64,000 nucleotides of DNA from an uncultured Bacteroidales bacterium (GTDB taxonomy: Bacteria; Bacteroidota; Bacteroidia; Bacteroidales; JAUNSR01), in contig CAMTOJ010000005.1 in assembly GCA_947074145.1 (NCBI GenBank), positions 62,001 through 126,000 on the forward strand, written 5' to 3'. Made by a program: the position numbers and the translations under genes. Shown one piece after another: positions 1 to 64,000 of the stretch. Every line of letters starts with the position of its first letter. Position 1 is the first letter of the stretch. The notes under the pieces were generated by a model, which saw only the letters and a program-made list of their open reading frames with translations, did not search any database and was not told the DNA's origin.

Positions 1-1
1 A

Positions 2-1054
2 TTGGGCGAGAATCAGCAATTAGCAAACGGAGCTGCAATTCTTACCTATATAAATAAGGGTGGTAAGTGGGAGACAACAGAGCAAAAGAATGTCGGAGTA
101 GATTTCTCAATATTAAATGGAGTAATATCAGGTACAGTTGACGGTTTTATTCGTGATACAAGAGATATGTTACTTCCTGTCAAAGCTCCTGCTCATGTAG
201 GTAATCGTTACGATGCATTGGCAAATGTTGGTGTAGTAAGAAATCAAGGTATTGAAGTTTCTCTTACTCATCAATCTAAAATCGGAGATTTTGGTTATTC
301 AGTGATGGCAAATGCATCATTTATAGAGAATAAACTAACAACGCTTAATGGAGGAGAACGAATTTACGGAGATTATACTCTATGTGATGAGGGATTATCA
401 TTATTTACATTTTGGGGATATCAATATGAAGGTATTTACAAAAGTAATGATGAGGCAAAGCAACATTTGTATGCCTATAGCGATAGTGAAATGCCATATG
501 CGATGGGAGATGCAAAATATAAAGATTTAAATAATGACGGAATAATTGATGATAACGATAAGACAGATTTAGGTTCACCTTTCCCTTGGCTTACTTATGG
601 GTTGAATATAGATCTTAGCTGGAAAAATTTTGACATGCAAATTTTCTTCCAGGGAGTATATGGAAATCAGATATATAATGCGTTGAGACATCGTACAGAA
701 TGGGATGGTACAGAGTCAACATTAAGCACGGCTATGAGAGATGTTTGGACTGTAAATAATCCAAACGGGTCTATTCCTAATCCTTACGGAAGTACTAATA
801 ATAAATTGGCTTCAAGCAGATTTGTTGAGAGTGGAGCTTATCTAAGACTAAAGAATCTTCAATTAGGATATAATATCACTTCGAAAACTCTTAAAGATAT
901 GGGAGTTGGAAAGTGTAGATTATATGTAACGGCTAATAATCTTTTGACACTAACGAAATATACAGGATACGATCCTGAAGTTGGAGGAGGTGTGGATTAT
1001 GGAAATTATCCTCAAGCCAGAACCTATATGTTCGGAACAACAATAAACTTTTAA
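2..1054 (+). CDS. susC: SusC/RagA-type TonB-dependent receptor, C-terminal part (5' end outside window)
   Basis: This is the last ~350 residues of an outer-membrane beta-barrel. The reading frame is open at the window edge, so the apparent TTG start is an artefact. The visible part has alternating barrel strands, a calcium-loop-like acidic stretch (KDLNNDGIIDDNDK, about residues 176-189) typical of SusC barrels, and ends in a C-terminal Phe (TTINF), the usual signal for outer-membrane insertion. It is followed 10 bp later by a SusD gene, the standard pairing. SusC family members import oligosaccharides with TonB energy, with SusD acting as a hinged lid. Downstream GH16, GH3 and GH81 genes suggest beta-1,3-glucan oligosaccharides as cargo. 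The family call is firm; the substrate is inferred from context. Confidence 0.93.
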   Translation: MGENQQLANGAAILTYINKGGKWETTEQKNVGVDFSILNGVISGTVDGFIRDTRDMLLPVKAPAHVGNRYDALANVGVVRNQGIEVSLTHQSKIGDFGYSVMANASFIENKLTTLNGGERIYGDYTLCDEGLSLFTFWGYQYEGIYKSNDEAKQHLYAYSDSEMPYAMGDAKYKDLNNDGIIDDNDKTDLGSPFPWLTYGLNIDLSWKNFDMQIFFQGVYGNQIYNALRHRTEWDGTESTLSTAMRDVWTVNNPNGSIPNPYGSTNNKLASSRFVESGAYLRLKNLQLGYNITSKTLKDMGVGKCRLYVTANNLLTLTKYTGYDPEVGGGVDYGNYPQARTYMFGTTINF

Positions 1055-1064
1055 TTCTTAAGCC

Positions 1065-2612
1065 ATGAAAAAAAATAAAATCAAACATATATTTCTTGTA
1101 TTAATTGTAGCATTTACAACTTCTTGTAATGACTGGTTACTCGAGCCTTCGCCCGGAGTTACAAATCTTGATGATTTTTTTACAGGTGGAAATACTGCAA
1201 TTCAAACAGTTAATGCAGCTTATACACCTTTAATGTGGGAATTTAACTCTACTTATTATCCAGAATGGTTTATCGGAGATGTTGTTTCGGATGATGCTTT
1301 AAAAGGGGGTCAAAGTATCAGTGATATGGCTGATGTCTATGATATGGAGAATTTTAAAACAGGTTCTAACAATCAGTTTTTATTAGAATATTATAGGGCA
1401 CAATATCAGGGTATTTCAAGATGTAATGTAGGTATAAATAATATACCGCAAATAGCGGAAGATACTATAATGTCGACAAAAGTAAAGGCACGACTTTTGG
1501 GAGAGGTGCATTTTTTAAGGGCACTCTATTATTTCCGATTAGTAAGAATATTTGGTGGTGTTCCTTTGGTTGATTATGTTATTGATAGTAGTAATAAATG
1601 GAAACAGCCAAGAGCTTCAATTGAAGAGATTTATGATTTTATCGTTTCCGACTTAAAAATTGCCGAAAAACAATTATGGTATAAAAGTGAATATACAAAA
1701 GATAATTTGGGCAGAGCAACAAAAGGTGCGGCTCAGGCTATGCTTATGAAAGTAAATCTTTATCGTCATAATTATGAAGAAGCTCTTAAATGGGGAAATA
1801 GTTTTTTTGAAAAAGAAGATGAATACAGTTTGTGTGAGAATTATGCAGATAACTTTTCATTAGATGGAGAAAACGGACCTGAATCTGTTTTCGAAATTCA
1901 ATATATGCAGGATCCGACAAGTGACTATGGTGAAGGTAACGGTTTTACTCGCGGAACATTTACTGTTATAATGACACGTTCCCGTTCTGCAGCCCTGGGT
2001 GGCGGATGGGGATTTAATAAGCCTACTCAGGATCTGTATAATGAGTTTGAGAGTGGAGATATTAGACGAGAAGCAACTATTCTCAATCCTACCGATAATC
2101 AGATGGAAACTCCTGAACAGGAGATATATCTTAATTGTAGATATCTGAGCCGTAAATATATGCTTATGAATAATGACGGTTCTTTCTATACTCTTACACA
2201 TAATAGTAGAGCTCCAATAAACATAAAAATGATTAGATATTCAGATGTCTTATTGATGTATGCAGAAGCTGCATGTGAAGCTAATCGTGATTTGGAAATG
2301 GCACAAAGACGCCTAAATCAGGTAAGAGAAAGAGTTAATCTGCCAACTTATGATACATCTCTTAATCAAACAGAATTGCGAAGAATGATACGTCATGAGA
2401 GAAGAACAGAATTAGCAATGGAGGGGCACAGATGGTTTGATCTTTGTCGTTGGGGAATTGCCAAACAAACCATAGATAAGTATAGATCAAATGAAAGTTC
2501 TGAGGTTCAAAATCATATGGGAGACTTTATAGAAGGAAAACATGAACTTTTCCCTATACCAAATGAAGAGATAAACTTAGGAGGACTTACACAAAATAAC
2601 GGATATAATTAA
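1065..2612 (+). CDS. susD: SusD/RagB-type glycan-binding lipoprotein
   Basis: A 515-residue outer-membrane lipoprotein with signal peptide and lipobox ending at TTSC (Cys about residue 21). The N-terminal segment (CNDWLLEPSPG...LDDFFTGGNTA) and the TPR-like helical body with LRALYYFRLVRIFGG and the C-terminal MIRHERRTELAMEGHRWFDLCRWG motif are diagnostic for the SusD family. Length is typical (about 500-550). It would cap the SusC channel encoded 10 bp upstream and deliver glycan oligomers to it. It is the second gene of the glucan locus and is probably co-transcribed with its neighbours. Confidence 0.96.
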   Translation: MKKNKIKHIFLVLIVAFTTSCNDWLLEPSPGVTNLDDFFTGGNTAIQTVNAAYTPLMWEFNSTYYPEWFIGDVVSDDALKGGQSISDMADVYDMENFKTGSNNQFLLEYYRAQYQGISRCNVGINNIPQIAEDTIMSTKVKARLLGEVHFLRALYYFRLVRIFGGVPLVDYVIDSSNKWKQPRASIEEIYDFIVSDLKIAEKQLWYKSEYTKDNLGRATKGAAQAMLMKVNLYRHNYEEALKWGNSFFEKEDEYSLCENYADNFSLDGENGPESVFEIQYMQDPTSDYGEGNGFTRGTFTVIMTRSRSAALGGGWGFNKPTQDLYNEFESGDIRREATILNPTDNQMETPEQEIYLNCRYLSRKYMLMNNDGSFYTLTHNSRAPINIKMIRYSDVLLMYAEAACEANRDLEMAQRRLNQVRERVNLPTYDTSLNQTELRRMIRHERRTELAMEGHRWFDLCRWGIAKQTIDKYRSNESSEVQNHMGDFIEGKHELFPIPNEEINLGGLTQNNGYN

Positions 2613-2657
2613 ATCATAATACATATAATTTTTATAAACACTTTAAAATCAGAAATT

Positions 2658-3467
2658 ATGAAAAACAAGAATTTATTTTTCGCTCTTTTCTTCGCATTAT
2701 TTGCTACAATGAATGTAGCATGTAGTAAAGATGATGATGAAGTTATCAAAGATAAACAGGAAAATACTGAAGACAAAGATGATGACAACACAGGTGATAC
2801 CGATGACAAAGAAGACGACAAAGAAGAAGATAAAGATGGAGACACATCGGAATTTGATTGTCTGAAAGGCTCTGACTATTATCTGTTTTCAATGGATGGT
2901 AATACAGAACAAAAAATATCAAGTAAAATTACTTTAGATTGTCGCCCAAATGAGACTTCAGTTGCTCTATATATCTGGGACGGAACTTATGAAGCAGCTA
3001 CAGCTTCCGGTCCAAATTTCTTTGGAGAAGTAGAGAGTTGGACAGCTTTAAGTGTAGGAAGTGCCGGTTGGTCAGGTATGGGTATTTGTGTAATTACTCC
3101 GGCTAACGGAGGTGCTTTAACTGTTGATATGACTAATATCACACCGGAACATACATTTCATATTGCAATGAGAAGTACAGATAATGCAACTCATTTAATA
3201 ACTCTTATCGGGGGTGATGGTAATCAGGCATCTATTGCTATTGGAGATACTCCGTTTACTGATAATGATAAAGTATTCCAACCATATACAAACTTTAAAA
3301 GAGATGGAGAATGGAATACAATCGAGATTCCAATGTCTGAGTTTTTTGACAGAGGTCTTGTTTACAGAAACAAAGCTCAGAATGACAATCTTGTAACGTT
3401 CTTAAGTGGTGGTGTATCAGGACGAATGTTACATTATGATGCTATGTTCATCTATAAGAAGAAATAA
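2658..3467 (+). CDS. Putative surface glycan-binding lipoprotein (SusE/F position)
   Basis: A 269-residue lipoprotein with lipobox MNVAC followed by SKDDDE, an acidic stretch like the Bacteroidota surface-export signal. Residues about 25-58 form an extremely Asp/Glu/Lys-rich linker that would hold the folded part away from the membrane. The remaining ~210 residues are rich in aromatic and beta-strand sequence (YIWDGTYEA, VESWTAL, GEWNTIEIPMSEF) and show no catalytic motif I recognise. Position directly after susCD and before two GH16 genes is where surface glycan-binding proteins sit in beta-glucan loci. The binding role is inferred from architecture and position only. Confidence 0.7.
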   Translation: MKNKNLFFALFFALFATMNVACSKDDDEVIKDKQENTEDKDDDNTGDTDDKEDDKEEDKDGDTSEFDCLKGSDYYLFSMDGNTEQKISSKITLDCRPNETSVALYIWDGTYEAATASGPNFFGEVESWTALSVGSAGWSGMGICVITPANGGALTVDMTNITPEHTFHIAMRSTDNATHLITLIGGDGNQASIAIGDTPFTDNDKVFQPYTNFKRDGEWNTIEIPMSEFFDRGLVYRNKAQNDNLVTFLSGGVSGRMLHYDAMFIYKKK

Positions 3468-3478
3468 TTAAAATAAAG

Positions 3479-3538
3479 TAGGTTGTTTAATATTTTGATC
3501 TCTTTGTTTGATCTGAAATCATTCTATTAAACAACCTA
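3479..3538 (+). other. Long-stem hairpin between binding protein and first GH16 gene
   Basis: A perfect 14-bp inverted repeat (TAGGTTGTTTAATA at 3479-3492 with its complement at 3525-3538) encloses a 32-nt loop. There is no T-tract after the stem (AATGAAAAAG follows), so it is not a typical intrinsic terminator. It may protect or process the mRNA between the susCD-binding-protein part and the enzyme part of the locus, or modulate read-through. Confidence 0.55.
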
Positions 3539-3611
3539 AATGAAAAAGCATGTATTAACACGCTTACAAAATGGAGATTAATATACAAGAATCTCTTTAA
3601 AATTCAATAAT

Positions 3612-4478
3612 ATGAAAAATATCCTCCCTTTATATACCATAATAATATTATTTCTTCTTTTTAATGCATGTGATAAAGATGCGGTCATTTTAGAAAATGA
3701 AGATAAAGAGGACATTAAAGATAATAATGAGGACAAAAAAGACGATCCTACTTATCAATTAGTATGGAATGATGAATTTAATGGCGAAGAATTAGACTCT
3801 GATAAATGGAACTATGAGATAGGTGGTACCGGTTGGGGTAATAATGAATTACAATATTATACTTCTCGTTCTGAAAATGTCCGTGTTGAAGATGGTTGCC
3901 TTGTTATTGAGGCAAAAAAAGAATCATACGTGAATCGAAATTATACTTCTGCCAGAATAAATAGTAAAAAGAAAGGCTTTGTAACCTATGGAATAATTGA
4001 AGCCAGAATCTCTCTTCCTTCAGGAAAAGGAACCTGGCCTGCTTTCTGGATGATGCCGGAAACAGGATCGTGGCCTTCTAATGGGGAAATAGATATTATG
4101 GAGCATATAGGTTCAAATCCAACGATGATTTCTCATGCCGTTCATACAAAAATGAAGAATGGCTCTATTGGTAATAACTGGCATAAAAGGTTTTATAAAG
4201 ACAATGTTGAGGGTGAATTTCATACATATAAAATAGAATGGATTGAAGAAGAGGATAAAGGAGATGATTGTATAATCTTTTATGTTGATGATGAACAAAC
4301 GGCAAAACTTTATCAGCCTCATTTGTCAGGTTTTGAAGAGTGGCCTTTTGAAAAAGATTTCTTTGTAATATTCAATATGGCAATAGGAGGAAATATGGGT
4401 GGACAAGTTGATAATTCGATTTTTGATTCTCCAATATTGATGAAGGTTGACTGGATACGTATTTATCAAAAACGTTAA
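3612..4478 (+). CDS. GH16 family endo-beta-1,3-glucanase (laminarinase-type) lipoprotein
   Basis: A 288-residue glycoside hydrolase. Signal peptide with lipobox FNAC (Cys about 20), a short acidic/lysine linker (about 25-45), then a single GH16 jelly-roll domain starting at YQLVWNDEFNG. The active-site strand is GEIDIMEHIG, giving nucleophile E159, D161 and acid/base E164, and carries the insertion Met typical of laminarinase-like GH16. TWPAFWMMPE and GGNMGG are further family motifs. It should cut internal beta-1,3 (or mixed 1,3/1,4) glucan linkages at the cell surface. It lies 17 bp upstream of a second GH16 gene. Laminarin versus lichenan specificity cannot be decided here. Confidence 0.92.
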   Translation: MKNILPLYTIIILFLLFNACDKDAVILENEDKEDIKDNNEDKKDDPTYQLVWNDEFNGEELDSDKWNYEIGGTGWGNNELQYYTSRSENVRVEDGCLVIEAKKESYVNRNYTSARINSKKKGFVTYGIIEARISLPSGKGTWPAFWMMPETGSWPSNGEIDIMEHIGSNPTMISHAVHTKMKNGSIGNNWHKRFYKDNVEGEFHTYKIEWIEEEDKGDDCIIFYVDDEQTAKLYQPHLSGFEEWPFEKDFFVIFNMAIGGNMGGQVDNSIFDSPILMKVDWIRIYQKR

Positions 4479-4495
4479 AAATAAGCTGGTGAAAT

Positions 4496-5383
4496 ATGAA
4501 AATAATTAATGCTCTATCATTATATTTTGCAGTTTGCTTATTGTTAGTTGGCTGTAACGGAGTTGAAAAAGAAAATATTGAAAATTCATACGGTCTTAAA
4601 CTTGTATGGAGTGATGAGTTTGATAATCCTGTTTTAAATGAAGAAAACTGGAATATTGAAATTAATGGAAACGGAGGGGGAAATAATGAATTACAATATT
4701 ACCGTAAAGAGAATATCTCTATTGGTAAAGCTCCTAATCATAATGAGAGTTGTCTTATAATTACTGCAACGAAAGAACCCTTTGAGGGCAAACCTGCTAA
4801 TTCCGGAAGATTGACAACATTAAATAAATTCGATTTTTTATATGGAAGAATTGAAGCAAGAATAATGTTACCAAAAACTGCCGATGGTTTATGGCCTGCA
4901 TTTTGGATGATGGGAAGTGATATTCAGCAGGTCGGATGGCCTGCATGTGGAGAACTTGACATCATGGAGATGGGAAATAGTTACGGTATAAAAAACAATT
5001 GTCAGGAAACTTTTATGAACGGTGCTTGTCATTGGGGTAAAATGGATGGAAGTTCACATCCGTATTATGCAATGGATGGTAATGCCCCATATAGTGTGCA
5101 AGATGGTAAGTTTCACCTTTATACATTAATATGGAGTGAAAATGATATTAAATGTTATTTAGATCTTGATATTTACCCTGAAGTGGAACCTTATTTTTCA
5201 ATGTGTATATCTGATAAATCGGATCCGTCTAATCCCGGGAACTATTTTAATAAGCCCAATTTTATATTACTAAATCTGGCAGTGGGAGGAAACTTTACCG
5301 GGATTTGGGATATTGAAAAAATAACGGCTTTTGAAAACCAAAATACTTCTATGTATATTGATTACGTAAGAGTGTATCAATAA
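4496..5383 (+). CDS. Second GH16 family beta-glucanase lipoprotein
   Basis: A 295-residue GH16 enzyme with signal peptide and lipobox LVGC. The domain begins at LKLVWSDEFDNP; the catalytic strand is GELDIMEMGN with E153, D155 and E158. WPAFWMMG and LNLAVGGNFTG are conserved GH16 segments. It is clearly related to the preceding gene but diverged: it has a longer loop with MNGACHWGKMDG and FSMCISDKSDPSNPGNYF, suggesting a different cleft or oligosaccharide length preference. It has no linker after the lipobox, so the enzyme would lie closer to the membrane. Confidence 0.92.
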   Translation: MKIINALSLYFAVCLLLVGCNGVEKENIENSYGLKLVWSDEFDNPVLNEENWNIEINGNGGGNNELQYYRKENISIGKAPNHNESCLIITATKEPFEGKPANSGRLTTLNKFDFLYGRIEARIMLPKTADGLWPAFWMMGSDIQQVGWPACGELDIMEMGNSYGIKNNCQETFMNGACHWGKMDGSSHPYYAMDGNAPYSVQDGKFHLYTLIWSENDIKCYLDLDIYPEVEPYFSMCISDKSDPSNPGNYFNKPNFILLNLAVGGNFTGIWDIEKITAFENQNTSMYIDYVRVYQ

Positions 5384-5475
5384 TATTATGTTACTGATAA
5401 TGTGATCATATCAGTTGGATAATTATTGAATATATAACCTTTTTAAATCTATCTTAAATATTAAAATTAAAGCTT

Positions 5476-6921
5476 ATGAAAACACTTACTACAACTTTTT
5501 TTGGGTTGTTGCTTATGTCTACACCCATGTTCTCAACACAATTGTCTGAATATTGTGACAAACCTACAGGTCATTTAAATGATCCTGAATTCGGAGATGT
5601 AAACGGCCGCATATTATTATCCATATCTAAAATAAATGATAATTCAATTGCGGTTACTGTTAAACCACTTTCGGAAGAAGCGAAAAAGATTGATTTCTTA
5701 CAGGTCAATGTAAAAGGATTACTTCCTGTAATTATTGGCGAAGATGAGGGCGATGTTTTAGATGAATATAAGGCGGTTGTAACCTTTGAGAATGATGTGC
5801 CGGAAATTGTAGAGATATCAGAGATATTGTGGAGTAATCCCGATTGGATTGGGAGATGGGAAATAAAAGGACTTACAGTTCCTTTTGATGCTTCTTGTGA
5901 TGTCGAATCAAATGATGATGTTGCACCTATAATGACCGATGCCAAATTTATCGAATCATTTTATAATTCTGTAAAATTAGAATTAAAAGCAACAGATAAG
6001 GATAATGATAATCAGTCACTGAACGTAAATACATATATAATTAACGATGAAGGGAATAATATAATTAACAAAGTTGTAAAAACAGATGATGCAAATATTT
6101 GCATTGTGCCTGATTTAAAGGTGAATACAAATTATAATTTTACTATTACAGCGAAAGATAATTCAAACAATATCTCCACGAATAACATTAAAATTACAGC
6201 TTCTACATTATCAATGCCTGAGGTATATATTATTGATAATTTTGAAGGTGAAACAAATCCATGGGAAGCAGTTGAGGGTGGACATGGAGTATCCGTTGTG
6301 AGCAACCCTCTTACCGGCGGCATAAATTCTTCTTCATACGTACTTAAAGGTGGTAGAGATGCTGTAGCTAATAATTGGGCTGCTACGATGTTACGCAATT
6401 TATCGATACCTGGTGGTGTTTATCAATATCTTCATATAATGATGTTGCGCGATGTTATTGGAACAGTTCCTAATGTGAAACTTTCTGATGCGGCAGGTGG
6501 TGATATAAGTCCTTTAGATGGTCAAATTATGAAGACAGGAGAGTGGCAAGATATAGTTTATGATATCTCAGCAATAGGAGAAGGTCGCACTATTGATTTT
6601 GTTTATTATATGTATGACAGAGGTGAACTTCCTTCAAATCAAACAGCATATTTAGATGATATAGTTTTAAATAATATAGCAGATGCACGATCTACGACAA
6701 CATTATTATTAAAAGATTTAAATAATGGCCAAAATGTTTATGCAACAAAAGGTAATCTTAATATAAAAGGATTTATGAATGCCAGTTTAAAAGTTTATTC
6801 AATAGCAGGAAGATTGGAAATTCAAAAAATCATTGATTCGGATGAGGTAAGTGTTAAATTGAATAAAGGATTGTATATAGTTGATATAGATGGTCTTAAG
6901 TTTAAGATGATAATAGAGTAA
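5476..6921 (+). CDS. T9SS-exported multidomain protein of unknown function in the glucan locus
   Basis: A 481-residue secreted protein with a classical (non-lipoprotein) signal peptide ending near MFSTQ. Three parts are visible: an N-terminal beta-domain (about 30-145, ending PFDASCD), a fibronectin-III-like stretch (about 150-245) and a jelly-roll-like region (about 250-400; IIDNFEGETNPWEAVEGG to AYLDDIVLNN) that resembles carbohydrate-binding folds. Residues about 420-481 (LKVYSIAGRLEIQ ... GLYIVDIDGLKFKMIIE) match a type-A T9SS sorting domain. No hydrolase motif is seen. The likely role is glucan binding or scaffolding at the cell surface, inferred from its place between GH16 and GH3 genes. 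Confidence 0.7.
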   Translation: MKTLTTTFFGLLLMSTPMFSTQLSEYCDKPTGHLNDPEFGDVNGRILLSISKINDNSIAVTVKPLSEEAKKIDFLQVNVKGLLPVIIGEDEGDVLDEYKAVVTFENDVPEIVEISEILWSNPDWIGRWEIKGLTVPFDASCDVESNDDVAPIMTDAKFIESFYNSVKLELKATDKDNDNQSLNVNTYIINDEGNNIINKVVKTDDANICIVPDLKVNTNYNFTITAKDNSNNISTNNIKITASTLSMPEVYIIDNFEGETNPWEAVEGGHGVSVVSNPLTGGINSSSYVLKGGRDAVANNWAATMLRNLSIPGGVYQYLHIMMLRDVIGTVPNVKLSDAAGGDISPLDGQIMKTGEWQDIVYDISAIGEGRTIDFVYYMYDRGELPSNQTAYLDDIVLNNIADARSTTTLLLKDLNNGQNVYATKGNLNIKGFMNASLKVYSIAGRLEIQKIIDSDEVSVKLNKGLYIVDIDGLKFKMIIE

Positions 6922-6928
6922 AATATAT

Positions 6929-6980
6929 AAGAAACTGTCTGATAGATTATTTCTAATTGTCTTATTAGACAGTTTCTTAA
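6929..6980 (+). terminator. Hairpin after the unknown T9SS gene
   Basis: A 12-bp stem AAGAAACTGTCT (6929-6940) pairs with 6967-6978. The 26-nt loop is AT-rich and the sequence after the stem (AATATTTATAAATAA) has only a weak T-run, so termination may be partial. It separates the upstream locus genes from the GH3 gene. Confidence 0.55.
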
Positions 6981-7019
6981 TATTTATAAATAAGTAATTC
7001 TCTTGTAAAACATGAAAAT

Positions 7020-9254
7020 ATGATGAAAAAAAGTTTTATCATAATTTATTTATTCGTATTTGCTCTTATCAGTTGTAATAAACAGAGAGAAGATTCTATC
7101 GAATTACGCATAAATAAGCTTATCAAACAAATGACTCTTGATGAAAAGGTTGGACAAATGAATCAACTATCCGGTGTTGGTTTATCTGAAGATATGATAG
7201 AGATGATCAAAAGCGGACAAGTCGGAACATTATTAAACGAAGTAGATATTGAAACTGTAAATGAACTACAGCGCATTGCAGTAGAAGAAAGTCGTTTAGG
7301 TATTCCGTTAATAATAGCTCGAGATGTGATTCATGGATTTAAAACTATTTTTCCTATCCCTTTAGGTCAAGCCTCTTCATGGAATCCTGAAATTGTAAAG
7401 AGTGCAGCAAGAGTATCGGCGCAAGAAGCTTCTTCTGTAGGAATTCGTTGGACATTTGCACCCATGATAGATGTTACACGTGATCCACGTTGGGGTAGAA
7501 TAGCCGAATCATTTGGAGAAGATTCTCATTTGACATCAGTGATGGGTGTAGCTATGATAGAGGGACTTCAAGGAGATACACTTTCTCATCCATCAAGTGT
7601 TGCTTCATGTGCTAAACATTTTGCCGCTTATGGCGCAACAGAAAGCGGTAAAGATTACAATACAACATGGGTTCCGGAAATCCAGTTGCGAGAACTTTAT
7701 TTACCACCTTTTAAAGCAGCTGTAGATGCAAAAGCTGCCACTTTTATGTGTTCATTTAATGATATTAACGGAGTTCCATCTTCAGGGAATACTTTCTTAA
7801 ATCGTATGATTTTAAGAAACGAATGGGGTTATAACGGATTAGTAGTCAGTGATTGGGGTTCTATCGAACAGATGATTCCTCATGGTTTTTGTAAAGATAT
7901 TAATGATGCTGCTAAAAAATCAATCTTTGCAGGTATTGATATTGATATGATGAGTAATGCTTATTCTCTTAATTTATCAGAATTAGTGCAAAGTGGAGCT
8001 GTTTCTATTTCCATGATAGATGAGGCTGTCGCAAATATTTTAAGATTAAAATTTAAGCTCGGACTTTTTGATAATCCTTATACTCCAAAACCGGATAACA
8101 ATCCTTTTTACAAACCAAGATCTTTGGAGTTGGCAAAACAAACGGCTATTGAGAGTACAATCTTATTAAAAAACAAAAATAACCTACTACCTCTTTCTGA
8201 AAATATAAAGAAAATAGCAGTTATCGGTTCTTTGGCTGATTCTAAAATCGATCAATTAGGTACATGGTGTTTCGATGCGGAACCGGAGAATAGTATAACT
8301 CCATTACAAGCTCTAAAGGAACAATATGGTAGTAAGATTGACATTGTTTATGAACCTACATTACTTTATTCAAGAGATAAATCAGATTTAAACTTTAAGA
8401 AAGCAGTTAAAGCTGCAAAAGAATCAGATGCAGTTATTTTATTTGTAGGAGAAGAAGCAGTTCTTTCAGGGGAAGCTCGCTGTAGAGCTGACATTAATTT
8501 ACCCGGTGCACAATCGGAGTTAGTGAATGAGATAAAAAAGAGTGGCAAACCTTTTACAATGGTTGTTATGACCGGAAGGCCTCTGACATTGGAAAAGGAA
8601 GTAGATATGGCAGATGCTGTTTTATTTCAATTTCATGCAGGCACAATGACAGGTCCGGCTATTGTTGATCTACTTTTCGGCAAAGCAATTCCTTCAGGAA
8701 AACTTCCAATAACTTTACCCCGAATGGTTGGTCAGATACCTATTTATTATTCCCATAAAAAGACTGGCAGACCGGCATCAAACATAACCTTTATTGATGA
8801 AATAGAAGTTGGCGCACCACAAACCTCATTAGGATTTACCAGTTATTTTCTGGATGCCGGAGATACTCCATTATTTCCTTTCGGATATGGCTTATCATAT
8901 ACTACATTTAATTATAGCATCCCACAGTTATCATCTACATCAATAAATAAAACAGATACATTAACTGTTTTTTGCAGAGTTCGCAATATTGGAGAGTTTG
9001 ATGCATCTGAAGTTGTACAATTATATGTAAGAGATGATGTTGGATCTTTGGTTCGTCCGGTCAAAGAGTTGAAACAGTTTAAAAAGATCTTTTTGAAAAA
9101 GGGTCAAACAGAGATTGTAGATTTTCAAATAACAGCTGAAGATCTATCATTTTGGAATTCAGATATGGTAAAAAGAGCAGAACCCGGCAGTTTTACCGTT
9201 TGGATAGCTTCTGACAGTCGTTCAGGAAGTGATGTAAATTTTATATTAGAATAG
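7020..9254 (+). CDS. bglX: GH3 family beta-glucosidase lipoprotein (BglX-like)
   Basis: A 744-residue GH3 enzyme of usual length. Lipobox ISC follows a hydrophobic signal (Cys about 20), so it is membrane-anchored. The (beta/alpha)8 domain carries TFAPMIDVTRDPRWGRIAE, SCAKHFAAYG and LVVSDWGS, where D278 is the expected nucleophile. The alpha/beta sandwich domain (about 380-600, with GEEAVLSGEARCRADINLPG) and the C-terminal fibronectin-like domain (about 640-740) are present. It would remove terminal glucose from oligosaccharides released by the GH16 and GH81 enzymes. ATG at 7020 or 7023 both fit. The symbol reflects family resemblance, not proven orthology. Confidence 0.93.
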   Translation: MMKKSFIIIYLFVFALISCNKQREDSIELRINKLIKQMTLDEKVGQMNQLSGVGLSEDMIEMIKSGQVGTLLNEVDIETVNELQRIAVEESRLGIPLIIARDVIHGFKTIFPIPLGQASSWNPEIVKSAARVSAQEASSVGIRWTFAPMIDVTRDPRWGRIAESFGEDSHLTSVMGVAMIEGLQGDTLSHPSSVASCAKHFAAYGATESGKDYNTTWVPEIQLRELYLPPFKAAVDAKAATFMCSFNDINGVPSSGNTFLNRMILRNEWGYNGLVVSDWGSIEQMIPHGFCKDINDAAKKSIFAGIDIDMMSNAYSLNLSELVQSGAVSISMIDEAVANILRLKFKLGLFDNPYTPKPDNNPFYKPRSLELAKQTAIESTILLKNKNNLLPLSENIKKIAVIGSLADSKIDQLGTWCFDAEPENSITPLQALKEQYGSKIDIVYEPTLLYSRDKSDLNFKKAVKAAKESDAVILFVGEEAVLSGEARCRADINLPGAQSELVNEIKKSGKPFTMVVMTGRPLTLEKEVDMADAVLFQFHAGTMTGPAIVDLLFGKAIPSGKLPITLPRMVGQIPIYYSHKKTGRPASNITFIDEIEVGAPQTSLGFTSYFLDAGDTPLFPFGYGLSYTTFNYSIPQLSSTSINKTDTLTVFCRVRNIGEFDASEVVQLYVRDDVGSLVRPVKELKQFKKIFLKKGQTEIVDFQITAEDLSFWNSDMVKRAEPGSFTVWIASDSRSGSDVNFILE

Positions 9255-9320
9255 AAGACATATAGATTATATAATTTATACTTCGCATATGTAATAGTTT
9301 ATTAGTTAAAAAATTGAATT

Positions 9321-12300
9321 ATGAATAGATTTATTTTTTCATTCCTTATAATATCCTTTAATATGGCTTTTGCTTCAACTGTATATTCTTCAATAAAAAC
9401 AGTGGGAGAAGGTTCTTATTTTACACATTTTCCAGGAGCTGATGCTGCAGGAAGGAACGGATATCCTTCCGGGACTCCTCAGCTTAGCGGAAAAGCAGCT
9501 TTAAAACCTGTACCAACCAACGATTGGTGGTCCTCCTTGGTAAAGGAAAATCATGCATCTAACCTTTTTTCATATCCTTTTGCAATGAAAACATTATCAA
9601 AAGGATTGATAGTTTCTTATATACCTAAAGGTGTATTAGATGATTTAGAACCAATTGTAGTGGGAGTAAAAGGATTATCAGCAGTTAAAGCCACAGTTTC
9701 GGATCATTCAGATTGGACTGTTACAATGAATTGGAATGACGGACAACATTCTTTATCGGCGACAGCAGGAATTGCTATGCCCTTTTTATATTTTACAAAA
9801 GAAACTAAAGATGAAATTGTAATAACAATTAATTCTGGTACTGTAAAGATTGAAAATGAGATATTAATAATAGAAAACGCAAAATATGGCAAGAGTTTTG
9901 CCGTTTATGCACCTTCCGGTAGTGTATGGAGTAATAATTCAAATGTCTATACCTCTACTCTTAATGGGAAGAATTATTGGTCGTTGGCAATGCTTTCAAC
10001 AGAAAACGATATTAGAAACAATGCATTGGAACTAAAAAAATATGCTTATGTTTTTCCTGCAAATACCAATGTAAATTGGACTTATAATGAAAAAACATCT
10101 GTATTACGAACCGATTTTATTGTTACCACTGATATAAAAGAGGGAAATAATACACAAATGCTTTTAGGTCTTCTTCCACATCAATGGTCAAATCTATCAG
10201 ATGACTCAAATATTAATAAATCATATTGTTATAATTCGGTAAGGGGAGAAATTAAAACTATTGAAGGAAATAAGTTTAGTACAGAGAATGTATTTAACGG
10301 TATATTATCAACTCTTCCTTACATAGATACCAATTCTGCATTCTCGAAAGATGAATTAAACAGGATGTTGACTCTGATGCAAAATGATCAGATTGGAGAG
10401 TGGACAGACTCTTATAATGATGGACAATTGCTTAATCGTTTAATCCAATCTGCAAGAATAGCTTATGAAATTAATAATAGAACAGCTTTTGATGCCCTTT
10501 TCAAAACTATTAAAAACAGAGTCGAAAATTGGTTAAAGGCAGAACCCGGAGAGGTTGCATTCTTATTTTATTATAATAAAGATTGGAGTGCCATGATTGG
10601 TTATCCTGCAGGACACGGACAAGATTCAAATCTAAATGATCATCATTTTCATTGGGGGTATTTTATTCATGCAGCATCATTCCTAGAACAATATGAACCC
10701 GGATGGGCTTCTAAATGGGGTGAAATGGTGAATCTTTTGGTTAGAGACGCAGCCTGTTCAAACAGAAATGATGAAATGTTTCCTTTCCTTCGTAATTTTA
10801 GTCCATATGCAGGCCATTGTTGGGCTAACGGATTTGCAACTTTTCCACAGGGTAATGATCAGGAATCGACATCTGAGAGTATGCAATTTCATTCATCATT
10901 AATTCATTGGGGTACAATCACAAACGATAAAGCTATCAGAGATTTAGGTATATATCTTTATACAACAGAAATGACTGCAATTGATGAATATTGGTTTGAT
11001 ATGTACAATAGAAACTTTCCCCAAGACCAGTCTTATAGTTTAATTTCAAGATTATGGGGTAATAGTTTTGATAATGGAACATTTTGGACAAATGATATTG
11101 CTGCATCTTATGGAATAGAGCTTTATCCTATTCATGGTGGATCTTTTTATCTGAGCCATAATAAAGAATATGTGAAAAAATTATGGAAAGAGATATCTCA
11201 AAATACAGGAATTCTTAATAATGAAGTAAACCCAAATCTTTGGCATGACGTTATGTGGATGTATTTAGCATTTATTGATCCTCAACAAGCCTTAAATCTA
11301 TATAATTCATATAAGGAAAGAGATTTGAAATTTGGTATTTCTGATGCTCAGACTTACTATTGGTTACACTCTATGTTGATGCTTGGGCAGACTGAAACCT
11401 CAATAACATCTGATTATCCGATATCATCTGTTTTTAATAAGAACGGCAGAATAACTTATGTTGCACATAATTATGGAAAAACAGATGTTGACGTAACATT
11501 TTCAGACGGATATAAAATGAATGTTCCTGCAGGAAAACTCATTTCCAAATCAAAAGGGGAAATATTGCCGGATGTAAATATTACTTATCCTGCCAATAAT
11601 ACAAAACTTCTTTTTGGTGAATCCTATATAATTAAAGCAGATGCAATAGATTATGAAGGAGATATAAAATACGTAGAATTTTATAGGAATAATGTTTTGA
11701 TTGACAGAGTTCATACTTCTCCTTATCAAGTAAATTGGACACCCGAATTTGGAGATTATGTCTTAACTGCAAAAGCATATACTCAAGACAATCGTATAGG
11801 TATATCATCTAAAATAAATGTAACAGTTTCATATGATGCTTCTTGTAAAATTGAATCTAAAGAGGCTTCTCAGGGAGATTTTCAGCTTGGATATGTAGCT
11901 CGGTATGAAACAATAGGAAGTGATGTGTCTGTTAGTTTTGAATTGTTAGACAATCGTTCTGATCTTATTGCTTATATCTGGGATTATACAAACGGGTTTA
12001 GTGAAGCACCTATGCAAAAAACAGAAACTAATCGTTTTACGTATACATTTAGTAATCAGACAAAAGGAAATAATCTCTCTTTCGCATGCAAATTTGCATT
12101 TGCCGGAGGAATGAGTGTTACTAAAAAAATAGATTACATTGTTGGTGAGCTCTGTGCATCTATTACTTCAATTGAAGATTGTGAAGAGTTAGATTTTGAT
12201 ATATTCCCTAACCCGGTTAATGATGACTTGAATATCAATTTACCTCAAAATAACTGTAATATTATTATATGTAATATATATGGAGTTCCTCTTTTAAATA

Positions 12301-12413
12301 TTACTGCTTCACAAAAAGCAACTATCGATATGCGAAAATATGTATCGGGGCTATATATCTTGAAAGTTGAATCCGGAAATAAAGTGAAGTCGAAAACAAT
12401 AATAAAAAGATAA
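9321..12413 (+). CDS. GH81 endo-beta-1,3-glucanase with Ig-like, CBM56-like and T9SS domains
   Basis: A 1030-residue secreted enzyme. After the signal peptide, a GH81 domain spans about residues 25-720. Diagnostic motifs are NDHHFHWGYF (D440, H441, H442) and GNDQESTSES with E515 and E519, the paired carboxylates of the family. Then come a bacterial Ig-like domain (about 750-835), a ~100-residue module ending FAFAGGMSVTKKIDY that resembles CBM56-type beta-1,3-glucan-binding domains, and a type-A T9SS sorting domain (about 960-1030; FPNPVNDDLNIN ... GLYILKVESG). It should attack insoluble or long beta-1,3-glucan outside the cell. It is the last gene of the locus and is followed by a strong terminator. 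Confidence 0.93.
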   Translation: MNRFIFSFLIISFNMAFASTVYSSIKTVGEGSYFTHFPGADAAGRNGYPSGTPQLSGKAALKPVPTNDWWSSLVKENHASNLFSYPFAMKTLSKGLIVSYIPKGVLDDLEPIVVGVKGLSAVKATVSDHSDWTVTMNWNDGQHSLSATAGIAMPFLYFTKETKDEIVITINSGTVKIENEILIIENAKYGKSFAVYAPSGSVWSNNSNVYTSTLNGKNYWSLAMLSTENDIRNNALELKKYAYVFPANTNVNWTYNEKTSVLRTDFIVTTDIKEGNNTQMLLGLLPHQWSNLSDDSNINKSYCYNSVRGEIKTIEGNKFSTENVFNGILSTLPYIDTNSAFSKDELNRMLTLMQNDQIGEWTDSYNDGQLLNRLIQSARIAYEINNRTAFDALFKTIKNRVENWLKAEPGEVAFLFYYNKDWSAMIGYPAGHGQDSNLNDHHFHWGYFIHAASFLEQYEPGWASKWGEMVNLLVRDAACSNRNDEMFPFLRNFSPYAGHCWANGFATFPQGNDQESTSESMQFHSSLIHWGTITNDKAIRDLGIYLYTTEMTAIDEYWFDMYNRNFPQDQSYSLISRLWGNSFDNGTFWTNDIAASYGIELYPIHGGSFYLSHNKEYVKKLWKEISQNTGILNNEVNPNLWHDVMWMYLAFIDPQQALNLYNSYKERDLKFGISDAQTYYWLHSMLMLGQTETSITSDYPISSVFNKNGRITYVAHNYGKTDVDVTFSDGYKMNVPAGKLISKSKGEILPDVNITYPANNTKLLFGESYIIKADAIDYEGDIKYVEFYRNNVLIDRVHTSPYQVNWTPEFGDYVLTAKAYTQDNRIGISSKINVTVSYDASCKIESKEASQGDFQLGYVARYETIGSDVSVSFELLDNRSDLIAYIWDYTNGFSEAPMQKTETNRFTYTFSNQTKGNNLSFACKFAFAGGMSVTKKIDYIVGELCASITSIEDCEELDFDIFPNPVNDDLNINLPQNNCNIIICNIYGVPLLNITASQKATIDMRKYVSGLYILKVESGNKVKSKTIIKR

Positions 12414-12470
12414 CCTATTTTCTATCTATTTAGACTTCATTATAAATATAAATTTTTAATTGATTCTTTA

Positions 12471-12516
12471 AACTGCAATATTAAATCTCTTTTGAGATTA
12501 ATATTGCAGTTTTTTA
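12471..12516 (+). terminator. Intrinsic terminator of the glucan locus
   Basis: AACTGCAATATTAAATCTC (12471-12489) pairs with 12494-12511 across a TTTT loop with one bulged base, followed by a T-run. It closes the GH81 transcript. Confidence 0.88.
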
Positions 12517-12599
12517 TCATAATATGGGTTGGCTCTTGCAAGTGTTTAATCTTTAGAAGGTTATATGATTGGAGTCTTTCTTGTATTAAAGTAATAATC

Positions 12600-12680
12600 C
12601 TATTAGTAACAATTTTATTAGTAATAACCTTATTAGTAATAACTTTATTAGTAATAACTTTATTAGTAATAACTTTATTA
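12600..12680. repeat. 15-bp tandem repeat upstream of the ATPase gene
   Basis: Five head-to-tail copies of a unit close to TTATTAGTAATAACT occupy 12600-12674 (first copy degenerate, second with one change, last three identical), plus a partial sixth. The array ends 2 bp before the TATCTTTG promoter element. Because the unit is 15 bp it keeps any overlapping frame open, which creates a spurious upstream extension of the next gene. Confidence 0.9.
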
Positions 12681-12682
12681 CT

Positions 12683-12690
12683 TATCTTTG
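12683..12690 (+). promoter_or_regulatory. Bacteroidota -7 promoter element (TATCTTTG)
   Basis: TATCTTTG matches the TAnnTTTG -7 consensus of the Bacteroidota primary sigma factor. Transcription would begin near 12697, 20 nt before the ATG at 12717. The -33 region would fall inside the 15-bp repeats. This supports the downstream start for the ATPase. Confidence 0.6.
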
Positions 12691-12716
12691 TGTATAGATT
12701 AATAACTTCATTTATT

Positions 12717-13847
12717 ATGGAAAAGAAGCCATTTGTATTCGGGATAGCAACTTCTGGTGATAATTTTACAGATCGTAAAAAGGAAACTGAAAGATTGATT
12801 ACCAATTTTCGTCATGGTGTGAATACTATATTAATATCGCCACGCAGATGGGGTAAAACCTCATTGGTAAATAAGGCATGCCGACTTGCACAGTCAGATA
12901 AATTGAAGATTGTTTATTTAGATATCTTTGCGATTCGCTCCGAACGTGAGTTTTATGATGTTTTCGCATCTGCAGTATTGAAACAAACCTCTTCAAAGCT
13001 TGAAGAGATAATGGAAAATGCTAAATCTTTTCTTTCCAGAATCAACCCCAAAATTACTATTAGCTCAGATTATATATCTGATATAACTTTGACATTGGAT
13101 GTAAACCCTAAAAGTGAAGATGTTAATGAAATCTTACAATTGCCGGAGAAACTTGCACAAAAGAAAGGTGTAAGAATTGTGATTTGTATAGATGAATTTC
13201 AACAAATATCAGAGTTCGAAGACTCAAAAACATTTCAAAAGAGATTACGTACTATCTGGCAGCATCAAAGTTCTGTTTCTTATTGTCTTTTTGGAAGTAA
13301 AAAACATCTTATGCATGAGCTTTTTGAAAAGAAGAGTTTACCATTCTATAAATTCGGTGATGCTATTTATCTGAATAAAATATCTACCCAAGATTGGATT
13401 TCCTATATTTGTGAACGATTTGAAGCAACCGGTAAAAATATTTCAGCAGAACTTGCAGAAAAAGTTTGTAATACTGTGGATAATCATTCATCCTATGTAC
13501 AGCAATTTGCATGGTTATTGTGGATTCAGACTAAGAAAAAAGCAACAGAGCAGAATTTTAATGATGCATATCAAGATCTTATTAATCAGAATACAGCTTT
13601 ATTTGAAAAACAAACAGAAAATCTCTCTGCTTATCAAATGAATTTTCTCAGAGCATTAGTTGAGGGAGTAAAGAGTGAATTTACAAAACAGGAGATTTTA
13701 CAAAAATATGAATTGGGATCATCTGCTAATGTGAGTATTTTAAAGAAAGCTCTTATAAAGAAGGAGTTGATAGAGACACAAGAGAAAAATATTGTTTTGG
13801 CTGATCCCGTTTTAGGATTATGGATGAAGAGGGAATTTTATAAATAA
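12717..13847 (+). CDS. AAA/STAND-like ATPase (archaeal-type ATPase domain family)
   Basis: A 376-residue cytosolic protein from the ATG at 12717 (MEKKPFVFG). The frame is open further upstream to 12492, but that part runs through the terminator stem and the 15-bp repeats, so it is rejected. Walker A is SPRRWGKTSLV and Walker B is VICIDEFQQI; CLFGSKKHLM and the C-terminal winged-helix-like region with LVEGVKSEFTKQEI fit the PF01637-type ATPases common in Bacteroidota. Length is typical. The biological role of this family is mostly unknown; it stands alone after the terminator of the glucan locus. Confidence 0.85.
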   Translation: MEKKPFVFGIATSGDNFTDRKKETERLITNFRHGVNTILISPRRWGKTSLVNKACRLAQSDKLKIVYLDIFAIRSEREFYDVFASAVLKQTSSKLEEIMENAKSFLSRINPKITISSDYISDITLTLDVNPKSEDVNEILQLPEKLAQKKGVRIVICIDEFQQISEFEDSKTFQKRLRTIWQHQSSVSYCLFGSKKHLMHELFEKKSLPFYKFGDAIYLNKISTQDWISYICERFEATGKNISAELAEKVCNTVDNHSSYVQQFAWLLWIQTKKKATEQNFNDAYQDLINQNTALFEKQTENLSAYQMNFLRALVEGVKSEFTKQEILQKYELGSSANVSILKKALIKKELIETQEKNIVLADPVLGLWMKREFYK

Positions 13848-13963
13848 TGTTCCCGCCAAAAAAAATGGAAACACAACAATCTTTAGATTGATATCTTTTT
13901 AAAACAATTATTAACCAATCATGAAATCTAATTCTTACAAGATATTTATTTCATTAAAATTGA

Positions 13964-16057
13964 ATGAACATGAAAAAACCAAGTTTATTTTTATCAATTG
14001 CATTTAGTTCATTATCATTATTTGGGCAAATCACAGATTCAAAGATTATAGATAAGGGAAGTAGTGGCCGATTCAAATCTTTCGCTGTAAGTGAGAAAAG
14101 TTTACCTGATTATGTTGTATATAGACCAAAGAATCTAAAACAGGTAAAAAAGAGATCGGGAAGTATACCATTATTTGTATTTGCAAACGGTGGATGTAAT
14201 GACACTTCTATACCTTATGAACGTTTTTTATCCGAGTTAGCATCTCACGGTTATATTGTAATTGCTCTCGGATCATTACAGAATGATTTAAATGATCGGG
14301 AGATTAAAAAAACTCAAGAGAAAATGATTCCAAAAGCTATTGACTGGATGTTAGCTCAAAATGCAGATAAAAATAGTGAATATTATGGTATCATTTCGAC
14401 TGATAAAATTGCAATAGGTGGTCATTCTTGCGGAGGGGCTGATGCATTAAGCTGTGCTTTAGATCCACGAGTTAAAACTTATATGATGTTTAATTCAGGA
14501 ATGGGTGATATGGAAATGTTTGGAGCAACGCCGAATTCGATTAATAATATTCATGCTCCTATAATTTATATGGCAGGAGGTCCATCCGATGTTGCTTATG
14601 AGAATGCAAAAAAAGATTTTGAGCGCATCAATCATGTTCCGGTCGTATTTACTAATCATACTAATGCGGGACATTCCGGTACTTTTGATCTCAAATATGG
14701 AGGCGATTTCTCTCGTATGACGCTTGAGTGGCTTGATTTTATATTCAAAGAAGAGGATAAATCAGATCTTTTTGTAAAAGGAAATCTTAAGACTTATCCT
14801 GAATGGGATTTATCATCTAAAAATTTCAATAAGGGTTATACTTTAAAATCCTCAGATCTTCAAAATACTGTTATAAATCCGGTTAAAGTATCAAAGATTG
14901 ACTCCACATTAAAATCGATGGTTGAAACAGGAAAGATTAATTGTGTAAGTGCTTTTGTTGCAAAATCGGGTGATATCGTTTATAATAATGCCTTTGGTTA
15001 TAAGAATAAAGAAAAAAATGAGCCGGCATCGGTAGATGATTATTATGTGATGTTTTCACAGACAAAGGCAATTACAACCGTTGCTTTTATGACTCTTGTT
15101 GAACGAGGATTAGTTGCGATTAATGATCCTGTATCAAAATATCTACCAGAGATATCAAATGAAGTTGTTGTAGAGGTGAAAGATGATGGAACTTACACAA
15201 CCCGTCCGGCTTCTACTCCTATGACATTTGCTCATCTTATGTCACACTCCTCAGGACTTAATTCAGGAGAGGTAAAAAAGATCAGACATATTGAAATGAG
15301 TAGGCGGACACAGCAGGATAATGGAAATAATAATATTCCGGGCCAACATAGTTTTGGTGATGAACATCAAAAGACACTTGCATCAAATATGAAATCATTA
15401 CTTTCATATCCTTTAGGATTTGATCCGGGCACTCAATGGGATTATCATATCAGTACAAATATGCTTGGTTACCTTATAGAAGTTATATCAGGAATGACAT
15501 TACGCGACTATGTAAAACAATATGTTCTTAATCCTTTAGAGATGAATGATACTGACTGGTATTTTTCTTCAGATAAAGGGTCTCGATTTGTTATGCCTTA
15601 TGATTATGTTGATGGAGAATTGAAAGCCGGAAATCCATCTTTCGCGTTAAGAGCAATAGGAAATGATTATACCTATTGTGAAGGTGCAATAGGGTTGAAT
15701 GGCCCTATTGGAGATTATGCCAAGTTTTGTCAGATGCTTTTAAACAAAGGAGAGTTCAGGGGGCAAAGAATCTTAAAACCTGAAACTATAGAGTTGATGA
15801 CAACCGTCAATCAATTACCTGAATCAAATTCGGGTGGAAAAGGGTTTAAGTTCGGACTTGGTTTCGAACTTTATAATGAACAAAAACGTCCTGTTTCTCA
15901 AGTTTCACCAACTGCTTATGCATGGGGTGGTATGATGGGTACAGAATATATAATAGATCCCGAAAATGATTTGATCGCTCTTTTCTACCTTAATATGTTT
16001 AAGAGAGACTATATGTATCCTTTGTTTTTGGAAGAGGTATATAAAGCTTTTAAATAG
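13964..16057 (+). CDS. Secreted alpha/beta-hydrolase fused to beta-lactamase-family serine hydrolase
   Basis: A 697-residue two-enzyme fusion. After a signal peptide (cleavage near LSLFGQ), residues about 40-265 form an alpha/beta-hydrolase with nucleophile elbow GGHSCGG (S155) and a late HSG histidine segment (TNAGHSGTFD), resembling polyester/esterase-type hydrolases. Residues about 305-697 form a class C beta-lactamase/penicillin-binding fold with SQTK (S365, K368), a WDYHIS motif as the YxN/S equivalent (about 493) and a TAYAWGG motif near 650. Both active sites look intact. The substrate is unknown; an ester-bearing cell-wall or sugar polymer is possible. ATG at 13964 or 13970 both give a good signal peptide. 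Confidence 0.85.
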   Translation: MNMKKPSLFLSIAFSSLSLFGQITDSKIIDKGSSGRFKSFAVSEKSLPDYVVYRPKNLKQVKKRSGSIPLFVFANGGCNDTSIPYERFLSELASHGYIVIALGSLQNDLNDREIKKTQEKMIPKAIDWMLAQNADKNSEYYGIISTDKIAIGGHSCGGADALSCALDPRVKTYMMFNSGMGDMEMFGATPNSINNIHAPIIYMAGGPSDVAYENAKKDFERINHVPVVFTNHTNAGHSGTFDLKYGGDFSRMTLEWLDFIFKEEDKSDLFVKGNLKTYPEWDLSSKNFNKGYTLKSSDLQNTVINPVKVSKIDSTLKSMVETGKINCVSAFVAKSGDIVYNNAFGYKNKEKNEPASVDDYYVMFSQTKAITTVAFMTLVERGLVAINDPVSKYLPEISNEVVVEVKDDGTYTTRPASTPMTFAHLMSHSSGLNSGEVKKIRHIEMSRRTQQDNGNNNIPGQHSFGDEHQKTLASNMKSLLSYPLGFDPGTQWDYHISTNMLGYLIEVISGMTLRDYVKQYVLNPLEMNDTDWYFSSDKGSRFVMPYDYVDGELKAGNPSFALRAIGNDYTYCEGAIGLNGPIGDYAKFCQMLLNKGEFRGQRILKPETIELMTTVNQLPESNSGGKGFKFGLGFELYNEQKRPVSQVSPTAYAWGGMMGTEYIIDPENDLIALFYLNMFKRDYMYPLFLEEVYKAFK

Positions 16058-16126
16058 ATTTAAACCTCTCGAGCTATATAAAAAGATCATTACATAATAA
16101 GAGAGAATAAAAGACTATACAAAATG

Positions 16127-16160
16127 GAAATGGTTGGAGATTACTCCAACCATTTTTCTA
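16127..16160. terminator. Bidirectional terminator between convergent genes
   Basis: AATGGTTGGAG (16129-16139) pairs with CTCCAACCATT (16144-16154) with a 4-nt loop, followed on the + strand by a T-run. The stem contains the stop codon of the minus-strand S37 gene. A T-rich stretch also follows on the minus strand. Confidence 0.8.
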
Positions 16161-17439
16161 TTAAATTGATTATTTCAGATTTTGAGGATTCAGGGAAACT
16201 ATTGATTCTTGTCGCATGACTACCTTTTGGACAAACAAAAATATTAAGATTGTCTTTCTTATCGGTATCAATCCAAGTTACTCCTGATGCACTCCATGGA
16301 TCATATTCTCCATAAATAAATATCATTTTAGGGTCGTTCTCTTTTAGATAATTTACAGTTCTGTTATAAAGTGAAATGTCGAAAGGTTCTTCTGATAATT
16401 CTTTACACACCATAAGTCGACGCATATAATCCTTGGAACTGTCAATTGTAAGATATTTTTTGAATGGTTTAGTATCATATCCATAATATCCGAGTTCCTT
16501 TACAGCCTGCACATTAAAAGATGTGTAAGGTGTTTGAATAGAGAAATAATTAGGTTCAAGAATTTTAATCGCATAATCAAACAACTCTTTATCTGTTGAT
16601 TTTAATGATGGGATCTTATCAATAGATAGTCCGAATTGCCAATGAGCAAAAGAATATTCAAGTACAGAAAAATCGAAAACCTCTTCAATCGGAAGTCTGA
16701 AATCATAATTTTTTGATTCGCAATACTCCCTAAACATAGGTATAAGTGTAGGTTTACGTTTAAGTAGTTCGGTTTGGAAATCCTTAATTTTCTTACGGCT
16801 TTTCTTGTCACCAACTTTTTCAATAAAAGGTTCATGACGACCATCCTCAAGAGACATATTTAATGGCGCAACATAAGGCACAGATATATCCACATCTTCG
16901 GGGAATAAAGCGCGATAAAACATTGTAGTTTGTCCACCTTTACTGATTCCTGTAGAGATCCATTTATTTTTATAAATTTCACCAATCGTATTGCGGATAT
17001 TATGAAGATCATAAAGTGAATTGTCTACAGTTAGATATTTCCAATCGCAAGGTTCAGGAGTAGATTTACTGAAGTAACGATATTCAACAACCACGATATT
17101 TGTGTTGAATAAAGAAGCAAGTTCATCGATATATTTAGGAGAAAGATATCTTTCTGCTTCATACCCTTCTGTGACCAATACGGTAGGTTTATCGAATCCT
17201 CTATGACAAACTATTATTCTTTGATCAAATTTTCCTGCCTTTTTATCCGTATTATCAAGTTCTTGCTCAATAAACATCACATATTTTTCAGAAAAATGTT
17301 CCGATTCTATTTGGGTTATATTTTTTATTCCGTTAAGAGAATTAAGACGCGAAAGGAGTTCAGTTTCTTGTGCTGTAACTGATGATGTAGTAAAAAGTAC
17401 AACAAAGAATAGTAGCAATAATCTAAGTGATGATTTCAT
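16141..17439 (-). CDS. S37-family (PS-10) secreted serine peptidase
   Basis: A 432-residue secreted protein with a signal peptide ending at SVTAQ. The central ISTGISKGGQTTMFYRALFP segment carries the serine nucleophile (about residue 165) in the form typical of S37 tripeptidyl-aminopeptidase-like proteins, followed by VDISVPYVAPLN. Near the C terminus FIYGEYDPWSASG supplies the Asp and KGSHATRI the His of the triad. It is likely a periplasmic or surface exopeptidase. It is monocistronic and convergent with the hydrolase fusion, sharing its terminator. Confidence 0.88.
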   Translation of the reverse strand: MKSSLRLLLLFFVVLFTTSSVTAQETELLSRLNSLNGIKNITQIESEHFSEKYVMFIEQELDNTDKKAGKFDQRIIVCHRGFDKPTVLVTEGYEAERYLSPKYIDELASLFNTNIVVVEYRYFSKSTPEPCDWKYLTVDNSLYDLHNIRNTIGEIYKNKWISTGISKGGQTTMFYRALFPEDVDISVPYVAPLNMSLEDGRHEPFIEKVGDKKSRKKIKDFQTELLKRKPTLIPMFREYCESKNYDFRLPIEEVFDFSVLEYSFAHWQFGLSIDKIPSLKSTDKELFDYAIKILEPNYFSIQTPYTSFNVQAVKELGYYGYDTKPFKKYLTIDSSKDYMRRLMVCKELSEEPFDISLYNRTVNYLKENDPKMIFIYGEYDPWSASGVTWIDTDKKDNLNIFVCPKGSHATRINSFPESSKSEIINLIEKWLE

Positions 17440-17487
17440 ATGTCAATGTATAATGTGTTAACGCTTTTTTTGATTTTTTTCTGATTA

Positions 17488-17495
17488 CAAATATA
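17488..17495 (-). promoter_or_regulatory. -7 promoter element of the S37 gene (TATATTTG on minus strand)
   Basis: CAAATATA on the + strand reads TATATTTG on the minus strand, matching TAnnTTTG, about 50 nt upstream of the ATG at 17439. I see no well-spaced -33 TTTG. Confidence 0.5.
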
Positions 17496-17674
17496 ATATT
17501 AAATCTATATCAGTTTTTATAGATCAAATACCATATTATTTAAATAAAAACATTTTGTAAGATTGATTAATATCGAAATGTCACCATTCTATTTTTTTAA
17601 GAGAGATGCAATTAAATATTTAGTTATAATTTTTATTTGGTATCAAAATGTTTCATAATGGGTAGTAAAATGAT

Positions 17675-17716
17675 GCTTTTGTCAAATAGACAATTGCTTT
17701 TGTTAAATAGACAATA
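17675..17716. repeat. Tandem 21-bp direct repeat upstream of the giant gene
   Basis: Two adjacent 21-bp units (17675-17695 and 17696-17716) are identical at 19 positions and share the core TTTTGTYAAATAGACAAT. A 21-bp period is two helical turns, as expected for two activator-binding sites on one DNA face. The second ends 19 bp before a TAATTTTG element. Confidence 0.7.
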
Positions 17717-17735
17717 GACTTAATTGTGTTAATAT

Positions 17736-17743
17736 TAATTTTG
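17736..17743 (+). promoter_or_regulatory. Candidate -7 element for the giant surface-protein gene (TAATTTTG)
   Basis: This matches TAnnTTTG and lies just downstream of the 21-bp direct repeats. It would give a leader of roughly 195 nt. No -33 TTTG sits at normal spacing, consistent with activator dependence. The rest of the 17440-17945 gap shows no gene. Confidence 0.45.
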
Positions 17744-17945
17744 ATATGTAAAAATAAACAATTGCCTTATCTGTTTGATGTTGAATTAAAAATATGGTTG
17801 AATAAGAAGTTAATTCTGATTATAAATGTGAAGAAAGTGTTGTTAGGTAAAATTCATTGATGAAAACTTCAGATGAATAGTATTATTAGAAAGGAAAAAA
17901 TCAGACATGCAGGTAAATTGGGTGTAAAAAATCAATTAAATTATT

Positions 17946-20900
17946 ATGATTAAAAATTTATTAGGGGAATTACCGAGGCGAAGTCCCGGTAATTGGTTAT
18001 TAAGTAAACGATGGCTTAGCGTTGCTATGCTCATTTTTTTGTTATTAGGTGGAAGTATAAACTCCAAAGCGGGGAATATATCGCCTGAATATAAATTTGA
18101 TGGAGAACATTTTAGTGTGAAATGGGATTCTAATAGAGGAGCATATCTTTTTATTATTAGGACTTTTGATTATTCTTATGATGATAACTGGATAAATGAT
18201 TTTAAAATTTATGCAACTGTAGGTTCTGAAAAGAAGGCTATTTTTGGACTTGATTCATATTGGCAAAAATTTGAAGATCACAATGGAAACGTCGGTGCAG
18301 TTTATGTCTACATAAAAAATTATTTAAAGGAAGATTATGCTCGATTATGTTTATCTGATAAATTTAGTGGATGGCAAAATATTAATTATAATCCAAATTC
18401 CCAAAAAGGAAATCAATATCTAATTTCAAGATCACATGATGAAGCGAATCACGTATACTTATATTGGTATCCTAATACACCATATATTAATAAAAACATA
18501 ACATTCTCTTTAACAGGTCTGGTAATAACATCAAAAGAACATGTTCACAATAAAAATGTAACTCATGATCCTATAAAATCTAGTGTCTATGATTATAATG
18601 TAACCGTTTCAAATAGCAAATTAAATGAGAATACCGGTGATTGTGAATTTGATGTAGCCGTATCAAATCTTTATAGGTATAGTGAAACAAATTCAAAAGT
18701 TGTAGTACAAACATCTCTAAACGAATCCGATTGGGTAGATAGAAAAATTATCTATTTAAGCTCGTCAAAAAGTAAGGAAAGTGTAGCAGATGCATCGTTG
18801 CTCAAATATAAAGATAAAAATAACCAAGTGCTTCTTTCTGCCCAAGAATGGACAAATGGTGTTTATATAAGAGTAAAATCATTTACTAATCCCGATGGAA
18901 TGGGAGACGGTAGCGGTAATAGCCCTTATCTTCAGGAAAAAACATCTTCAACAATGTTTATGGGTAATATTTCATCTATGGAGAGTACAAATTTTCTAAC
19001 AACTCAAAACAGCAGGACTATCCAATTGAAATGGGATGTTAATTTGCCTGCCCAAGATCCGGATAAATCGCCGTATGTTATAGAGAAGCTTACTGAATCA
19101 ATATGGGAGAAAATTGCAACCATAGAGCATGTTGATAATAAGACAAGTTATAACTATAATTATGAGCTTTCCGATAAAGAATGTAATCTTGGCACAGTTC
19201 CATACTCATTTAGAGTAAGAAAAGTAAAGTTTGCAAAGGACAATTTATGGGAAGAGTTTATGAATTCCACATCAACAACAAGTATTAAAACAAATTATAA
19301 TACTTTATCTGTCACTGAGGTTTCTACAGAAACTCAATCAACTGTAGCTGTCGTAAGTTGGAAAAGGGATCAGATAGATGGAATATGGGATAAGGAAGCT
19401 ACAGTAAGGTTATTTATGGATGGGAAATTGATTGCATCTCCATCATATTCAGATAGCAAATGCAATGTAACAATACCCCAAGGGTGTCAAACATATAAAT
19501 TCAGAATCGATGTAACTGCGCTTGGTAAAACAACTGAAAGTGAAATTTTTTCATTCTATATGCCTGATAACAAAGAGCGTGAGATATCTTCATTTGAAGC
19601 TTCAAAAGGTTATTATAATAATAATGTATTGTTGACATGGAAAGTGCCGGCAGAAAAAAGCAATTTTACATATTTTGCAATAACAAGAACTCCGGTTAAC
19701 GGAGGAACACCAATAACAATTCAGCAGATAACTCATACCGGACTTACCGATTATAGTTTTCAGGATAAATCAATGGATGCCGGGATATTATATAATTATG
19801 TAATAACAGGTTATTCGGAGTGTTTAAGTGATCCTGATGAGAACAACGAATCTACATCCAGTTATGCTACCGGCTATATGATGTCTGATATAGGATATAG
19901 TCAGCCATACGGAACTATATCCGGACGTATTGCGTATGACGGTAGTCAGGGTGTTTCAGGCGTAACTGTTTCAGTAGTTGGAAATGATGATAATTCAAAG
20001 AATAAATCTTTATATTTTAATGAAAATGAATCCGAGTCATATCTTGATTTACCGGGAGATGTAATAGATGTCAGCGACGATAAAGAGTTTACATTCCAGG
20101 CATGGATAAGCCGAGAGTCAATGGCAGATGATTATAATATAATCTTTGAAAAGAATGATCTTGTGAAATTAGGAGTAAACAATATCTATAATGGAAATAA
20201 ATCCTATGTAGAAATCGACTTTATGGGTAATACCAAAACAACAACTACTACTCTTAATTCAGGACAATGGGTACATATCTCTTTAAGTGTAAAAATTGAT
20301 ACACAAAACAGCTCTGCTACTTGTGTTTTATACAAGAATGGAAATAAAGCATACACCGGAGTATTTGATAATATAGACCTTAATCACGCAATATTTAAGA
20401 AGTCTCAATTGACTTCACCTAACAACAAAGTAAGATTAGGTAAAGATATTTCAGGAAAATCAAGTTTTGGGGGTTATATCGATGAGATTAGATTTTGGAG
20501 TAAATCTCTCGATGCAACTGAAATAAAGAACAATTACGACGCTTTTATATCCGGTAAAGAAAATAATCTTACAGGATATTATCGTTGTGATGAATATGGT
20601 GTAGAGAAAGTTTTTGATATATCCGGCAAGGGAAGCGTATTTAATAAAAGAAACGGAGTTTTGGGTCGCTTGGCAAAACATTCGGAACATGCACCCTCTT
20701 CAACTCAATTATCCAATAAAACAACTACCGATGAGGATGGTAACTATCTTATTAATACTGTTCCTTATACAACCGACGGATTACAATATAACATAATTCC
20801 AACACTCGGAACTCACAAATTTAATCCAAGTAAGCGTCCTGTGTTTGTTTCAACTTCATCTTCAACATTCAATAGTATCGATTATGTTGACGAATCAAGC

Positions 20901-23900
20901 TTTACAGTTTCAGGAAATGTTTATTATGAAGGTTCTCTTTATCCTGTAGAAGGTGTAAGTTTTTATGTTGACGGAGTAATTTGCAGCAAAAACGGAGAAG
21001 TTATAACATCAAGAGAAGACGGAAGTTATGAAATTTCAGTTCCTATTGGAGATCACTTCATTCAGGCGAGAAAAACAGGTCATGAATTCGTTGATAACGG
21101 AAGATACCCGGCAGATGCCAATAATATAAAAGTCAATACATTTACCAACGACCTTAAAAATATGTATTTCTACGACAATACTTTAGTTACCGTAGCTGGT
21201 CGTGTAACAGGTGGAAATGTTGAGTTTGAAAAACCTCTTGGAATGGCATTGAGTGAAAATAATCTTGGTAAGGCTAAGATTGAGCTTACAGCAGGAATAT
21301 ATCAGATGAATGTTGTTTCTCAAACAAAAAATGGAGTTTTATCTTTTTTGCCAAACAATAGCGTAAAAAAATTAGAATCACCTACAAAGGATGTAAATAG
21401 CACTGCTTATATATCAGGAGGAAAAACGATTGATGATACCAAAACAATTGTTGTTGTTACTGATTCTCTGACTGGTGAATTTGCTGTTAAGCTTCCTCCA
21501 ATTGAATACACTGTTAAATCGGTTGACATTGTAAACAATTCTGATGTAAAATTTGATGCGGGTAATATCTCAAAGATTGATGCTACAAATGTCCAGATGA
21601 TAAATACCGATTCTATTATATTGGATAATGGAAATAGTAAAGAATTTCAATATGTAGCTTCGATGAAGCTTAAACATCTGTCTGAACCGGTTTTTAAGGT
21701 TTCTGATATGAGTAATAATGACGACGCATTCGGAGAATCTAAACTAAGTTATCAAGACATAACAATGGATGAGCCGGAGAGGATTGATGCTTATGTTGTG
21801 GAAAATGACAAGGTTAAATATTTGGTCTCTTCTCAAAATGGAACTCCATCACCTGTTTTCCTTCAAAACAGCTGTTATAACTTTAAAATAGAGGCTTACG
21901 AAGAATATGTAAATAAGGACAATAAAGATGTTGTAAAAAAATCGAAAGTCGCTCTTGACGGTATTGTTATTACTATAACCAACTCAATGAGTGCTTCTCA
22001 AAAAGTTTATGTAGAATCAGGAACCAATGAATCAGGAGCTTCGGTTAAAGCCGGAGATTTAGTTGAACTTGAAGAGAATCAACTGGAACTAGATTCTTTA
22101 GGTACGGGAGTTTATACATGGAGAGCCGGTTTTCCTAATATTGTAGCTCCTTATCAAAGAGGTTTAAACATCGTTTATAACTATAATGGTGCAATTAAAT
22201 CATGGAGTGAAAATAGTTCATTTGCGGGTGTTGTTCTTGGTAATCTTCCTTCAGGAAATAATTTTGTAACATCAGGACCTGATAAAGTTTTAATGGTACT
22301 TCGTGATCCTCCGGGAACTAATTCAAGCGCATTTTGGGAAGAAGGAGTAACTCTTACAACAGAAGAGATGGATGGTGGTTCAATCATTACTAATAATGAG
22401 GTGACTACGACTACCTCTGTCGGCCTTTATGGAACAACCATTGCTGGAACTCCGGGATTTGGTGTGATTAATGAGGTTGGACAAAAGACAGATATAAAAA
22501 TAGGAGCAGAAATAAATGCAAACTATTCAGGCTCTAAAACATGGACAACAACAGTAACCACAACTAAAAATATAAGTACCTCAGATGGATTTGATTTCGT
22601 AGGTGCACAAGGTGACCTATTTATCGGATCGGCAACTAATATTATATTTGGAAATGCTCGTCAGATAGGTTTGGTAAAAAAAGATGGTCAATATTCAATT
22701 GAGCTTGAAGATGTAATTACTACAGGCTCAGAATTCAGTACAAGCTTTAATTATACTACAAACTTTATTGAAAATAGCCTTATACCTAATCTCTTTTTGA
22801 ATAGAGACGCTCTCCTTAAAGAGGTGACCAAAGATGTATATAATAATTATATCAATACAGGTGATGAAGTAGTTTATCTTACTTTATTGAAAAAAGACAA
22901 TGTTAAATTCGGATCAAGGAATTTTGATAAATCAGTATGGGGCAAAGATGCCAATACAAATAAATCGGCAACCGAAGGTCCAAGTTATAAAATGGTACTT
23001 CCTCAAAGCAGAGACCCAAAAATAGCATATCAGGATATGGTTCTATGGTATAATGAGCAAATTACGGGATGGGAAAATACTCTTGCCGATAATGAAGAAG
23101 CTAAATATAATGCCATTGAAAACCGAAATAAATGGCTTGATCAAAACTATTCTTTCGATTCAGGTGCAACTATAGAATCGAGCACTACTAATTGTAGTGG
23201 TGAATCAAGTTCTCATGAAAGGGAAGTTGAAACACTTGTTGTACTTGGTTTGGATACAGGTTTTGAAATCAATAAAACAGGAATTGCAGTTTCTGCCCTT
23301 ACTAAAACAGGTGCTAAATATTTTGGAAATACTACCAATAGTAGTGAAACATGTATCACAACAGGATATACCCTTAAAGAGGAGGGTGACGATGATGCTT
23401 TGACTGTTGATGTTTATCAGGCTCCTGACGGTTTTGGAGCAATATTCAGAACTCGCGGTGGACAAACATCATGTCCTTTTGAAGGAGAAGTTGTTTCTAA
23501 ATATTTCAAACCGGGCTATATCTTGTCAGAATCGACTATGCAAATAGAGATACCTCAGATCTCTGTTGTTGATTCCTATGCTACAGATGTACCTGCGGGA
23601 AAAGCTGCAACATTTACAGTTAAATTGGAAAATATATCTGAAATTGATGAGGATTCATGGTTTGATCTTGCTTTAGTTGACGAATCGAATCCAAACGGAG
23701 CTGCTTTATCAATGGATGGAGCTGCATTAACAGCAGGTCGTTCTATTCTTGTTCGTGCAGGTGAGACACTGACAAAAACATTATTGTTGAAACAGTCAAG
23801 ACCGGATATTATGGATTATGAGAATATTAAAGTTGTTCTTAAATCACAATGTCAAGCCGATCCGACCGGTACTCATGATGTAATAGCAGATACAATCTCT

Positions 23901-26900
23901 CTTTCCGCATATTTTGTTCCAAGTTGTACAGATATTACACTTGAAATAGACAACAGAGTTATGAATACATATACATCAGATACATTGGATATTAGAATAA
24001 AAGATTATGACAAAACATTCAATAATCTTAAAGCTATTCGTCTTCAATATAAAGGTGAAAGAGATATTGAATGGAGTCTTGTGAAAGAGTATGTATTATC
24101 GAAGTCTGATCTTACAAATAATAATGAGTTACTTCCTGACGGAGGACGTTTGACTTATTCATTTGCAATGAGTAATAAGGCTTTATATCCTGATCAGACA
24201 TATTCATTTAGAGCTGTTACGGCTTGTATGAATGGAAATGAGGAGATTCGCAACGAATCAAATCAAATAAATGTGATAAAAGATATGGCTAAACCTCTTG
24301 TAATGGGTCGCCCAACTCCTTCTAACGGAATCATCTCTGATGATAATGAAGTTTCAATAACATTTAATGAAACAATAAAAGGAGCATCGCTAACAAAATT
24401 AGAGAACTTTAGCGTTGAGGGTCGCTTAAACGGCTATAAAATTGATCACAGTGTAGCAATGAAGCTTCAAGGTGAAGCAGCTTACACTCAGGCAGATATT
24501 GATCTTTCTAATAAAGATTTTTCAATTGATATGTGGATTAAAGTTTCTTCAGCAGGAGAGATTATTTCTCATGGAAACGGACAAAGTAAATTTGTTATCT
24601 CAACCGATGCAGACGGAAATATTATTGCTACAATCGGAAATAAAGAATATAGTTCTACGAATAAGATTCCAATGAATAAGTGGGTTTTCCTTTATATGTC
24701 ATATGAAAATAATGATAAGGAAGCAACTCTTACATCTTACATTGCAATGGATGCTTCAGAAAAAGCATTATTCAAATATATTAATGTTGAGAAATATAAT
24801 GGAAACGGACGTTTGAAAATTGGTAATGGTCTTAAGGGAGCAATGCATGAATTGACACTATGGAAAAAAGCGAGAAGTTTTGTAGATGCTCAGTCTCAAA
24901 TGTATGTTTCTAAGAGTGCAACATCTCCTAACCTTATCGGTTGCTGGAGTATGGAAGAGGGTCGCGGATTAGTAGCTAAGGATAAAGCAAGAAGTCGACA
25001 TTTAACAATTGCTTCAGCTAATTCTTGGCATATTGAAGCAGATAATTACGCTGCATCTCTTAACGGAAGTCAGTATATAGCAATCAATACATCGCTTTGC
25101 CCTGCTTCTACAAATGAAGATTGTGTAATTGAAATGTGGTTCAGAGCAGAATTAAATGATGGCGTTTCCACTTTATTCAGTGTAAATGATTCAGCTTTAT
25201 GTGTCCGTCTAAATAAAAACGGAAATGCCGAACTTGTAGTTGACGGAACTGTATATGCGACAGTAAATAATAATTATGCTGACAATACATGGCATCAACT
25301 TGCAATGAATATTCAGCGAAATGGAAATGCAATACTTTATATCGATGGTACATCTGTAAAACAGATATCAGGATCGTTAGTACCTGCGGTTGCTACAGAT
25401 AAAATTATTCTTGGTGCTCGTCGCTACAGAGTTGAAAACTCCAATAAATCAGCTTATGCAGATTACTTGAAAGGTGGAATTGATGAATTCAGATTATGGA
25501 AAGCTCGTCTGACATCAGATATGATCTCTGAAAATATCTATAACAGATTATCAGGAAGTGAGGCAGGTCTTGTTGCTTATTATCCGTTTGAAACCAAAGG
25601 TCTCGATTCAGGTAATCAAGTTGTAGTTTCCTCTTCATTCGAAGATAAGAGCGAAGGTAAAGCAGGCAATGCGGAATATACAACCGGAGTTAAACTTCAA
25701 AAAGATGCGCCTGCATTGAAAGAAAATATCACAATGACAGCTGTTGATTTCTCATTTGTCGCTTCTGATAATAAGATTATAATTGATATAAATGAGTCTG
25801 AGGATAGAATTGAAGGTACAACACTTTTCTTTACGGTTAAAGATGTAAGAGATGAAAACAACAATCTTTCTCTTCCTACAACTTGGAGTGCTTATGTAAG
25901 CAAAAACAACCTAAAATGGAAAGATGAGTCTGTTTCAATAAAAGCTGAGACATTGGTTGGCTCAACATTTGATGTGGTAATCTCTAACAATGGAGGAGAA
26001 ACTGAAAGTTGGTCACTATCATCTCTTCCTTCATGGCTGAAAGCAAGTGATATTTCAGGAAGTCTAAGACCTTTGTCAGAGAAAACTATCAAATTTACAG
26101 TTGATCAATATGCTGCAATCGGAAAATATGAAGAGACTATTTATTTGGCAGGAAATAAGAACATCAATGAACCGTTTACCATTTCATTGTCTGTTACAGG
26201 AGAAAGACCTGACTGGAGTGTGAATGCTGCAGATTATGAATTAACATCAAATGTTATCGGTCAGGTATTTATCGATAACCTAATATCAGAAGATGAAGAT
26301 GATCTTGTTGCAGCGTTTATTAATGATGTATGTGTTGGAGTTGCATCGCCTAAATATTATGATATTTATGATACATACTACACAATGATAGATCTATATG
26401 GAAATTTATCATCAATAAATGAAAATATAGAATTCAGAATATGGGATGCTTCTACCGGAAATATATATCCTATTGTAAAAGTCTCGCAAAAAATAACATT
26501 TACCGATAATACTATTTATGGTGAATTTGCAGAACCGTTGATTCTTAATGCAAAAGATATGATCGAACAAAGAGTTAATCTTAATAAAGGCTGGAACTGG
26601 ACCTCTATTCATATCAAAGACGAAGATGATATGTCGGTTAACAACATATATGGCAATATATTACCTTTTGCTGAAATCATTAAAGGGAAATCTTCTTTCG
26701 CTGTTCCTTCGTCCGATATGTGGAATGGTTCTCTTGAAACTGTTGCTGTAGGTAATATGTACAAAGTAAAAACATGCCAAAGTGACCAACTTAGAGCTAT
26801 AGGTAAAAGTGTGCTACCTTCTGAATCTCCTGTTTCAATACAGAACGGTTGGAACTGGATTGGTTACACTCCATCATATTCGATGTCTTTGAATAATGCC

Positions 26901-27695
26901 TTGGCAGGACTTGATCCTCAAGCTGGTGATGTAGTAAAAGGACATAAAGGATTTGCTTCCTATAACGGTTATACTTGGGTTGGTCCTCTTGGAGGAATGC
27001 AACCGGGAAGTGGATATCTATATAAATCTTCTTCAGATAAAGATAAAGTGTTTACATTTCCAAACAGTGCTCCAAGAAATGCAAGATCTAAAGATGGTTA
27101 TATGATAAGTATGGTATCCTATGAATCGGAAACATTCAAGGTTACTGCTGATAATAAATACTCAAGTAATATGACGATGATATGCATTGTTAATGATAAT
27201 AATGAGATCCAAAAAGATGTTGAAGTAGCAGTGTTCTCTGATGACGAATGTCGCGGAGCAATAAAATCTACACCTGATGGACTATTATTCTTAACTGTAT
27301 CAGGTGATGGAAATAATGACAAACTATCGTTTAAAGTTAAAAATAATGGTGTGATAAAATCTATCAATCAAAATCTGGAATATTCTGATGATGCAATGCT
27401 CGGATCAATAGATTCCCCATATATTATAAATCTAAGTCCAAGTTCACTTGATAAGCTAAGTTCGGGTATTGATATTTATCCTACAAAAACTAATGATTAT
27501 GTCAATGTGATTATAAACGGAATTGAAATCTCTCTGATAGAAATTATTGATCTTTCCGGAGTTAAAATATACGATACTAATCCATCAGCTAATAATATCT
27601 CACTTGATATGAGACATTATGAAGAAGGAGTATATTTTATAAATATTCTTGAGCCTAATGGAAAAAAATCAATTTATAAGATTGTGAAATATTAA
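17946..27695 (+). CDS. Giant T9SS-exported surface protein with LamG, regulatory-like and Ig-like domains
   Basis: A 3249-residue secreted protein. An unusually long basic N-region (about 1-26) precedes the signal hydrophobic stretch (about 27-40). Recognisable parts are Fn3-like segments (about 210-640), a carboxypeptidase-regulatory-like motif YGTISGRIAYDG (about 655), a first LamG/concanavalin-like domain (about 680-890), another regulatory-like domain (about 985-1060), a long unassigned region (about 1100-1900), two further LamG domains (about 2160-2325 and 2365-2525), an Ig-like segment (about 2655-2760), paired GWNW repeats (about 2875-3035) and a type-A T9SS sorting domain (last ~75 residues). 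It is probably an adhesin or polymer-binding surface protein. No enzyme motif was seen. Confidence 0.85.
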   Translation: MIKNLLGELPRRSPGNWLLSKRWLSVAMLIFLLLGGSINSKAGNISPEYKFDGEHFSVKWDSNRGAYLFIIRTFDYSYDDNWINDFKIYATVGSEKKAIFGLDSYWQKFEDHNGNVGAVYVYIKNYLKEDYARLCLSDKFSGWQNINYNPNSQKGNQYLISRSHDEANHVYLYWYPNTPYINKNITFSLTGLVITSKEHVHNKNVTHDPIKSSVYDYNVTVSNSKLNENTGDCEFDVAVSNLYRYSETNSKVVVQTSLNESDWVDRKIIYLSSSKSKESVADASLLKYKDKNNQVLLSAQEWTNGVYIRVKSFTNPDGMGDGSGNSPYLQEKTSSTMFMGNISSMESTNFLTTQNSRTIQLKWDVNLPAQDPDKSPYVIEKLTESIWEKIATIEHVDNKTSYNYNYELSDKECNLGTVPYSFRVRKVKFAKDNLWEEFMNSTSTTSIKTNYNTLSVTEVSTETQSTVAVVSWKRDQIDGIWDKEATVRLFMDGKLIASPSYSDSKCNVTIPQGCQTYKFRIDVTALGKTTESEIFSFYMPDNKEREISSFEASKGYYNNNVLLTWKVPAEKSNFTYFAITRTPVNGGTPITIQQITHTGLTDYSFQDKSMDAGILYNYVITGYSECLSDPDENNESTSSYATGYMMSDIGYSQPYGTISGRIAYDGSQGVSGVTVSVVGNDDNSKNKSLYFNENESESYLDLPGDVIDVSDDKEFTFQAWISRESMADDYNIIFEKNDLVKLGVNNIYNGNKSYVEIDFMGNTKTTTTTLNSGQWVHISLSVKIDTQNSSATCVLYKNGNKAYTGVFDNIDLNHAIFKKSQLTSPNNKVRLGKDISGKSSFGGYIDEIRFWSKSLDATEIKNNYDAFISGKENNLTGYYRCDEYGVEKVFDISGKGSVFNKRNGVLGRLAKHSEHAPSSTQLSNKTTTDEDGNYLINTVPYTTDGLQYNIIPTLGTHKFNPSKRPVFVSTSSSTFNSIDYVDESSFTVSGNVYYEGSLYPVEGVSFYVDGVICSKNGEVITSREDGSYEISVPIGDHFIQARKTGHEFVDNGRYPADANNIKVNTFTNDLKNMYFYDNTLVTVAGRVTGGNVEFEKPLGMALSENNLGKAKIELTAGIYQMNVVSQTKNGVLSFLPNNSVKKLESPTKDVNSTAYISGGKTIDDTKTIVVVTDSLTGEFAVKLPPIEYTVKSVDIVNNSDVKFDAGNISKIDATNVQMINTDSIILDNGNSKEFQYVASMKLKHLSEPVFKVSDMSNNDDAFGESKLSYQDITMDEPERIDAYVVENDKVKYLVSSQNGTPSPVFLQNSCYNFKIEAYEEYVNKDNKDVVKKSKVALDGIVITITNSMSASQKVYVESGTNESGASVKAGDLVELEENQLELDSLGTGVYTWRAGFPNIVAPYQRGLNIVYNYNGAIKSWSENSSFAGVVLGNLPSGNNFVTSGPDKVLMVLRDPPGTNSSAFWEEGVTLTTEEMDGGSIITNNEVTTTTSVGLYGTTIAGTPGFGVINEVGQKTDIKIGAEINANYSGSKTWTTTVTTTKNISTSDGFDFVGAQGDLFIGSATNIIFGNARQIGLVKKDGQYSIELEDVITTGSEFSTSFNYTTNFIENSLIPNLFLNRDALLKEVTKDVYNNYINTGDEVVYLTLLKKDNVKFGSRNFDKSVWGKDANTNKSATEGPSYKMVLPQSRDPKIAYQDMVLWYNEQITGWENTLADNEEAKYNAIENRNKWLDQNYSFDSGATIESSTTNCSGESSSHEREVETLVVLGLDTGFEINKTGIAVSALTKTGAKYFGNTTNSSETCITTGYTLKEEGDDDALTVDVYQAPDGFGAIFRTRGGQTSCPFEGEVVSKYFKPGYILSESTMQIEIPQISVVDSYATDVPAGKAATFTVKLENISEIDEDSWFDLALVDESNPNGAALSMDGAALTAGRSILVRAGETLTKTLLLKQSRPDIMDYENIKVVLKSQCQADPTGTHDVIADTISLSAYFVPSCTDITLEIDNRVMNTYTSDTLDIRIKDYDKTFNNLKAIRLQYKGERDIEWSLVKEYVLSKSDLTNNNELLPDGGRLTYSFAMSNKALYPDQTYSFRAVTACMNGNEEIRNESNQINVIKDMAKPLVMGRPTPSNGIISDDNEVSITFNETIKGASLTKLENFSVEGRLNGYKIDHSVAMKLQGEAAYTQADIDLSNKDFSIDMWIKVSSAGEIISHGNGQSKFVISTDADGNIIATIGNKEYSSTNKIPMNKWVFLYMSYENNDKEATLTSYIAMDASEKALFKYINVEKYNGNGRLKIGNGLKGAMHELTLWKKARSFVDAQSQMYVSKSATSPNLIGCWSMEEGRGLVAKDKARSRHLTIASANSWHIEADNYAASLNGSQYIAINTSLCPASTNEDCVIEMWFRAELNDGVSTLFSVNDSALCVRLNKNGNAELVVDGTVYATVNNNYADNTWHQLAMNIQRNGNAILYIDGTSVKQISGSLVPAVATDKIILGARRYRVENSNKSAYADYLKGGIDEFRLWKARLTSDMISENIYNRLSGSEAGLVAYYPFETKGLDSGNQVVVSSSFEDKSEGKAGNAEYTTGVKLQKDAPALKENITMTAVDFSFVASDNKIIIDINESEDRIEGTTLFFTVKDVRDENNNLSLPTTWSAYVSKNNLKWKDESVSIKAETLVGSTFDVVISNNGGETESWSLSSLPSWLKASDISGSLRPLSEKTIKFTVDQYAAIGKYEETIYLAGNKNINEPFTISLSVTGERPDWSVNAADYELTSNVIGQVFIDNLISEDEDDLVAAFINDVCVGVASPKYYDIYDTYYTMIDLYGNLSSINENIEFRIWDASTGNIYPIVKVSQKITFTDNTIYGEFAEPLILNAKDMIEQRVNLNKGWNWTSIHIKDEDDMSVNNIYGNILPFAEIIKGKSSFAVPSSDMWNGSLETVAVGNMYKVKTCQSDQLRAIGKSVLPSESPVSIQNGWNWIGYTPSYSMSLNNALAGLDPQAGDVVKGHKGFASYNGYTWVGPLGGMQPGSGYLYKSSSDKDKVFTFPNSAPRNARSKDGYMISMVSYESETFKVTADNKYSSNMTMICIVNDNNEIQKDVEVAVFSDDECRGAIKSTPDGLLFLTVSGDGNNDKLSFKVKNNGVIKSINQNLEYSDDAMLGSIDSPYIINLSPSSLDKLSSGIDIYPTKTNDYVNVIINGIEISLIEIIDLSGVKIYDTNPSANNISLDMRHYEEGVYFINILEPNGKKSIYKIVKY
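17968..17994 (+). other. Hairpin inside the start region of the giant gene
   Basis: AATTACCG (17968-17975) is the exact complement of CGGTAATT (17987-17994), leaving an 11-nt loop. It lies 22 nt after the start codon and is the most GC-rich patch in the neighbourhood. It could affect translation, or merely reflect codon content. Confidence 0.4.
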
Positions 27696-27716
27696 GCTAA
27701 CATGTTTTAACTTTTC

Positions 27717-27751
27717 AAAGGGTAATCCATAATCGGATTACCCTTTTTTTG
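27717..27751 (+). terminator. Intrinsic terminator of the giant gene
   Basis: GGGTAATCC (27720-27728) pairs with GGATTACCC (27735-27743) with a 6-nt loop, flanked by A-rich and T7 tracts. From here to 27946 the sequence is AT-rich with no gene. Confidence 0.93.
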
Positions 27752-27946
27752 TTATATATAACTGATTTATAAAATAATATTCATTTCGAAATTAAACAAT
27801 ATAGCAATTGTTAAAATAATACTTTAGGATTTTAAATAAACACAAATTAAGATATTAAACATGTTATGTTAGTGTAATAAAGTTAAAAAGATGTTGAAAA
27901 GCATGTTTTGTAGCGTCTTTGTAATAGGAGTTTTGGAATAATGGAC

Positions 27947-27954
27947 TAATTTTG
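27947..27954 (+). promoter_or_regulatory. -7 promoter element of the Oar-like receptor gene (TAATTTTG)
   Basis: This matches TAnnTTTG. Transcription would start near 27961, about 38 nt before the ATG at 27999. Confidence 0.55.
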
Positions 27955-27998
27955 CAGTACATTATTGTTTATAGTATACATTTTTTAATTATTACTCA

Positions 27999-30900
27999 AT
28001 GTCAACAAAAGTGCGTTATTTCCTCGCCGCAGTTTTCCTTACTATTTCTTTCGTTTCAAATGCTCAGGTCACGACATCCTCAATGTTCGGTAGTATCAGA
28101 GATAAAGAAAAAGAGCCGATTATCGGAGCAAATGTCCAGGCTTTACATGAGCCGTCAGGTACACGTTACGGAACAGTTACCAATTTTGACGGAAAGTTTA
28201 CAATTCAAGGCATGCGTGCCGGTGGTCCATACAGGGTTGAAATATCCTATATAGGTTATTCAACAGAGATCATCACTGATATCCAATTGTCTTTAGGTGA
28301 CTCTTATCCTTTGAATATAGACATGACGGAAGCTTCAGAATTGCTTGATGAAATTGTTGTTTCGGCAAAAGCCGGGATGTCAAACAATGGAGCGGCAATG
28401 CGATTTGGTGCTAATGATATTCAGAAACTGCCAACAGTTAGCAGAAGTATCGGAGATGTAACAAGGATGAATCCTTTAGTTAGTGTTTCAAATTCAGGAG
28501 CTATGTCTTTTGCCGGTACAAGTAATCGTTACAACAGTTTTCAGGTTGACGGTGCGATGAATAATGATGCATTCGGTTTGGCAGCAAACGGACAAAACGG
28601 AGGTCAGGCAGGTACAAATCCTATCTCAATCGAAACGGTTGATCAGATACAGGTAAACGTAGCGCCTTTCGACGTACGCCAGTCAGGTTTTACAGGAGGA
28701 GCGATCAATGCCATCACAAAATCGGGAACAAATGACTTTCATGCTTCTGCTTACTTCTTTGGAAATAATCAAAGTATTATTGGAGATAAATATATACTTC
28801 CTAATGGAAATCTGAGTAAGCCTTATACCGAACAATCGGAATATACTTACGGAGCTACAGTTGGAGGACCAATTATCAAAAATAAATTGTTCTTCTTCGC
28901 CAATTATGAAAAAGCAAATAAAGAGTATCCAAATACTAATAAGATAGGAGGCGAATCGTCGAATATTGATGTGGAAACAGCAAATGAAGTACTTGCTTTC
29001 ATGCGCGACAATTATGGATATACAGGAAACTTCGATGCTAATAAGATTTTCTCTAAATCAGATAAAGCAGGTTTCAAACTTAACTGGAATGTTAATGACA
29101 ATCATCAGGCATCTGTTCGTTGGAGTTATGTAAATGCTTCCCAGCTTTCAGGTACAGGAACAGCCAATAATCTTTACTCTTCAGATCAGGGATATGAGTT
29201 CAATTCTAAAACAAACTCCGTGATCGCTGAACTTCAATCAAAATTATCACAAAATTTAAGCAACGAGCTTCGCGCTTCTTATGTAAGAGTAAGAGACGGC
29301 CGTAATGTGGGTGATCCTTTCCCATATATCAGAATCAGTCTTGGTAGTGACCAGTTTATAAGTCTTGGAAATGATAGATCATCTATGGCAAATACACTTG
29401 ACCAGGATATCGTTACATTAACAGACAATCTTACCCTTCTTTTAGGTTCTCATACATTGACATTCGGAACACATAACGAGTTCTACACTTTCAAGAATCT
29501 TTTCATTCAGGATCTTTATGGAGCTTATTATTATAATGATAAGAATGGTAATGGTTCCGGTCTTGACGAATTCTACGAAGGTATCATAGATAACTACCGT
29601 TTCCAACAGGCAAATAAAGATGTTACCGGAAGAGCTGATTGGGCACCACGCTTTGGTGCGGTTCAACTTGGTTTCTATGCTCAGGATAACTGGCAAGTAA
29701 CTCCACGCTTTAATCTTACATACGGATTAAGAGCAGATATACCTTTGTTTGTAGATACTCCTACTGAAAATGTGGCATTTAATGAAATAGCACAAAAAAG
29801 AGGATGGAATGTAAAAACAAATCAAAAAATAAGCAGCCGACCTCTTTGGTCTCCACGTGCAGGATTCCGTTTTAGAGCAACCGACAATCTTATATTAAGA
29901 GGAGGTGCCGGTATCTTTACAGGACGTATTCCTTTCGTTTGGTTGGGTAATAGCTTTACTTATACAGGTCTTCAGTATCAGACATACAATATAACAAAAG
30001 GGGACCTTAATCCTATATATGATCCGAATCCGGATAAACAGGCAGCTAACGTAGTTGGTGCAACCGAAGGTTCTCAACAGGTAAATGTTTTCAGTGATGA
30101 TTTCAAATTCTCACAAAGTGCACGTTTTAATCTTGCATTAGAATACAATTTGCCGGGAGATATCAAATGGACAGTAGAGGGTCTTTACTCTAAGACAATG
30201 AACGATATTGTTTATAAGAATCTTGCTTACGAAAAAACAGATGAAACACTTAGCAGCAAGCATGATCTTTCTTTCGACAATCGTCCACTTTTCCAAAAGA
30301 TAACAGATGATGGTGTAGGTGCCTATTCAAATATCTATGAATTGAGTAATACAAACAAAGGTTATTCATATAACTTTTCTACAAGACTTGAGAAGAGCTT
30401 TGCATTTGGTCTTGACCTTATGGCTTCATACTCTTACACTCAGTCGAAATCTGTAAACTCAGGCTCTTCATCAGTTGCTGAATCAAACTGGAGATATAAC
30501 TATACTACAAACAATCCGAACAATCCTGAATTAGGTTTCTCTGCTTACAATCGTCCTCACAGCGTAAAAGTAGCAGCTACCTATAATAAGACATGGTTGA
30601 AAAACTATGAGACAACTATAAGTCTTATCTATACAGGTGAAAGCGGTGATCCATATTCTGTTTATTTGAACGGTGACCTTAATGGTGACGGAGCTAATGG
30701 AAACGACCTTATGTTTATCTTTACTGATGCTCAAATCGACGAATTACAAGGTAAAAATCTTATTTCTGCCGAGCATGCAGAGGGTCTTAAAGGTTGGTTA
30801 GGAAATGACCACTATATGAAGAACAATCGTGGTAAATATTTCGAAAGATACGCTGCAAATAAGCCTTTCGAACACCACTTCGACCTTCATATCGCACAAG

Positions 30901-31148
30901 CATTCAAAATTAAATCAGGAAAAAATACTCATAAACTTGAGCTTTCTTTTGATATTATGAATGTTGGTAATCTTCTTAATAAGGAGTGGGGTAGAGTATA
31001 TGGAGGTAACCAATATTTTTCACCTGTATCATACAATACAAGAACAGGAGTATATACTTTCAACGGTGGTGCTGATTATGAGAAATTCAGCTACTCAGAC
31101 TACTACTCTCGCTGGAGAGGCCAGGTGGGTGTGAAATATACATTCTAA
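27999..31148 (+). CDS. Oar-like TonB-dependent receptor with carboxypeptidase-regulatory-like N-terminal domain
   Basis: A 1049-residue outer-membrane protein. The signal peptide ends at SNAQ. Residues about 27-115 form a CarboxypepD_reg-like domain (SMFGSIRDKEKEPIIGANV), then a plug (EIVVSAKAG; PFDVRQSGFTGGAINAITKSGTN) and a large beta-barrel ending GQVGVKYTF with C-terminal Phe. The Oar subgroup is linked in Myxococcus and Bacteroidota to protein secretion or development rather than small-ligand uptake; some members import T9SS- or protease-related cargo. It follows the giant T9SS protein by 303 bp with its own promoter, so a functional link is possible but unproven. Confidence 0.9.
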   Translation: MSTKVRYFLAAVFLTISFVSNAQVTTSSMFGSIRDKEKEPIIGANVQALHEPSGTRYGTVTNFDGKFTIQGMRAGGPYRVEISYIGYSTEIITDIQLSLGDSYPLNIDMTEASELLDEIVVSAKAGMSNNGAAMRFGANDIQKLPTVSRSIGDVTRMNPLVSVSNSGAMSFAGTSNRYNSFQVDGAMNNDAFGLAANGQNGGQAGTNPISIETVDQIQVNVAPFDVRQSGFTGGAINAITKSGTNDFHASAYFFGNNQSIIGDKYILPNGNLSKPYTEQSEYTYGATVGGPIIKNKLFFFANYEKANKEYPNTNKIGGESSNIDVETANEVLAFMRDNYGYTGNFDANKIFSKSDKAGFKLNWNVNDNHQASVRWSYVNASQLSGTGTANNLYSSDQGYEFNSKTNSVIAELQSKLSQNLSNELRASYVRVRDGRNVGDPFPYIRISLGSDQFISLGNDRSSMANTLDQDIVTLTDNLTLLLGSHTLTFGTHNEFYTFKNLFIQDLYGAYYYNDKNGNGSGLDEFYEGIIDNYRFQQANKDVTGRADWAPRFGAVQLGFYAQDNWQVTPRFNLTYGLRADIPLFVDTPTENVAFNEIAQKRGWNVKTNQKISSRPLWSPRAGFRFRATDNLILRGGAGIFTGRIPFVWLGNSFTYTGLQYQTYNITKGDLNPIYDPNPDKQAANVVGATEGSQQVNVFSDDFKFSQSARFNLALEYNLPGDIKWTVEGLYSKTMNDIVYKNLAYEKTDETLSSKHDLSFDNRPLFQKITDDGVGAYSNIYELSNTNKGYSYNFSTRLEKSFAFGLDLMASYSYTQSKSVNSGSSSVAESNWRYNYTTNNPNNPELGFSAYNRPHSVKVAATYNKTWLKNYETTISLIYTGESGDPYSVYLNGDLNGDGANGNDLMFIFTDAQIDELQGKNLISAEHAEGLKGWLGNDHYMKNNRGKYFERYAANKPFEHHFDLHIAQAFKIKSGKNTHKLELSFDIMNVGNLLNKEWGRVYGGNQYFSPVSYNTRTGVYTFNGGADYEKFSYSDYYSRWRGQVGVKYTF

Positions 31149-31200
31149 GAGATATAAATTATCCGACAAGAATAAAAACATTTGTAACGGATTAAAAAAG

Positions 31201-31243
31201 AGAATCCCGAAAGTTTTAAATATAACTTTCGGGATTCTTTTGT
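31201..31243 (+). terminator. Intrinsic terminator of the Oar-like gene
   Basis: AGAATCCCGAAAGTT (31201-31215) pairs with 31224-31238 as a perfect 15-bp stem with an 8-nt loop, followed by TTTTG. Confidence 0.9.
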
Positions 31244-31344
31244 TATATATAGTGAAATAAAGGTTAGTATATCGTCGATTCTTATATCAACAAATAGATT
31301 TACAGGACACGATGATATGTGTTTTTATTAATTGGTTTTCTATT

Positions 31345-31425
31345 ATCCTTGCAGGATTTTTAATGACACCTTGCAAGGTGTTGATTCAAACCGTGCTGGT
31401 TTTTAAATAACACCTTGCAAGGTGT
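31345..31425. repeat. Array of four short palindromes with 22-bp period
   Basis: Centres lie near 31351, 31373, 31395 and 31417. Units 2 and 4 (31366-31381 and 31410-31425) are the perfect 16-nt palindrome ACACCTTGCAAGGTGT. Unit 1 (ATCCTTGCAGGAT) and unit 3 (AAACCGTGCTGGTTT) are different sequences but still palindromic, so symmetry is kept by compensating changes. Spacers are about 6-7 nt. The array lies between two convergent genes, and a related one is at 59530. Confidence 0.9.
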
Positions 31426-31507
31426 AGGAAAATTATTCCTGTAAAAATGGATTTTTAAAATATATTTAAATGTATAATAACGGGATTATTAAATCATAAT
31501 TAAAAGA

Positions 31508-31536
31508 AATGAGCTCGGTGTAATTCCGAGCTCATT
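31508..31536 (-). terminator. Terminator of the histidine kinase gene
   Basis: AATGAGCTCGG (31508-31518) pairs with CCGAGCTCATT (31526-31536). Read on the minus strand it is followed by a T-rich run, and it lies about 40 nt past the kinase stop codon. Confidence 0.75.
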
Positions 31537-31575
31537 CATGTATATAAAAGATATAAGACGATAATATATTCATAA

Positions 31576-33543
31576 TTAAACAGCCGTAATATCTAAATTC
31601 TTTTTCTGTAGTTTTACAGTAGCAGGAGAGAAGTCTTTTTTATCAGTAGAAACATTATATGGCAACCAGCACCAGAACTTGCTACCTTTGTTTATTTCTG
31701 ACTCAAAACCGGTTTTACCTCCCACAGCCTCTGCAAGCGCCATACAAATTGATAATCCCAAACCGCTTCCCTGAGCGAAGGTATCCACCTTTTCAAACCT
31801 GTTGAATACTTTCGGATGATGTTCTTCTGCTATTCCTATACCTGTATCTTCAACATACATATAAACGCCATTATTCATATCATGGTAGCCCAGTGTTATT
31901 TTACCGCTCTTAGTAAATTTAATAGCATTCGAAAGATAGTTTGATAAGATTTGGCTAAGTCGTTTGGGATCCATCCATATATATATGTTTTTTTGAGGTA
32001 TGTCAAGTATGAACTCTACATTAGGATCAACACGAAATTTAAAGCTTGAATATTCATTTTGAAAAAGGTTATTAAGGGGAATTTGTTCCATATGAAAATC
32101 AAGTGATCCGGCTTCTATTTTTGAAAGATCAAGCAGATCGTTGATTATATTGAGAAGTAGATTATTATTGGTATTGATAATATCTCCAAATTGTTTTCTT
32201 TCTTCATGTTCTTCTGAGTCGATAAGCATATCGGAGAATCCGACAATAGCATTTAAAGGTGTCCTGATTTCATGGCTCATATTTGCAAGAAATGCAGTTT
32301 TAAGTTTTTCAGATTGTTCTGCTTTTTCAAGAGCAATGAGAAGCTCTTCATGTTTTAATTTAAGTTTTTTATCTGTTATAATATATTTGGCAAATAAAAT
32401 ACAGATAAGAAAAAGTACAATTAATATAATTGTTATATAATCTTGATACTCTTTTATCTTGCTTTCTAAGGGATCATTTATTACTCGATCTGAAGGTAAC
32501 ATATAATCGGATATACCGAATTTCTTTAATTTGTCTTTATTAAAATGATATTCGCTTTTTGTTAATTGAATATCTCTTATAACCTCAGTAGAATCAAAAC
32601 AATTCATGATATTATCTGCGATGGATTCCACATTATAACCATAAGCAGGAATATATCCGCCTATTGCAACATCATTAATTCCGGTTCCCGTAAGTGAGAA
32701 AACGGGGATGTTCAAATTTGCCGGAATGATATCTCTGATTATGTTCTTGGAAAGATATAATCCATTCTTATTTATTCTCCAGGTACCTATAAGAAGTGCA
32801 GTGTTACTAGATAAATTTGTTATGCGTTCTTTAATTGTATTAATCGATTCAAAGCGACAGTCAAGAAATAAGAGATTTAAATGGGGGAATTTCTCTTTCA
32901 TCTCTTTTTTGAGAAGTGATTGAATGGCAATGCCACCGTAGGAATTATCAGATAAGAAGGCTATTTCTTTAGTATCAGGATAGAGGTGTTGTATCAATTT
33001 AATATTCCCTTCGACATCGTATTCATTTAGAAAACCACCTCGAAACTGATGATTTTCATAATCTTTCGTTACACTCAATATACTAAATTCGTTTGTTTCA
33101 TTATTATCAGGTAGTTTTAAGACGTTGTCACTTGCAAATGAAACAAAAAATGGAACGTTTCGAACTAATGTATCTTGATTGATAAACGAACACCATGCCT
33201 CTTGGCCAAGGATAAGGATTGCCTTTAAATTTTCATCATCATATTTTAAAAGGATATCTTTCATTTTCTCTTTCCAGGTACTAATATTTGAAATACCGTT
33301 ATATCCCATATCTTCAATTAAAATTCGCTCATTATGACCTTTGTCGTCAAAATATTTCTCGAGTTCTCGTGTGAATTGGGCAAATCTATAGTTATCCGGA
33401 TTATATGAAGAAAGAACCAGAAGGAAAGGGTCTACAGAAACTTTCTCTTTTTCCTGAGGAAATATAATTGTGAAATTAAACACTAACATCATAAAAAGGA
33501 TATACCGTTTTATGTTAATGAAAATACTTTTTGATCGTAACAT
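31576..33543 (-). CDS. Membrane sensor histidine kinase with periplasmic ABC-substrate-binding-like domain
   Basis: A 655-residue kinase. An N-terminal hydrophobic segment (about 12-30) is followed by a periplasmic domain (about 35-365) opening with LLVLSSYNPDNYRFAQFTRELEKYF, which resembles ABC-type periplasmic-binding folds. A transmembrane helix lies at about 373-393. Then come a short coil, a HisKA domain with NMSHEIRTPLNAIVGFSDML (phospho-acceptor His about 423) and a HATPase domain with N, G1 and G2 boxes (SNYLSNAIKF, EDTGIGI, GSGLGLSI). It ends without a receiver domain and no response regulator is adjacent, so its partner is elsewhere. The ligand is unknown. Confidence 0.9.
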   Translation of the reverse strand: MLRSKSIFINIKRYILFMMLVFNFTIIFPQEKEKVSVDPFLLVLSSYNPDNYRFAQFTRELEKYFDDKGHNERILIEDMGYNGISNISTWKEKMKDILLKYDDENLKAILILGQEAWCSFINQDTLVRNVPFFVSFASDNVLKLPDNNETNEFSILSVTKDYENHQFRGGFLNEYDVEGNIKLIQHLYPDTKEIAFLSDNSYGGIAIQSLLKKEMKEKFPHLNLLFLDCRFESINTIKERITNLSSNTALLIGTWRINKNGLYLSKNIIRDIIPANLNIPVFSLTGTGINDVAIGGYIPAYGYNVESIADNIMNCFDSTEVIRDIQLTKSEYHFNKDKLKKFGISDYMLPSDRVINDPLESKIKEYQDYITIILIVLFLICILFAKYIITDKKLKLKHEELLIALEKAEQSEKLKTAFLANMSHEIRTPLNAIVGFSDMLIDSEEHEERKQFGDIINTNNNLLLNIINDLLDLSKIEAGSLDFHMEQIPLNNLFQNEYSSFKFRVDPNVEFILDIPQKNIYIWMDPKRLSQILSNYLSNAIKFTKSGKITLGYHDMNNGVYMYVEDTGIGIAEEHHPKVFNRFEKVDTFAQGSGLGLSICMALAEAVGGKTGFESEINKGSKFWCWLPYNVSTDKKDFSPATVKLQKKNLDITAV

Positions 33544-33816
33544 TAATGTTTTATTAGGCAGATAAATAGTTTATACATTTACGCAATCGTCTAAAGTCTA
33601 TGGATAGTCTTATACAATTTATCAATATCTAAGAGAGAGCTAACAGAATTTATATTCTATACTAATCATAAATGGTTAACGAAAGTAATTATAAATTTTA
33701 TTTTCAAAGTTTTTTTTAAGTTAACTTGTGTTATTGTAAAGCGGAAGGTATTGTATAAATAGTTTTTTAAATGATAATAAAACTTATATTTCCAAAGCCA
33801 TATTGATATATTTATA

Positions 33817-34944
33817 TTATTGAGAATTTTTCCATATCTCAAGATACCTTTCTGCCACATCAATATTATTATGATGTGTTAATACATACTCTATGCTCTC
33901 CATTGAGAGGCGATCTATGGAATCCGGATTAAGAACAAGAGTTTCGAGCTTATTGTAAATATCATCTTCTTCGGGAAGAACATTTATTATAGGAAAAATA
34001 TCAGTTTCATTTATAATCTCATAATTTTCAGGTTCACCTCCACTGACAGCAATAAGTCCTTTCGACATACCAAGAAGAGCATTCATAGCAGGTGTATATG
34101 AGTAAATTTGATCGAGTATTACATCAGAACCGTCGAGCATTTTTTTGTACTCTTCAAAAGCTACCGACACTGCTTTAAGAATATTGCATTTGTCGGGATA
34201 TCTCTGGTGAAGTCGGTCAAGCGCCTTTTCCATAATATCTGTTCCTTTTACAGTGGTTCTTTCTCTAGAAATTCCTATAAAAAAATTTATTTTATTGCTC
34301 TCTCTTTTTACCTCACCTTTTTTTAATAATTCCATCTTCTCAATGTTAATACTTTCTTTGTTTATCGGGAGAGGCGCAAAAAAAGTTTTGCCCGGGAACT
34401 TGTTTATGTATGATGCATAATATTCATACAAACAACATGTTATGCCGTCGCAGTCATTGGCGATATATTTATTGAGCTTTTCTTTGTCACTTCCAATCCA
34501 GTCTTTTATCTCTTTGCGATTGTATGGAGTGTCTCTTTCTTTTCCAAAAATATTGAAATCGCAATATCTGAAAGTTTTACCATCAAGACAAGTTTTAATC
34601 CAATAGTAATCGGCACCATTTGCCCCCATGAATATCTTTTTGTTATGCTTACGCAAATATTTATAAATAAATAAATTCTTGTCTGCCTTTACGTCGAAAA
34701 AGATAGGATTTATTATTTGCACAATGTCATAACCTCTGAATCGAGGTAGAAGAGAGAGGATTTTGAGCATAAATTTAATACCACCCAATTTAGTATAGCT
34801 TTCTCTTTTTACATTAATGTCTCTTTTGTATGATTTCCAGAAATCACCATCTGAAACAACACAAACCTGATGACCGAGCTTGCGAAGACCCTCTGCCAGA
34901 GTCCAGTGAAGATTGCTGTAATCGCCGAGAAGAAGAATTTTCAT
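33817..34944 (-). CDS. Glycosyltransferase, GT4/GT-B-like
   Basis: A 375-residue cytosolic protein. The N terminus KILLLGDYSNLHWTLAEGLRKLGHQVCVVSDG is a GT-B Rossmann start. The C-terminal half has FIGISRERTTVKGTDIMEKAL and the donor-site-like segment VILDQIYSYTPAMNALLGMSKGLIAVSGGEPE, with the trailing Glu at the usual nucleotide-sugar position. It would transfer a sugar in surface glycan assembly. It lies 12 bp downstream of a GT2 gene and is co-directional, so the two form an operon. The 273 bp between it and the kinase gene hold nothing I can identify. Confidence 0.8.
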   Translation of the reverse strand: MKILLLGDYSNLHWTLAEGLRKLGHQVCVVSDGDFWKSYKRDINVKRESYTKLGGIKFMLKILSLLPRFRGYDIVQIINPIFFDVKADKNLFIYKYLRKHNKKIFMGANGADYYWIKTCLDGKTFRYCDFNIFGKERDTPYNRKEIKDWIGSDKEKLNKYIANDCDGITCCLYEYYASYINKFPGKTFFAPLPINKESINIEKMELLKKGEVKRESNKINFFIGISRERTTVKGTDIMEKALDRLHQRYPDKCNILKAVSVAFEEYKKMLDGSDVILDQIYSYTPAMNALLGMSKGLIAVSGGEPENYEIINETDIFPIINVLPEEDDIYNKLETLVLNPDSIDRLSMESIEYVLTHHNNIDVAERYLEIWKNSQ

Positions 34945-34956
34945 ATAAATCGAATT

Positions 34957-35919
34957 TTATTTTCGGATGATATTGGTATAAACAAAAATATGAGCTTTAA
35001 GCCCCAAGAGGGCAAATGGGATATTTTTGATTTTTAATTTCATACTTATTGGCATATTAAAAAGATCAACAACTGATATTGTTTTAATCGGTGTTTCTTT
35101 TATTAGAAGAGAAACCTTATCCCTCTTTTCGTTTCTTGCAATATTTATAAGGAAATTGATTATTTCAAGTGAATATTTATCTCTTTGTTTCAATAGTTTT
35201 TTATTATTGTCGATAATCTTATATATCTCAATAGCTGAATAATAAAGATTGTAAAATGACGTTAGAGATAAAGATGTGGTAATCGAACCGTCTCTTTTAT
35301 AATAGAAGTATTCTCCTAAGGAAGAGAATCGGAAAACATGCGATTTTTTTACAATTTCGGGTATTGTATAAATATCTTCGAAAGTCTTCCCTTCCGGAAA
35401 CTCTATTTCGGAAAACAGAGTTCGACGAAATATCTTGTTGCAAGCATAGTTGTGAATATGTCCCTCATTTCTTATCCATAGATCAAAAAGGGAATCTTCT
35501 GATTTAAGGGTGTTATCGATGAAGGTCAGTTTTCTTTCAAAAGGGGAGCCATAGAACTCTCGAATTGGAAATTCCAGTATATCTATTTCGGGGTTTTCTT
35601 TTATTATGTCGACATTGAGTTGATAAGTATCCGGAGCTATTGTATCGTCTGAATCAAGAAACGTTATATATCTGCCAGTTGCAACTTTGATTCCTGTATT
35701 TCTTGCACCGCTTAAACCTTTGTTGTTTTGGGATATAAAAATAATTCGAGGGTCTTTAAAATTAAGACATATTTCAGCGCTCTTATCTTTGCTTCCGTCG
35801 TTAACTATTATAAGTTCGAAATCACGGAAGTTTTGATTTAAGACAGACTCAATGGCGGAAGAAACAAATTCCTCGACATTGTAAACAGGCATAATAATAG
35901 AAAGAAACGGATTTAGCAT
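34957..35919 (-). CDS. Glycosyltransferase family 2
   Basis: A 320-residue GT-A enzyme from the ATG at 35919 (MLNPFLSIIMPVYN). An upstream GTG at 35940 is in frame but would almost coincide with the transcription start predicted from the TATCTTTG element at 35949-35956. The GT2 core has IMPVYNVEEFVSSAIESVL, LIIVNDGSKDKS, GLSGARNTGIKVATG and the metal-binding TFLDSDDT motif. The C-terminal ~120 residues are helical, as in capsule and LPS transferases. It is first in a two-gene unit with the GT4-like enzyme. Confidence 0.9.
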   Translation of the reverse strand: MLNPFLSIIMPVYNVEEFVSSAIESVLNQNFRDFELIIVNDGSKDKSAEICLNFKDPRIIFISQNNKGLSGARNTGIKVATGRYITFLDSDDTIAPDTYQLNVDIIKENPEIDILEFPIREFYGSPFERKLTFIDNTLKSEDSLFDLWIRNEGHIHNYACNKIFRRTLFSEIEFPEGKTFEDIYTIPEIVKKSHVFRFSSLGEYFYYKRDGSITTSLSLTSFYNLYYSAIEIYKIIDNNKKLLKQRDKYSLEIINFLINIARNEKRDKVSLLIKETPIKTISVVDLFNMPISMKLKIKNIPFALLGLKAHIFVYTNIIRK

Positions 35920-35948
35920 AGTGTTTGTCAAGATTATCACCTCTTTTG

Positions 35949-35997
35949 CAAAGATAAAAGGATTGTTTTCATAAGATGGTGCAAAAGAGTATATTTG
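35949..35997. promoter_or_regulatory. Divergent promoter pair for the glycan-assembly genes
   Basis: CAAAGATA at 35949-35956 reads TATCTTTG on the minus strand, and TATATTTG lies at 35990-35997 on the + strand. Both fit TAnnTTTG and point away from each other toward the GT2 gene (minus) and the flippase gene (plus). Confidence 0.55.
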
Positions 35998-36026
35998 TTA
36001 TAAAATGATTATTTCAAAAGTTTGTC

Positions 36027-37538
36027 ATGGATGCCCAAAGTGCTGAAAATATAAAAAAAGATGAACCTCAAGAGGGGAAACAATATCGGGATATATTGAA
36101 ATATACCGGTATTTTCGGCGGAGTGCAAGGTTTAAATATGCTTGCGGGTCTTGTGCGAAACAAATTGACAGCAATTATTCTGGGTACTTCGGGCTATGGT
36201 TATATATCGATTTATAACTCTGCCATTTCACTGATCAATAATTCCACTAATCTCGGAATCTCTTTTTCTTCTATCAAAAATTTATCTCATATATATCATA
36301 ATGAAGGTGAATCAGCAGCCAAAGAGTATGTTTCAGTTATAAGATTCTGGAGTTTCCTTGCTTCATTTACCGGGATTATAGTGTGTTTCCTTCTTGCCGG
36401 ATATTTTAGTAATCTGACTTTCGAAAGTGATGAATTTACTAATGATTTCAGACTTTTATCTCTTGTTGTGGGATTGACAACGTTTTCCGCATGTGAACTT
36501 TCTATTTTAAAAGCGACAAGGCGAATCTCAGATGTTGCCAGAATATCATTAATGGGGGCAGTCGGATCTGTATTTATAGTTGTACCTATATATTATTTGC
36601 TGAATGAAAAGGGCATAGTGCCTGCTCTTTTGGCTCTTGCTACCTGGATAGCCTGTATTACCTCTTATTATACATTTAGTATATATCCGTTTGAAAAAGG
36701 TATTTTCTCAAAATTGAACTTTAAAAAGGGATTATCTCTTTTGAAACTCGGAATATCATTTATAATTGCGGGAATTTTTGGCTCTGGAGCTGAGTATCTT
36801 ATTAGAGCATATATCACGAAGACGGGAACAATTGATGATGTCGGTTTGTATAATGCCGGTTTTGCAATAAGTGTTACTTATATGGGTATGATATTTGTTG
36901 CAATGGAGAATGATTATTTTCCGAAACTATCATCTTTGAGCGAAAAAACAAAGGAAAGAAACGTGCTGATGAATAATCAGATAGAGATAGCTATATGGCT
37001 TATTTCTCCAATGATTGCAGGTTTATTGTTGTTCATGCCCATTATATTACCGCTTCTTTATAGTGGTAAATTTCTGCCCGCTCAAGATATGATATTATGG
37101 ACCTCTTTATTTATGTTTTTCAAAGCTCTCGTTCTTCCTGTTGCTTATCTGACACTAGCAAAGGGAGAATCTGTTGTTTATATGATACTTCAACTTATTT
37201 ACGATATCTTTTTTGTAGGTGTATCATTTATACTGTATAATTTATTTGGCTTAAAAGGTCTTGGAATGTCGATATCGTTGTCATGCTTTTTTGATATAAT
37301 ACTTAATTGGGGTTATTCATATTGGAAATACGGTTTTAAAGGTTCAAAGCGTACTCTAATTGCAAGCATTGTGATGTTTCCTATGATTTGTAGTATGATG
37401 TTAATATTAAACTATGGCAGAACTATTTACACATTGATCCCGGCCTCAATTTTAGCAATTATAATATCCGTGATCTCCTTTTATTTTCTTAATAAAAGAA
37501 CCGGACTTGTAGAAAAGTTTTTAAAGAGAAACTCCTGA
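36027..37538 (+). CDS. Wzx-type polysaccharide flippase (MOP superfamily)
   Basis: A 503-residue inner-membrane protein with about 14 predicted hydrophobic segments. After a charged cytosolic N terminus (about 1-28) comes ILKYTGIFGGVQGLNMLAGLVRNKLTAIILG, characteristic of O-antigen translocases. Loops with conserved Arg (LIRAYITKTG) and the paired six-plus-helix halves fit the MATE/MOP fold. It would flip lipid-linked oligosaccharide to the periplasmic face. It lies 6 bp upstream of a GT2 gene, and divergent GT genes lie behind it. No polymerase or ligase is in the window. Confidence 0.9.
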   Translation: MDAQSAENIKKDEPQEGKQYRDILKYTGIFGGVQGLNMLAGLVRNKLTAIILGTSGYGYISIYNSAISLINNSTNLGISFSSIKNLSHIYHNEGESAAKEYVSVIRFWSFLASFTGIIVCFLLAGYFSNLTFESDEFTNDFRLLSLVVGLTTFSACELSILKATRRISDVARISLMGAVGSVFIVVPIYYLLNEKGIVPALLALATWIACITSYYTFSIYPFEKGIFSKLNFKKGLSLLKLGISFIIAGIFGSGAEYLIRAYITKTGTIDDVGLYNAGFAISVTYMGMIFVAMENDYFPKLSSLSEKTKERNVLMNNQIEIAIWLISPMIAGLLLFMPIILPLLYSGKFLPAQDMILWTSLFMFFKALVLPVAYLTLAKGESVVYMILQLIYDIFFVGVSFILYNLFGLKGLGMSISLSCFFDIILNWGYSYWKYGFKGSKRTLIASIVMFPMICSMMLILNYGRTIYTLIPASILAIIISVISFYFLNKRTGLVEKFLKRNS

Positions 37539-37544
37539 TAATAT

Positions 37545-38549
37545 ATGGCTAAACAATATAAATGTAAAATAAGCATTCTGATTGCTTGTTATAATAGTAG
37601 TAGGTATATCAGACGGACACTCGATTCATTGTTGAATCAGAGTATGGCTGATATTGAGATTATTTGTATTGATGATGTATCGAGTGATGAAACATTGGAA
37701 ATAATTGAGGAATATGCAAAAAAAGATCAGAGGGTAATTATTGTAAGAAATGAGGTTAATAGCGGTCAGGCTGTTGCTCGAAATAACGGTTTGAAAATTG
37801 CTTCGGGTGAATATATCACAATGATTGATAGTGATGATTGGTTTGAATCGGATGCTTTGGAGATGATCTGTAAAGAGTTTGAAAAGTCGGAAGATACTGA
37901 TGCAGTTCTATATGATTTAGTTTATTATAATGATGATACAAATGAATGTTATCCTTATGAGATGCGTAATAAGAACAGAACATTAACCGGAAGAGATGCT
38001 GCATTTTCGAGTATTAGTTGGGATATTCATGGATATTACGCTATTAAAAATGAGATTCATAAAAAGTATCCCTTTGATGATTCCTCAAAGCTCTATAGTG
38101 ATGATAATACTACTCATATTCATTTTCTAAAAAGCCGTATAGTAAGAGTTTCAACCGGAAAATATTATTATAGACAACATAATCAGTCATCTACTCATAA
38201 AGTGTCGATGCTTGCATTTGAATGGATTAATGCAGCAGATTCTCTGAGACGCTCTCTTTTAGCTGAAAAAGCTGATCGCGAAATAATCGTGAAACAGGAA
38301 AATGAGAGATGGAAAATACTTATCGATAGAATTGTTTATTTTTTAAGATACAGTAATAGTTTTTCTTCTCAGGAGAAAGATAGTTTACTAAGTCTGTTCA
38401 GAGAAGCATTTAAGAGAAGTGATATCTCGGTGCTTTATCCCGAATATAAGTATAAACCAGGTTATTTTGCTTTTATAAGAAACTTTGATCTATTTATGGT
38501 GCAATTAAAAACGTACTATCTTTTAAAAAAGGTGACCGGCAGATTATAG
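37545..38549 (+). CDS. Glycosyltransferase family 2
   Basis: A 334-residue GT-A enzyme with ISILIACYNSSRYIRRTLDSLLNQ, IICIDDVSSDETLEII, GQAVARNNGLKIASGEYITMIDSDDW (metal-binding DSDD) and a C-terminal helical region ending in basic residues. The start is ATG 6 bp after the flippase stop, so translation is likely coupled. It would add a sugar to the lipid-linked intermediate handled by the flippase. Confidence 0.9.
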   Translation: MAKQYKCKISILIACYNSSRYIRRTLDSLLNQSMADIEIICIDDVSSDETLEIIEEYAKKDQRVIIVRNEVNSGQAVARNNGLKIASGEYITMIDSDDWFESDALEMICKEFEKSEDTDAVLYDLVYYNDDTNECYPYEMRNKNRTLTGRDAAFSSISWDIHGYYAIKNEIHKKYPFDDSSKLYSDDNTTHIHFLKSRIVRVSTGKYYYRQHNQSSTHKVSMLAFEWINAADSLRRSLLAEKADREIIVKQENERWKILIDRIVYFLRYSNSFSSQEKDSLLSLFREAFKRSDISVLYPEYKYKPGYFAFIRNFDLFMVQLKTYYLLKKVTGRL

Positions 38550-38638
38550 AGTTATAAACATACCAAACATCGAGAATAATTTAATATGAATGTATTAAAA
38601 CATAGACTCTGAAATCAGAAAATTAAAAAGATAAATAG

Positions 38639-38646
38639 TAATTTTG
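38639..38646 (+). promoter_or_regulatory. -7 promoter element of the alkaline phosphatase gene (TAATTTTG)
   Basis: This matches TAnnTTTG about 63 nt before the ATG at 38709. No clear -33 TTTG was found. Confidence 0.45.
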
Positions 38647-38708
38647 GAGACTAAAGAAATTTAGAATATGCTTAAATAAACAATTAAAAGTCACAATATA
38701 ACGACACT

Positions 38709-40106
38709 ATGAAAAGAAATTTATCACTGCTTGTTTCCTTATTTTTATTTATATCTGTTTTTGCTTCAAATGAAAAGGCGAAATATGTTTTTTACTTTAT
38801 CGGCGACGGTATGGGGCTTAACCAAGTTGTTATGACTGAAATGTTTCTTGCTCAAAAGGAGGGGAAAATTGGTGCGGAAAATTTATGTTTTACAAGTTTT
38901 CCTTATACGGGGTTAGCCAGAACTTACTCAACCGATAATTCTATTACCGATTCTGCAGCAGGTGGAACAGCACTTGCAACAGGTGTTAAGACAAAAAATG
39001 GAACAATATCAATGGATAGAGAACATAAGAAACCTCTAAAGACCATTGCTGAAAGAGCAAAAGAAAAAGGTAATGCAGTGGGGATTCTTACATCAGTAAG
39101 TGTGGACCATGCTACACCAGCAAGTTTTTATGCTCATACACCATCTCGTGGAATGTATTATGAAATAGGAACATTTTTACCAAAATCAGATTTTGATTTT
39201 TTTGCCGGTTCAGGATTTATATCTCCTGACAAAAAGGATGATAAGAGCAAACAAAATCTTTTTACTCTGTTTAAAGACAACAACTATAAGGTGATTCGTG
39301 GAATAAAAAAATATGATAAAAAATCTGTTGAAGCCGATAAAGTAATTCTTATTCAAAAAGAGGGAAAACCTATAGATTCATTCCCTTTTGCTATTGACAG
39401 AGATGATGATGATCTGACATTGGCGCAGGTTACTGAAAAAGGGATAGATTTTCTATCTAAAAAGAATAAAGGTTTTTTTATGATGGTTGAAGGTGGTAAG
39501 ATTGATTGGTCAAGCCATTCAAATGATGCCGGAACTACAATCTATGAAGTCTTGGATATGGATAAGGCTGTGGCGCTTGCTTATGAATTTTATAAGCAAA
39601 AACCTGACTCAACACTTATTGTTGTGACCGCCGATCACGAAACAGGAGGACTTGGTCTTGGGGTTCAGGGTTATACACTTATGTTTGATAACTTTAATTC
39701 TCAGAAGCTCTCACAATCAGGATTATCAAAAGCAATATTCAAACTTTTTAAAGAGGAAAAGAATATATCATGGGATAAATTCAAAAACTTTATAGAGGAA
39801 AAGACAGGTCTATGGGGTGGATTCAAACCTGACGAAAACCAAGAAAAAGCTATTAGAGATAGTTTTGAAAACGCTATCAAAAAAAGAGAGCAGGAAAAGA
39901 CAAAAACAGAATATTCTGAAGATAGTGCCCTTGCTTCACTTATAATAAAGACAATAAACAGAGTGTCAAAAGTGGGTTGGACATCAGATACTCACACAGC
40001 TTCATATGTTCCTGTTTACGCCATCGGAGTAGGAGCTGATCAATTTTCAGGAATAATGGAGAATGTCGATATTCCTAATAAAGTAGCTGAAATAGCCGGA
40101 TATTAA
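38709..40106 (+). CDS. Alkaline phosphatase (PhoA family)
   Basis: A 465-residue periplasmic enzyme with a signal peptide ending near VFAS. FYFIGDGMGLNQ holds the first metal ligand Asp; TDSAAGGTALATG carries the nucleophile S82 preceded by D81; VVTADHETGG supplies D309/H310; and TSDTHTA supplies the late His (H429). All core metal and catalytic residues are present and length is normal. It releases phosphate from monoesters. It lies 12 bp upstream of an EamA transporter gene, probably in one transcript. Confidence 0.95.
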   Translation: MKRNLSLLVSLFLFISVFASNEKAKYVFYFIGDGMGLNQVVMTEMFLAQKEGKIGAENLCFTSFPYTGLARTYSTDNSITDSAAGGTALATGVKTKNGTISMDREHKKPLKTIAERAKEKGNAVGILTSVSVDHATPASFYAHTPSRGMYYEIGTFLPKSDFDFFAGSGFISPDKKDDKSKQNLFTLFKDNNYKVIRGIKKYDKKSVEADKVILIQKEGKPIDSFPFAIDRDDDDLTLAQVTEKGIDFLSKKNKGFFMMVEGGKIDWSSHSNDAGTTIYEVLDMDKAVALAYEFYKQKPDSTLIVVTADHETGGLGLGVQGYTLMFDNFNSQKLSQSGLSKAIFKLFKEEKNISWDKFKNFIEEKTGLWGGFKPDENQEKAIRDSFENAIKKREQEKTKTEYSEDSALASLIIKTINRVSKVGWTSDTHTASYVPVYAIGVGADQFSGIMENVDIPNKVAEIAGY

Positions 40107-40118
40107 AAAAGACTTATA

Positions 40119-41057
40119 ATGATCACTAACAAATTGACAGATAACAGACTATTTTATCATGGTTTGGCACTATTTACTACATCTGTCTGGGGTACAACAT
40201 TTATATCAACCAAAATATTACTGAGCAATGGATTCTCTCCAGCAGAGATTCTGTTGTTCAGATTTCTTATAGCATATTTCTCAATATTACTTTTTACACC
40301 AAGGAAAATATTTGCCGATACAGTGAAGGATGAACTTATGTTTGTCGCTTCCGGAATAGCGGGAGGTTCGCTTTATTTCGTAACAGAGAATATGGCTCTT
40401 GAATATACATTGGCCTCCAATGTGTCTATTATTATTTGTACTGCACCTTTATTTACAGCTATACTGGTTAGGTTGTTTTATAAATCGGAAAAGCTTAAAC
40501 CAACATTATTAACAGGCTCTATTATTGCTTTATTGGGAGTTCTTTTTGTTGTGTTTAATGGAAGTTTTATGTTAAAAATTAATCCGATAGGGGATGTTTT
40601 GACTATTATGGCAGCGTTATCTTGGGCATTTTATAGTATTATAATAAAATCATTAAATAATAAATATAATGTTTTGTTTGTCACAAGAAAGGTGTTCTTC
40701 TATGGAATAATTACTTTGCTTCCTTATTTCATTTTCAGACCATTACAATTTAATATATCAGCGTTTTATAATCCTGTAGTTTTATTTAATATATTATTCC
40801 TTGGTTTTCTGGCTTCTATGTTCTGTTTCTTTTTATGGAACATTATAGTTAAGAATATCGGTGCGGTAAGTGCTTCCAATTATATATATCTTGGTCCTAT
40901 GATAACAAGTATTTCTGCATATATCTTTCTTGATGAAAAACTTACACCAATTGCAGTCTTAGGATGTATGTTTATTATGACAGGAGTGTATATAGCGGAA
41001 AAAGGTTTTGATATACAATTTTTAGTTAAAGGATTCTTAAAAATTACAAAAAGATAA
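40119..41057 (+). CDS. EamA/DMT-family membrane transporter
   Basis: A 312-residue inner-membrane protein with about ten hydrophobic helices in two tandem EamA repeats (about 12-145 and 155-295). Conserved features are TTSVWGTTFISTKILL at the start and IAALSWAFYSIIIKSL plus LGPMITSISAYIFLDEKLTPIAVLG in the second half. It is a drug/metabolite-type transporter of unknown substrate. It follows the alkaline phosphatase by 12 bp and precedes the export operon by 154 bp. Confidence 0.9.
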   Translation: MITNKLTDNRLFYHGLALFTTSVWGTTFISTKILLSNGFSPAEILLFRFLIAYFSILLFTPRKIFADTVKDELMFVASGIAGGSLYFVTENMALEYTLASNVSIIICTAPLFTAILVRLFYKSEKLKPTLLTGSIIALLGVLFVVFNGSFMLKINPIGDVLTIMAALSWAFYSIIIKSLNNKYNVLFVTRKVFFYGIITLLPYFIFRPLQFNISAFYNPVVLFNILFLGFLASMFCFFLWNIIVKNIGAVSASNYIYLGPMITSISAYIFLDEKLTPIAVLGCMFIMTGVYIAEKGFDIQFLVKGFLKITKR

Positions 41058-41211
41058 GAGTGTCCTCTATAATTGGTATAAATTGCAAGAATTAACACAT
41101 TGTCATCTTAATTTTTATTAGTTAATAAATTTAGGATTGAAAGATGTTTGTAGATGTAAATTAAACCATTTGTATTAAAAATGGTCAAATAGAAAATGAA
41201 GACACAACATA

Positions 41212-42105
41212 ATGAGCATAATCATAAAAGGGCTTAATAAGATATACCCTAATGGAAATCACGCACTCAAAGATGTAAATCTTGAAATTCCTCCGGGAAT
41301 GTTCGGATTGCTTGGACCTAACGGAGCTGGGAAATCTACTTTTATTAGAATTCTTGTCGCATTAATGGAACCATCTTCCGGTTCTATCAATATGTATGGT
41401 TATGATATCCTAAAGGAAAGAGAACAGGTCCGCAAGATAATGGGTTATCTGCCTCAGGATTTTCGTTTTTTCGCACCTTATAAAACATATGAATTTCTTG
41501 ATTATGCTGCGATGCTTTCAGGTATAAATTCACGTCGAGAAAGAAAGGAAAGAGTAGATGAAATGCTACGTTCAGTAGGTCTTTATGAAGTTCGCGATCG
41601 TTATGCCAATAAACTTTCAGGAGGGATGAAACGACGTTTGGGAATTGCCCAGGCATTAATACATAATCCAAAAGTTATTGTTGTAGATGAACCAACAACA
41701 GGTCTTGACCCGGAAGAGAGGATAAGATTCAGAAATCTTCTAACAAAGGCTGCCGGTAATAATGTTTCAATTATACTTTCAACACATATTGTGGGAGATA
41801 TTTCGAGCTCCTGTAATAATATGACTCTTCTTAATAAAGGTCAGATTTCTTTTGTGGGTGCCCCCGAGGAACTAATAAAAAAAGCTGAGGGAAAGGTTTG
41901 GAGAGCAATCGTACCTGATGAAATTTTTCAACAAATCAATGAAGAGTATCCTGTTATTACGACTATACCTGTAGCCAATGGATGGGAAATACAGGTTGTT
42001 TCGGAAACCCCACCTTGTGAAGGCGCCGAACTTTTTGCTCCAAATCTCGAACATGCTTATGTTTATTTCATAGACAGCAAATTTGACCTATGGAGAAAAG
42101 GTTAG
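41212..42105 (+). CDS. ABC transporter ATP-binding protein (export operon, first gene)
   Basis: A 297-residue cytosolic ATPase with Walker A GPNGAGKST (K41), Q-loop LPQDF, signature LSGGMKRR (S136), Walker B VIVVDEPTTG (D159, E160) and H-loop LSTHI. About 85 residues follow the ATPase core, with AIVPDEIFQQI and VVSETPPCEGAELFAPNLEHAYVY. The core and this tail closely match the ATPase domain at the end of the 1529-residue RND fusion in the same operon, so the two are paralogues. It would power the permease encoded 49 bp downstream. Confidence 0.95.
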   Translation: MSIIIKGLNKIYPNGNHALKDVNLEIPPGMFGLLGPNGAGKSTFIRILVALMEPSSGSINMYGYDILKEREQVRKIMGYLPQDFRFFAPYKTYEFLDYAAMLSGINSRRERKERVDEMLRSVGLYEVRDRYANKLSGGMKRRLGIAQALIHNPKVIVVDEPTTGLDPEERIRFRNLLTKAAGNNVSIILSTHIVGDISSSCNNMTLLNKGQISFVGAPEELIKKAEGKVWRAIVPDEIFQQINEEYPVITTIPVANGWEIQVVSETPPCEGAELFAPNLEHAYVYFIDSKFDLWRKG

Positions 42106-42154
42106 TTTGTTGAAATTATAAAATGATTCTACTTATTAAATGAAAAAATAGATA

Positions 42155-45100
42155 ATGATTTCATTTCACAATATATCTGCTGTTGCCAAATATGAAAGTC
42201 GACTTCTGGGAAGGGGATGGTTTTTCAAAATATTTACGCTTTTATCTATTTTACCTTTAGGTATTACAAGCTTGAGCTTTTTAAATTCCTTCCGTCCGTG
42301 GATTCTTGTGGCTATACCGGCAAATATACCTTATTTCAATATGTTGCTGATTAATGTAGGACAAGCAATAATCGCGATTTTCTTGGCTTCTGAATTTATA
42401 AAAAGGGACACAAAACTCGATACTTCAGAAGTTTTCTTTGTAAAACCGATGAGTAATACTGAGTATGTAATAGGTAAGACATGGGGTAGTTTGCGGATGT
42501 TTATTTCTTTAAATTTCGCGGCTCTTTTAATCGCATTTATATTTAATTCTTTAATTGATTATGTTTGGATAGATTGGGGAGCTTATCTGTTTTATTTTAT
42601 GGCTATTAGTATTCCTACTTTGGTCTTTGTAATAGGGTTGTCGTACTTTTTGATGATTTTGCTAAAGAATCAAGCAGTAGTTTTTGCCCTACTTCTTGCA
42701 TATATAGCTATTACCTTGTTCTATATAGGAGATTCTGTTTATTATCTTTTTGACTATATGGGATTTAATCTTCCATTGATGAAGTCAGATATTGTTGGTC
42801 ATGTAAATCTTATACCTATTATTCTGCATAGGTCTATATATTTATTTCTTGGAATAGCATTTATTGCAATGACAATATATAAATTGCCCCGACTTGCCAA
42901 TAATAAGAACAATACAAAATATGTGTTGATTACAGCAATCTTGTTTTTCTTGGGAGCCGGAGTTTTGGTGCTTCATCATATTTCAAGTTTTTATATGAAG
43001 AGTAATGCAAGAGAAAATTTCCTTGCAATAAATAATAAATACTCAGGGTATGCAAAAATAGCACCCGATTCATGTTTTATAAATCTTAATCAAATGCCTC
43101 GTTCCATCGAAGCAGAGATGGTATTTAATGGAAAGACACTTGAAGGAGCAAAAGAATATGTCTTTTCTCTCAATCCGGGATTAACAGTTAATTCAGTTAC
43201 AAGCAAATCTCACAAAATATCTTTTATAAGAGATAATCAGGTTATTCTTGTAGCATTTGATAAGGAACTGAAAAGGGGAGAAAATGTAGATCTAAAGTTT
43301 AATTATAAAGGGAATATTGATCAGAACTATTGTTATTTGGATGTTAGTGATAAGGATCTTGCAAAGACTAATAGTGTTATGCTTTTTAATATTGAAAAAA
43401 GTTATGCATTTATTACACCTAAATATCTTCTGCTTACACCCGAAACAGCATGGTATCCAAAACAAGGAGTATCATATAGTCCGGAAAATCCTACATGGTC
43501 ACAATCTCATTTTACAAAATATCGCCTTGAAGTGACAGCTCTTGATTCGCTGGTTGCTGTTTCTCAGGGAAAGGATACGATAATAGATGGTAAATATATC
43601 TTTGAGCCTGATAGACAACTAATGAATATATCATTAGCCATAGGTGATTATGAGAAGTTTACTATGAAAATAGATACTATCGATTATTCAATGTGGATGA
43701 TAAAGAATCATGATTATTTTACTCAGACACTCGATTCATTAAAGGATACGTTATCGGTAGTTATTCCGGATATTAAAGGGAATATTGAAAGGAGTAGAAA
43801 TTTGACTTATCCGTTCAATCGTTTTGGATTAGTTGAAGTTCCTGCCAATTTTGAAACATATCCTCGTCTTTGGACCAAAGCACAGGAGTCTGTTCAACCG
43901 GAACTTGTTTTCGTTTGTGAAAGAGCATATGATATTGGGCGTGCCGATATCCATGAAAACCTGAGATGGATGAGAGAATACAACAAAAACGGATGGCTGG
44001 GACGTGACCATACAGATTTTGAATTGCAACTTAATGTGTTAAGGAATTTGATCTATTATTTTAATGATGATAATGGTGAATATAAATGGAGTATGAAAGC
44101 GGGTGGTTCGGGAACTCTTGAAGTTATTCCCAATAAATATAAGATATATCCGCAACTATTCAATTTTAGAGTAAATCTCTTTTCTTCCGAATTGGCTTTT
44201 GCTAATAGGCTATTGGAGCAATATGTAGATCCTGATAAAAGTTCGAGATGGATGAGAAATATCAATGGGATTACAGTGGAAGAGAAAGCAAATCTTTTAT
44301 TTAAAGAATCAAGCTTCAGAGATTTAATGTATTCTGATAATAAAGAACTGACAAATGCGATTGTAACTTTAAAATCAGCTGAACTTTTTATGCCGGGAGA
44401 GTTAAAGATTGGCAGAGATGAATTTAGGGATTCAGTATTTTCATATATAAATCGCAATAGTTTTCAAAATATTGATTTTGAGAGAATGATGCTTCACTTT
44501 GAAGATATCACAGATTGGGATTTTAAAGAAGATTATTCGATGTGGCTTGACTCAGTATATTGTCCGGGGTATGAAATATCTGAACCTATAGTTTCCTATT
44601 TTAATAATGGAGATGAAGATGTGTATGAAACTGTTTTCAAGATTCACAATGTTTCGGATATATTTGGGATGCTAAGAATTGAGGTTCGAGAACAGCAGAA
44701 TCAGACAACTAATGATTATTTCTATGTGGATGCGGGCAACATGGTAGAACGTGTTATAATAACAAATACACAACCTGTTTCATTTGAAATAACCACTAAT
44801 ATATCGACAAATATTCCCTCTACTTTATCCTTCAGAGCCGGAAATGTAACAACCGTTGTAGATCGGGAACCAAAGGTAGCTGATACTTATAATGTAAATA
44901 ATCTGGAAACAAAAGGTGTGATCATTGTGGATAATGAAGATCCGGGATTCTCAATTTCAGAGAGTGAGCCTATAGGATTGCTTGCTACATGGATTCTTAA
45001 GGAGGATGATGGCACAGGTCTTGATTTTGTGGGATATAATATATGGCGTCCACCTTTGAAGTGGTCTAAAACTACAGCTCCGAGATATTATGGACGAAAT

Positions 45101-45436
45101 GTGAGGTCAGTACATTTTTTGAAGAGCGGAAAGGGAAATGCCTGGGCTCAATGGAATATACCAATAGAGGAAGAGGGACAATATGATCTTTACTATTGGG
45201 TAGCCGGTTATGACGAGGTGAGATGGATGAGGTGGAAGCAGGCCAAATATCAATTTTTTGTAAATGCATTTGGAGAGGAGCCTGATGAATATACTTTGAA
45301 TCTTCGTCGAAATGATCAGGGGTGGGCTCTACTGGGAACTTTTTATGCCGGAAAGGGAGATTTTACAGTTAAACTTACCAATAATACCAAGCTAAATGCA
45401 GTCGAAGCAGATGCGGTAAAACTTGTGAAAAGATAA
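42155..45436 (+). CDS. ABC-2-type permease fused to an M1-peptidase-like ectodomain and a golvesin-like domain
   Basis: A 1093-residue protein. Residues 1-280 are an ABC-2 permease with about seven hydrophobic helices. The next ~600 residues resemble the N-terminal beta-saddle of M1 aminopeptidases (AEMVFNGKTLEGAKEYVFSL, LLTPETAWYPKQ, NISLAIGDYEKFTMK) and the family's YPFNRFGLVEVPANFETYPRLW region (from about 551). However, no HExxH zinc motif appears, so peptidase activity is unlikely. The last ~115 residues (about 978-1092; AWAQWNIPIEEEGQYDLYYWVAGY) look like a golvesin/Xly-type beta-sandwich. It is likely the membrane partner of the ATPase at 41212, with a large periplasmic binding part. 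Confidence 0.85.
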   Translation: MISFHNISAVAKYESRLLGRGWFFKIFTLLSILPLGITSLSFLNSFRPWILVAIPANIPYFNMLLINVGQAIIAIFLASEFIKRDTKLDTSEVFFVKPMSNTEYVIGKTWGSLRMFISLNFAALLIAFIFNSLIDYVWIDWGAYLFYFMAISIPTLVFVIGLSYFLMILLKNQAVVFALLLAYIAITLFYIGDSVYYLFDYMGFNLPLMKSDIVGHVNLIPIILHRSIYLFLGIAFIAMTIYKLPRLANNKNNTKYVLITAILFFLGAGVLVLHHISSFYMKSNARENFLAINNKYSGYAKIAPDSCFINLNQMPRSIEAEMVFNGKTLEGAKEYVFSLNPGLTVNSVTSKSHKISFIRDNQVILVAFDKELKRGENVDLKFNYKGNIDQNYCYLDVSDKDLAKTNSVMLFNIEKSYAFITPKYLLLTPETAWYPKQGVSYSPENPTWSQSHFTKYRLEVTALDSLVAVSQGKDTIIDGKYIFEPDRQLMNISLAIGDYEKFTMKIDTIDYSMWMIKNHDYFTQTLDSLKDTLSVVIPDIKGNIERSRNLTYPFNRFGLVEVPANFETYPRLWTKAQESVQPELVFVCERAYDIGRADIHENLRWMREYNKNGWLGRDHTDFELQLNVLRNLIYYFNDDNGEYKWSMKAGGSGTLEVIPNKYKIYPQLFNFRVNLFSSELAFANRLLEQYVDPDKSSRWMRNINGITVEEKANLLFKESSFRDLMYSDNKELTNAIVTLKSAELFMPGELKIGRDEFRDSVFSYINRNSFQNIDFERMMLHFEDITDWDFKEDYSMWLDSVYCPGYEISEPIVSYFNNGDEDVYETVFKIHNVSDIFGMLRIEVREQQNQTTNDYFYVDAGNMVERVIITNTQPVSFEITTNISTNIPSTLSFRAGNVTTVVDREPKVADTYNVNNLETKGVIIVDNEDPGFSISESEPIGLLATWILKEDDGTGLDFVGYNIWRPPLKWSKTTAPRYYGRNVRSVHFLKSGKGNAWAQWNIPIEEEGQYDLYYWVAGYDEVRWMRWKQAKYQFFVNAFGEEPDEYTLNLRRNDQGWALLGTFYAGKGDFTVKLTNNTKLNAVEADAVKLVKR

Positions 45437-45467
45437 ATTTCTTGTTTTGCCAATAAAAAATAAAAAG

Positions 45468-45515
45468 ATGAACCGGTATTTGTTTCCGGAAGAAGATGAT
45501 GAAAATAATGATTAA
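45468..45515 (+). CDS. Possible 15-residue small ORF ahead of the TolC gene
   Basis: ATG to TAA encodes MNRYLFPEEDDENND, preceded by an A-rich AAATAAAAAG stretch. It lies in the 102-bp gap between the permease fusion and the outer-membrane channel gene. It could be a translated small acidic peptide, a leader, or chance; only comparison between genomes would tell. Confidence 0.2.
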   Translation: MNRYLFPEEDDENND

Positions 45516-45538
45516 ATGAATATTATAAAAAACTATAT

Positions 45539-47014
45539 ATGAGGAAATTGTGCTTATGGGCTTTGCTTTTGTCAAGTTCGTTTTCTGCTAAAAGTCAGAT
45601 TGCATTGACAATGGAAAGAGCTCTTGAAATAGCAAGCGTTAACAGTCCTGACATTCAGACTTCATTAATGAATCTTGAAAGATCGAAACTTAATCTATTA
45701 GCTCAGCGGGCATCTCTTAAATCAAAGTTCTCTCTTGATTTTAATCCTGTAACCTATTCAAAAAACAGAAGTTTTGATAATCGTCTTTCTCAATGGTATA
45801 CCAATGAATCTTTTTCATCAATGGGAACATTCAGAGTCGTACAGCCAATTCTCTGGACAGATGGTAGTATATCTTTGGTGAACTCTTTTGGTTGGCAAGA
45901 TAATAAGTCGCAATTAACCAGTTCGAGTTCAAATGAGAATAAGTCTTTTCAGAATAATCTTTATCTGAGTCTTTCTCAACCTCTTTTTACATATAATCGC
46001 ACAAAGATGGCTCTGAATGAGCTTGAACTCGATTATGAAAATTCAATGATAGCATATGCTCTACAGCAGCTTAGTATGGAACGTAATATAACTTCGTCGT
46101 TCTATACTGTATATACTGCACAAAGTAATTTGCAGATTAGTGAAGACGCATTGGAGAGCGCAAAGAAGAGTTATGAAATAATAAAGAATAAGGTTGATGC
46201 GGATTTGGCAGCAAAAGATGAGCTTTTTCAGGCAGAATTAAATCTTTCGACGGCAATGTCGAGCGTAGAAGATGCTATTGTGACTGTCGAAAATTCAAAA
46301 GATCAACTAAAACAGAGATTAGGTATGCCTCTTGATGAGGATTTTTCTGTAGTTACCGAAGTTAATGTGGAAAAGGTTTATATAAATCTTGAACATGCAG
46401 TAGAAAGTGCAATGCATTCAAGACTTGAATTAAGACAGCGCCAAATTACTACTAAACAACTTGAGTTTCAGATGATACAAACTAAAGCTCTTAACGAGTT
46501 TAAAGGAGATGTCTCTCTTTCTATTGGTATAATGGGGGATAATGAAGCGTTTGGTAAGATCTATGAACATCCTACACAGAATCCGAGAGTCGCAGTAAGT
46601 TTTTCAGTTCCTATATTTGATTGGGGTGAGAGAAAAGCAAAAATTAAATCACAGGAGACTGCAATGAAAATAAATGTTTTGCAAGGTCAGGAAGAGGAAA
46701 AAACTATTGAAATGGATGTTCGACAGACCTATAGAAGTCTTGAAAATGATTACAGACAAATTGAGATAGCTCGTCAGAATGTGAAAAATGCACAGCTTAC
46801 TTATGATCTGAATCTCGAAAGATATAGAAACGGTGATTTATCGGGAATGGAAATGAGTCAATTTGAAAATCAGCTTTCTTCTAAGAAGATGTCGCTCGTA
46901 CAGGCAATGATTAATTATAAGATTGACCTGTTGAATCTGAGAATTCTTACATTATATGATTTTTCGGCTAACAAATCTATAATGCCGGAGATAAATAAGC
47001 TTTTACAAAAGTAA
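45539..47014 (+). CDS. TolC-family outer-membrane efflux channel
   Basis: A 491-residue protein with a signal peptide ending near SAKSQ. Two OEP repeats are seen (about 25-240 and 265-470), each with long amphipathic helices (MERALEIASVNSPDIQ; LDEDFSVVTEVNVEKVY linking; QTYRSLENDYRQIEIARQNV) and the NLERYRNGDLSGMEMSQFENQL motif. The protein forms the trimeric outer-membrane and periplasmic tunnel of tripartite pumps. It is followed 44 bp later by the membrane-fusion protein gene. Confidence 0.95.
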   Translation: MRKLCLWALLLSSSFSAKSQIALTMERALEIASVNSPDIQTSLMNLERSKLNLLAQRASLKSKFSLDFNPVTYSKNRSFDNRLSQWYTNESFSSMGTFRVVQPILWTDGSISLVNSFGWQDNKSQLTSSSSNENKSFQNNLYLSLSQPLFTYNRTKMALNELELDYENSMIAYALQQLSMERNITSSFYTVYTAQSNLQISEDALESAKKSYEIIKNKVDADLAAKDELFQAELNLSTAMSSVEDAIVTVENSKDQLKQRLGMPLDEDFSVVTEVNVEKVYINLEHAVESAMHSRLELRQRQITTKQLEFQMIQTKALNEFKGDVSLSIGIMGDNEAFGKIYEHPTQNPRVAVSFSVPIFDWGERKAKIKSQETAMKINVLQGQEEEKTIEMDVRQTYRSLENDYRQIEIARQNVKNAQLTYDLNLERYRNGDLSGMEMSQFENQLSSKKMSLVQAMINYKIDLLNLRILTLYDFSANKSIMPEINKLLQK

Positions 47015-47058
47015 AAGGGGTACAACATAAGATTAAAAGAAAAATAAAAAATAAAGAT

Positions 47059-48120
47059 ATGAAATACATAAATATATTCCCTGCATTAGGCGTCTTGGCA
47101 CTTCTTTCTTTAAACAGTTGTAAAAACAATAACAATAATGCAAATGCCGATATCGCATCTCCTGTTTCTGTGCTTGAATTAAAACCTGGACCCATAAAAA
47201 AATATATCAATACCTCAGGTACTGCAGTTGCAAGCAAAGATGCAGAAGTGAAATCACTGATGTCAGGTAAATATTTTTTACAAAAAAATCCCACTACCGG
47301 TCAGGCATATAAACTTGGAGATAAAGTTTCAACAGGAGAGGTTATTGTAAAACTTGAAGACCAGGAATATTTGAATGATATTTCATTGGAAATAAAAAAT
47401 AAAAACCTTGAAATTGTAAAACAGGAGTTTCAAAAACAAAAGGCTCTTTATGAAAAAGGGGGAGCTACTTTGACGGAGGTAAAGAATTCGGAACTGAAGG
47501 TGGCAAGCTCTGAGCTTGAGGTTGAAAATGCTCGTTTCAAACTTGATTATATGAAGGTAACGGCTCCTTTTTCCGGTATAATTGTTGATCTTCCTCATTA
47601 TACTTCAAATGTCAAACTTGAGACAGGCAAATCTATAGTATCCATAATGGATTATTCTACTTTGTATATGGATATTAACTTACCGGAAAATGCAATAACA
47701 AGTGTTACTCCCGGCCAGAAAGTAGCCATAACACATTATACTTTAAAAAATGATACTCTTCAGGGGGTGATAAAAGAGTTGTCGCCTGCAATCAGTTCAG
47801 AAACAAGAACATTTAAAGGAAAACTTGAGATCGATAATAAGAAGATGAAATTAAGACCGGGAATGTTTGTTAAGGCAGATATTATCGTTGAAAGTAATGA
47901 TAGTGCGATTGTTGTGAATAAATCTATTCTTCAGAGTAGAGGACGTAATAAATTTCTATATACTCTTGATAAGAATGTTGCCAAATATACTGAGGTTCAA
48001 ACCGGAATCGAAGATAAATATTACATAGAGATTACAGATGGACTAAAAAAGGGTGATATCATTATCTCAAAAGGATATGAAACTTTGAGAAATAATAGTA
48101 AGGTGAAGGTCGAACGATAA
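47059..48120 (+). CDS. RND-type periplasmic adaptor (membrane-fusion lipoprotein)
   Basis: A 353-residue lipoprotein with lipobox LNSC followed by an Asn-rich stretch. Order: beta-barrel start (ISPVSVLELKPG), lipoyl half-motifs (GDKVSTGEVIVKLEDQEY and LDYMKVTAPFSGIIVDLPHY), a helical hairpin between (about 115-165), a beta-barrel (about 200-280) and a membrane-proximal domain. It would bridge the TolC channel and the RND permeases encoded on either side. It starts 44 bp after the channel gene and ends 58 bp before the RND gene. Confidence 0.94.
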   Translation: MKYINIFPALGVLALLSLNSCKNNNNNANADIASPVSVLELKPGPIKKYINTSGTAVASKDAEVKSLMSGKYFLQKNPTTGQAYKLGDKVSTGEVIVKLEDQEYLNDISLEIKNKNLEIVKQEFQKQKALYEKGGATLTEVKNSELKVASSELEVENARFKLDYMKVTAPFSGIIVDLPHYTSNVKLETGKSIVSIMDYSTLYMDINLPENAITSVTPGQKVAITHYTLKNDTLQGVIKELSPAISSETRTFKGKLEIDNKKMKLRPGMFVKADIIVESNDSAIVVNKSILQSRGRNKFLYTLDKNVAKYTEVQTGIEDKYYIEITDGLKKGDIIISKGYETLRNNSKVKVER

Positions 48121-48178
48121 TTTTCGAGATTTCATGATTTTCTATAATATTTACTCTAATAGGTAAAACCGGCTAATA

Positions 48179-51100
48179 ATGAGAAAACTAATAGAATTTG
48201 CAGTTAAAAACAAAGTGACAATTTTAATGCTTGTATGCGGGATATTGTTGCTTGGAAAGATATCATACGACGAACTGGGTATAGACCTACTTCCCAATAT
48301 GAACAACCCTCGTCTCTATGTTGAGATAAAAGTTGGGGAACGACCACCTGAAGAGATTGAGAAAAACTTTGTTTCCAATATGGAATCGATGATAATTCGA
48401 CAGAGTGATGTCACAGGTGTATCGTCAGTCATTAAAGCCGGATCTGCAAAGGTTACGGTTGATTATGTATGGAAAAAAGATATGGATGAAGCTTATCTGG
48501 ATCTACAGAAGGCTCTCGGTTCTTTTTCTACTAACACTAATATTGATGAATTCACGATTTCTCAAAATAATCCGAATTCAGATCCAGTTATGCTGATCGC
48601 ACTTTCTCATAATAATATCGACGATATGTCTCAATTGAGAAAGGTTTCAGAGTCATATATCAGAAATAATCTTGTCAGAATAGACGGAGTTGCAGATGTA
48701 TCACTTACTGGAGATGAACAGAAGAATCTTATCGTAACAACCGATTCTTACAAGCTAAAAGCATTTAATCTAACAGTTGCCGAAATTGTATCGAAAATAC
48801 AGGAGAAGAATACTTCTGTTTCCGGTGGTAGTATTGTTGATAACGGACGTCAATATATTATAAAAGGAGTTGGTAATATGTCGACAGAAAAAGATTTTGA
48901 AAATCTTATTGTAGGCTATAAAGCGATAGACTCGGTTGCTACTTCCACATCGACCTTAATTTCACAAATTAAAGCACCTATTTATCTGGGAGAAATTGCA
49001 GAGGTAGAATTTATTAATAATGATCCCTCATGTATTGTTAGAATTGACGGACAACGTTGTATCGGTCTTTCCGTGTTTAAAGAGGTACGTTTTAATACAG
49101 TAAAGGTTGTTGAGAATGTTGAAAAAGAACTAAATAGGTTATCAAAGGCTCTTCCGGGTTATGAATTCAACATAGTCAGCAATCAAGGAACGTTTATTAA
49201 TCAATCAATATCTGAAGTTAAATCTTCACTTATAATTGGTATTATACTTGCCGTATTTGTCCTTTTTACCTTCCTACGCAGAATAGGAACTACAATGATT
49301 GTAAGTATTGCTATTCCGATCTCTATTGTTGCGACATTTAATCTGATGTTTTTCGGAGGATTAACTCTAAATATCATGACATTGGGGGGGATGGCTTTAG
49401 GAGCCGGAATGCTTGTCGATAATGCTATTGTCGTTATAGAATCTATTTTCAGAAATCAACGACCCGGAGTCTCGGTCGAGGAAGCTGCTATTCAGGGAAC
49501 TTATGATGTGGCAACAGCAGTTACAGCCTCAACAATGACAACAATTGTTGTTTTCCTTCCAATCGTTTATATGCATGGAGCATCAGGAGAATTGTTTAAA
49601 GAGATGGCTTGGACTGTGACCTTCGCACTTATTTCTTCATTGTTTGTAGCTATTCTTGTAATACCTATGCTTTACTGTAAGCTTGCAGGGAAAATAAAAC
49701 CGCATATTTCAGGAAACGAAAAAATAGAAGGAAAATCAATTAGTTTCGATTGGTATGTAAATATTCTTCGCAATATTCTAAGACGTAAGAAAGCTGTGCT
49801 TTCAGGAGCAATATCTTTTCTTATCATTACTCTTTTTCTTTCATTTTTCCTTGAAAGTGAATTTATGCCGCGACCGGACGGCAACAGTTTTGAGATAAAT
49901 CTAAAACTTGAGGAGGGTACAACAATCACCTCCACAGGTATGACGGTTGGCAATATAGAAAATATATTATATGAAATTGTTGGTGATTCTTTATGTACAG
50001 TTTATACTCATATCGGTGATAATAATCTCGCTAACTCTATTTTTGACGGAGAGAATAGTGCAAAAATTAAAGTATTATTAAAAGATGGAGCTCCTTCGGC
50101 TGAATATATTATTAATCATATCAATACATACCTTACCGGAATACAAGGTATGGAGGTGGTATTCTCTCAAGAAGATAACTCTTTGACATCACTTTTCGGA
50201 AATGAAAGTTCACCTATTGTTGTGGAAATAAAAGGTGAGGATATGGATGTATTGACATCTCTTACTGAAGATGTAAAGTCAAGAATAGAACGTATTCCTT
50301 CACTTATGAATATCATGAGTTCTATTGAGGATGGTGCTCCCGAAGTAAATATAAATATTGATCGTGTTTTTTGTGGTATTAACAATATCACTATCAGTAA
50401 TATCGTCAGTCAGATATCGCAGAGTCTCGATGGCGCAACAGCAGGACAAATGGAATATGAAGGTGAAATGAGAGATATTCTAATCAAAACACCGAAGGTC
50501 AATTTGTCTGAATTGGAAAATGCTCAAATTGTTTCATCAAATAAGACATATCGTTTGTCCGATCTTGCAACATTCGATATTTCAAGAGCTCCGCGTGAAA
50601 TAATAAGAAAAAATCAGATTCGAGTAGGAAAGATTACTTCCGATTTTACAAAGGGAAGTTCTCTTGAAGCAGAAGCAAAGAGTGTAGCCGAGGTAATGGC
50701 AGAGGTGCAATTCCCTTCAGGATACTCTTATTCCATATCAGGAGAAGAGGAGATGAGAAAAGAATCGATGGGAGGCCTTATGTTTGCACTTGTCTTATCT
50801 GTAATACTTGTTTATATGGTATTGGCATCGCAGTTTGAATCATTACTCCATCCTTTTACAATATTATTGACAATACCTTTAGCTGTATCAGGTGCTATCC
50901 TTATGTTTATTGCAACAGCAACGACTGTCAATATAATGGGTGTTATTGGTATTGTGATGCTTGTTGGTATTGCGGTTAATAACTCCATTATTCTTGTTGA
51001 CCGAATAAATCAATTAAAAGAGAATATGACTCTTGAGGATGCTATCGTAGAGGCTGGTCGTCAACGTATAAGACCAATATTAATGACTACTCTTACCACT

Positions 51101-51289
51101 ATTCTTGCTCTTCTGCCGATGGCTATCGGTTTTGGGGAGGGAGCGGAATTAAGAGCTCCTATGGCTATAGCGGTAATAGGTGGATTGTTGACATCAACTT
51201 TTATGAGTCTTGTTGTAATCCCTTCATTATATTATGTTTTTGAATCTTTGAAGGTTAAATTCAGTACAAAAAAACTTTCGCAGTCTTGA
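48179..51289 (+). CDS. RND efflux permease (AcrB/HAE1-type)
   Basis: A 1036-residue inner-membrane proton antiporter of standard length, with 12 predicted helices and two large periplasmic loops. In TM4, AGMLVDNAIVVIESI has D414 followed by N; in TM10, GIAVNNSIILVD has N934/N935 in place of the AcrB-type Lys. This D-N / N-N pattern is seen in many non-AcrB HAE1 and MdtBC-like pumps. The start MRKLIEFAVKNKVTI and the end SLYYVFESLKVKF are typical. It lies 67 bp upstream of a second, fused RND gene. Confidence 0.95.
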   Translation: MRKLIEFAVKNKVTILMLVCGILLLGKISYDELGIDLLPNMNNPRLYVEIKVGERPPEEIEKNFVSNMESMIIRQSDVTGVSSVIKAGSAKVTVDYVWKKDMDEAYLDLQKALGSFSTNTNIDEFTISQNNPNSDPVMLIALSHNNIDDMSQLRKVSESYIRNNLVRIDGVADVSLTGDEQKNLIVTTDSYKLKAFNLTVAEIVSKIQEKNTSVSGGSIVDNGRQYIIKGVGNMSTEKDFENLIVGYKAIDSVATSTSTLISQIKAPIYLGEIAEVEFINNDPSCIVRIDGQRCIGLSVFKEVRFNTVKVVENVEKELNRLSKALPGYEFNIVSNQGTFINQSISEVKSSLIIGIILAVFVLFTFLRRIGTTMIVSIAIPISIVATFNLMFFGGLTLNIMTLGGMALGAGMLVDNAIVVIESIFRNQRPGVSVEEAAIQGTYDVATAVTASTMTTIVVFLPIVYMHGASGELFKEMAWTVTFALISSLFVAILVIPMLYCKLAGKIKPHISGNEKIEGKSISFDWYVNILRNILRRKKAVLSGAISFLIITLFLSFFLESEFMPRPDGNSFEINLKLEEGTTITSTGMTVGNIENILYEIVGDSLCTVYTHIGDNNLANSIFDGENSAKIKVLLKDGAPSAEYIINHINTYLTGIQGMEVVFSQEDNSLTSLFGNESSPIVVEIKGEDMDVLTSLTEDVKSRIERIPSLMNIMSSIEDGAPEVNINIDRVFCGINNITISNIVSQISQSLDGATAGQMEYEGEMRDILIKTPKVNLSELENAQIVSSNKTYRLSDLATFDISRAPREIIRKNQIRVGKITSDFTKGSSLEAEAKSVAEVMAEVQFPSGYSYSISGEEEMRKESMGGLMFALVLSVILVYMVLASQFESLLHPFTILLTIPLAVSGAILMFIATATTVNIMGVIGIVMLVGIAVNNSIILVDRINQLKENMTLEDAIVEAGRQRIRPILMTTLTTILALLPMAIGFGEGAELRAPMAIAVIGGLLTSTFMSLVVIPSLYYVFESLKVKFSTKKLSQS

Positions 51290-51356
51290 TCTGAAATATG
51301 TTTCAATATTCGTCCTCTCTTTATGGCGATGATGAAATATTAATAATTTGTTATCT

Positions 51357-54300
51357 ATGAAGTTTCTTATAAATCGACGTATTACAATCTCTATGATATT
51401 CCTGGCAATTACATTGCTGGGGTTAATATCTTATCGACAACTTTCGATGGAATTGCTCCCTAACGCCGAATACCCGACAATCTCGATAAACGTTAATTCA
51501 AGAACAGATCTTAACCCTTCCTATATTGAATCGGAAGTGGTGATGGGGCTGGAAGGTGCCATAAAAACAATCGAAGGTATAGAGTCTCTTAATACAAGTA
51601 TACGTTCTAATGCAGCTTCTATAAATGTAAACTTCAAACCAAGTGTAAATTTGAAGTATGCAACGATTAAGGTTCAGGAGAAGATAAAAGAGATTAGCAA
51701 AACATTGCCTGACGGATTTACCATCAATGTTAATAAAGGGGGAAATGCCGGTGTTCAGAATAGTTTTATGACCCTTCAGGTAAGGGGAACCGGAGGTGTT
51801 GACCGTGTTAGATCTTTAACAGATGAGAAAATCACCGAACATCTTGAGAATATTGATGGGGTAGCAGCTGTCAATGTATTTGGAGGACGAGAGAAAAGTA
51901 TAGAAATATTGCTTGATAAACAAGCTGCTCTGGCTCATAATATCACCTCTTCTACAATTAGTCAGCTCATAAATCAAAATACTCAGGAAAGAACATTCTT
52001 GGGAGAGGTAAACTCTTTCAATCGTAAATATTATGTCCATTCAGAGGCTGCTTATTCAAGCCCGATAGATCTCGAAAATCTGGTTATAGGGGCAGGACCA
52101 ACATATCTTAAAGATGTTGCTGAGATATTTTATGATCTAAAAGAGGAAACTTCGTACAATCGTGTAAACGGTATGGAAGCGATATCGGTATCTCTTAATA
52201 ATGAAGCTCAGGTAAATATTATTGATGTAGCCGAAAGAACAAGAAAGGTGATTGAAAAACTCAATGAAGAGCTTGCTCCGTATGAAATTGAGATAGCAGT
52301 TGCTTCGGATAATGCAAAAGTGATGGCAGACAACCTTAATCAAATAGGTTGGCAGGCTTTAATCGGGGGTATTCTTGCTGTTATAATATTGTGGGTTTTC
52401 CTTCGGAATATTCGTCTTGTATTGATCATTGCACTATCAATACCAATATCGGTAGTTACAGCATTTAATCTTTTCTATGCATCAGGAATCACAATAAACA
52501 GTCTTACTCTTGTAGGAATGGCACTTGCCATAGGGATGCTACTTGACAATAGTGTTGTAGTGCTTGAGAATATTTATCGTATGATTGCTACCGGAGTAAA
52601 ACCGGAAACAGCAGTTCCAAAAGCTACAGGTGAAGTGTGGCGATCCATACTTGCAGCTACATTAACTACAATCACAGTATTTCTACCTTTTATATTTTCT
52701 GATAACTTTCTTATCAAGTTAGTTGGTTATCAAATCGGAGTGTCAATAATATCTACATTAGGAATATCTCTTCTTGTTGCCTTTTTCTTTATTCCAATGG
52801 CGGCATATATGATTATCAAAGCACAGAAGAAAGAGGAAGGTTTCTATAAAAAGATATCTATTCGTCAACGCCCCGTTCAAATATATATGGTGCTTCTTAA
52901 GATGACAATGAGAAATACTTTTACTGTATTTGTGTGTGCGGTGGTTGTTCTTTTTGCGGTTATAATACTTGCAATGGGTAATCAAGAGAAGGGTCAGAAA
53001 AGCGCTAAATCTGATCGATTCACTATCAACATGAATATGCATAATGGATCGACTCTTGAAAAAGCAGACGGATATGTAAGAATTCTTGAGGACAGACTTA
53101 AAGATATCCCCGAATTAAAAGAGCTCATTTGTTATGTAACGGCTGAGAATGCTAATCTGACTTTTGTTCTAAAAGATGATTATGAGAAGATCGGAAAACG
53201 AGATATGGCCACCATTCGCGATGAGGTAAACAGACTCTCATGGATAAATAACGGACAATATTGGTATTATATTTCAGATGCAATCGGAGGAGGAAACGGA
53301 CAGAATGATGTAGTCAGTGGTCTTTCTCGGATGCTTAATATGCTCGGTATTGGTTATCGTGGAGAGTCAATCATTATTACAGGAAAAGACCAGGATTTAA
53401 TGCGCCTTGTAGGAGAAGAGCTTAATTATCAGATAAATCAACAAGACAATATAGCTTATTGTCAATTAGGTGGAACAGGGCGAAGACCGGAACTGCATCT
53501 TTATTTCAATCAAATACTTATGAATAGTTATGATATAAGTAAGAATAGCATTTCACAGAGTCTTTCTGCTTTTAATTCAGGAACATCATCCGGTTCGAAA
53601 CTTAAGATTGATGATAAAGAGTATGATATCGTAATAAAAGAAAAAATTGAATCGATAGATAGTATCTCTGAACAAGAACTTCGGACCAAAGACATGGCTG
53701 ATTTGAAGAACCTGACTATTAAGAACAATAAAGGTGGCATTCATACCATTTCAGAGATAGCAACGACAAAACTTACATCAGGTCCCTCTTGGATCAACAG
53801 AGTAAACGGAGAAAAACGACAATATATGTGGTTCGGATTTAATTTCGGACAAAAAGATGTTCCACAAGATCTTATCAATGCGAGTCGTGAAGAGATTCAG
53901 GATCTTATAGATTCATATCCTTTACCTCCCGGTATTGCCGTTGAACTTGTTGAACAAGAGGATAGCTTTGCAGATTTTCGTTTCCTTATGCTTGCTGCAG
54001 CAGCATTAATATTTATGATTCTTGCTTCTGTTTTCGAATCTCTATCAACTCCATTTGTATTACTTTTTACTATCCCTTTAGCAGCAATAGGATCATTGTT
54101 CGCTCTTTATGTAGCCGATTATTCATTGTCTAATATAAATACACTTATCGGGTTGTTGATACTTCTTGGGGTGGTGGTCAATAATGGAATTATTCTTATT
54201 GACTATACCAATATATTGCGAAAACGAGGATTTGGAAGAGTAAGAGCACTAATAAGCGCCGGTCTTTCACGTGTGCGTCCTATACTTATAACATCGCTGA

Positions 54301-55946
54301 CAACAATTATAGCACTTTTGCCTATGGCTTTCGGAGAGTCGGAGTATTCAGGACTTATTGGAGCGCCATTCGCAATATGTGTAATAGGTGGGTTGGCTTG
54401 TTCCTCTTTATTGACATTGATAATAATCCCTTCTGTATATCTTGGACTTGAGAATACCATTGATTGGTATAAAGCCTTACCTAAGAAGATAATGATTATT
54501 CATCTTTTAGTATTAATAAGTGCCATATATCTGATAGACACTCTTGTTGAGGGATTATTATATCAGATAATATATTTCGTAATAATATTTATTGCAATAC
54601 CGGGATTCATATATCTTTCTCGTACAACTTTACGCTCAGCGGATAAACAAATCATTCCTGCAAATAAGCCAATCAAGATTACAATAGAAAATCTTGTAAA
54701 AATATATGATAGACCATCACTTATAGAACGTGAATGGGAGGGTGGAATAAAATTGCGTCGCAAGTTAGTTCCCGATTCAATATGGCATAATAAATATGTT
54801 GAAATGATACCTTATGTGGCTGTCCCTCTAATCTTGATCTGGAAGGATGACTGGACAGGTGGTTCATGGTTTTTGTACTTCCTATTATCAGCTCTTGTTT
54901 TTGCAATAAGGAGAATTTCGGCTTATGTATATGATAATAATATAGAAGTTAGAAATATAGAGGGTAAATGGAGTAGGTTTAAACGAAGTATATTCGGATT
55001 TGCTATATCCGTTCCTTTTATTGGAAAACGTCACCGTCCTTATAAAGCATTGAAAGGAGTATCGTTTGAGATCACAAACGGTATGTTTGGTCTACTTGGT
55101 CCTAACGGAGCAGGTAAATCGACATTTATACGTATTATATCAGGAATTCTCGAACAAAGTTACGGTACAATATGGATTAATGATCTCAATACTAAAGATC
55201 ATAGAGAAGCGATACAAGGACTTATTGGTTATCTGCCTCAGGAGTTCGGAACGTATGAAACAATGAGTGCTTACGATTTTCTTGATTATCAGGCAATACT
55301 TAAAGGGATAACAGATTCGGATGTAAGAAAAGAACGACTTGAATATGTTTTGACGGCTGTACACATGTGGGAAAGAAAAGATGATAAGATTAACTCCTTC
55401 TCCGGAGGTATGAAACAACGTATCGGTATCGCTCTCATCCTTCTTCATTTGCCACGAATACTTGTTGTAGATGAACCTACAGCAGGACTTGACCCAAGAG
55501 AGCGTATACGCTTCCGTAATCTACTTGTTGAACTTAGTAAAGAAAGAATTGTAATATTCTCTACCCATATCATTGAGGATATTTCAAGTTCATGTAATCA
55601 GGTCGTAGTGATCAATAAAGGAGAATTGCGTTATTACGGTACTCCAAATGAGATGCTTGGTTTTGCCGATTCGCTTGTCTGGAGCTTTAGCGTAACCCCT
55701 CAGGAATTTGAAGAAAAACTCGAGATGCAATATGTTGTTCTTCATCTTCAGGATGGTAAAAATATTCAGGTAAGATATATCTCGGAAACATGTCCGTGGC
55801 CGGGAGCTGTGAGAGTAGAAGAAACTCTTGAAGATGCTTATTTGTGTCTTTTGAAAAATATGAAGAAGAAAGATTATGAAGAGAGCGTTAATATCATTTC
55901 GACTCTTAACATGAACACTATTACTGTAAAAAAGGATAAATTATAA
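51357..55946 (+). CDS. RND efflux permease fused to an ABC ATPase domain
   Basis: A 1529-residue protein from the ATG at 51357 (MKFLINRRITISM); an in-frame TTG 9 bp upstream is less likely. Residues 1 to about 1035 are a full RND pump (TM4 MLLDNSVVVLEN with D397; TM10 VVVNNGIILID with N942/N943). Two extra hydrophobic helices follow (about 1045-1090). An ABC ATPase begins with strand KITIENLVKIYD (1107-1118), is interrupted by a ~110-residue insert holding two more hydrophobic segments (about 1150-1163 and 1170-1186), and resumes at YKALKGV (1229). It carries Walker A K1254, signature S1349, Walker B D1372/E1373 and H1404. All ATPase motifs look intact and the frame is continuous. Confidence 0.95.
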   Translation: MKFLINRRITISMIFLAITLLGLISYRQLSMELLPNAEYPTISINVNSRTDLNPSYIESEVVMGLEGAIKTIEGIESLNTSIRSNAASINVNFKPSVNLKYATIKVQEKIKEISKTLPDGFTINVNKGGNAGVQNSFMTLQVRGTGGVDRVRSLTDEKITEHLENIDGVAAVNVFGGREKSIEILLDKQAALAHNITSSTISQLINQNTQERTFLGEVNSFNRKYYVHSEAAYSSPIDLENLVIGAGPTYLKDVAEIFYDLKEETSYNRVNGMEAISVSLNNEAQVNIIDVAERTRKVIEKLNEELAPYEIEIAVASDNAKVMADNLNQIGWQALIGGILAVIILWVFLRNIRLVLIIALSIPISVVTAFNLFYASGITINSLTLVGMALAIGMLLDNSVVVLENIYRMIATGVKPETAVPKATGEVWRSILAATLTTITVFLPFIFSDNFLIKLVGYQIGVSIISTLGISLLVAFFFIPMAAYMIIKAQKKEEGFYKKISIRQRPVQIYMVLLKMTMRNTFTVFVCAVVVLFAVIILAMGNQEKGQKSAKSDRFTINMNMHNGSTLEKADGYVRILEDRLKDIPELKELICYVTAENANLTFVLKDDYEKIGKRDMATIRDEVNRLSWINNGQYWYYISDAIGGGNGQNDVVSGLSRMLNMLGIGYRGESIIITGKDQDLMRLVGEELNYQINQQDNIAYCQLGGTGRRPELHLYFNQILMNSYDISKNSISQSLSAFNSGTSSGSKLKIDDKEYDIVIKEKIESIDSISEQELRTKDMADLKNLTIKNNKGGIHTISEIATTKLTSGPSWINRVNGEKRQYMWFGFNFGQKDVPQDLINASREEIQDLIDSYPLPPGIAVELVEQEDSFADFRFLMLAAAALIFMILASVFESLSTPFVLLFTIPLAAIGSLFALYVADYSLSNINTLIGLLILLGVVVNNGIILIDYTNILRKRGFGRVRALISAGLSRVRPILITSLTTIIALLPMAFGESEYSGLIGAPFAICVIGGLACSSLLTLIIIPSVYLGLENTIDWYKALPKKIMIIHLLVLISAIYLIDTLVEGLLYQIIYFVIIFIAIPGFIYLSRTTLRSADKQIIPANKPIKITIENLVKIYDRPSLIEREWEGGIKLRRKLVPDSIWHNKYVEMIPYVAVPLILIWKDDWTGGSWFLYFLLSALVFAIRRISAYVYDNNIEVRNIEGKWSRFKRSIFGFAISVPFIGKRHRPYKALKGVSFEITNGMFGLLGPNGAGKSTFIRIISGILEQSYGTIWINDLNTKDHREAIQGLIGYLPQEFGTYETMSAYDFLDYQAILKGITDSDVRKERLEYVLTAVHMWERKDDKINSFSGGMKQRIGIALILLHLPRILVVDEPTAGLDPRERIRFRNLLVELSKERIVIFSTHIIEDISSSCNQVVVINKGELRYYGTPNEMLGFADSLVWSFSVTPQEFEEKLEMQYVVLHLQDGKNIQVRYISETCPWPGAVRVEETLEDAYLCLLKNMKKKDYEESVNIISTLNMNTITVKKDKL

Positions 55947-55947
55947 T

Positions 55948-56667
55948 ATGGAACTATCACATTTAATACCAACGATAAGAGATATTGTCAAATACAATCT
56001 TAAGATTGTATTCTCCGGAAAATTTATTTGGTTCCTGATGGCTTCTTCATTGTTGTACATTTTCTTTATTAGTTGGGGTGTATATTCAGGAGAACCCGTG
56101 ACCGAGCAGCTTATCTATTCCTCTATGCTCTATCCTGCAATTCTTATCATTTTTTATCCTTGTACCTTCGGTATTCAGAATGATTATGATAATCGTATTT
56201 TGGAGATACTTTTCGGAATTCCCAATTATCGTTATAAGATATGGCTCTTGCGAATAATTATGATATATGTCGCTACCTATTTTATGATGGTAATTCTTGC
56301 TACGCTTTCATACATACTTGTATATGCCAATAATCCTTTTGAAATGGCGGCGAGAATTATGATACCGGTGATATTCTTTGGAAACCTGGCATTCTTTATT
56401 TCAACCCTAACCCGCAGTGGTAGTGGTACGGCTATTATAATGATTATTTTCGGTATCGTCATTTATTTTATGTTAAGCATATTTGATTTGTCTAACAAAA
56501 GTGCGTGGGATATATTTCTTAACCCCTATAAGATGCCTGAAAACTTCAATCCGGTAATGTGGAGTATTATGGTTGTTAAGAATATGGTTTATATGTCTTT
56601 TGCGATAATCGTAACAATGATGCTCGGACTTCTTAACCTACAGAAAAGAGAATCATTCATGAAATAA
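55948..56667 (+). CDS. ABC-2-type permease (export operon, last gene)
   Basis: A 239-residue inner-membrane protein with six predicted hydrophobic helices. The cytosolic N-terminal helix (LIPTIRDIVKYNLKIVFSGKF), FGIQNDYDNRILEILFGIPNYRYKIWLLR and a final VTMMLGLLNLQKRE are typical of ABC-2 export permeases. The ATG follows the RND-ABC fusion stop by 1 bp, so translation is almost certainly coupled and the permease is the probable partner of the fused ATPase. It is followed by a strong terminator. Confidence 0.9.
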   Translation: MELSHLIPTIRDIVKYNLKIVFSGKFIWFLMASSLLYIFFISWGVYSGEPVTEQLIYSSMLYPAILIIFYPCTFGIQNDYDNRILEILFGIPNYRYKIWLLRIIMIYVATYFMMVILATLSYILVYANNPFEMAARIMIPVIFFGNLAFFISTLTRSGSGTAIIMIIFGIVIYFMLSIFDLSNKSAWDIFLNPYKMPENFNPVMWSIMVVKNMVYMSFAIIVTMMLGLLNLQKRESFMK

Positions 56668-56678
56668 ACTTCATCAAT

Positions 56679-56725
56679 AAAAATGCTTTAAAGGATAATA
56701 TTCCATTTAAAGCATTTTTTATTTT
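56679..56725 (+). terminator. Intrinsic terminator of the export operon
   Basis: AAAAATGCTTTAAA (56679-56692) pairs with TTTAAAGCATTTTT (56706-56719), with a 13-nt loop and further T-rich sequence after. Confidence 0.92.
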
Positions 56726-56861
56726 TATAAAGCTGTCTTCTTTATTATAAACGATAATTAATAAAGAGCTTTAATATTCAATAATTAGCGATATGCTTCG
56801 TTATATAATTGATAAACTCAATTAAATTGAAATATCTTTGATTAATTAAAGTGCGTTCATA

Positions 56862-57320
56862 ATGAAAAATAGTATATTATTATTTGTTTGTTTTTTCATG
56901 ATCCTTTTCAGCTCATGTGACAAGTCCCTTGACAGTGAAATCCCTTCACTTCCTGTTTACCTTAGTGTTCGCATAGATCATAATAATCTAACTACTGCGG
57001 GCAGTTATAAATCATTCACTACTCGTCCGGATGCTTCTTCTTATATAGGTTTTGGAGGAGTCCTTATTATACGCGGATATGAAGCAGAAAACAACTCTGT
57101 TTATGCTTATGATCTTGCATGTCCTTATGAGAAAAATAATACAATAAGGGTGACAATAAATTCAGATAATGTAGCAGAGTGTAAAAAGTGCGGTTCTTTA
57201 TTTAATGGAATATTTTGGGGAAGTCCTGCACCATCATCAGGTCCGGCTTTTGACGAGAAGTTATTTCTACGTCGTTACAACGCATTTATAAAAGATTTTG
57301 ATATTATAGTCGCAAATTAA
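56862..57320 (+). CDS. Small lipoprotein with degenerate Rieske-like fold
   Basis: A 152-residue lipoprotein with lipobox FSSC. The C-terminal half follows the order of a Rieske domain: YAYDLACPYE (C87) then AECKKCGSLFNG (C107, C110) and APSSGPA before a final strand. A true Rieske centre has CxH and CxxH pairs. Here the His positions are Tyr and Cys, so a classical [2Fe-2S] cluster with two His ligands cannot form; three Cys remain. It could bind another metal or be structural. It stands alone between the export-operon terminator and the tRNA genes. Confidence 0.6.
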   Translation: MKNSILLFVCFFMILFSSCDKSLDSEIPSLPVYLSVRIDHNNLTTAGSYKSFTTRPDASSYIGFGGVLIIRGYEAENNSVYAYDLACPYEKNNTIRVTINSDNVAECKKCGSLFNGIFWGSPAPSSGPAFDEKLFLRRYNAFIKDFDIIVAN

Positions 57321-57486
57321 CCAGTAAATCTTCATGAGTATTATATCAATATTGATAGGATAAATCTAAAATATAATAAACGAATATTAAAAAATATCTA
57401 AAATAAAAAGAGATCAAAATGTTGTAATCAAAAATAGATGAAAAAATATGTCTTCTCAGAAAAATAAATAGTCATTCACTCAAAAA

Positions 57487-57511
57487 AACATAGACGTCTA
57501 ATGTTTTTATT
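57487..57511 (+). terminator. Weak hairpin after the Rieske-like gene
   Basis: A near-palindrome centred on AGACGTCT (57492-57499), with flanking AACAT/ATGTT and a short T-run after it. It is about 165 nt past the stop codon, so assignment as that gene's terminator is tentative. I see no gene in 57321-57632. Confidence 0.35.
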
Positions 57512-57610
57512 ATTGTCTGAATATCTGATAAATACCCATATGTAAGCCTGTGAGGCGGTTTTTGAATAAAATTAAACAGAAAAAATTACGTGATTTTTCT
57601 CTGTAAAGTT

Positions 57611-57640
57611 TTTGAAATATAAAAAATAGCCATATATTTG
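57611..57640 (+). promoter_or_regulatory. Promoter of the tRNA pair
   Basis: TTTG at 57611-57614 and TATATTTG at 57633-57640 with an 18-nt spacer fit the Bacteroidota -33/-7 consensus very well. Transcription would begin a few bases before tRNA-Gly. Confidence 0.85.
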
Positions 57641-57650
57641 CATCGCAATT

Positions 57651-57726
57651 GCGAAAGTAGCTCAGTTGGTAGAGCACAACCTTGCCAAGGTTGGGGTCGC
57701 GGGTTCGAGTCCCGTCTTTCGCTCCA
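57651..57726 (+). tRNA. tRNA-Gly (GCC)
   Basis: Acceptor stem GCGAAAG pairs with CTTTCGC. Anticodon arm CAACC-TTGCCAA-GGTTG gives anticodon GCC. T arm is GCGGG-TTCGAGT-CCCGT. Discriminator T at 57723 is followed by an encoded CCA (57724-57726). Confidence 0.97.
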
Positions 57727-57730
57727 GGAT

Positions 57731-57814
57731 GCCCGGATGGTGGAATGGTAGACACACAGGACTTAAAATCCTGCGATCATTGCGATTGTGCGGGTTCAAG
57801 TCCCGCTCCGGGTA
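57731..57814 (+). tRNA. tRNA-Leu (TAA)
   Basis: Acceptor GCCCGGA pairs with TCCGGGT, discriminator A. Anticodon arm CAGGA-CTTAAAA-TCCTG gives anticodon TAA. A long class II variable arm precedes the T arm GCGGG-TTCAAGT-CCCGC. No CCA is encoded. It begins 4 nt after tRNA-Gly and shares its promoter. Confidence 0.97.
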
Positions 57815-57817
57815 CGC

Positions 57818-57859
57818 AGAAAGCCTCAGAATCTTTGATTCTGGGGCTTTTCTGTTTTT
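57818..57859 (+). terminator. Terminator of the tRNA operon
   Basis: AGAAAGCCTCAGAATC (57818-57833) pairs with 57837-57853 around a 3-nt loop with one mismatch, followed by a T-run. Confidence 0.9.
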
Positions 57860-57862
57860 TAT

Positions 57863-58230
57863 ATCTTCTTTTACTTGAAACGTTTCCGATTCAAGGCAAA
57901 ATTTAGGCATCAAGCCGAACTAACAATAACTACATTTATCCGTAGATCCACCTTTATTCGACTATCCCAAATCTCAGAATTAAATATTAGCAAATTTGAC
58001 AGATTGAAAATTACGTGACTAGAATATATCTATTTCGTGCTCATGTCAATCAGTGTGGACTCATTATACAAAAGAGTACAATAAGTTATATGGTTAACTA
58101 TAATATATATTATTAAAAATAATTCAATATTATTTCAAGAATTATATTTATAAATGTTATTATTAACATAAAAAGATTACATTTACACCATTATTTATTT
58201 ACCACGTATAACACTTATAAATACACACTT
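57863..58230. other. Intergenic region without recognised features
   Basis: AT-rich sequence between the tRNA terminator and the leucine-rich-repeat gene. I see no ORF, tRNA-derived repeat or integrase remnant, and no clear TAnnTTTG element. Confidence 0.6.
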
Positions 58231-59286
58231 ATGAAACATTTATTTACATTTTTATTTTCTCTATCTTTAACTTTATCAATTTTTGCCCAAAACAACGGAA
58301 CTTGTGGAGAAAATGTAACATGGTCATTATCTGAAAATACACTAACAATCAGCGGAGAAGGTCCGATGTATGATTATTCTGAAACAACTAATCCCTGGGC
58401 GTCATTCATATGGAATATTAGAAATATAGTTATTGAGGATGGAGTAACGTCAATAGGGAAGAATACATTCCAAGGTTTTTATAGTTTGGAATCTCTGAAA
58501 ATTAAAGGTTCTGTCGAATCAATCGAAGAAAAAGCATTTGCAAATTCTAACTTAAGAAGCGTAGAGATTGATGGATCTGTAGGAAACATATCTAAAAATG
58601 CTTTCTCCTCTTGTTCATCTTTCGAAAGTTTAATTATTGATGGAGATGTCGAATTGATCCAAGAAGAGGCATTTGCCAATTCTAATTTAAGAAATATAGA
58701 GATTAGAGGATCAGTTACAACAATAGAAAGTAAAGCATTCAAATCTACAACTTCTCTACAAAGTATAATTATTGAAGGTAATTCGGGCTCGATTGGAGAT
58801 GAGGCATTTGCAAATTGTGGATCTCTCAGAAACTTTCAAGTTAATGGTTCTATCAATTCAATTGGAAATGGATCATTCTCAGGTTGCTCTTCTATGCAAA
58901 GTATATCACTTTCTAGTACACTCGTTTCTATAGGAGATAATGCTTTCAGCGGATGCCAATCATTAACATCTATAAGTTTAGATGCAACTGTACCTCCAAG
59001 TTTAGGTGAAAATGTATTTCCAAATAATTATCATTTATGGATTTCTATTCCTCTTACAGCACAAGAGGCATATAAGGCAGATGAAGCATGGAAGTTAATA
59101 TTTTCTTCTCTTAACTTTTATATTCCTTCGGGCATAAATAATATGATCAATTCTAGTAAAATTATTTCTGAAATTAATTACTATAATTTAAATGGAATTA
59201 AAGTAACTGAGCCACAGAGCGGAGTTTATATTCAGGTAATTAGCTATATTGACGGATCGATAAATACAATTAAAATTGCTAAATAA
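58231..59286 (+). CDS. BspA-type leucine-rich-repeat surface protein
   Basis: A 351-residue secreted protein with a signal peptide ending at IFAQ. The opening NGTCGENVTWSLSENTLTISGEGPMYDY is the standard BspA family N terminus. Residues about 70-270 are LRR_5 repeats of roughly 20-24 residues (SIGDNAFSGCQSLTSISL pattern), several with the variant EEKAFANSNLRSVEI. The C-terminal ~45 residues (INYYNLNGIKVTEPQSGVYI) look like a short T9SS-type sorting tail. Family members are surface adhesins or host/matrix-binding proteins; this one is at the small end. Confidence 0.88.
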   Translation: MKHLFTFLFSLSLTLSIFAQNNGTCGENVTWSLSENTLTISGEGPMYDYSETTNPWASFIWNIRNIVIEDGVTSIGKNTFQGFYSLESLKIKGSVESIEEKAFANSNLRSVEIDGSVGNISKNAFSSCSSFESLIIDGDVELIQEEAFANSNLRNIEIRGSVTTIESKAFKSTTSLQSIIIEGNSGSIGDEAFANCGSLRNFQVNGSINSIGNGSFSGCSSMQSISLSSTLVSIGDNAFSGCQSLTSISLDATVPPSLGENVFPNNYHLWISIPLTAQEAYKADEAWKLIFSSLNFYIPSGINNMINSSKIISEINYYNLNGIKVTEPQSGVYIQVISYIDGSINTIKIAK

Positions 59287-59359
59287 TAGTCTTTATATCA
59301 TTAATAAGAATAAGATTCAATTTTAAGATTATACAAAGACATTTTAGTTATTCTATAAT

Positions 59360-59405
59360 AAATCTCCATAGTTATAAATTCAAATTATAACTATGGAGAT
59401 TTTTG
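59360..59405 (+). terminator. Terminator of the leucine-rich-repeat gene
   Basis: AAATCTCCATAGTTATAA (59360-59377) pairs perfectly over 18 bp with 59385-59402, followed by TT. Confidence 0.92.
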
Positions 59406-59529
59406 TTATCCTCGAAATAATATTACTGCGATTTTCATAAACTAAATATAGATCGTATTATCTTATTTGTAGTATTAATTTTGTTTTTGACTGAACCATT
59501 TTTAATCTTTCAAGCAATGTTCTTAATTA

Positions 59530-59589
59530 CACCTTGCTTGGTGTTTATTTAAACCTTGCAAGGTGTTAATTAAAATCTTGCTTGGTGTC
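59530..59589. repeat. Second array of 16-nt palindromic units with exact 22-bp period
   Basis: Units start at 59530 (ACACCTTGCTTGGTGT), 59552 (AAACCTTGCAAGGTGT) and 59574 (AAATCTTGCTTGGTGT), each followed by a 6-nt AT spacer. They are clear relatives of the palindromes at 31366 and 31410. A decayed unit may precede at about 59508. It again lies between convergent genes. Confidence 0.88.
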
Positions 59590-59688
59590 GAAACACATCA
59601 GGTTAGGAGTGAAAAAAACATATATGGAAGATGAATTATGTAAATCGACAAAATTAATGATGAATCGAAAGTTTAACTATATAGTAAA

Positions 59689-61608
59689 TCAAATATCAAC
59701 CTGCAACCTGCACCATATCATTCTCAATGGCATTGGATAATATTGAGTGCTCTCATAATAGGCATTAAACAAGTTTTCAGCCTTTATCGACAATGAGATC
59801 TTTCTGTGATCCTTAAATCTGAAATTATATCCTGTCTCAACATTATGAATAATATATGCATTCGTACTATATGATTCATCTGCAGAGGTAAATCTTGTAT
59901 CGGTAAATGATGTATTATAATGGATCCACAAATTCTCTTTATAATCGAGTCTATAACCTAAATTCCATCTGTTTCTCGGGATATATGGTAGTTGTTTACC
60001 CTTAGTACCGTCTTCACGATCACTATTATCGACAGAATGTGCATAGTTGTAATTCCCTAATAACATATGTTTTATATTACCGGTTGGTAATTCTACTTTT
60101 AAGTCTAACTCCATACCTTGTGAAACTACATCACTGAAGTTAACGGGTTCCCATACATATCCGTTACCTTTAGGTACCCACATAATCCAGTTTTTTACGT
60201 CCATTCTATAATAAGTTATTTCACTATTGAACTTAAATAAACCTAATGCAGAATTGCTTGATAATGAAATATCGTATGAAAATCCTGTTTCATCTTTTAG
60301 ATCAGGATTTCCACCGGGATTCCAGTATAAGTCATTTAGAGTAGGTGTTCTGTGATTATATCCGTTTGAAGCTTTCAAGACAAGAAGATCGTCTATAATC
60401 CGAACTCTTGCCGAAAGAGAATATATGGCAAATTGACGATTGTCAACACCGTGTAAAGCTCCATTAAAGTCGGTAGAGAGATATTTTGTCGGGTTATATC
60501 CTGCAATAATACCCATAGAATAAGTATGTCTTGATGTTGTATTTCCGATTATATTATCAGAGTTTACAATATCATAACGATAGTTTAAGTTGGTTTTTAA
60601 TCTTACTTTCTTTATCTTTTTTAAAGTATAATCAAAGGCAGCTATTGCGCTTCCGTTACTGTTTTTCGAGTTATCAGTGCCAAAGTCGGTAAACGTCCTA
60701 ACGTAATCCATTTCACTTCCAAAAAAAGCTAAGGAGGTATTTATATCATATTTCTCCCTTTGACGATCATAATTTAATATTGATCTTAAACTTGTTGATT
60801 TGCTTTGCTCGGTAGCCGTTACATTAACAATAATAGATTGAGGCAGTGATCTGTCGTCACTTTGAAGCCATCCCGTCAACGATAGTTTATCTTTATTTTT
60901 TAACCTTAAAGATAACTCCTGCATTATGCCGAATTGTTTGTAATCAGCCTCCCTTCTTCTTTCTATTGTATGATCGTTACTATATACCTTATTCAGATAT
61001 TTATAGTTGTTTTCAGATTGCTGATAATATGTTCGGGTTGTAGAGGTAAGGCTCTTTTGGGTAAATTTAAATTGGAATGCCTCGGTGAAAGTTTTATTTG
61101 ATGCAACTTCACTGATAAAATTAACTCTAACGCCCTTTATGGGGGCATTAGAGTTAGTGAAATTTATTGTTCCGCCAAGAGATCCTGAAGAACCGTATGT
61201 CGATTCTGTTCCATGAGTCAGGCTTATATCATCAATAAAATATACAGGAACTTGTGACAGGTCGAAATTTCCAAGTTGAGGAGAATTCAGAGAGATGCCA
61301 CCCCACATAATCTGAGTGTGATTTGAAGAGGTGCCTCTGAATGATGCGGTTGCCATTGCTCCCTGTCCCATACTTTTTATCTGAATACCTGTACTTTCTA
61401 AAAGCAATTCTGAAAGAGATCGTGTTGACGATCTGGATAATTCTACCTTATCTATAACAGTTCGGCGAACACCTTTTCCTGAAAGGTTTCTCTTTAAATC
61501 GGAAACTACTTCAACGGTATCAATATCTACTGTATATGCGACATCGCTTTGAGCCGATATAATAAACAGTGCCGAAACATAAAATATGATAAAAGAAAAA
61601 AATCTCAT
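59689..61608 (-). CDS. btuB: BtuB-like TonB-dependent outer-membrane receptor
   Basis: A 639-residue receptor with a signal peptide ending at ISAQS and TonB-box-like DTVEVVSDL. The plug domain contains STRSLSELLLESTGIQIKSMGQG, ATASFRGTSSNHTQIMWGGISLNSPQLGNFDLSQVP and STYGSSGSLGGTINF; the barrel follows with KASNGYNHRTPTLNDLYWNPGGNPDLK (TonB receptor C-terminal signature). The size fits vitamin B12 or siderophore receptors. The gene follows a BtuG-like lipoprotein gene by 5 bp, which favours cobalamin. The symbol is given on that basis; the ligand is unproven. Confidence 0.8.
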   Translation of the reverse strand: MRFFSFIIFYVSALFIISAQSDVAYTVDIDTVEVVSDLKRNLSGKGVRRTVIDKVELSRSSTRSLSELLLESTGIQIKSMGQGAMATASFRGTSSNHTQIMWGGISLNSPQLGNFDLSQVPVYFIDDISLTHGTESTYGSSGSLGGTINFTNSNAPIKGVRVNFISEVASNKTFTEAFQFKFTQKSLTSTTRTYYQQSENNYKYLNKVYSNDHTIERRREADYKQFGIMQELSLRLKNKDKLSLTGWLQSDDRSLPQSIIVNVTATEQSKSTSLRSILNYDRQREKYDINTSLAFFGSEMDYVRTFTDFGTDNSKNSNGSAIAAFDYTLKKIKKVRLKTNLNYRYDIVNSDNIIGNTTSRHTYSMGIIAGYNPTKYLSTDFNGALHGVDNRQFAIYSLSARVRIIDDLLVLKASNGYNHRTPTLNDLYWNPGGNPDLKDETGFSYDISLSSNSALGLFKFNSEITYYRMDVKNWIMWVPKGNGYVWEPVNFSDVVSQGMELDLKVELPTGNIKHMLLGNYNYAHSVDNSDREDGTKGKQLPYIPRNRWNLGYRLDYKENLWIHYNTSFTDTRFTSADESYSTNAYIIHNVETGYNFRFKDHRKISLSIKAENLFNAYYESTQYYPMPLRMIWCRLQVDI

Positions 61609-61613
61609 TGCTA

Positions 61614-62696
61614 TTAATTAAAATCCTCTGTAAAATATATAAAGTGAGGGAAAAGACCTGCGTTAAAAGTTCTGATACATTCCCCCGTTTCAATATTAAA
61701 TTCATGAATCTGTGCCCGGGATAATGATCCGTATACAACTGCGCACATAAATATTGTATTCTCTTTTGATACGCACATGTTATATATCGTTCTGCGACTT
61801 TCAATAACCGGTTCGATAATTGGACTCTGAGGCTTCTTTATGTCATCAATATTAATCGTATATACTCTTCTTGAAGAGTTGAAATATACAGTATTGCCGT
61901 CGGGTGATATATCGATACAACCGATACGTTCATTAATTTTCAAGTCAGAAACATCAATACTATTTGTTATCAATTCAGTATTGGGATCGATACGATATAC
62001 ATTATTTCCGGTTAATACCCATAACATGCCATCTTTGTCAACGACAATTTTAGAGAAATCAGTTAGAGCAAAACTGTCTCCTGCACTGTTTCTAATATAT
62101 CGTCTGCCTTGCTCTGTAAGATTTTCCAGATCAAAAACTGACAATTGAGAACCTCCTACAAATAGTTTGTTATTCACAAGTTGCATTTGATAGGTTTGTC
62201 CCTCCATTTTTATATATCGGCGAAGTACCCGGCGATTCTTATCTTTATGGTTGATATCCATAATCATAAGTTTCGAGGAGCTATTGCGCCACATCTGATC
62301 TGTAACGGCAATTGAGTCTCCTCCCAGGTGTTGCACATACATCGGTATCACATCTTCATTAATAGACATCGTCTCGACGCTTTCAAATGTTTTGGAGTCA
62401 AAAGCCTCAATTTTTCTCGAATTATTTAATGGCACATAATAATTATCACCGATTTTTGTAAGTGATTGAGCAACATCTCCCATAGGTCGATTATTAACCT
62501 TGCGAAATACATCGTTTGTCACATTTCCTGTCCATGTTAATAAAGTCAGAGATGATGTTCCATAACCAAATTGTCCCTCATTTACAACTATCGCCCTTGT
62601 TCCGTCAGCGATATCTTTAATATCTTCAGATTCATTGATCTCGCTTTCGCATGAAGTTAATATTGCCAATGAAATAAAAAGCAAATATTTTTTCAT
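61614..62696 (-). CDS. btuG: BtuG-like beta-propeller surface lipoprotein
   Basis: A 360-residue lipoprotein with lipobox TSC. The start of the mature domain, AIVVNEGQFGYGTSSLTLLTWTGNVTNDVFRKVNNRPMGDVAQS, and repeats such as IGDNYYVPLNNSRKIEAFDSKTFE fit the DUF5074/BtuG seven-blade propellers that sit on BtuB and bind cobalamin with high affinity in Bacteroides. The ATG overlaps the upstream gene's stop (ATGA), and btuB starts 5 bp downstream, so the three are one operon. Function is by family and context. Confidence 0.75.
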   Translation of the reverse strand: MKKYLLFISLAILTSCESEINESEDIKDIADGTRAIVVNEGQFGYGTSSLTLLTWTGNVTNDVFRKVNNRPMGDVAQSLTKIGDNYYVPLNNSRKIEAFDSKTFESVETMSINEDVIPMYVQHLGGDSIAVTDQMWRNSSSKLMIMDINHKDKNRRVLRRYIKMEGQTYQMQLVNNKLFVGGSQLSVFDLENLTEQGRRYIRNSAGDSFALTDFSKIVVDKDGMLWVLTGNNVYRIDPNTELITNSIDVSDLKINERIGCIDISPDGNTVYFNSSRRVYTINIDDIKKPQSPIIEPVIESRRTIYNMCVSKENTIFMCAVVYGSLSRAQIHEFNIETGECIRTFNAGLFPHFIYFTEDFN

Positions 62697-63883
62697 CGTT
62701 TAGGAACATAAATTTGAGATGCGCTAATACCCACTTCATATTCATTGGTTTGTTCCCATGTAATCGGATCAAACTCAAGAACAACGCTTTTTGCACCGTT
62801 TTCAAGCTTTTGATTCAAAAATACCAGCTTATCATCTTCCGTCATTTTTAGTTCAACAACGTTCATCCCACCAGAAACGACCGGTGTGAAATATTCAAAT
62901 ACTACATCTTCAGGTTCTGAAGGAGAATCAACATCAACAGTATAGAAAGCACGTACGGCTCTGATATAAAGTTTATCTTTTGCTGAGTTTATTGTCAGTC
63001 CGGCAGATGTTAATGAAGTTATTACATATGGCAATTGAATTTCATGTTCTATTCTGCTGTTTTCCACATCTATACAATAAAGTTTAGCACTCTGAACATT
63101 GTGGGTTAAAAGCCACATTTTGTTATTCTTATCTATTACAGAGTGAGAATTTCCATCAAAAATATTTACTTCATCTTTTAATATTGTTAAACCTGATTCC
63201 GAAATATTATTTTTATCAAGAATAGCTATTTTAGAATTTCTACCATTATTTCTGTTACCGGCTAAAAGGATTTTATCCCCGATTTTGTGAGCTATTCTTA
63301 TAGGAAAATCTGCTCTGAAAGAACTTTTTACAAATTTTTCTTCATTCAATGATGCAACAGCAATATTGTCTCCGTCGCCACCTGCCGAATAAAATAAAGT
63401 TCCTGCCAGTAGAAAATCGCCGCCACCGATTGATTCTATAGCACAAGAGCTCAACTCAAACCCTAATTCACTATATCCGAAAGGTATTTTCTTTAAAGAT
63501 TGTAGAGTTGAAGGATCTAATAATTCTACAGCGCAATCTGTATAATATCTGTTATCCATTTGAGTGTGGACAGCATATAATGTATCACCGATTAATTTAA
63601 CAGAAGTTACATTTCCACCGATAAGAGCTGAATTCGTTTCATAATATTTGTCTTCTGTAATTTCATTATCATGTGTTACAAAAGAAATAGTAGCCGGATC
63701 ACCGTAAGTACTTTCTCCATTAATAGTCAGAAATTTGAAATTGGTTGCATAAGAAGGTTTGATTGGATTTTCGCTTTCTTCTTTGTTTGAATTGTTTTGA
63801 AAATCATTGTTTTCTTTGTCACAAGACGATAACACAACTGCTGATAATAGCATTGCTCCAAATAAATGGTTACTCTTAAACAT
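62693..63883 (-). CDS. Lipoprotein of beta-propeller type, first gene of the B12-like uptake operon
   Basis: A 396-residue lipoprotein from the ATG at 63883, which gives a compact signal peptide MFKSNHLFGAMLLSA with lipobox LSSC. An in-frame TTG 39 bp upstream would add a poor extension. After an Asn/Glu-rich linker, repeated beta segments (LIGDTLYAVHTQ, KIGDKILLAGNRNNG, DKNNKMWLLTHNVQSAKLYCID, SAKDKLYIRAVRAFYTVD) suggest a propeller. It has no recognised catalytic site. Overlap with the BtuG-like gene and the receptor downstream suggest a surface ligand-binding accessory. It might correspond to other Bacteroidota B12-binding lipoproteins, but I cannot assign it. Confidence 0.7.
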   Translation of the reverse strand: MFKSNHLFGAMLLSAVVLSSCDKENNDFQNNSNKEESENPIKPSYATNFKFLTINGESTYGDPATISFVTHDNEITEDKYYETNSALIGGNVTSVKLIGDTLYAVHTQMDNRYYTDCAVELLDPSTLQSLKKIPFGYSELGFELSSCAIESIGGGDFLLAGTLFYSAGGDGDNIAVASLNEEKFVKSSFRADFPIRIAHKIGDKILLAGNRNNGRNSKIAILDKNNISESGLTILKDEVNIFDGNSHSVIDKNNKMWLLTHNVQSAKLYCIDVENSRIEHEIQLPYVITSLTSAGLTINSAKDKLYIRAVRAFYTVDVDSPSEPEDVVFEYFTPVVSGGMNVVELKMTEDDKLVFLNQKLENGAKSVVLEFDPITWEQTNEYEVGISASQIYVPKR

Positions 63884-64000
63884 AAAATGATAAAGTATTA
63901 ATAAATTAAAATAATACTTCAAGTAGAAAATTAGTGAAAATTAAATAAATAGAATAAGCCGGAATATAAGCAGCCATTATATGCACATAAATTCACTATG
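63884..64000. other. Upstream region of the B12-like operon, cut by the window edge
   Basis: The 117 bp visible before the operon are AT-rich. I see no cobalamin riboswitch core (no B12-box-like sequence on the minus strand); if one exists it lies beyond the window. Confidence 0.4.

Follow-up and report, generated by a model that had tools for sequence, protein, structure and literature searches.

An ABC-2-type permease with a zinc-less M1-like ectodomain in a conserved operon with RND and TolC pump genes

The operon and its permease gene

The window analysed here, a 64,000-nucleotide stretch of a contig from an uncultured Bacteroidales bacterium, contains an operon of seven genes that lie on one strand with intergenic gaps of 1-102 bases. 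The subject of this study, a permease gene, is second in an order that runs from an ABC ATPase (ATPase 1) through the permease, a TolC-type protein, an adaptor and two RND permeases, the second of which is fused to an ABC ATPase, to a small permease.

41212..42105, + strand: ABC ATPase 1, first gene of the operon (Pfam ABC_tran, E 1.6e-31)
42155..45436, + strand: subject gene, an ABC-2-type permease with a zinc-less M1-like ectodomain and a Golvesin_C domain
45539..47014, + strand: TolC-type outer-membrane factor (OEP, E 3.5e-42)
47059..48120, + strand: RND periplasmic adaptor, or membrane fusion protein (TIGR01730, 182 bits, over the cut-off)
48179..51289, + strand: RND permease 1 (ACR_tran, E 7e-210)
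51348..55946, + strand: RND permease 2 with two extra transmembrane helices and a second intact ABC ATPase (ACR_tran 4-1032, ABC_tran 1235-1379)
55948..56667, + strand: small ABC-2-type permease (hhalign to the first permease module of active fusions)

The motifs of ATPase 1 are intact (Walker A GPNGAGKS, signature SGG, Walker B VVDEPT, and STH), and the tripartite set of RND permease, adaptor and TolC is completely represented, as judged by Pfam and TIGR01730. These pump genes, which an earlier note on this DNA did not mention, are the more informative part of the locus. The presence of two different RND permeases together with an adaptor and an outer-membrane factor in one operon is shared with MdtABC-type RND pumps; unlike those systems, this operon has a second RND permease that bears an ABC ATPase, and it also encodes ABC-2 exporter parts. 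The extra transmembrane helices of RND permease 2 are found at residues 1048-1088, after the RND part, and its ATPase has an apparent insert of about 115 residues between the first strand (ITIENLVKIYD) and YKALKGVSFEI. Further upstream in the window, glycosyltransferase and flippase genes recognized by eye (33817-38549), likely the end of a polysaccharide cluster, precede genes for an alkaline phosphatase (38709) and an EamA transporter (40119). Downstream of the operon, a secreted leucine-rich (BspA-like) repeat protein was recognized by eye at 58231-59286.

The subject gene is a single intact open reading frame of 1093 amino acids, in which Pfam reports a Golvesin_C domain, a sub-threshold ABC2_membrane_2 match and nothing else. 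Its domain layout was derived mainly from an AlphaFold model that was built from 63 aligned family members (pLDDT 87.6, pTM 0.85).

42164..43042, + strand: membrane domain, residues ~4-296 (AlphaFold model; hhalign to active fusions)
43025..44845, + strand: M1-like ectodomain comprising M1 domains I, II and III, residues 291-897 (VIA; Foldseek)
45059..45427, + strand: Golvesin_C domain, residues 969-1091 (PF25275; profile match to 6f2p)

In the model, seven long helices follow a single N-terminal helix and take the membrane domain to residue 296; the final one (251-296) exits the membrane as a stalk to the large ectodomain. Given these seven membrane helices and a start on the cytoplasmic side, the ectodomain is expected to be periplasmic. 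The C-terminal golvesin-like beta-sandwich described in the earlier note was recovered both by Pfam (PF25275, residues 969-1091, E 3.3e-13, 50.3 bits against a curated cut-off of 31.6) and by a profile match to a Paenibacillus xanthan lyase (6f2p, E 1.4e-8). These C-terminal 120 residues belong to the same family as the C-terminal domain of the lyase, where the domain is carried by a secreted enzyme rather than by a transporter. In the subject protein it stands where M1 domain IV would be.

An M1 fold that has lost its catalytic site

Some 600 residues following the membrane domain had been noted to follow the layout of M1 aminopeptidases, and structural comparison bears this out. A search of the PDB with the model returned M1 aminopeptidases as all of the top 50 matches, spanning residues 291-897 (Foldseek E 3.7e-19 to IRAP). 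VIA gave a Z score of 20.5 to ERAP1 and IRAP, the match to ERAP1 (3qnf_A) covering residues 293-897 (440 residues, rmsd 5.0); scores of about 20 lie far above the stated background, and M1 domains I, II and III are all covered. The ectodomain has the M1 fold, which is defined by an N-terminal beta-saddle, a thermolysin-like domain and a beta-sandwich. When residues 285-640 were folded separately (pLDDT 92.5), the fragment matched LTA4H with Z 20.7 and rmsd 2.8. A viral fold library yielded one M1-like giant-virus protein and otherwise nothing useful.

In the single sequence, the M1 domain is invisible to Pfam, to NCBIfam and to phmmer against the PDB, and is revealed only by profiles and structure. 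In the PDB, the family profile detected M1 enzymes by way of domain II, in its helical half (tricorn F3, 1.1e-4; ERAP1, 5.5e-4). Among proteins encoded in genomes it detected genuine HExxH enzymes, by way of either that helical half or domain I (L015, E 8e-11; L193, L196, L201 and L205). A profile of residues 285-640 alone gave zero PDB matches by sequence. These profile matches are evidence independent of the model, in which the ectodomain is M1-like in fold. Two of the matched enzymes, L201 and L205, are HExxH M1-type proteins of about 1130 amino acids with a hydrolase-like C-terminal part and, by eye, are possible M1-M28 fusions.

The HExxH motif is missing from the subject protein, as had been observed earlier, and it is found at the active-site position in 0 of 94 homologous loci, some of which hold the same gene twice, nor does it occur in two further members from other classes. 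A single homologue, represented by the overlapping loci L005, L010 and L033, has the sequence HETKH near residue 885, outside the catalytic domain; in L005, whose gene is that of L033, this lies at the edge between the beta-sandwich and the linker and looks incidental. Three positions in the subject gene bear on the catalytic site.

43919..43921, + strand: codon of Glu589, invariant in 63/63 family members (profile alignment to active fusions)
44015..44131, + strand: residues 621-659, modelled as a shortened equivalent of the HExxH helix and then a beta-hairpin of low conservation, with no His (fragment model, VIA end-points, column make-up)
44366..44368, + strand: codon of Thr738, which aligns with Tyr351 of tricorn F3, the catalytic Tyr in M1 enzymes (profile alignment)

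In the VIA alignments of the fragment, residue 638 pairs with LTA4H 295, D. radiodurans M1 322, ERAP1 353 and yeast LTA4H 340, which are the first zinc histidines of these enzymes. Other rows place residue 640 opposite the second zinc histidine (ERAP1 357, ERAP2 374, IRAP 468), so that the register is uncertain by about 2 residues. Since residues 638 and 640 pair with zinc-histidine positions, helix 621-637 in the model would correspond to the start of the HExxH helix, ending where the motif should begin; the fragment was cut at residue 640, and this placement is accordingly set by the alignment end-points only. The segment expected to hold the zinc motif is gappy and weakly conserved in the family alignment. 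The seven commonest residues at column 738 of the family are Lys, Ser, Gly, Gln, Asn, Glu and Ala, with no Tyr. The loss of the catalytic half-domain, which the earlier note had wanted checked, did not take place: domain II is still present and the loss is local, at the HExxH helix.

Several ectodomain residues are invariant in the family alignment (E430, W433, Y434, E561, P563, Q581 and E589). Of these, Glu589 aligns with the substrate-binding Glu of the GxMEN motif in active ABC-permease/M1 fusions, an assignment made by profile alignment only. The subject protein thus shares with M1 aminopeptidases such as ERAP1, IRAP, LTA4H and tricorn F3 domains I-III, including the helical half of domain II, and a probable GxMEN-type Glu; it differs from them in having neither HExxH nor the catalytic Tyr, in carrying Golvesin_C in place of domain IV, and in being tethered to an ABC permease. 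We regard the ectodomain as a probable pseudopeptidase that has kept the M1 fold and the probable GxMEN-type Glu and lost HExxH and the catalytic Tyr; our confidence, which is evenly balanced, applies to the whole of the explanation developed below.

Residual peptidase activity, through another metal site or another mechanism, could be sought in the conserved acidic residues E561, E589 and E688, the last of which is 95% conserved and lies in helix 683-691, a candidate helix for the third zinc ligand (Glu). We consider such activity extremely improbable. Only one ectodomain His column, H519 (84%), is conserved to at least 80%, and it pairs with a His of the active fusions; the column expected to carry the catalytic Tyr is made up of other residues, and the motif region has gaps and little conservation. 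We set aside a replacement metal site since the family alignment of the ectodomain has no conserved clusters of His or Cys. The two outcomes that would have told against the earlier description, a structure with no M1-like fold and an alternative metal site, are thus not what was found, the fold being present and a His-based replacement site absent.

Active fusions and conservation of the operon

The zinc-less permease was compared with 31 active ABC-permease/M1 fusion loci of Bacteroidota (L135-L164 and L126), all 31 of which keep HExxH...E. Comparison with such fusions had been suggested in the earlier note, and it establishes homology: hhalign of the subject family against the active fusions gave E 6.3e-25 for the full protein (reversed control 0.04) and E 8e-10 for the ectodomain (reversed control 0.33). 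The two kinds of protein share an ABC-2 permease joined to an M1 ectodomain, and a similar ATPase gene (41%) adjoins the two active fusions examined. Active fusions carry two permease modules in one chain of about 1200 amino acids, whereas in the operon these modules are split over two genes. The membrane domain of the subject protein matches the second module, the whole protein corresponding to module 2 plus M1, and the small permease (55948) matches the first (hhalign E 1.8e-6, probability 90). Because the two modules and the M1 part match the small permease and the subject protein in this way, the operon contains the parts of an ABC/M1 fusion exporter, divided between two genes, together with a second ATPase and a peptidase that has been silenced. 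One form has not simply replaced the other, since two genomes (G261 and G378) hold both an active fusion and a zinc-less permease. The window's own genome (95% complete) contains no Pfam Peptidase_M1 match, and most sampled genomes of the phylum have several.

Conservation of the operon was scored in 80 loci from named genomes, which include Bacteroides, Parabacteroides, Prolixibacteraceae, Saprospiraceae, KSB1 and Krumholzibacteriota. The ATPase 1 gene lies upstream of the permease gene in 71 of 76 scored loci and, by eye, in 3 more, where the script had been misled by overlapping open reading frames. TolC (75/77 loci), the adaptor (72/74) and RND 1 (66/68) are likewise present in the operon, and the RND 2-ATPase fusion was found in 50 of 59 loci, the remaining 9 being open reading frames cut by the end of the locus. 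The small permease gene follows the fusion gene in 6/6 other operons that were read to the end. Of 395 genomes in the class, five have the full-length permease, and exactly these five have the RND-ABC fusion (linker). Among the scored loci, true exceptions are limited to two solitary zinc-less M1 permease paralogues (L053:9947-13423 and L072:1619-5014), whose genomes also hold operon copies (L059 and L020). A further locus, L030:3078-7246, has the ATPase and the permease followed by a gene on the opposite strand instead of TolC; it is a short contig and was left unscored for TolC. By eye, the opposite-strand gene is NusG-like. A plasmid search found the subject gene on no plasmid.

These neighbourhoods bear on two alternative readings. 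The operon might simply hold two separate transporters of related compounds, one an ABC-2 exporter and the other an RND pump, as is suggested by the two active fusions whose neighbourhoods were read, which differ from the operon in having one ATPase gene and no RND or TolC genes beside them. This arrangement is nonetheless decidedly improbable, given that an ATPase is covalently fused to the RND permease in 50/50 uncut RND 2 open reading frames and that the module-1 permease is placed behind the pump genes. Alternatively, an inactive peptide-binding fold attached to an ABC permease could act as a sensor. Much as in BceAB-type flux sensors, the ectodomain would then detect peptides or envelope damage and control either the transporter or a partner in signalling. 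We think this unlikely, for gene clustering across the loci revealed no regulator or histidine kinase recurring widely upstream of the operon, and the partners that do recur are pump parts. The same result, together with the invariant Glu589 and the near-obligate linkage to the pump, makes a handover role fit better than a sensor role. The description in the earlier note of an ABC permease with an M1-like ectodomain lacking the zinc site stands as observed; the peptide or lipoprotein sensing or handover that it envisaged is a putative role.

A predicted exporter coupled to an RND/TolC pump

We propose, with confidence no better than even, that the operon encodes an RND/TolC pump and, coupled to it, a heteromeric ABC-2 exporter whose inactive M1 domain receives substrate in the periplasm or hands it over. 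The subject permease and the small permease would form the two halves of the split exporter, which would take its power from ATPase 1 and from the ATPase that is fused to RND 2, and the RND 2-ABC fusion would physically couple this exporter to the RND/adaptor/TolC pump. Because the M1 fold and the probable GxMEN-type Glu are kept and HExxH and Tyr are lost, the pseudopeptidase is expected to bind its ligand without cutting it. The predicted substrate is a peptide, a lipopeptide or another molecule that has a free amine end. While the ABC part is extruding or extracting this substrate, the pseudopeptidase would take it up and pass it to the RND/TolC conduit and out of the cell; the golvesin module may contribute glycan or partner binding. 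More tentatively, ATP hydrolysis and the RND proton cycle would be covalently joined in one tripartite complex, a hybrid machine in which a retired aminopeptidase loads the RND conduit.

A shared operon is no proof of one machine, and the machine is offered as a prediction. The two ATPases could be homodimers serving separate units, and the permease might function without the pump, since L030 has no TolC gene behind the permease and L053 and L072 are solitary. The proposed cooperation of an ATP-driven unit with an adaptor and TolC resembles MacAB-TolC; in the operon, by contrast, the ABC-2 unit is accompanied by RND permeases. MacB belongs to the type VII ABC proteins and has a fold of its own, and its periplasmic domain has been described as transmitting ATP-driven movement.

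A comparable role is the main rival to a handover module: the M1 and golvesin domains would form a rigid periplasmic platform that docks the adaptor, RND and TolC proteins or relays ATP-driven movement, a purely structural or gating function in which substrate is not bound. Such a platform would be consistent with the near-obligate linkage to pump genes, with the RND-ABC fusion and with the seating of the large ectodomain on the transmembrane stalk helix 251-296. We judge it rather doubtful, since the invariant residues E430, W433, Y434, E561, Q581 and E589 exceed the needs of a spacer, although they may themselves be structural.

The domain families involved are already known, and it is their combination that appears new: full-text searches of open papers, which leave out most subscription journals, found no description of a split ABC-2 exporter that bears a zinc-less M1 domain and is accompanied by an RND-ABC fusion, and no paper dealing with the operon or with ABC/M1 fusions. 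The permease would provide a clear natural example of an exporter that has taken on a peptidase as a non-catalytic component, and the phylum still has active fusions with which to compare it. A single machine that would use two energy sources and cross two membranes is suggested by the RND-ABC fusion and by the division of the ABC-2 modules between two genes, and the presence of family members in gut Bacteroides and Parabacteroides makes genetic tests practical.
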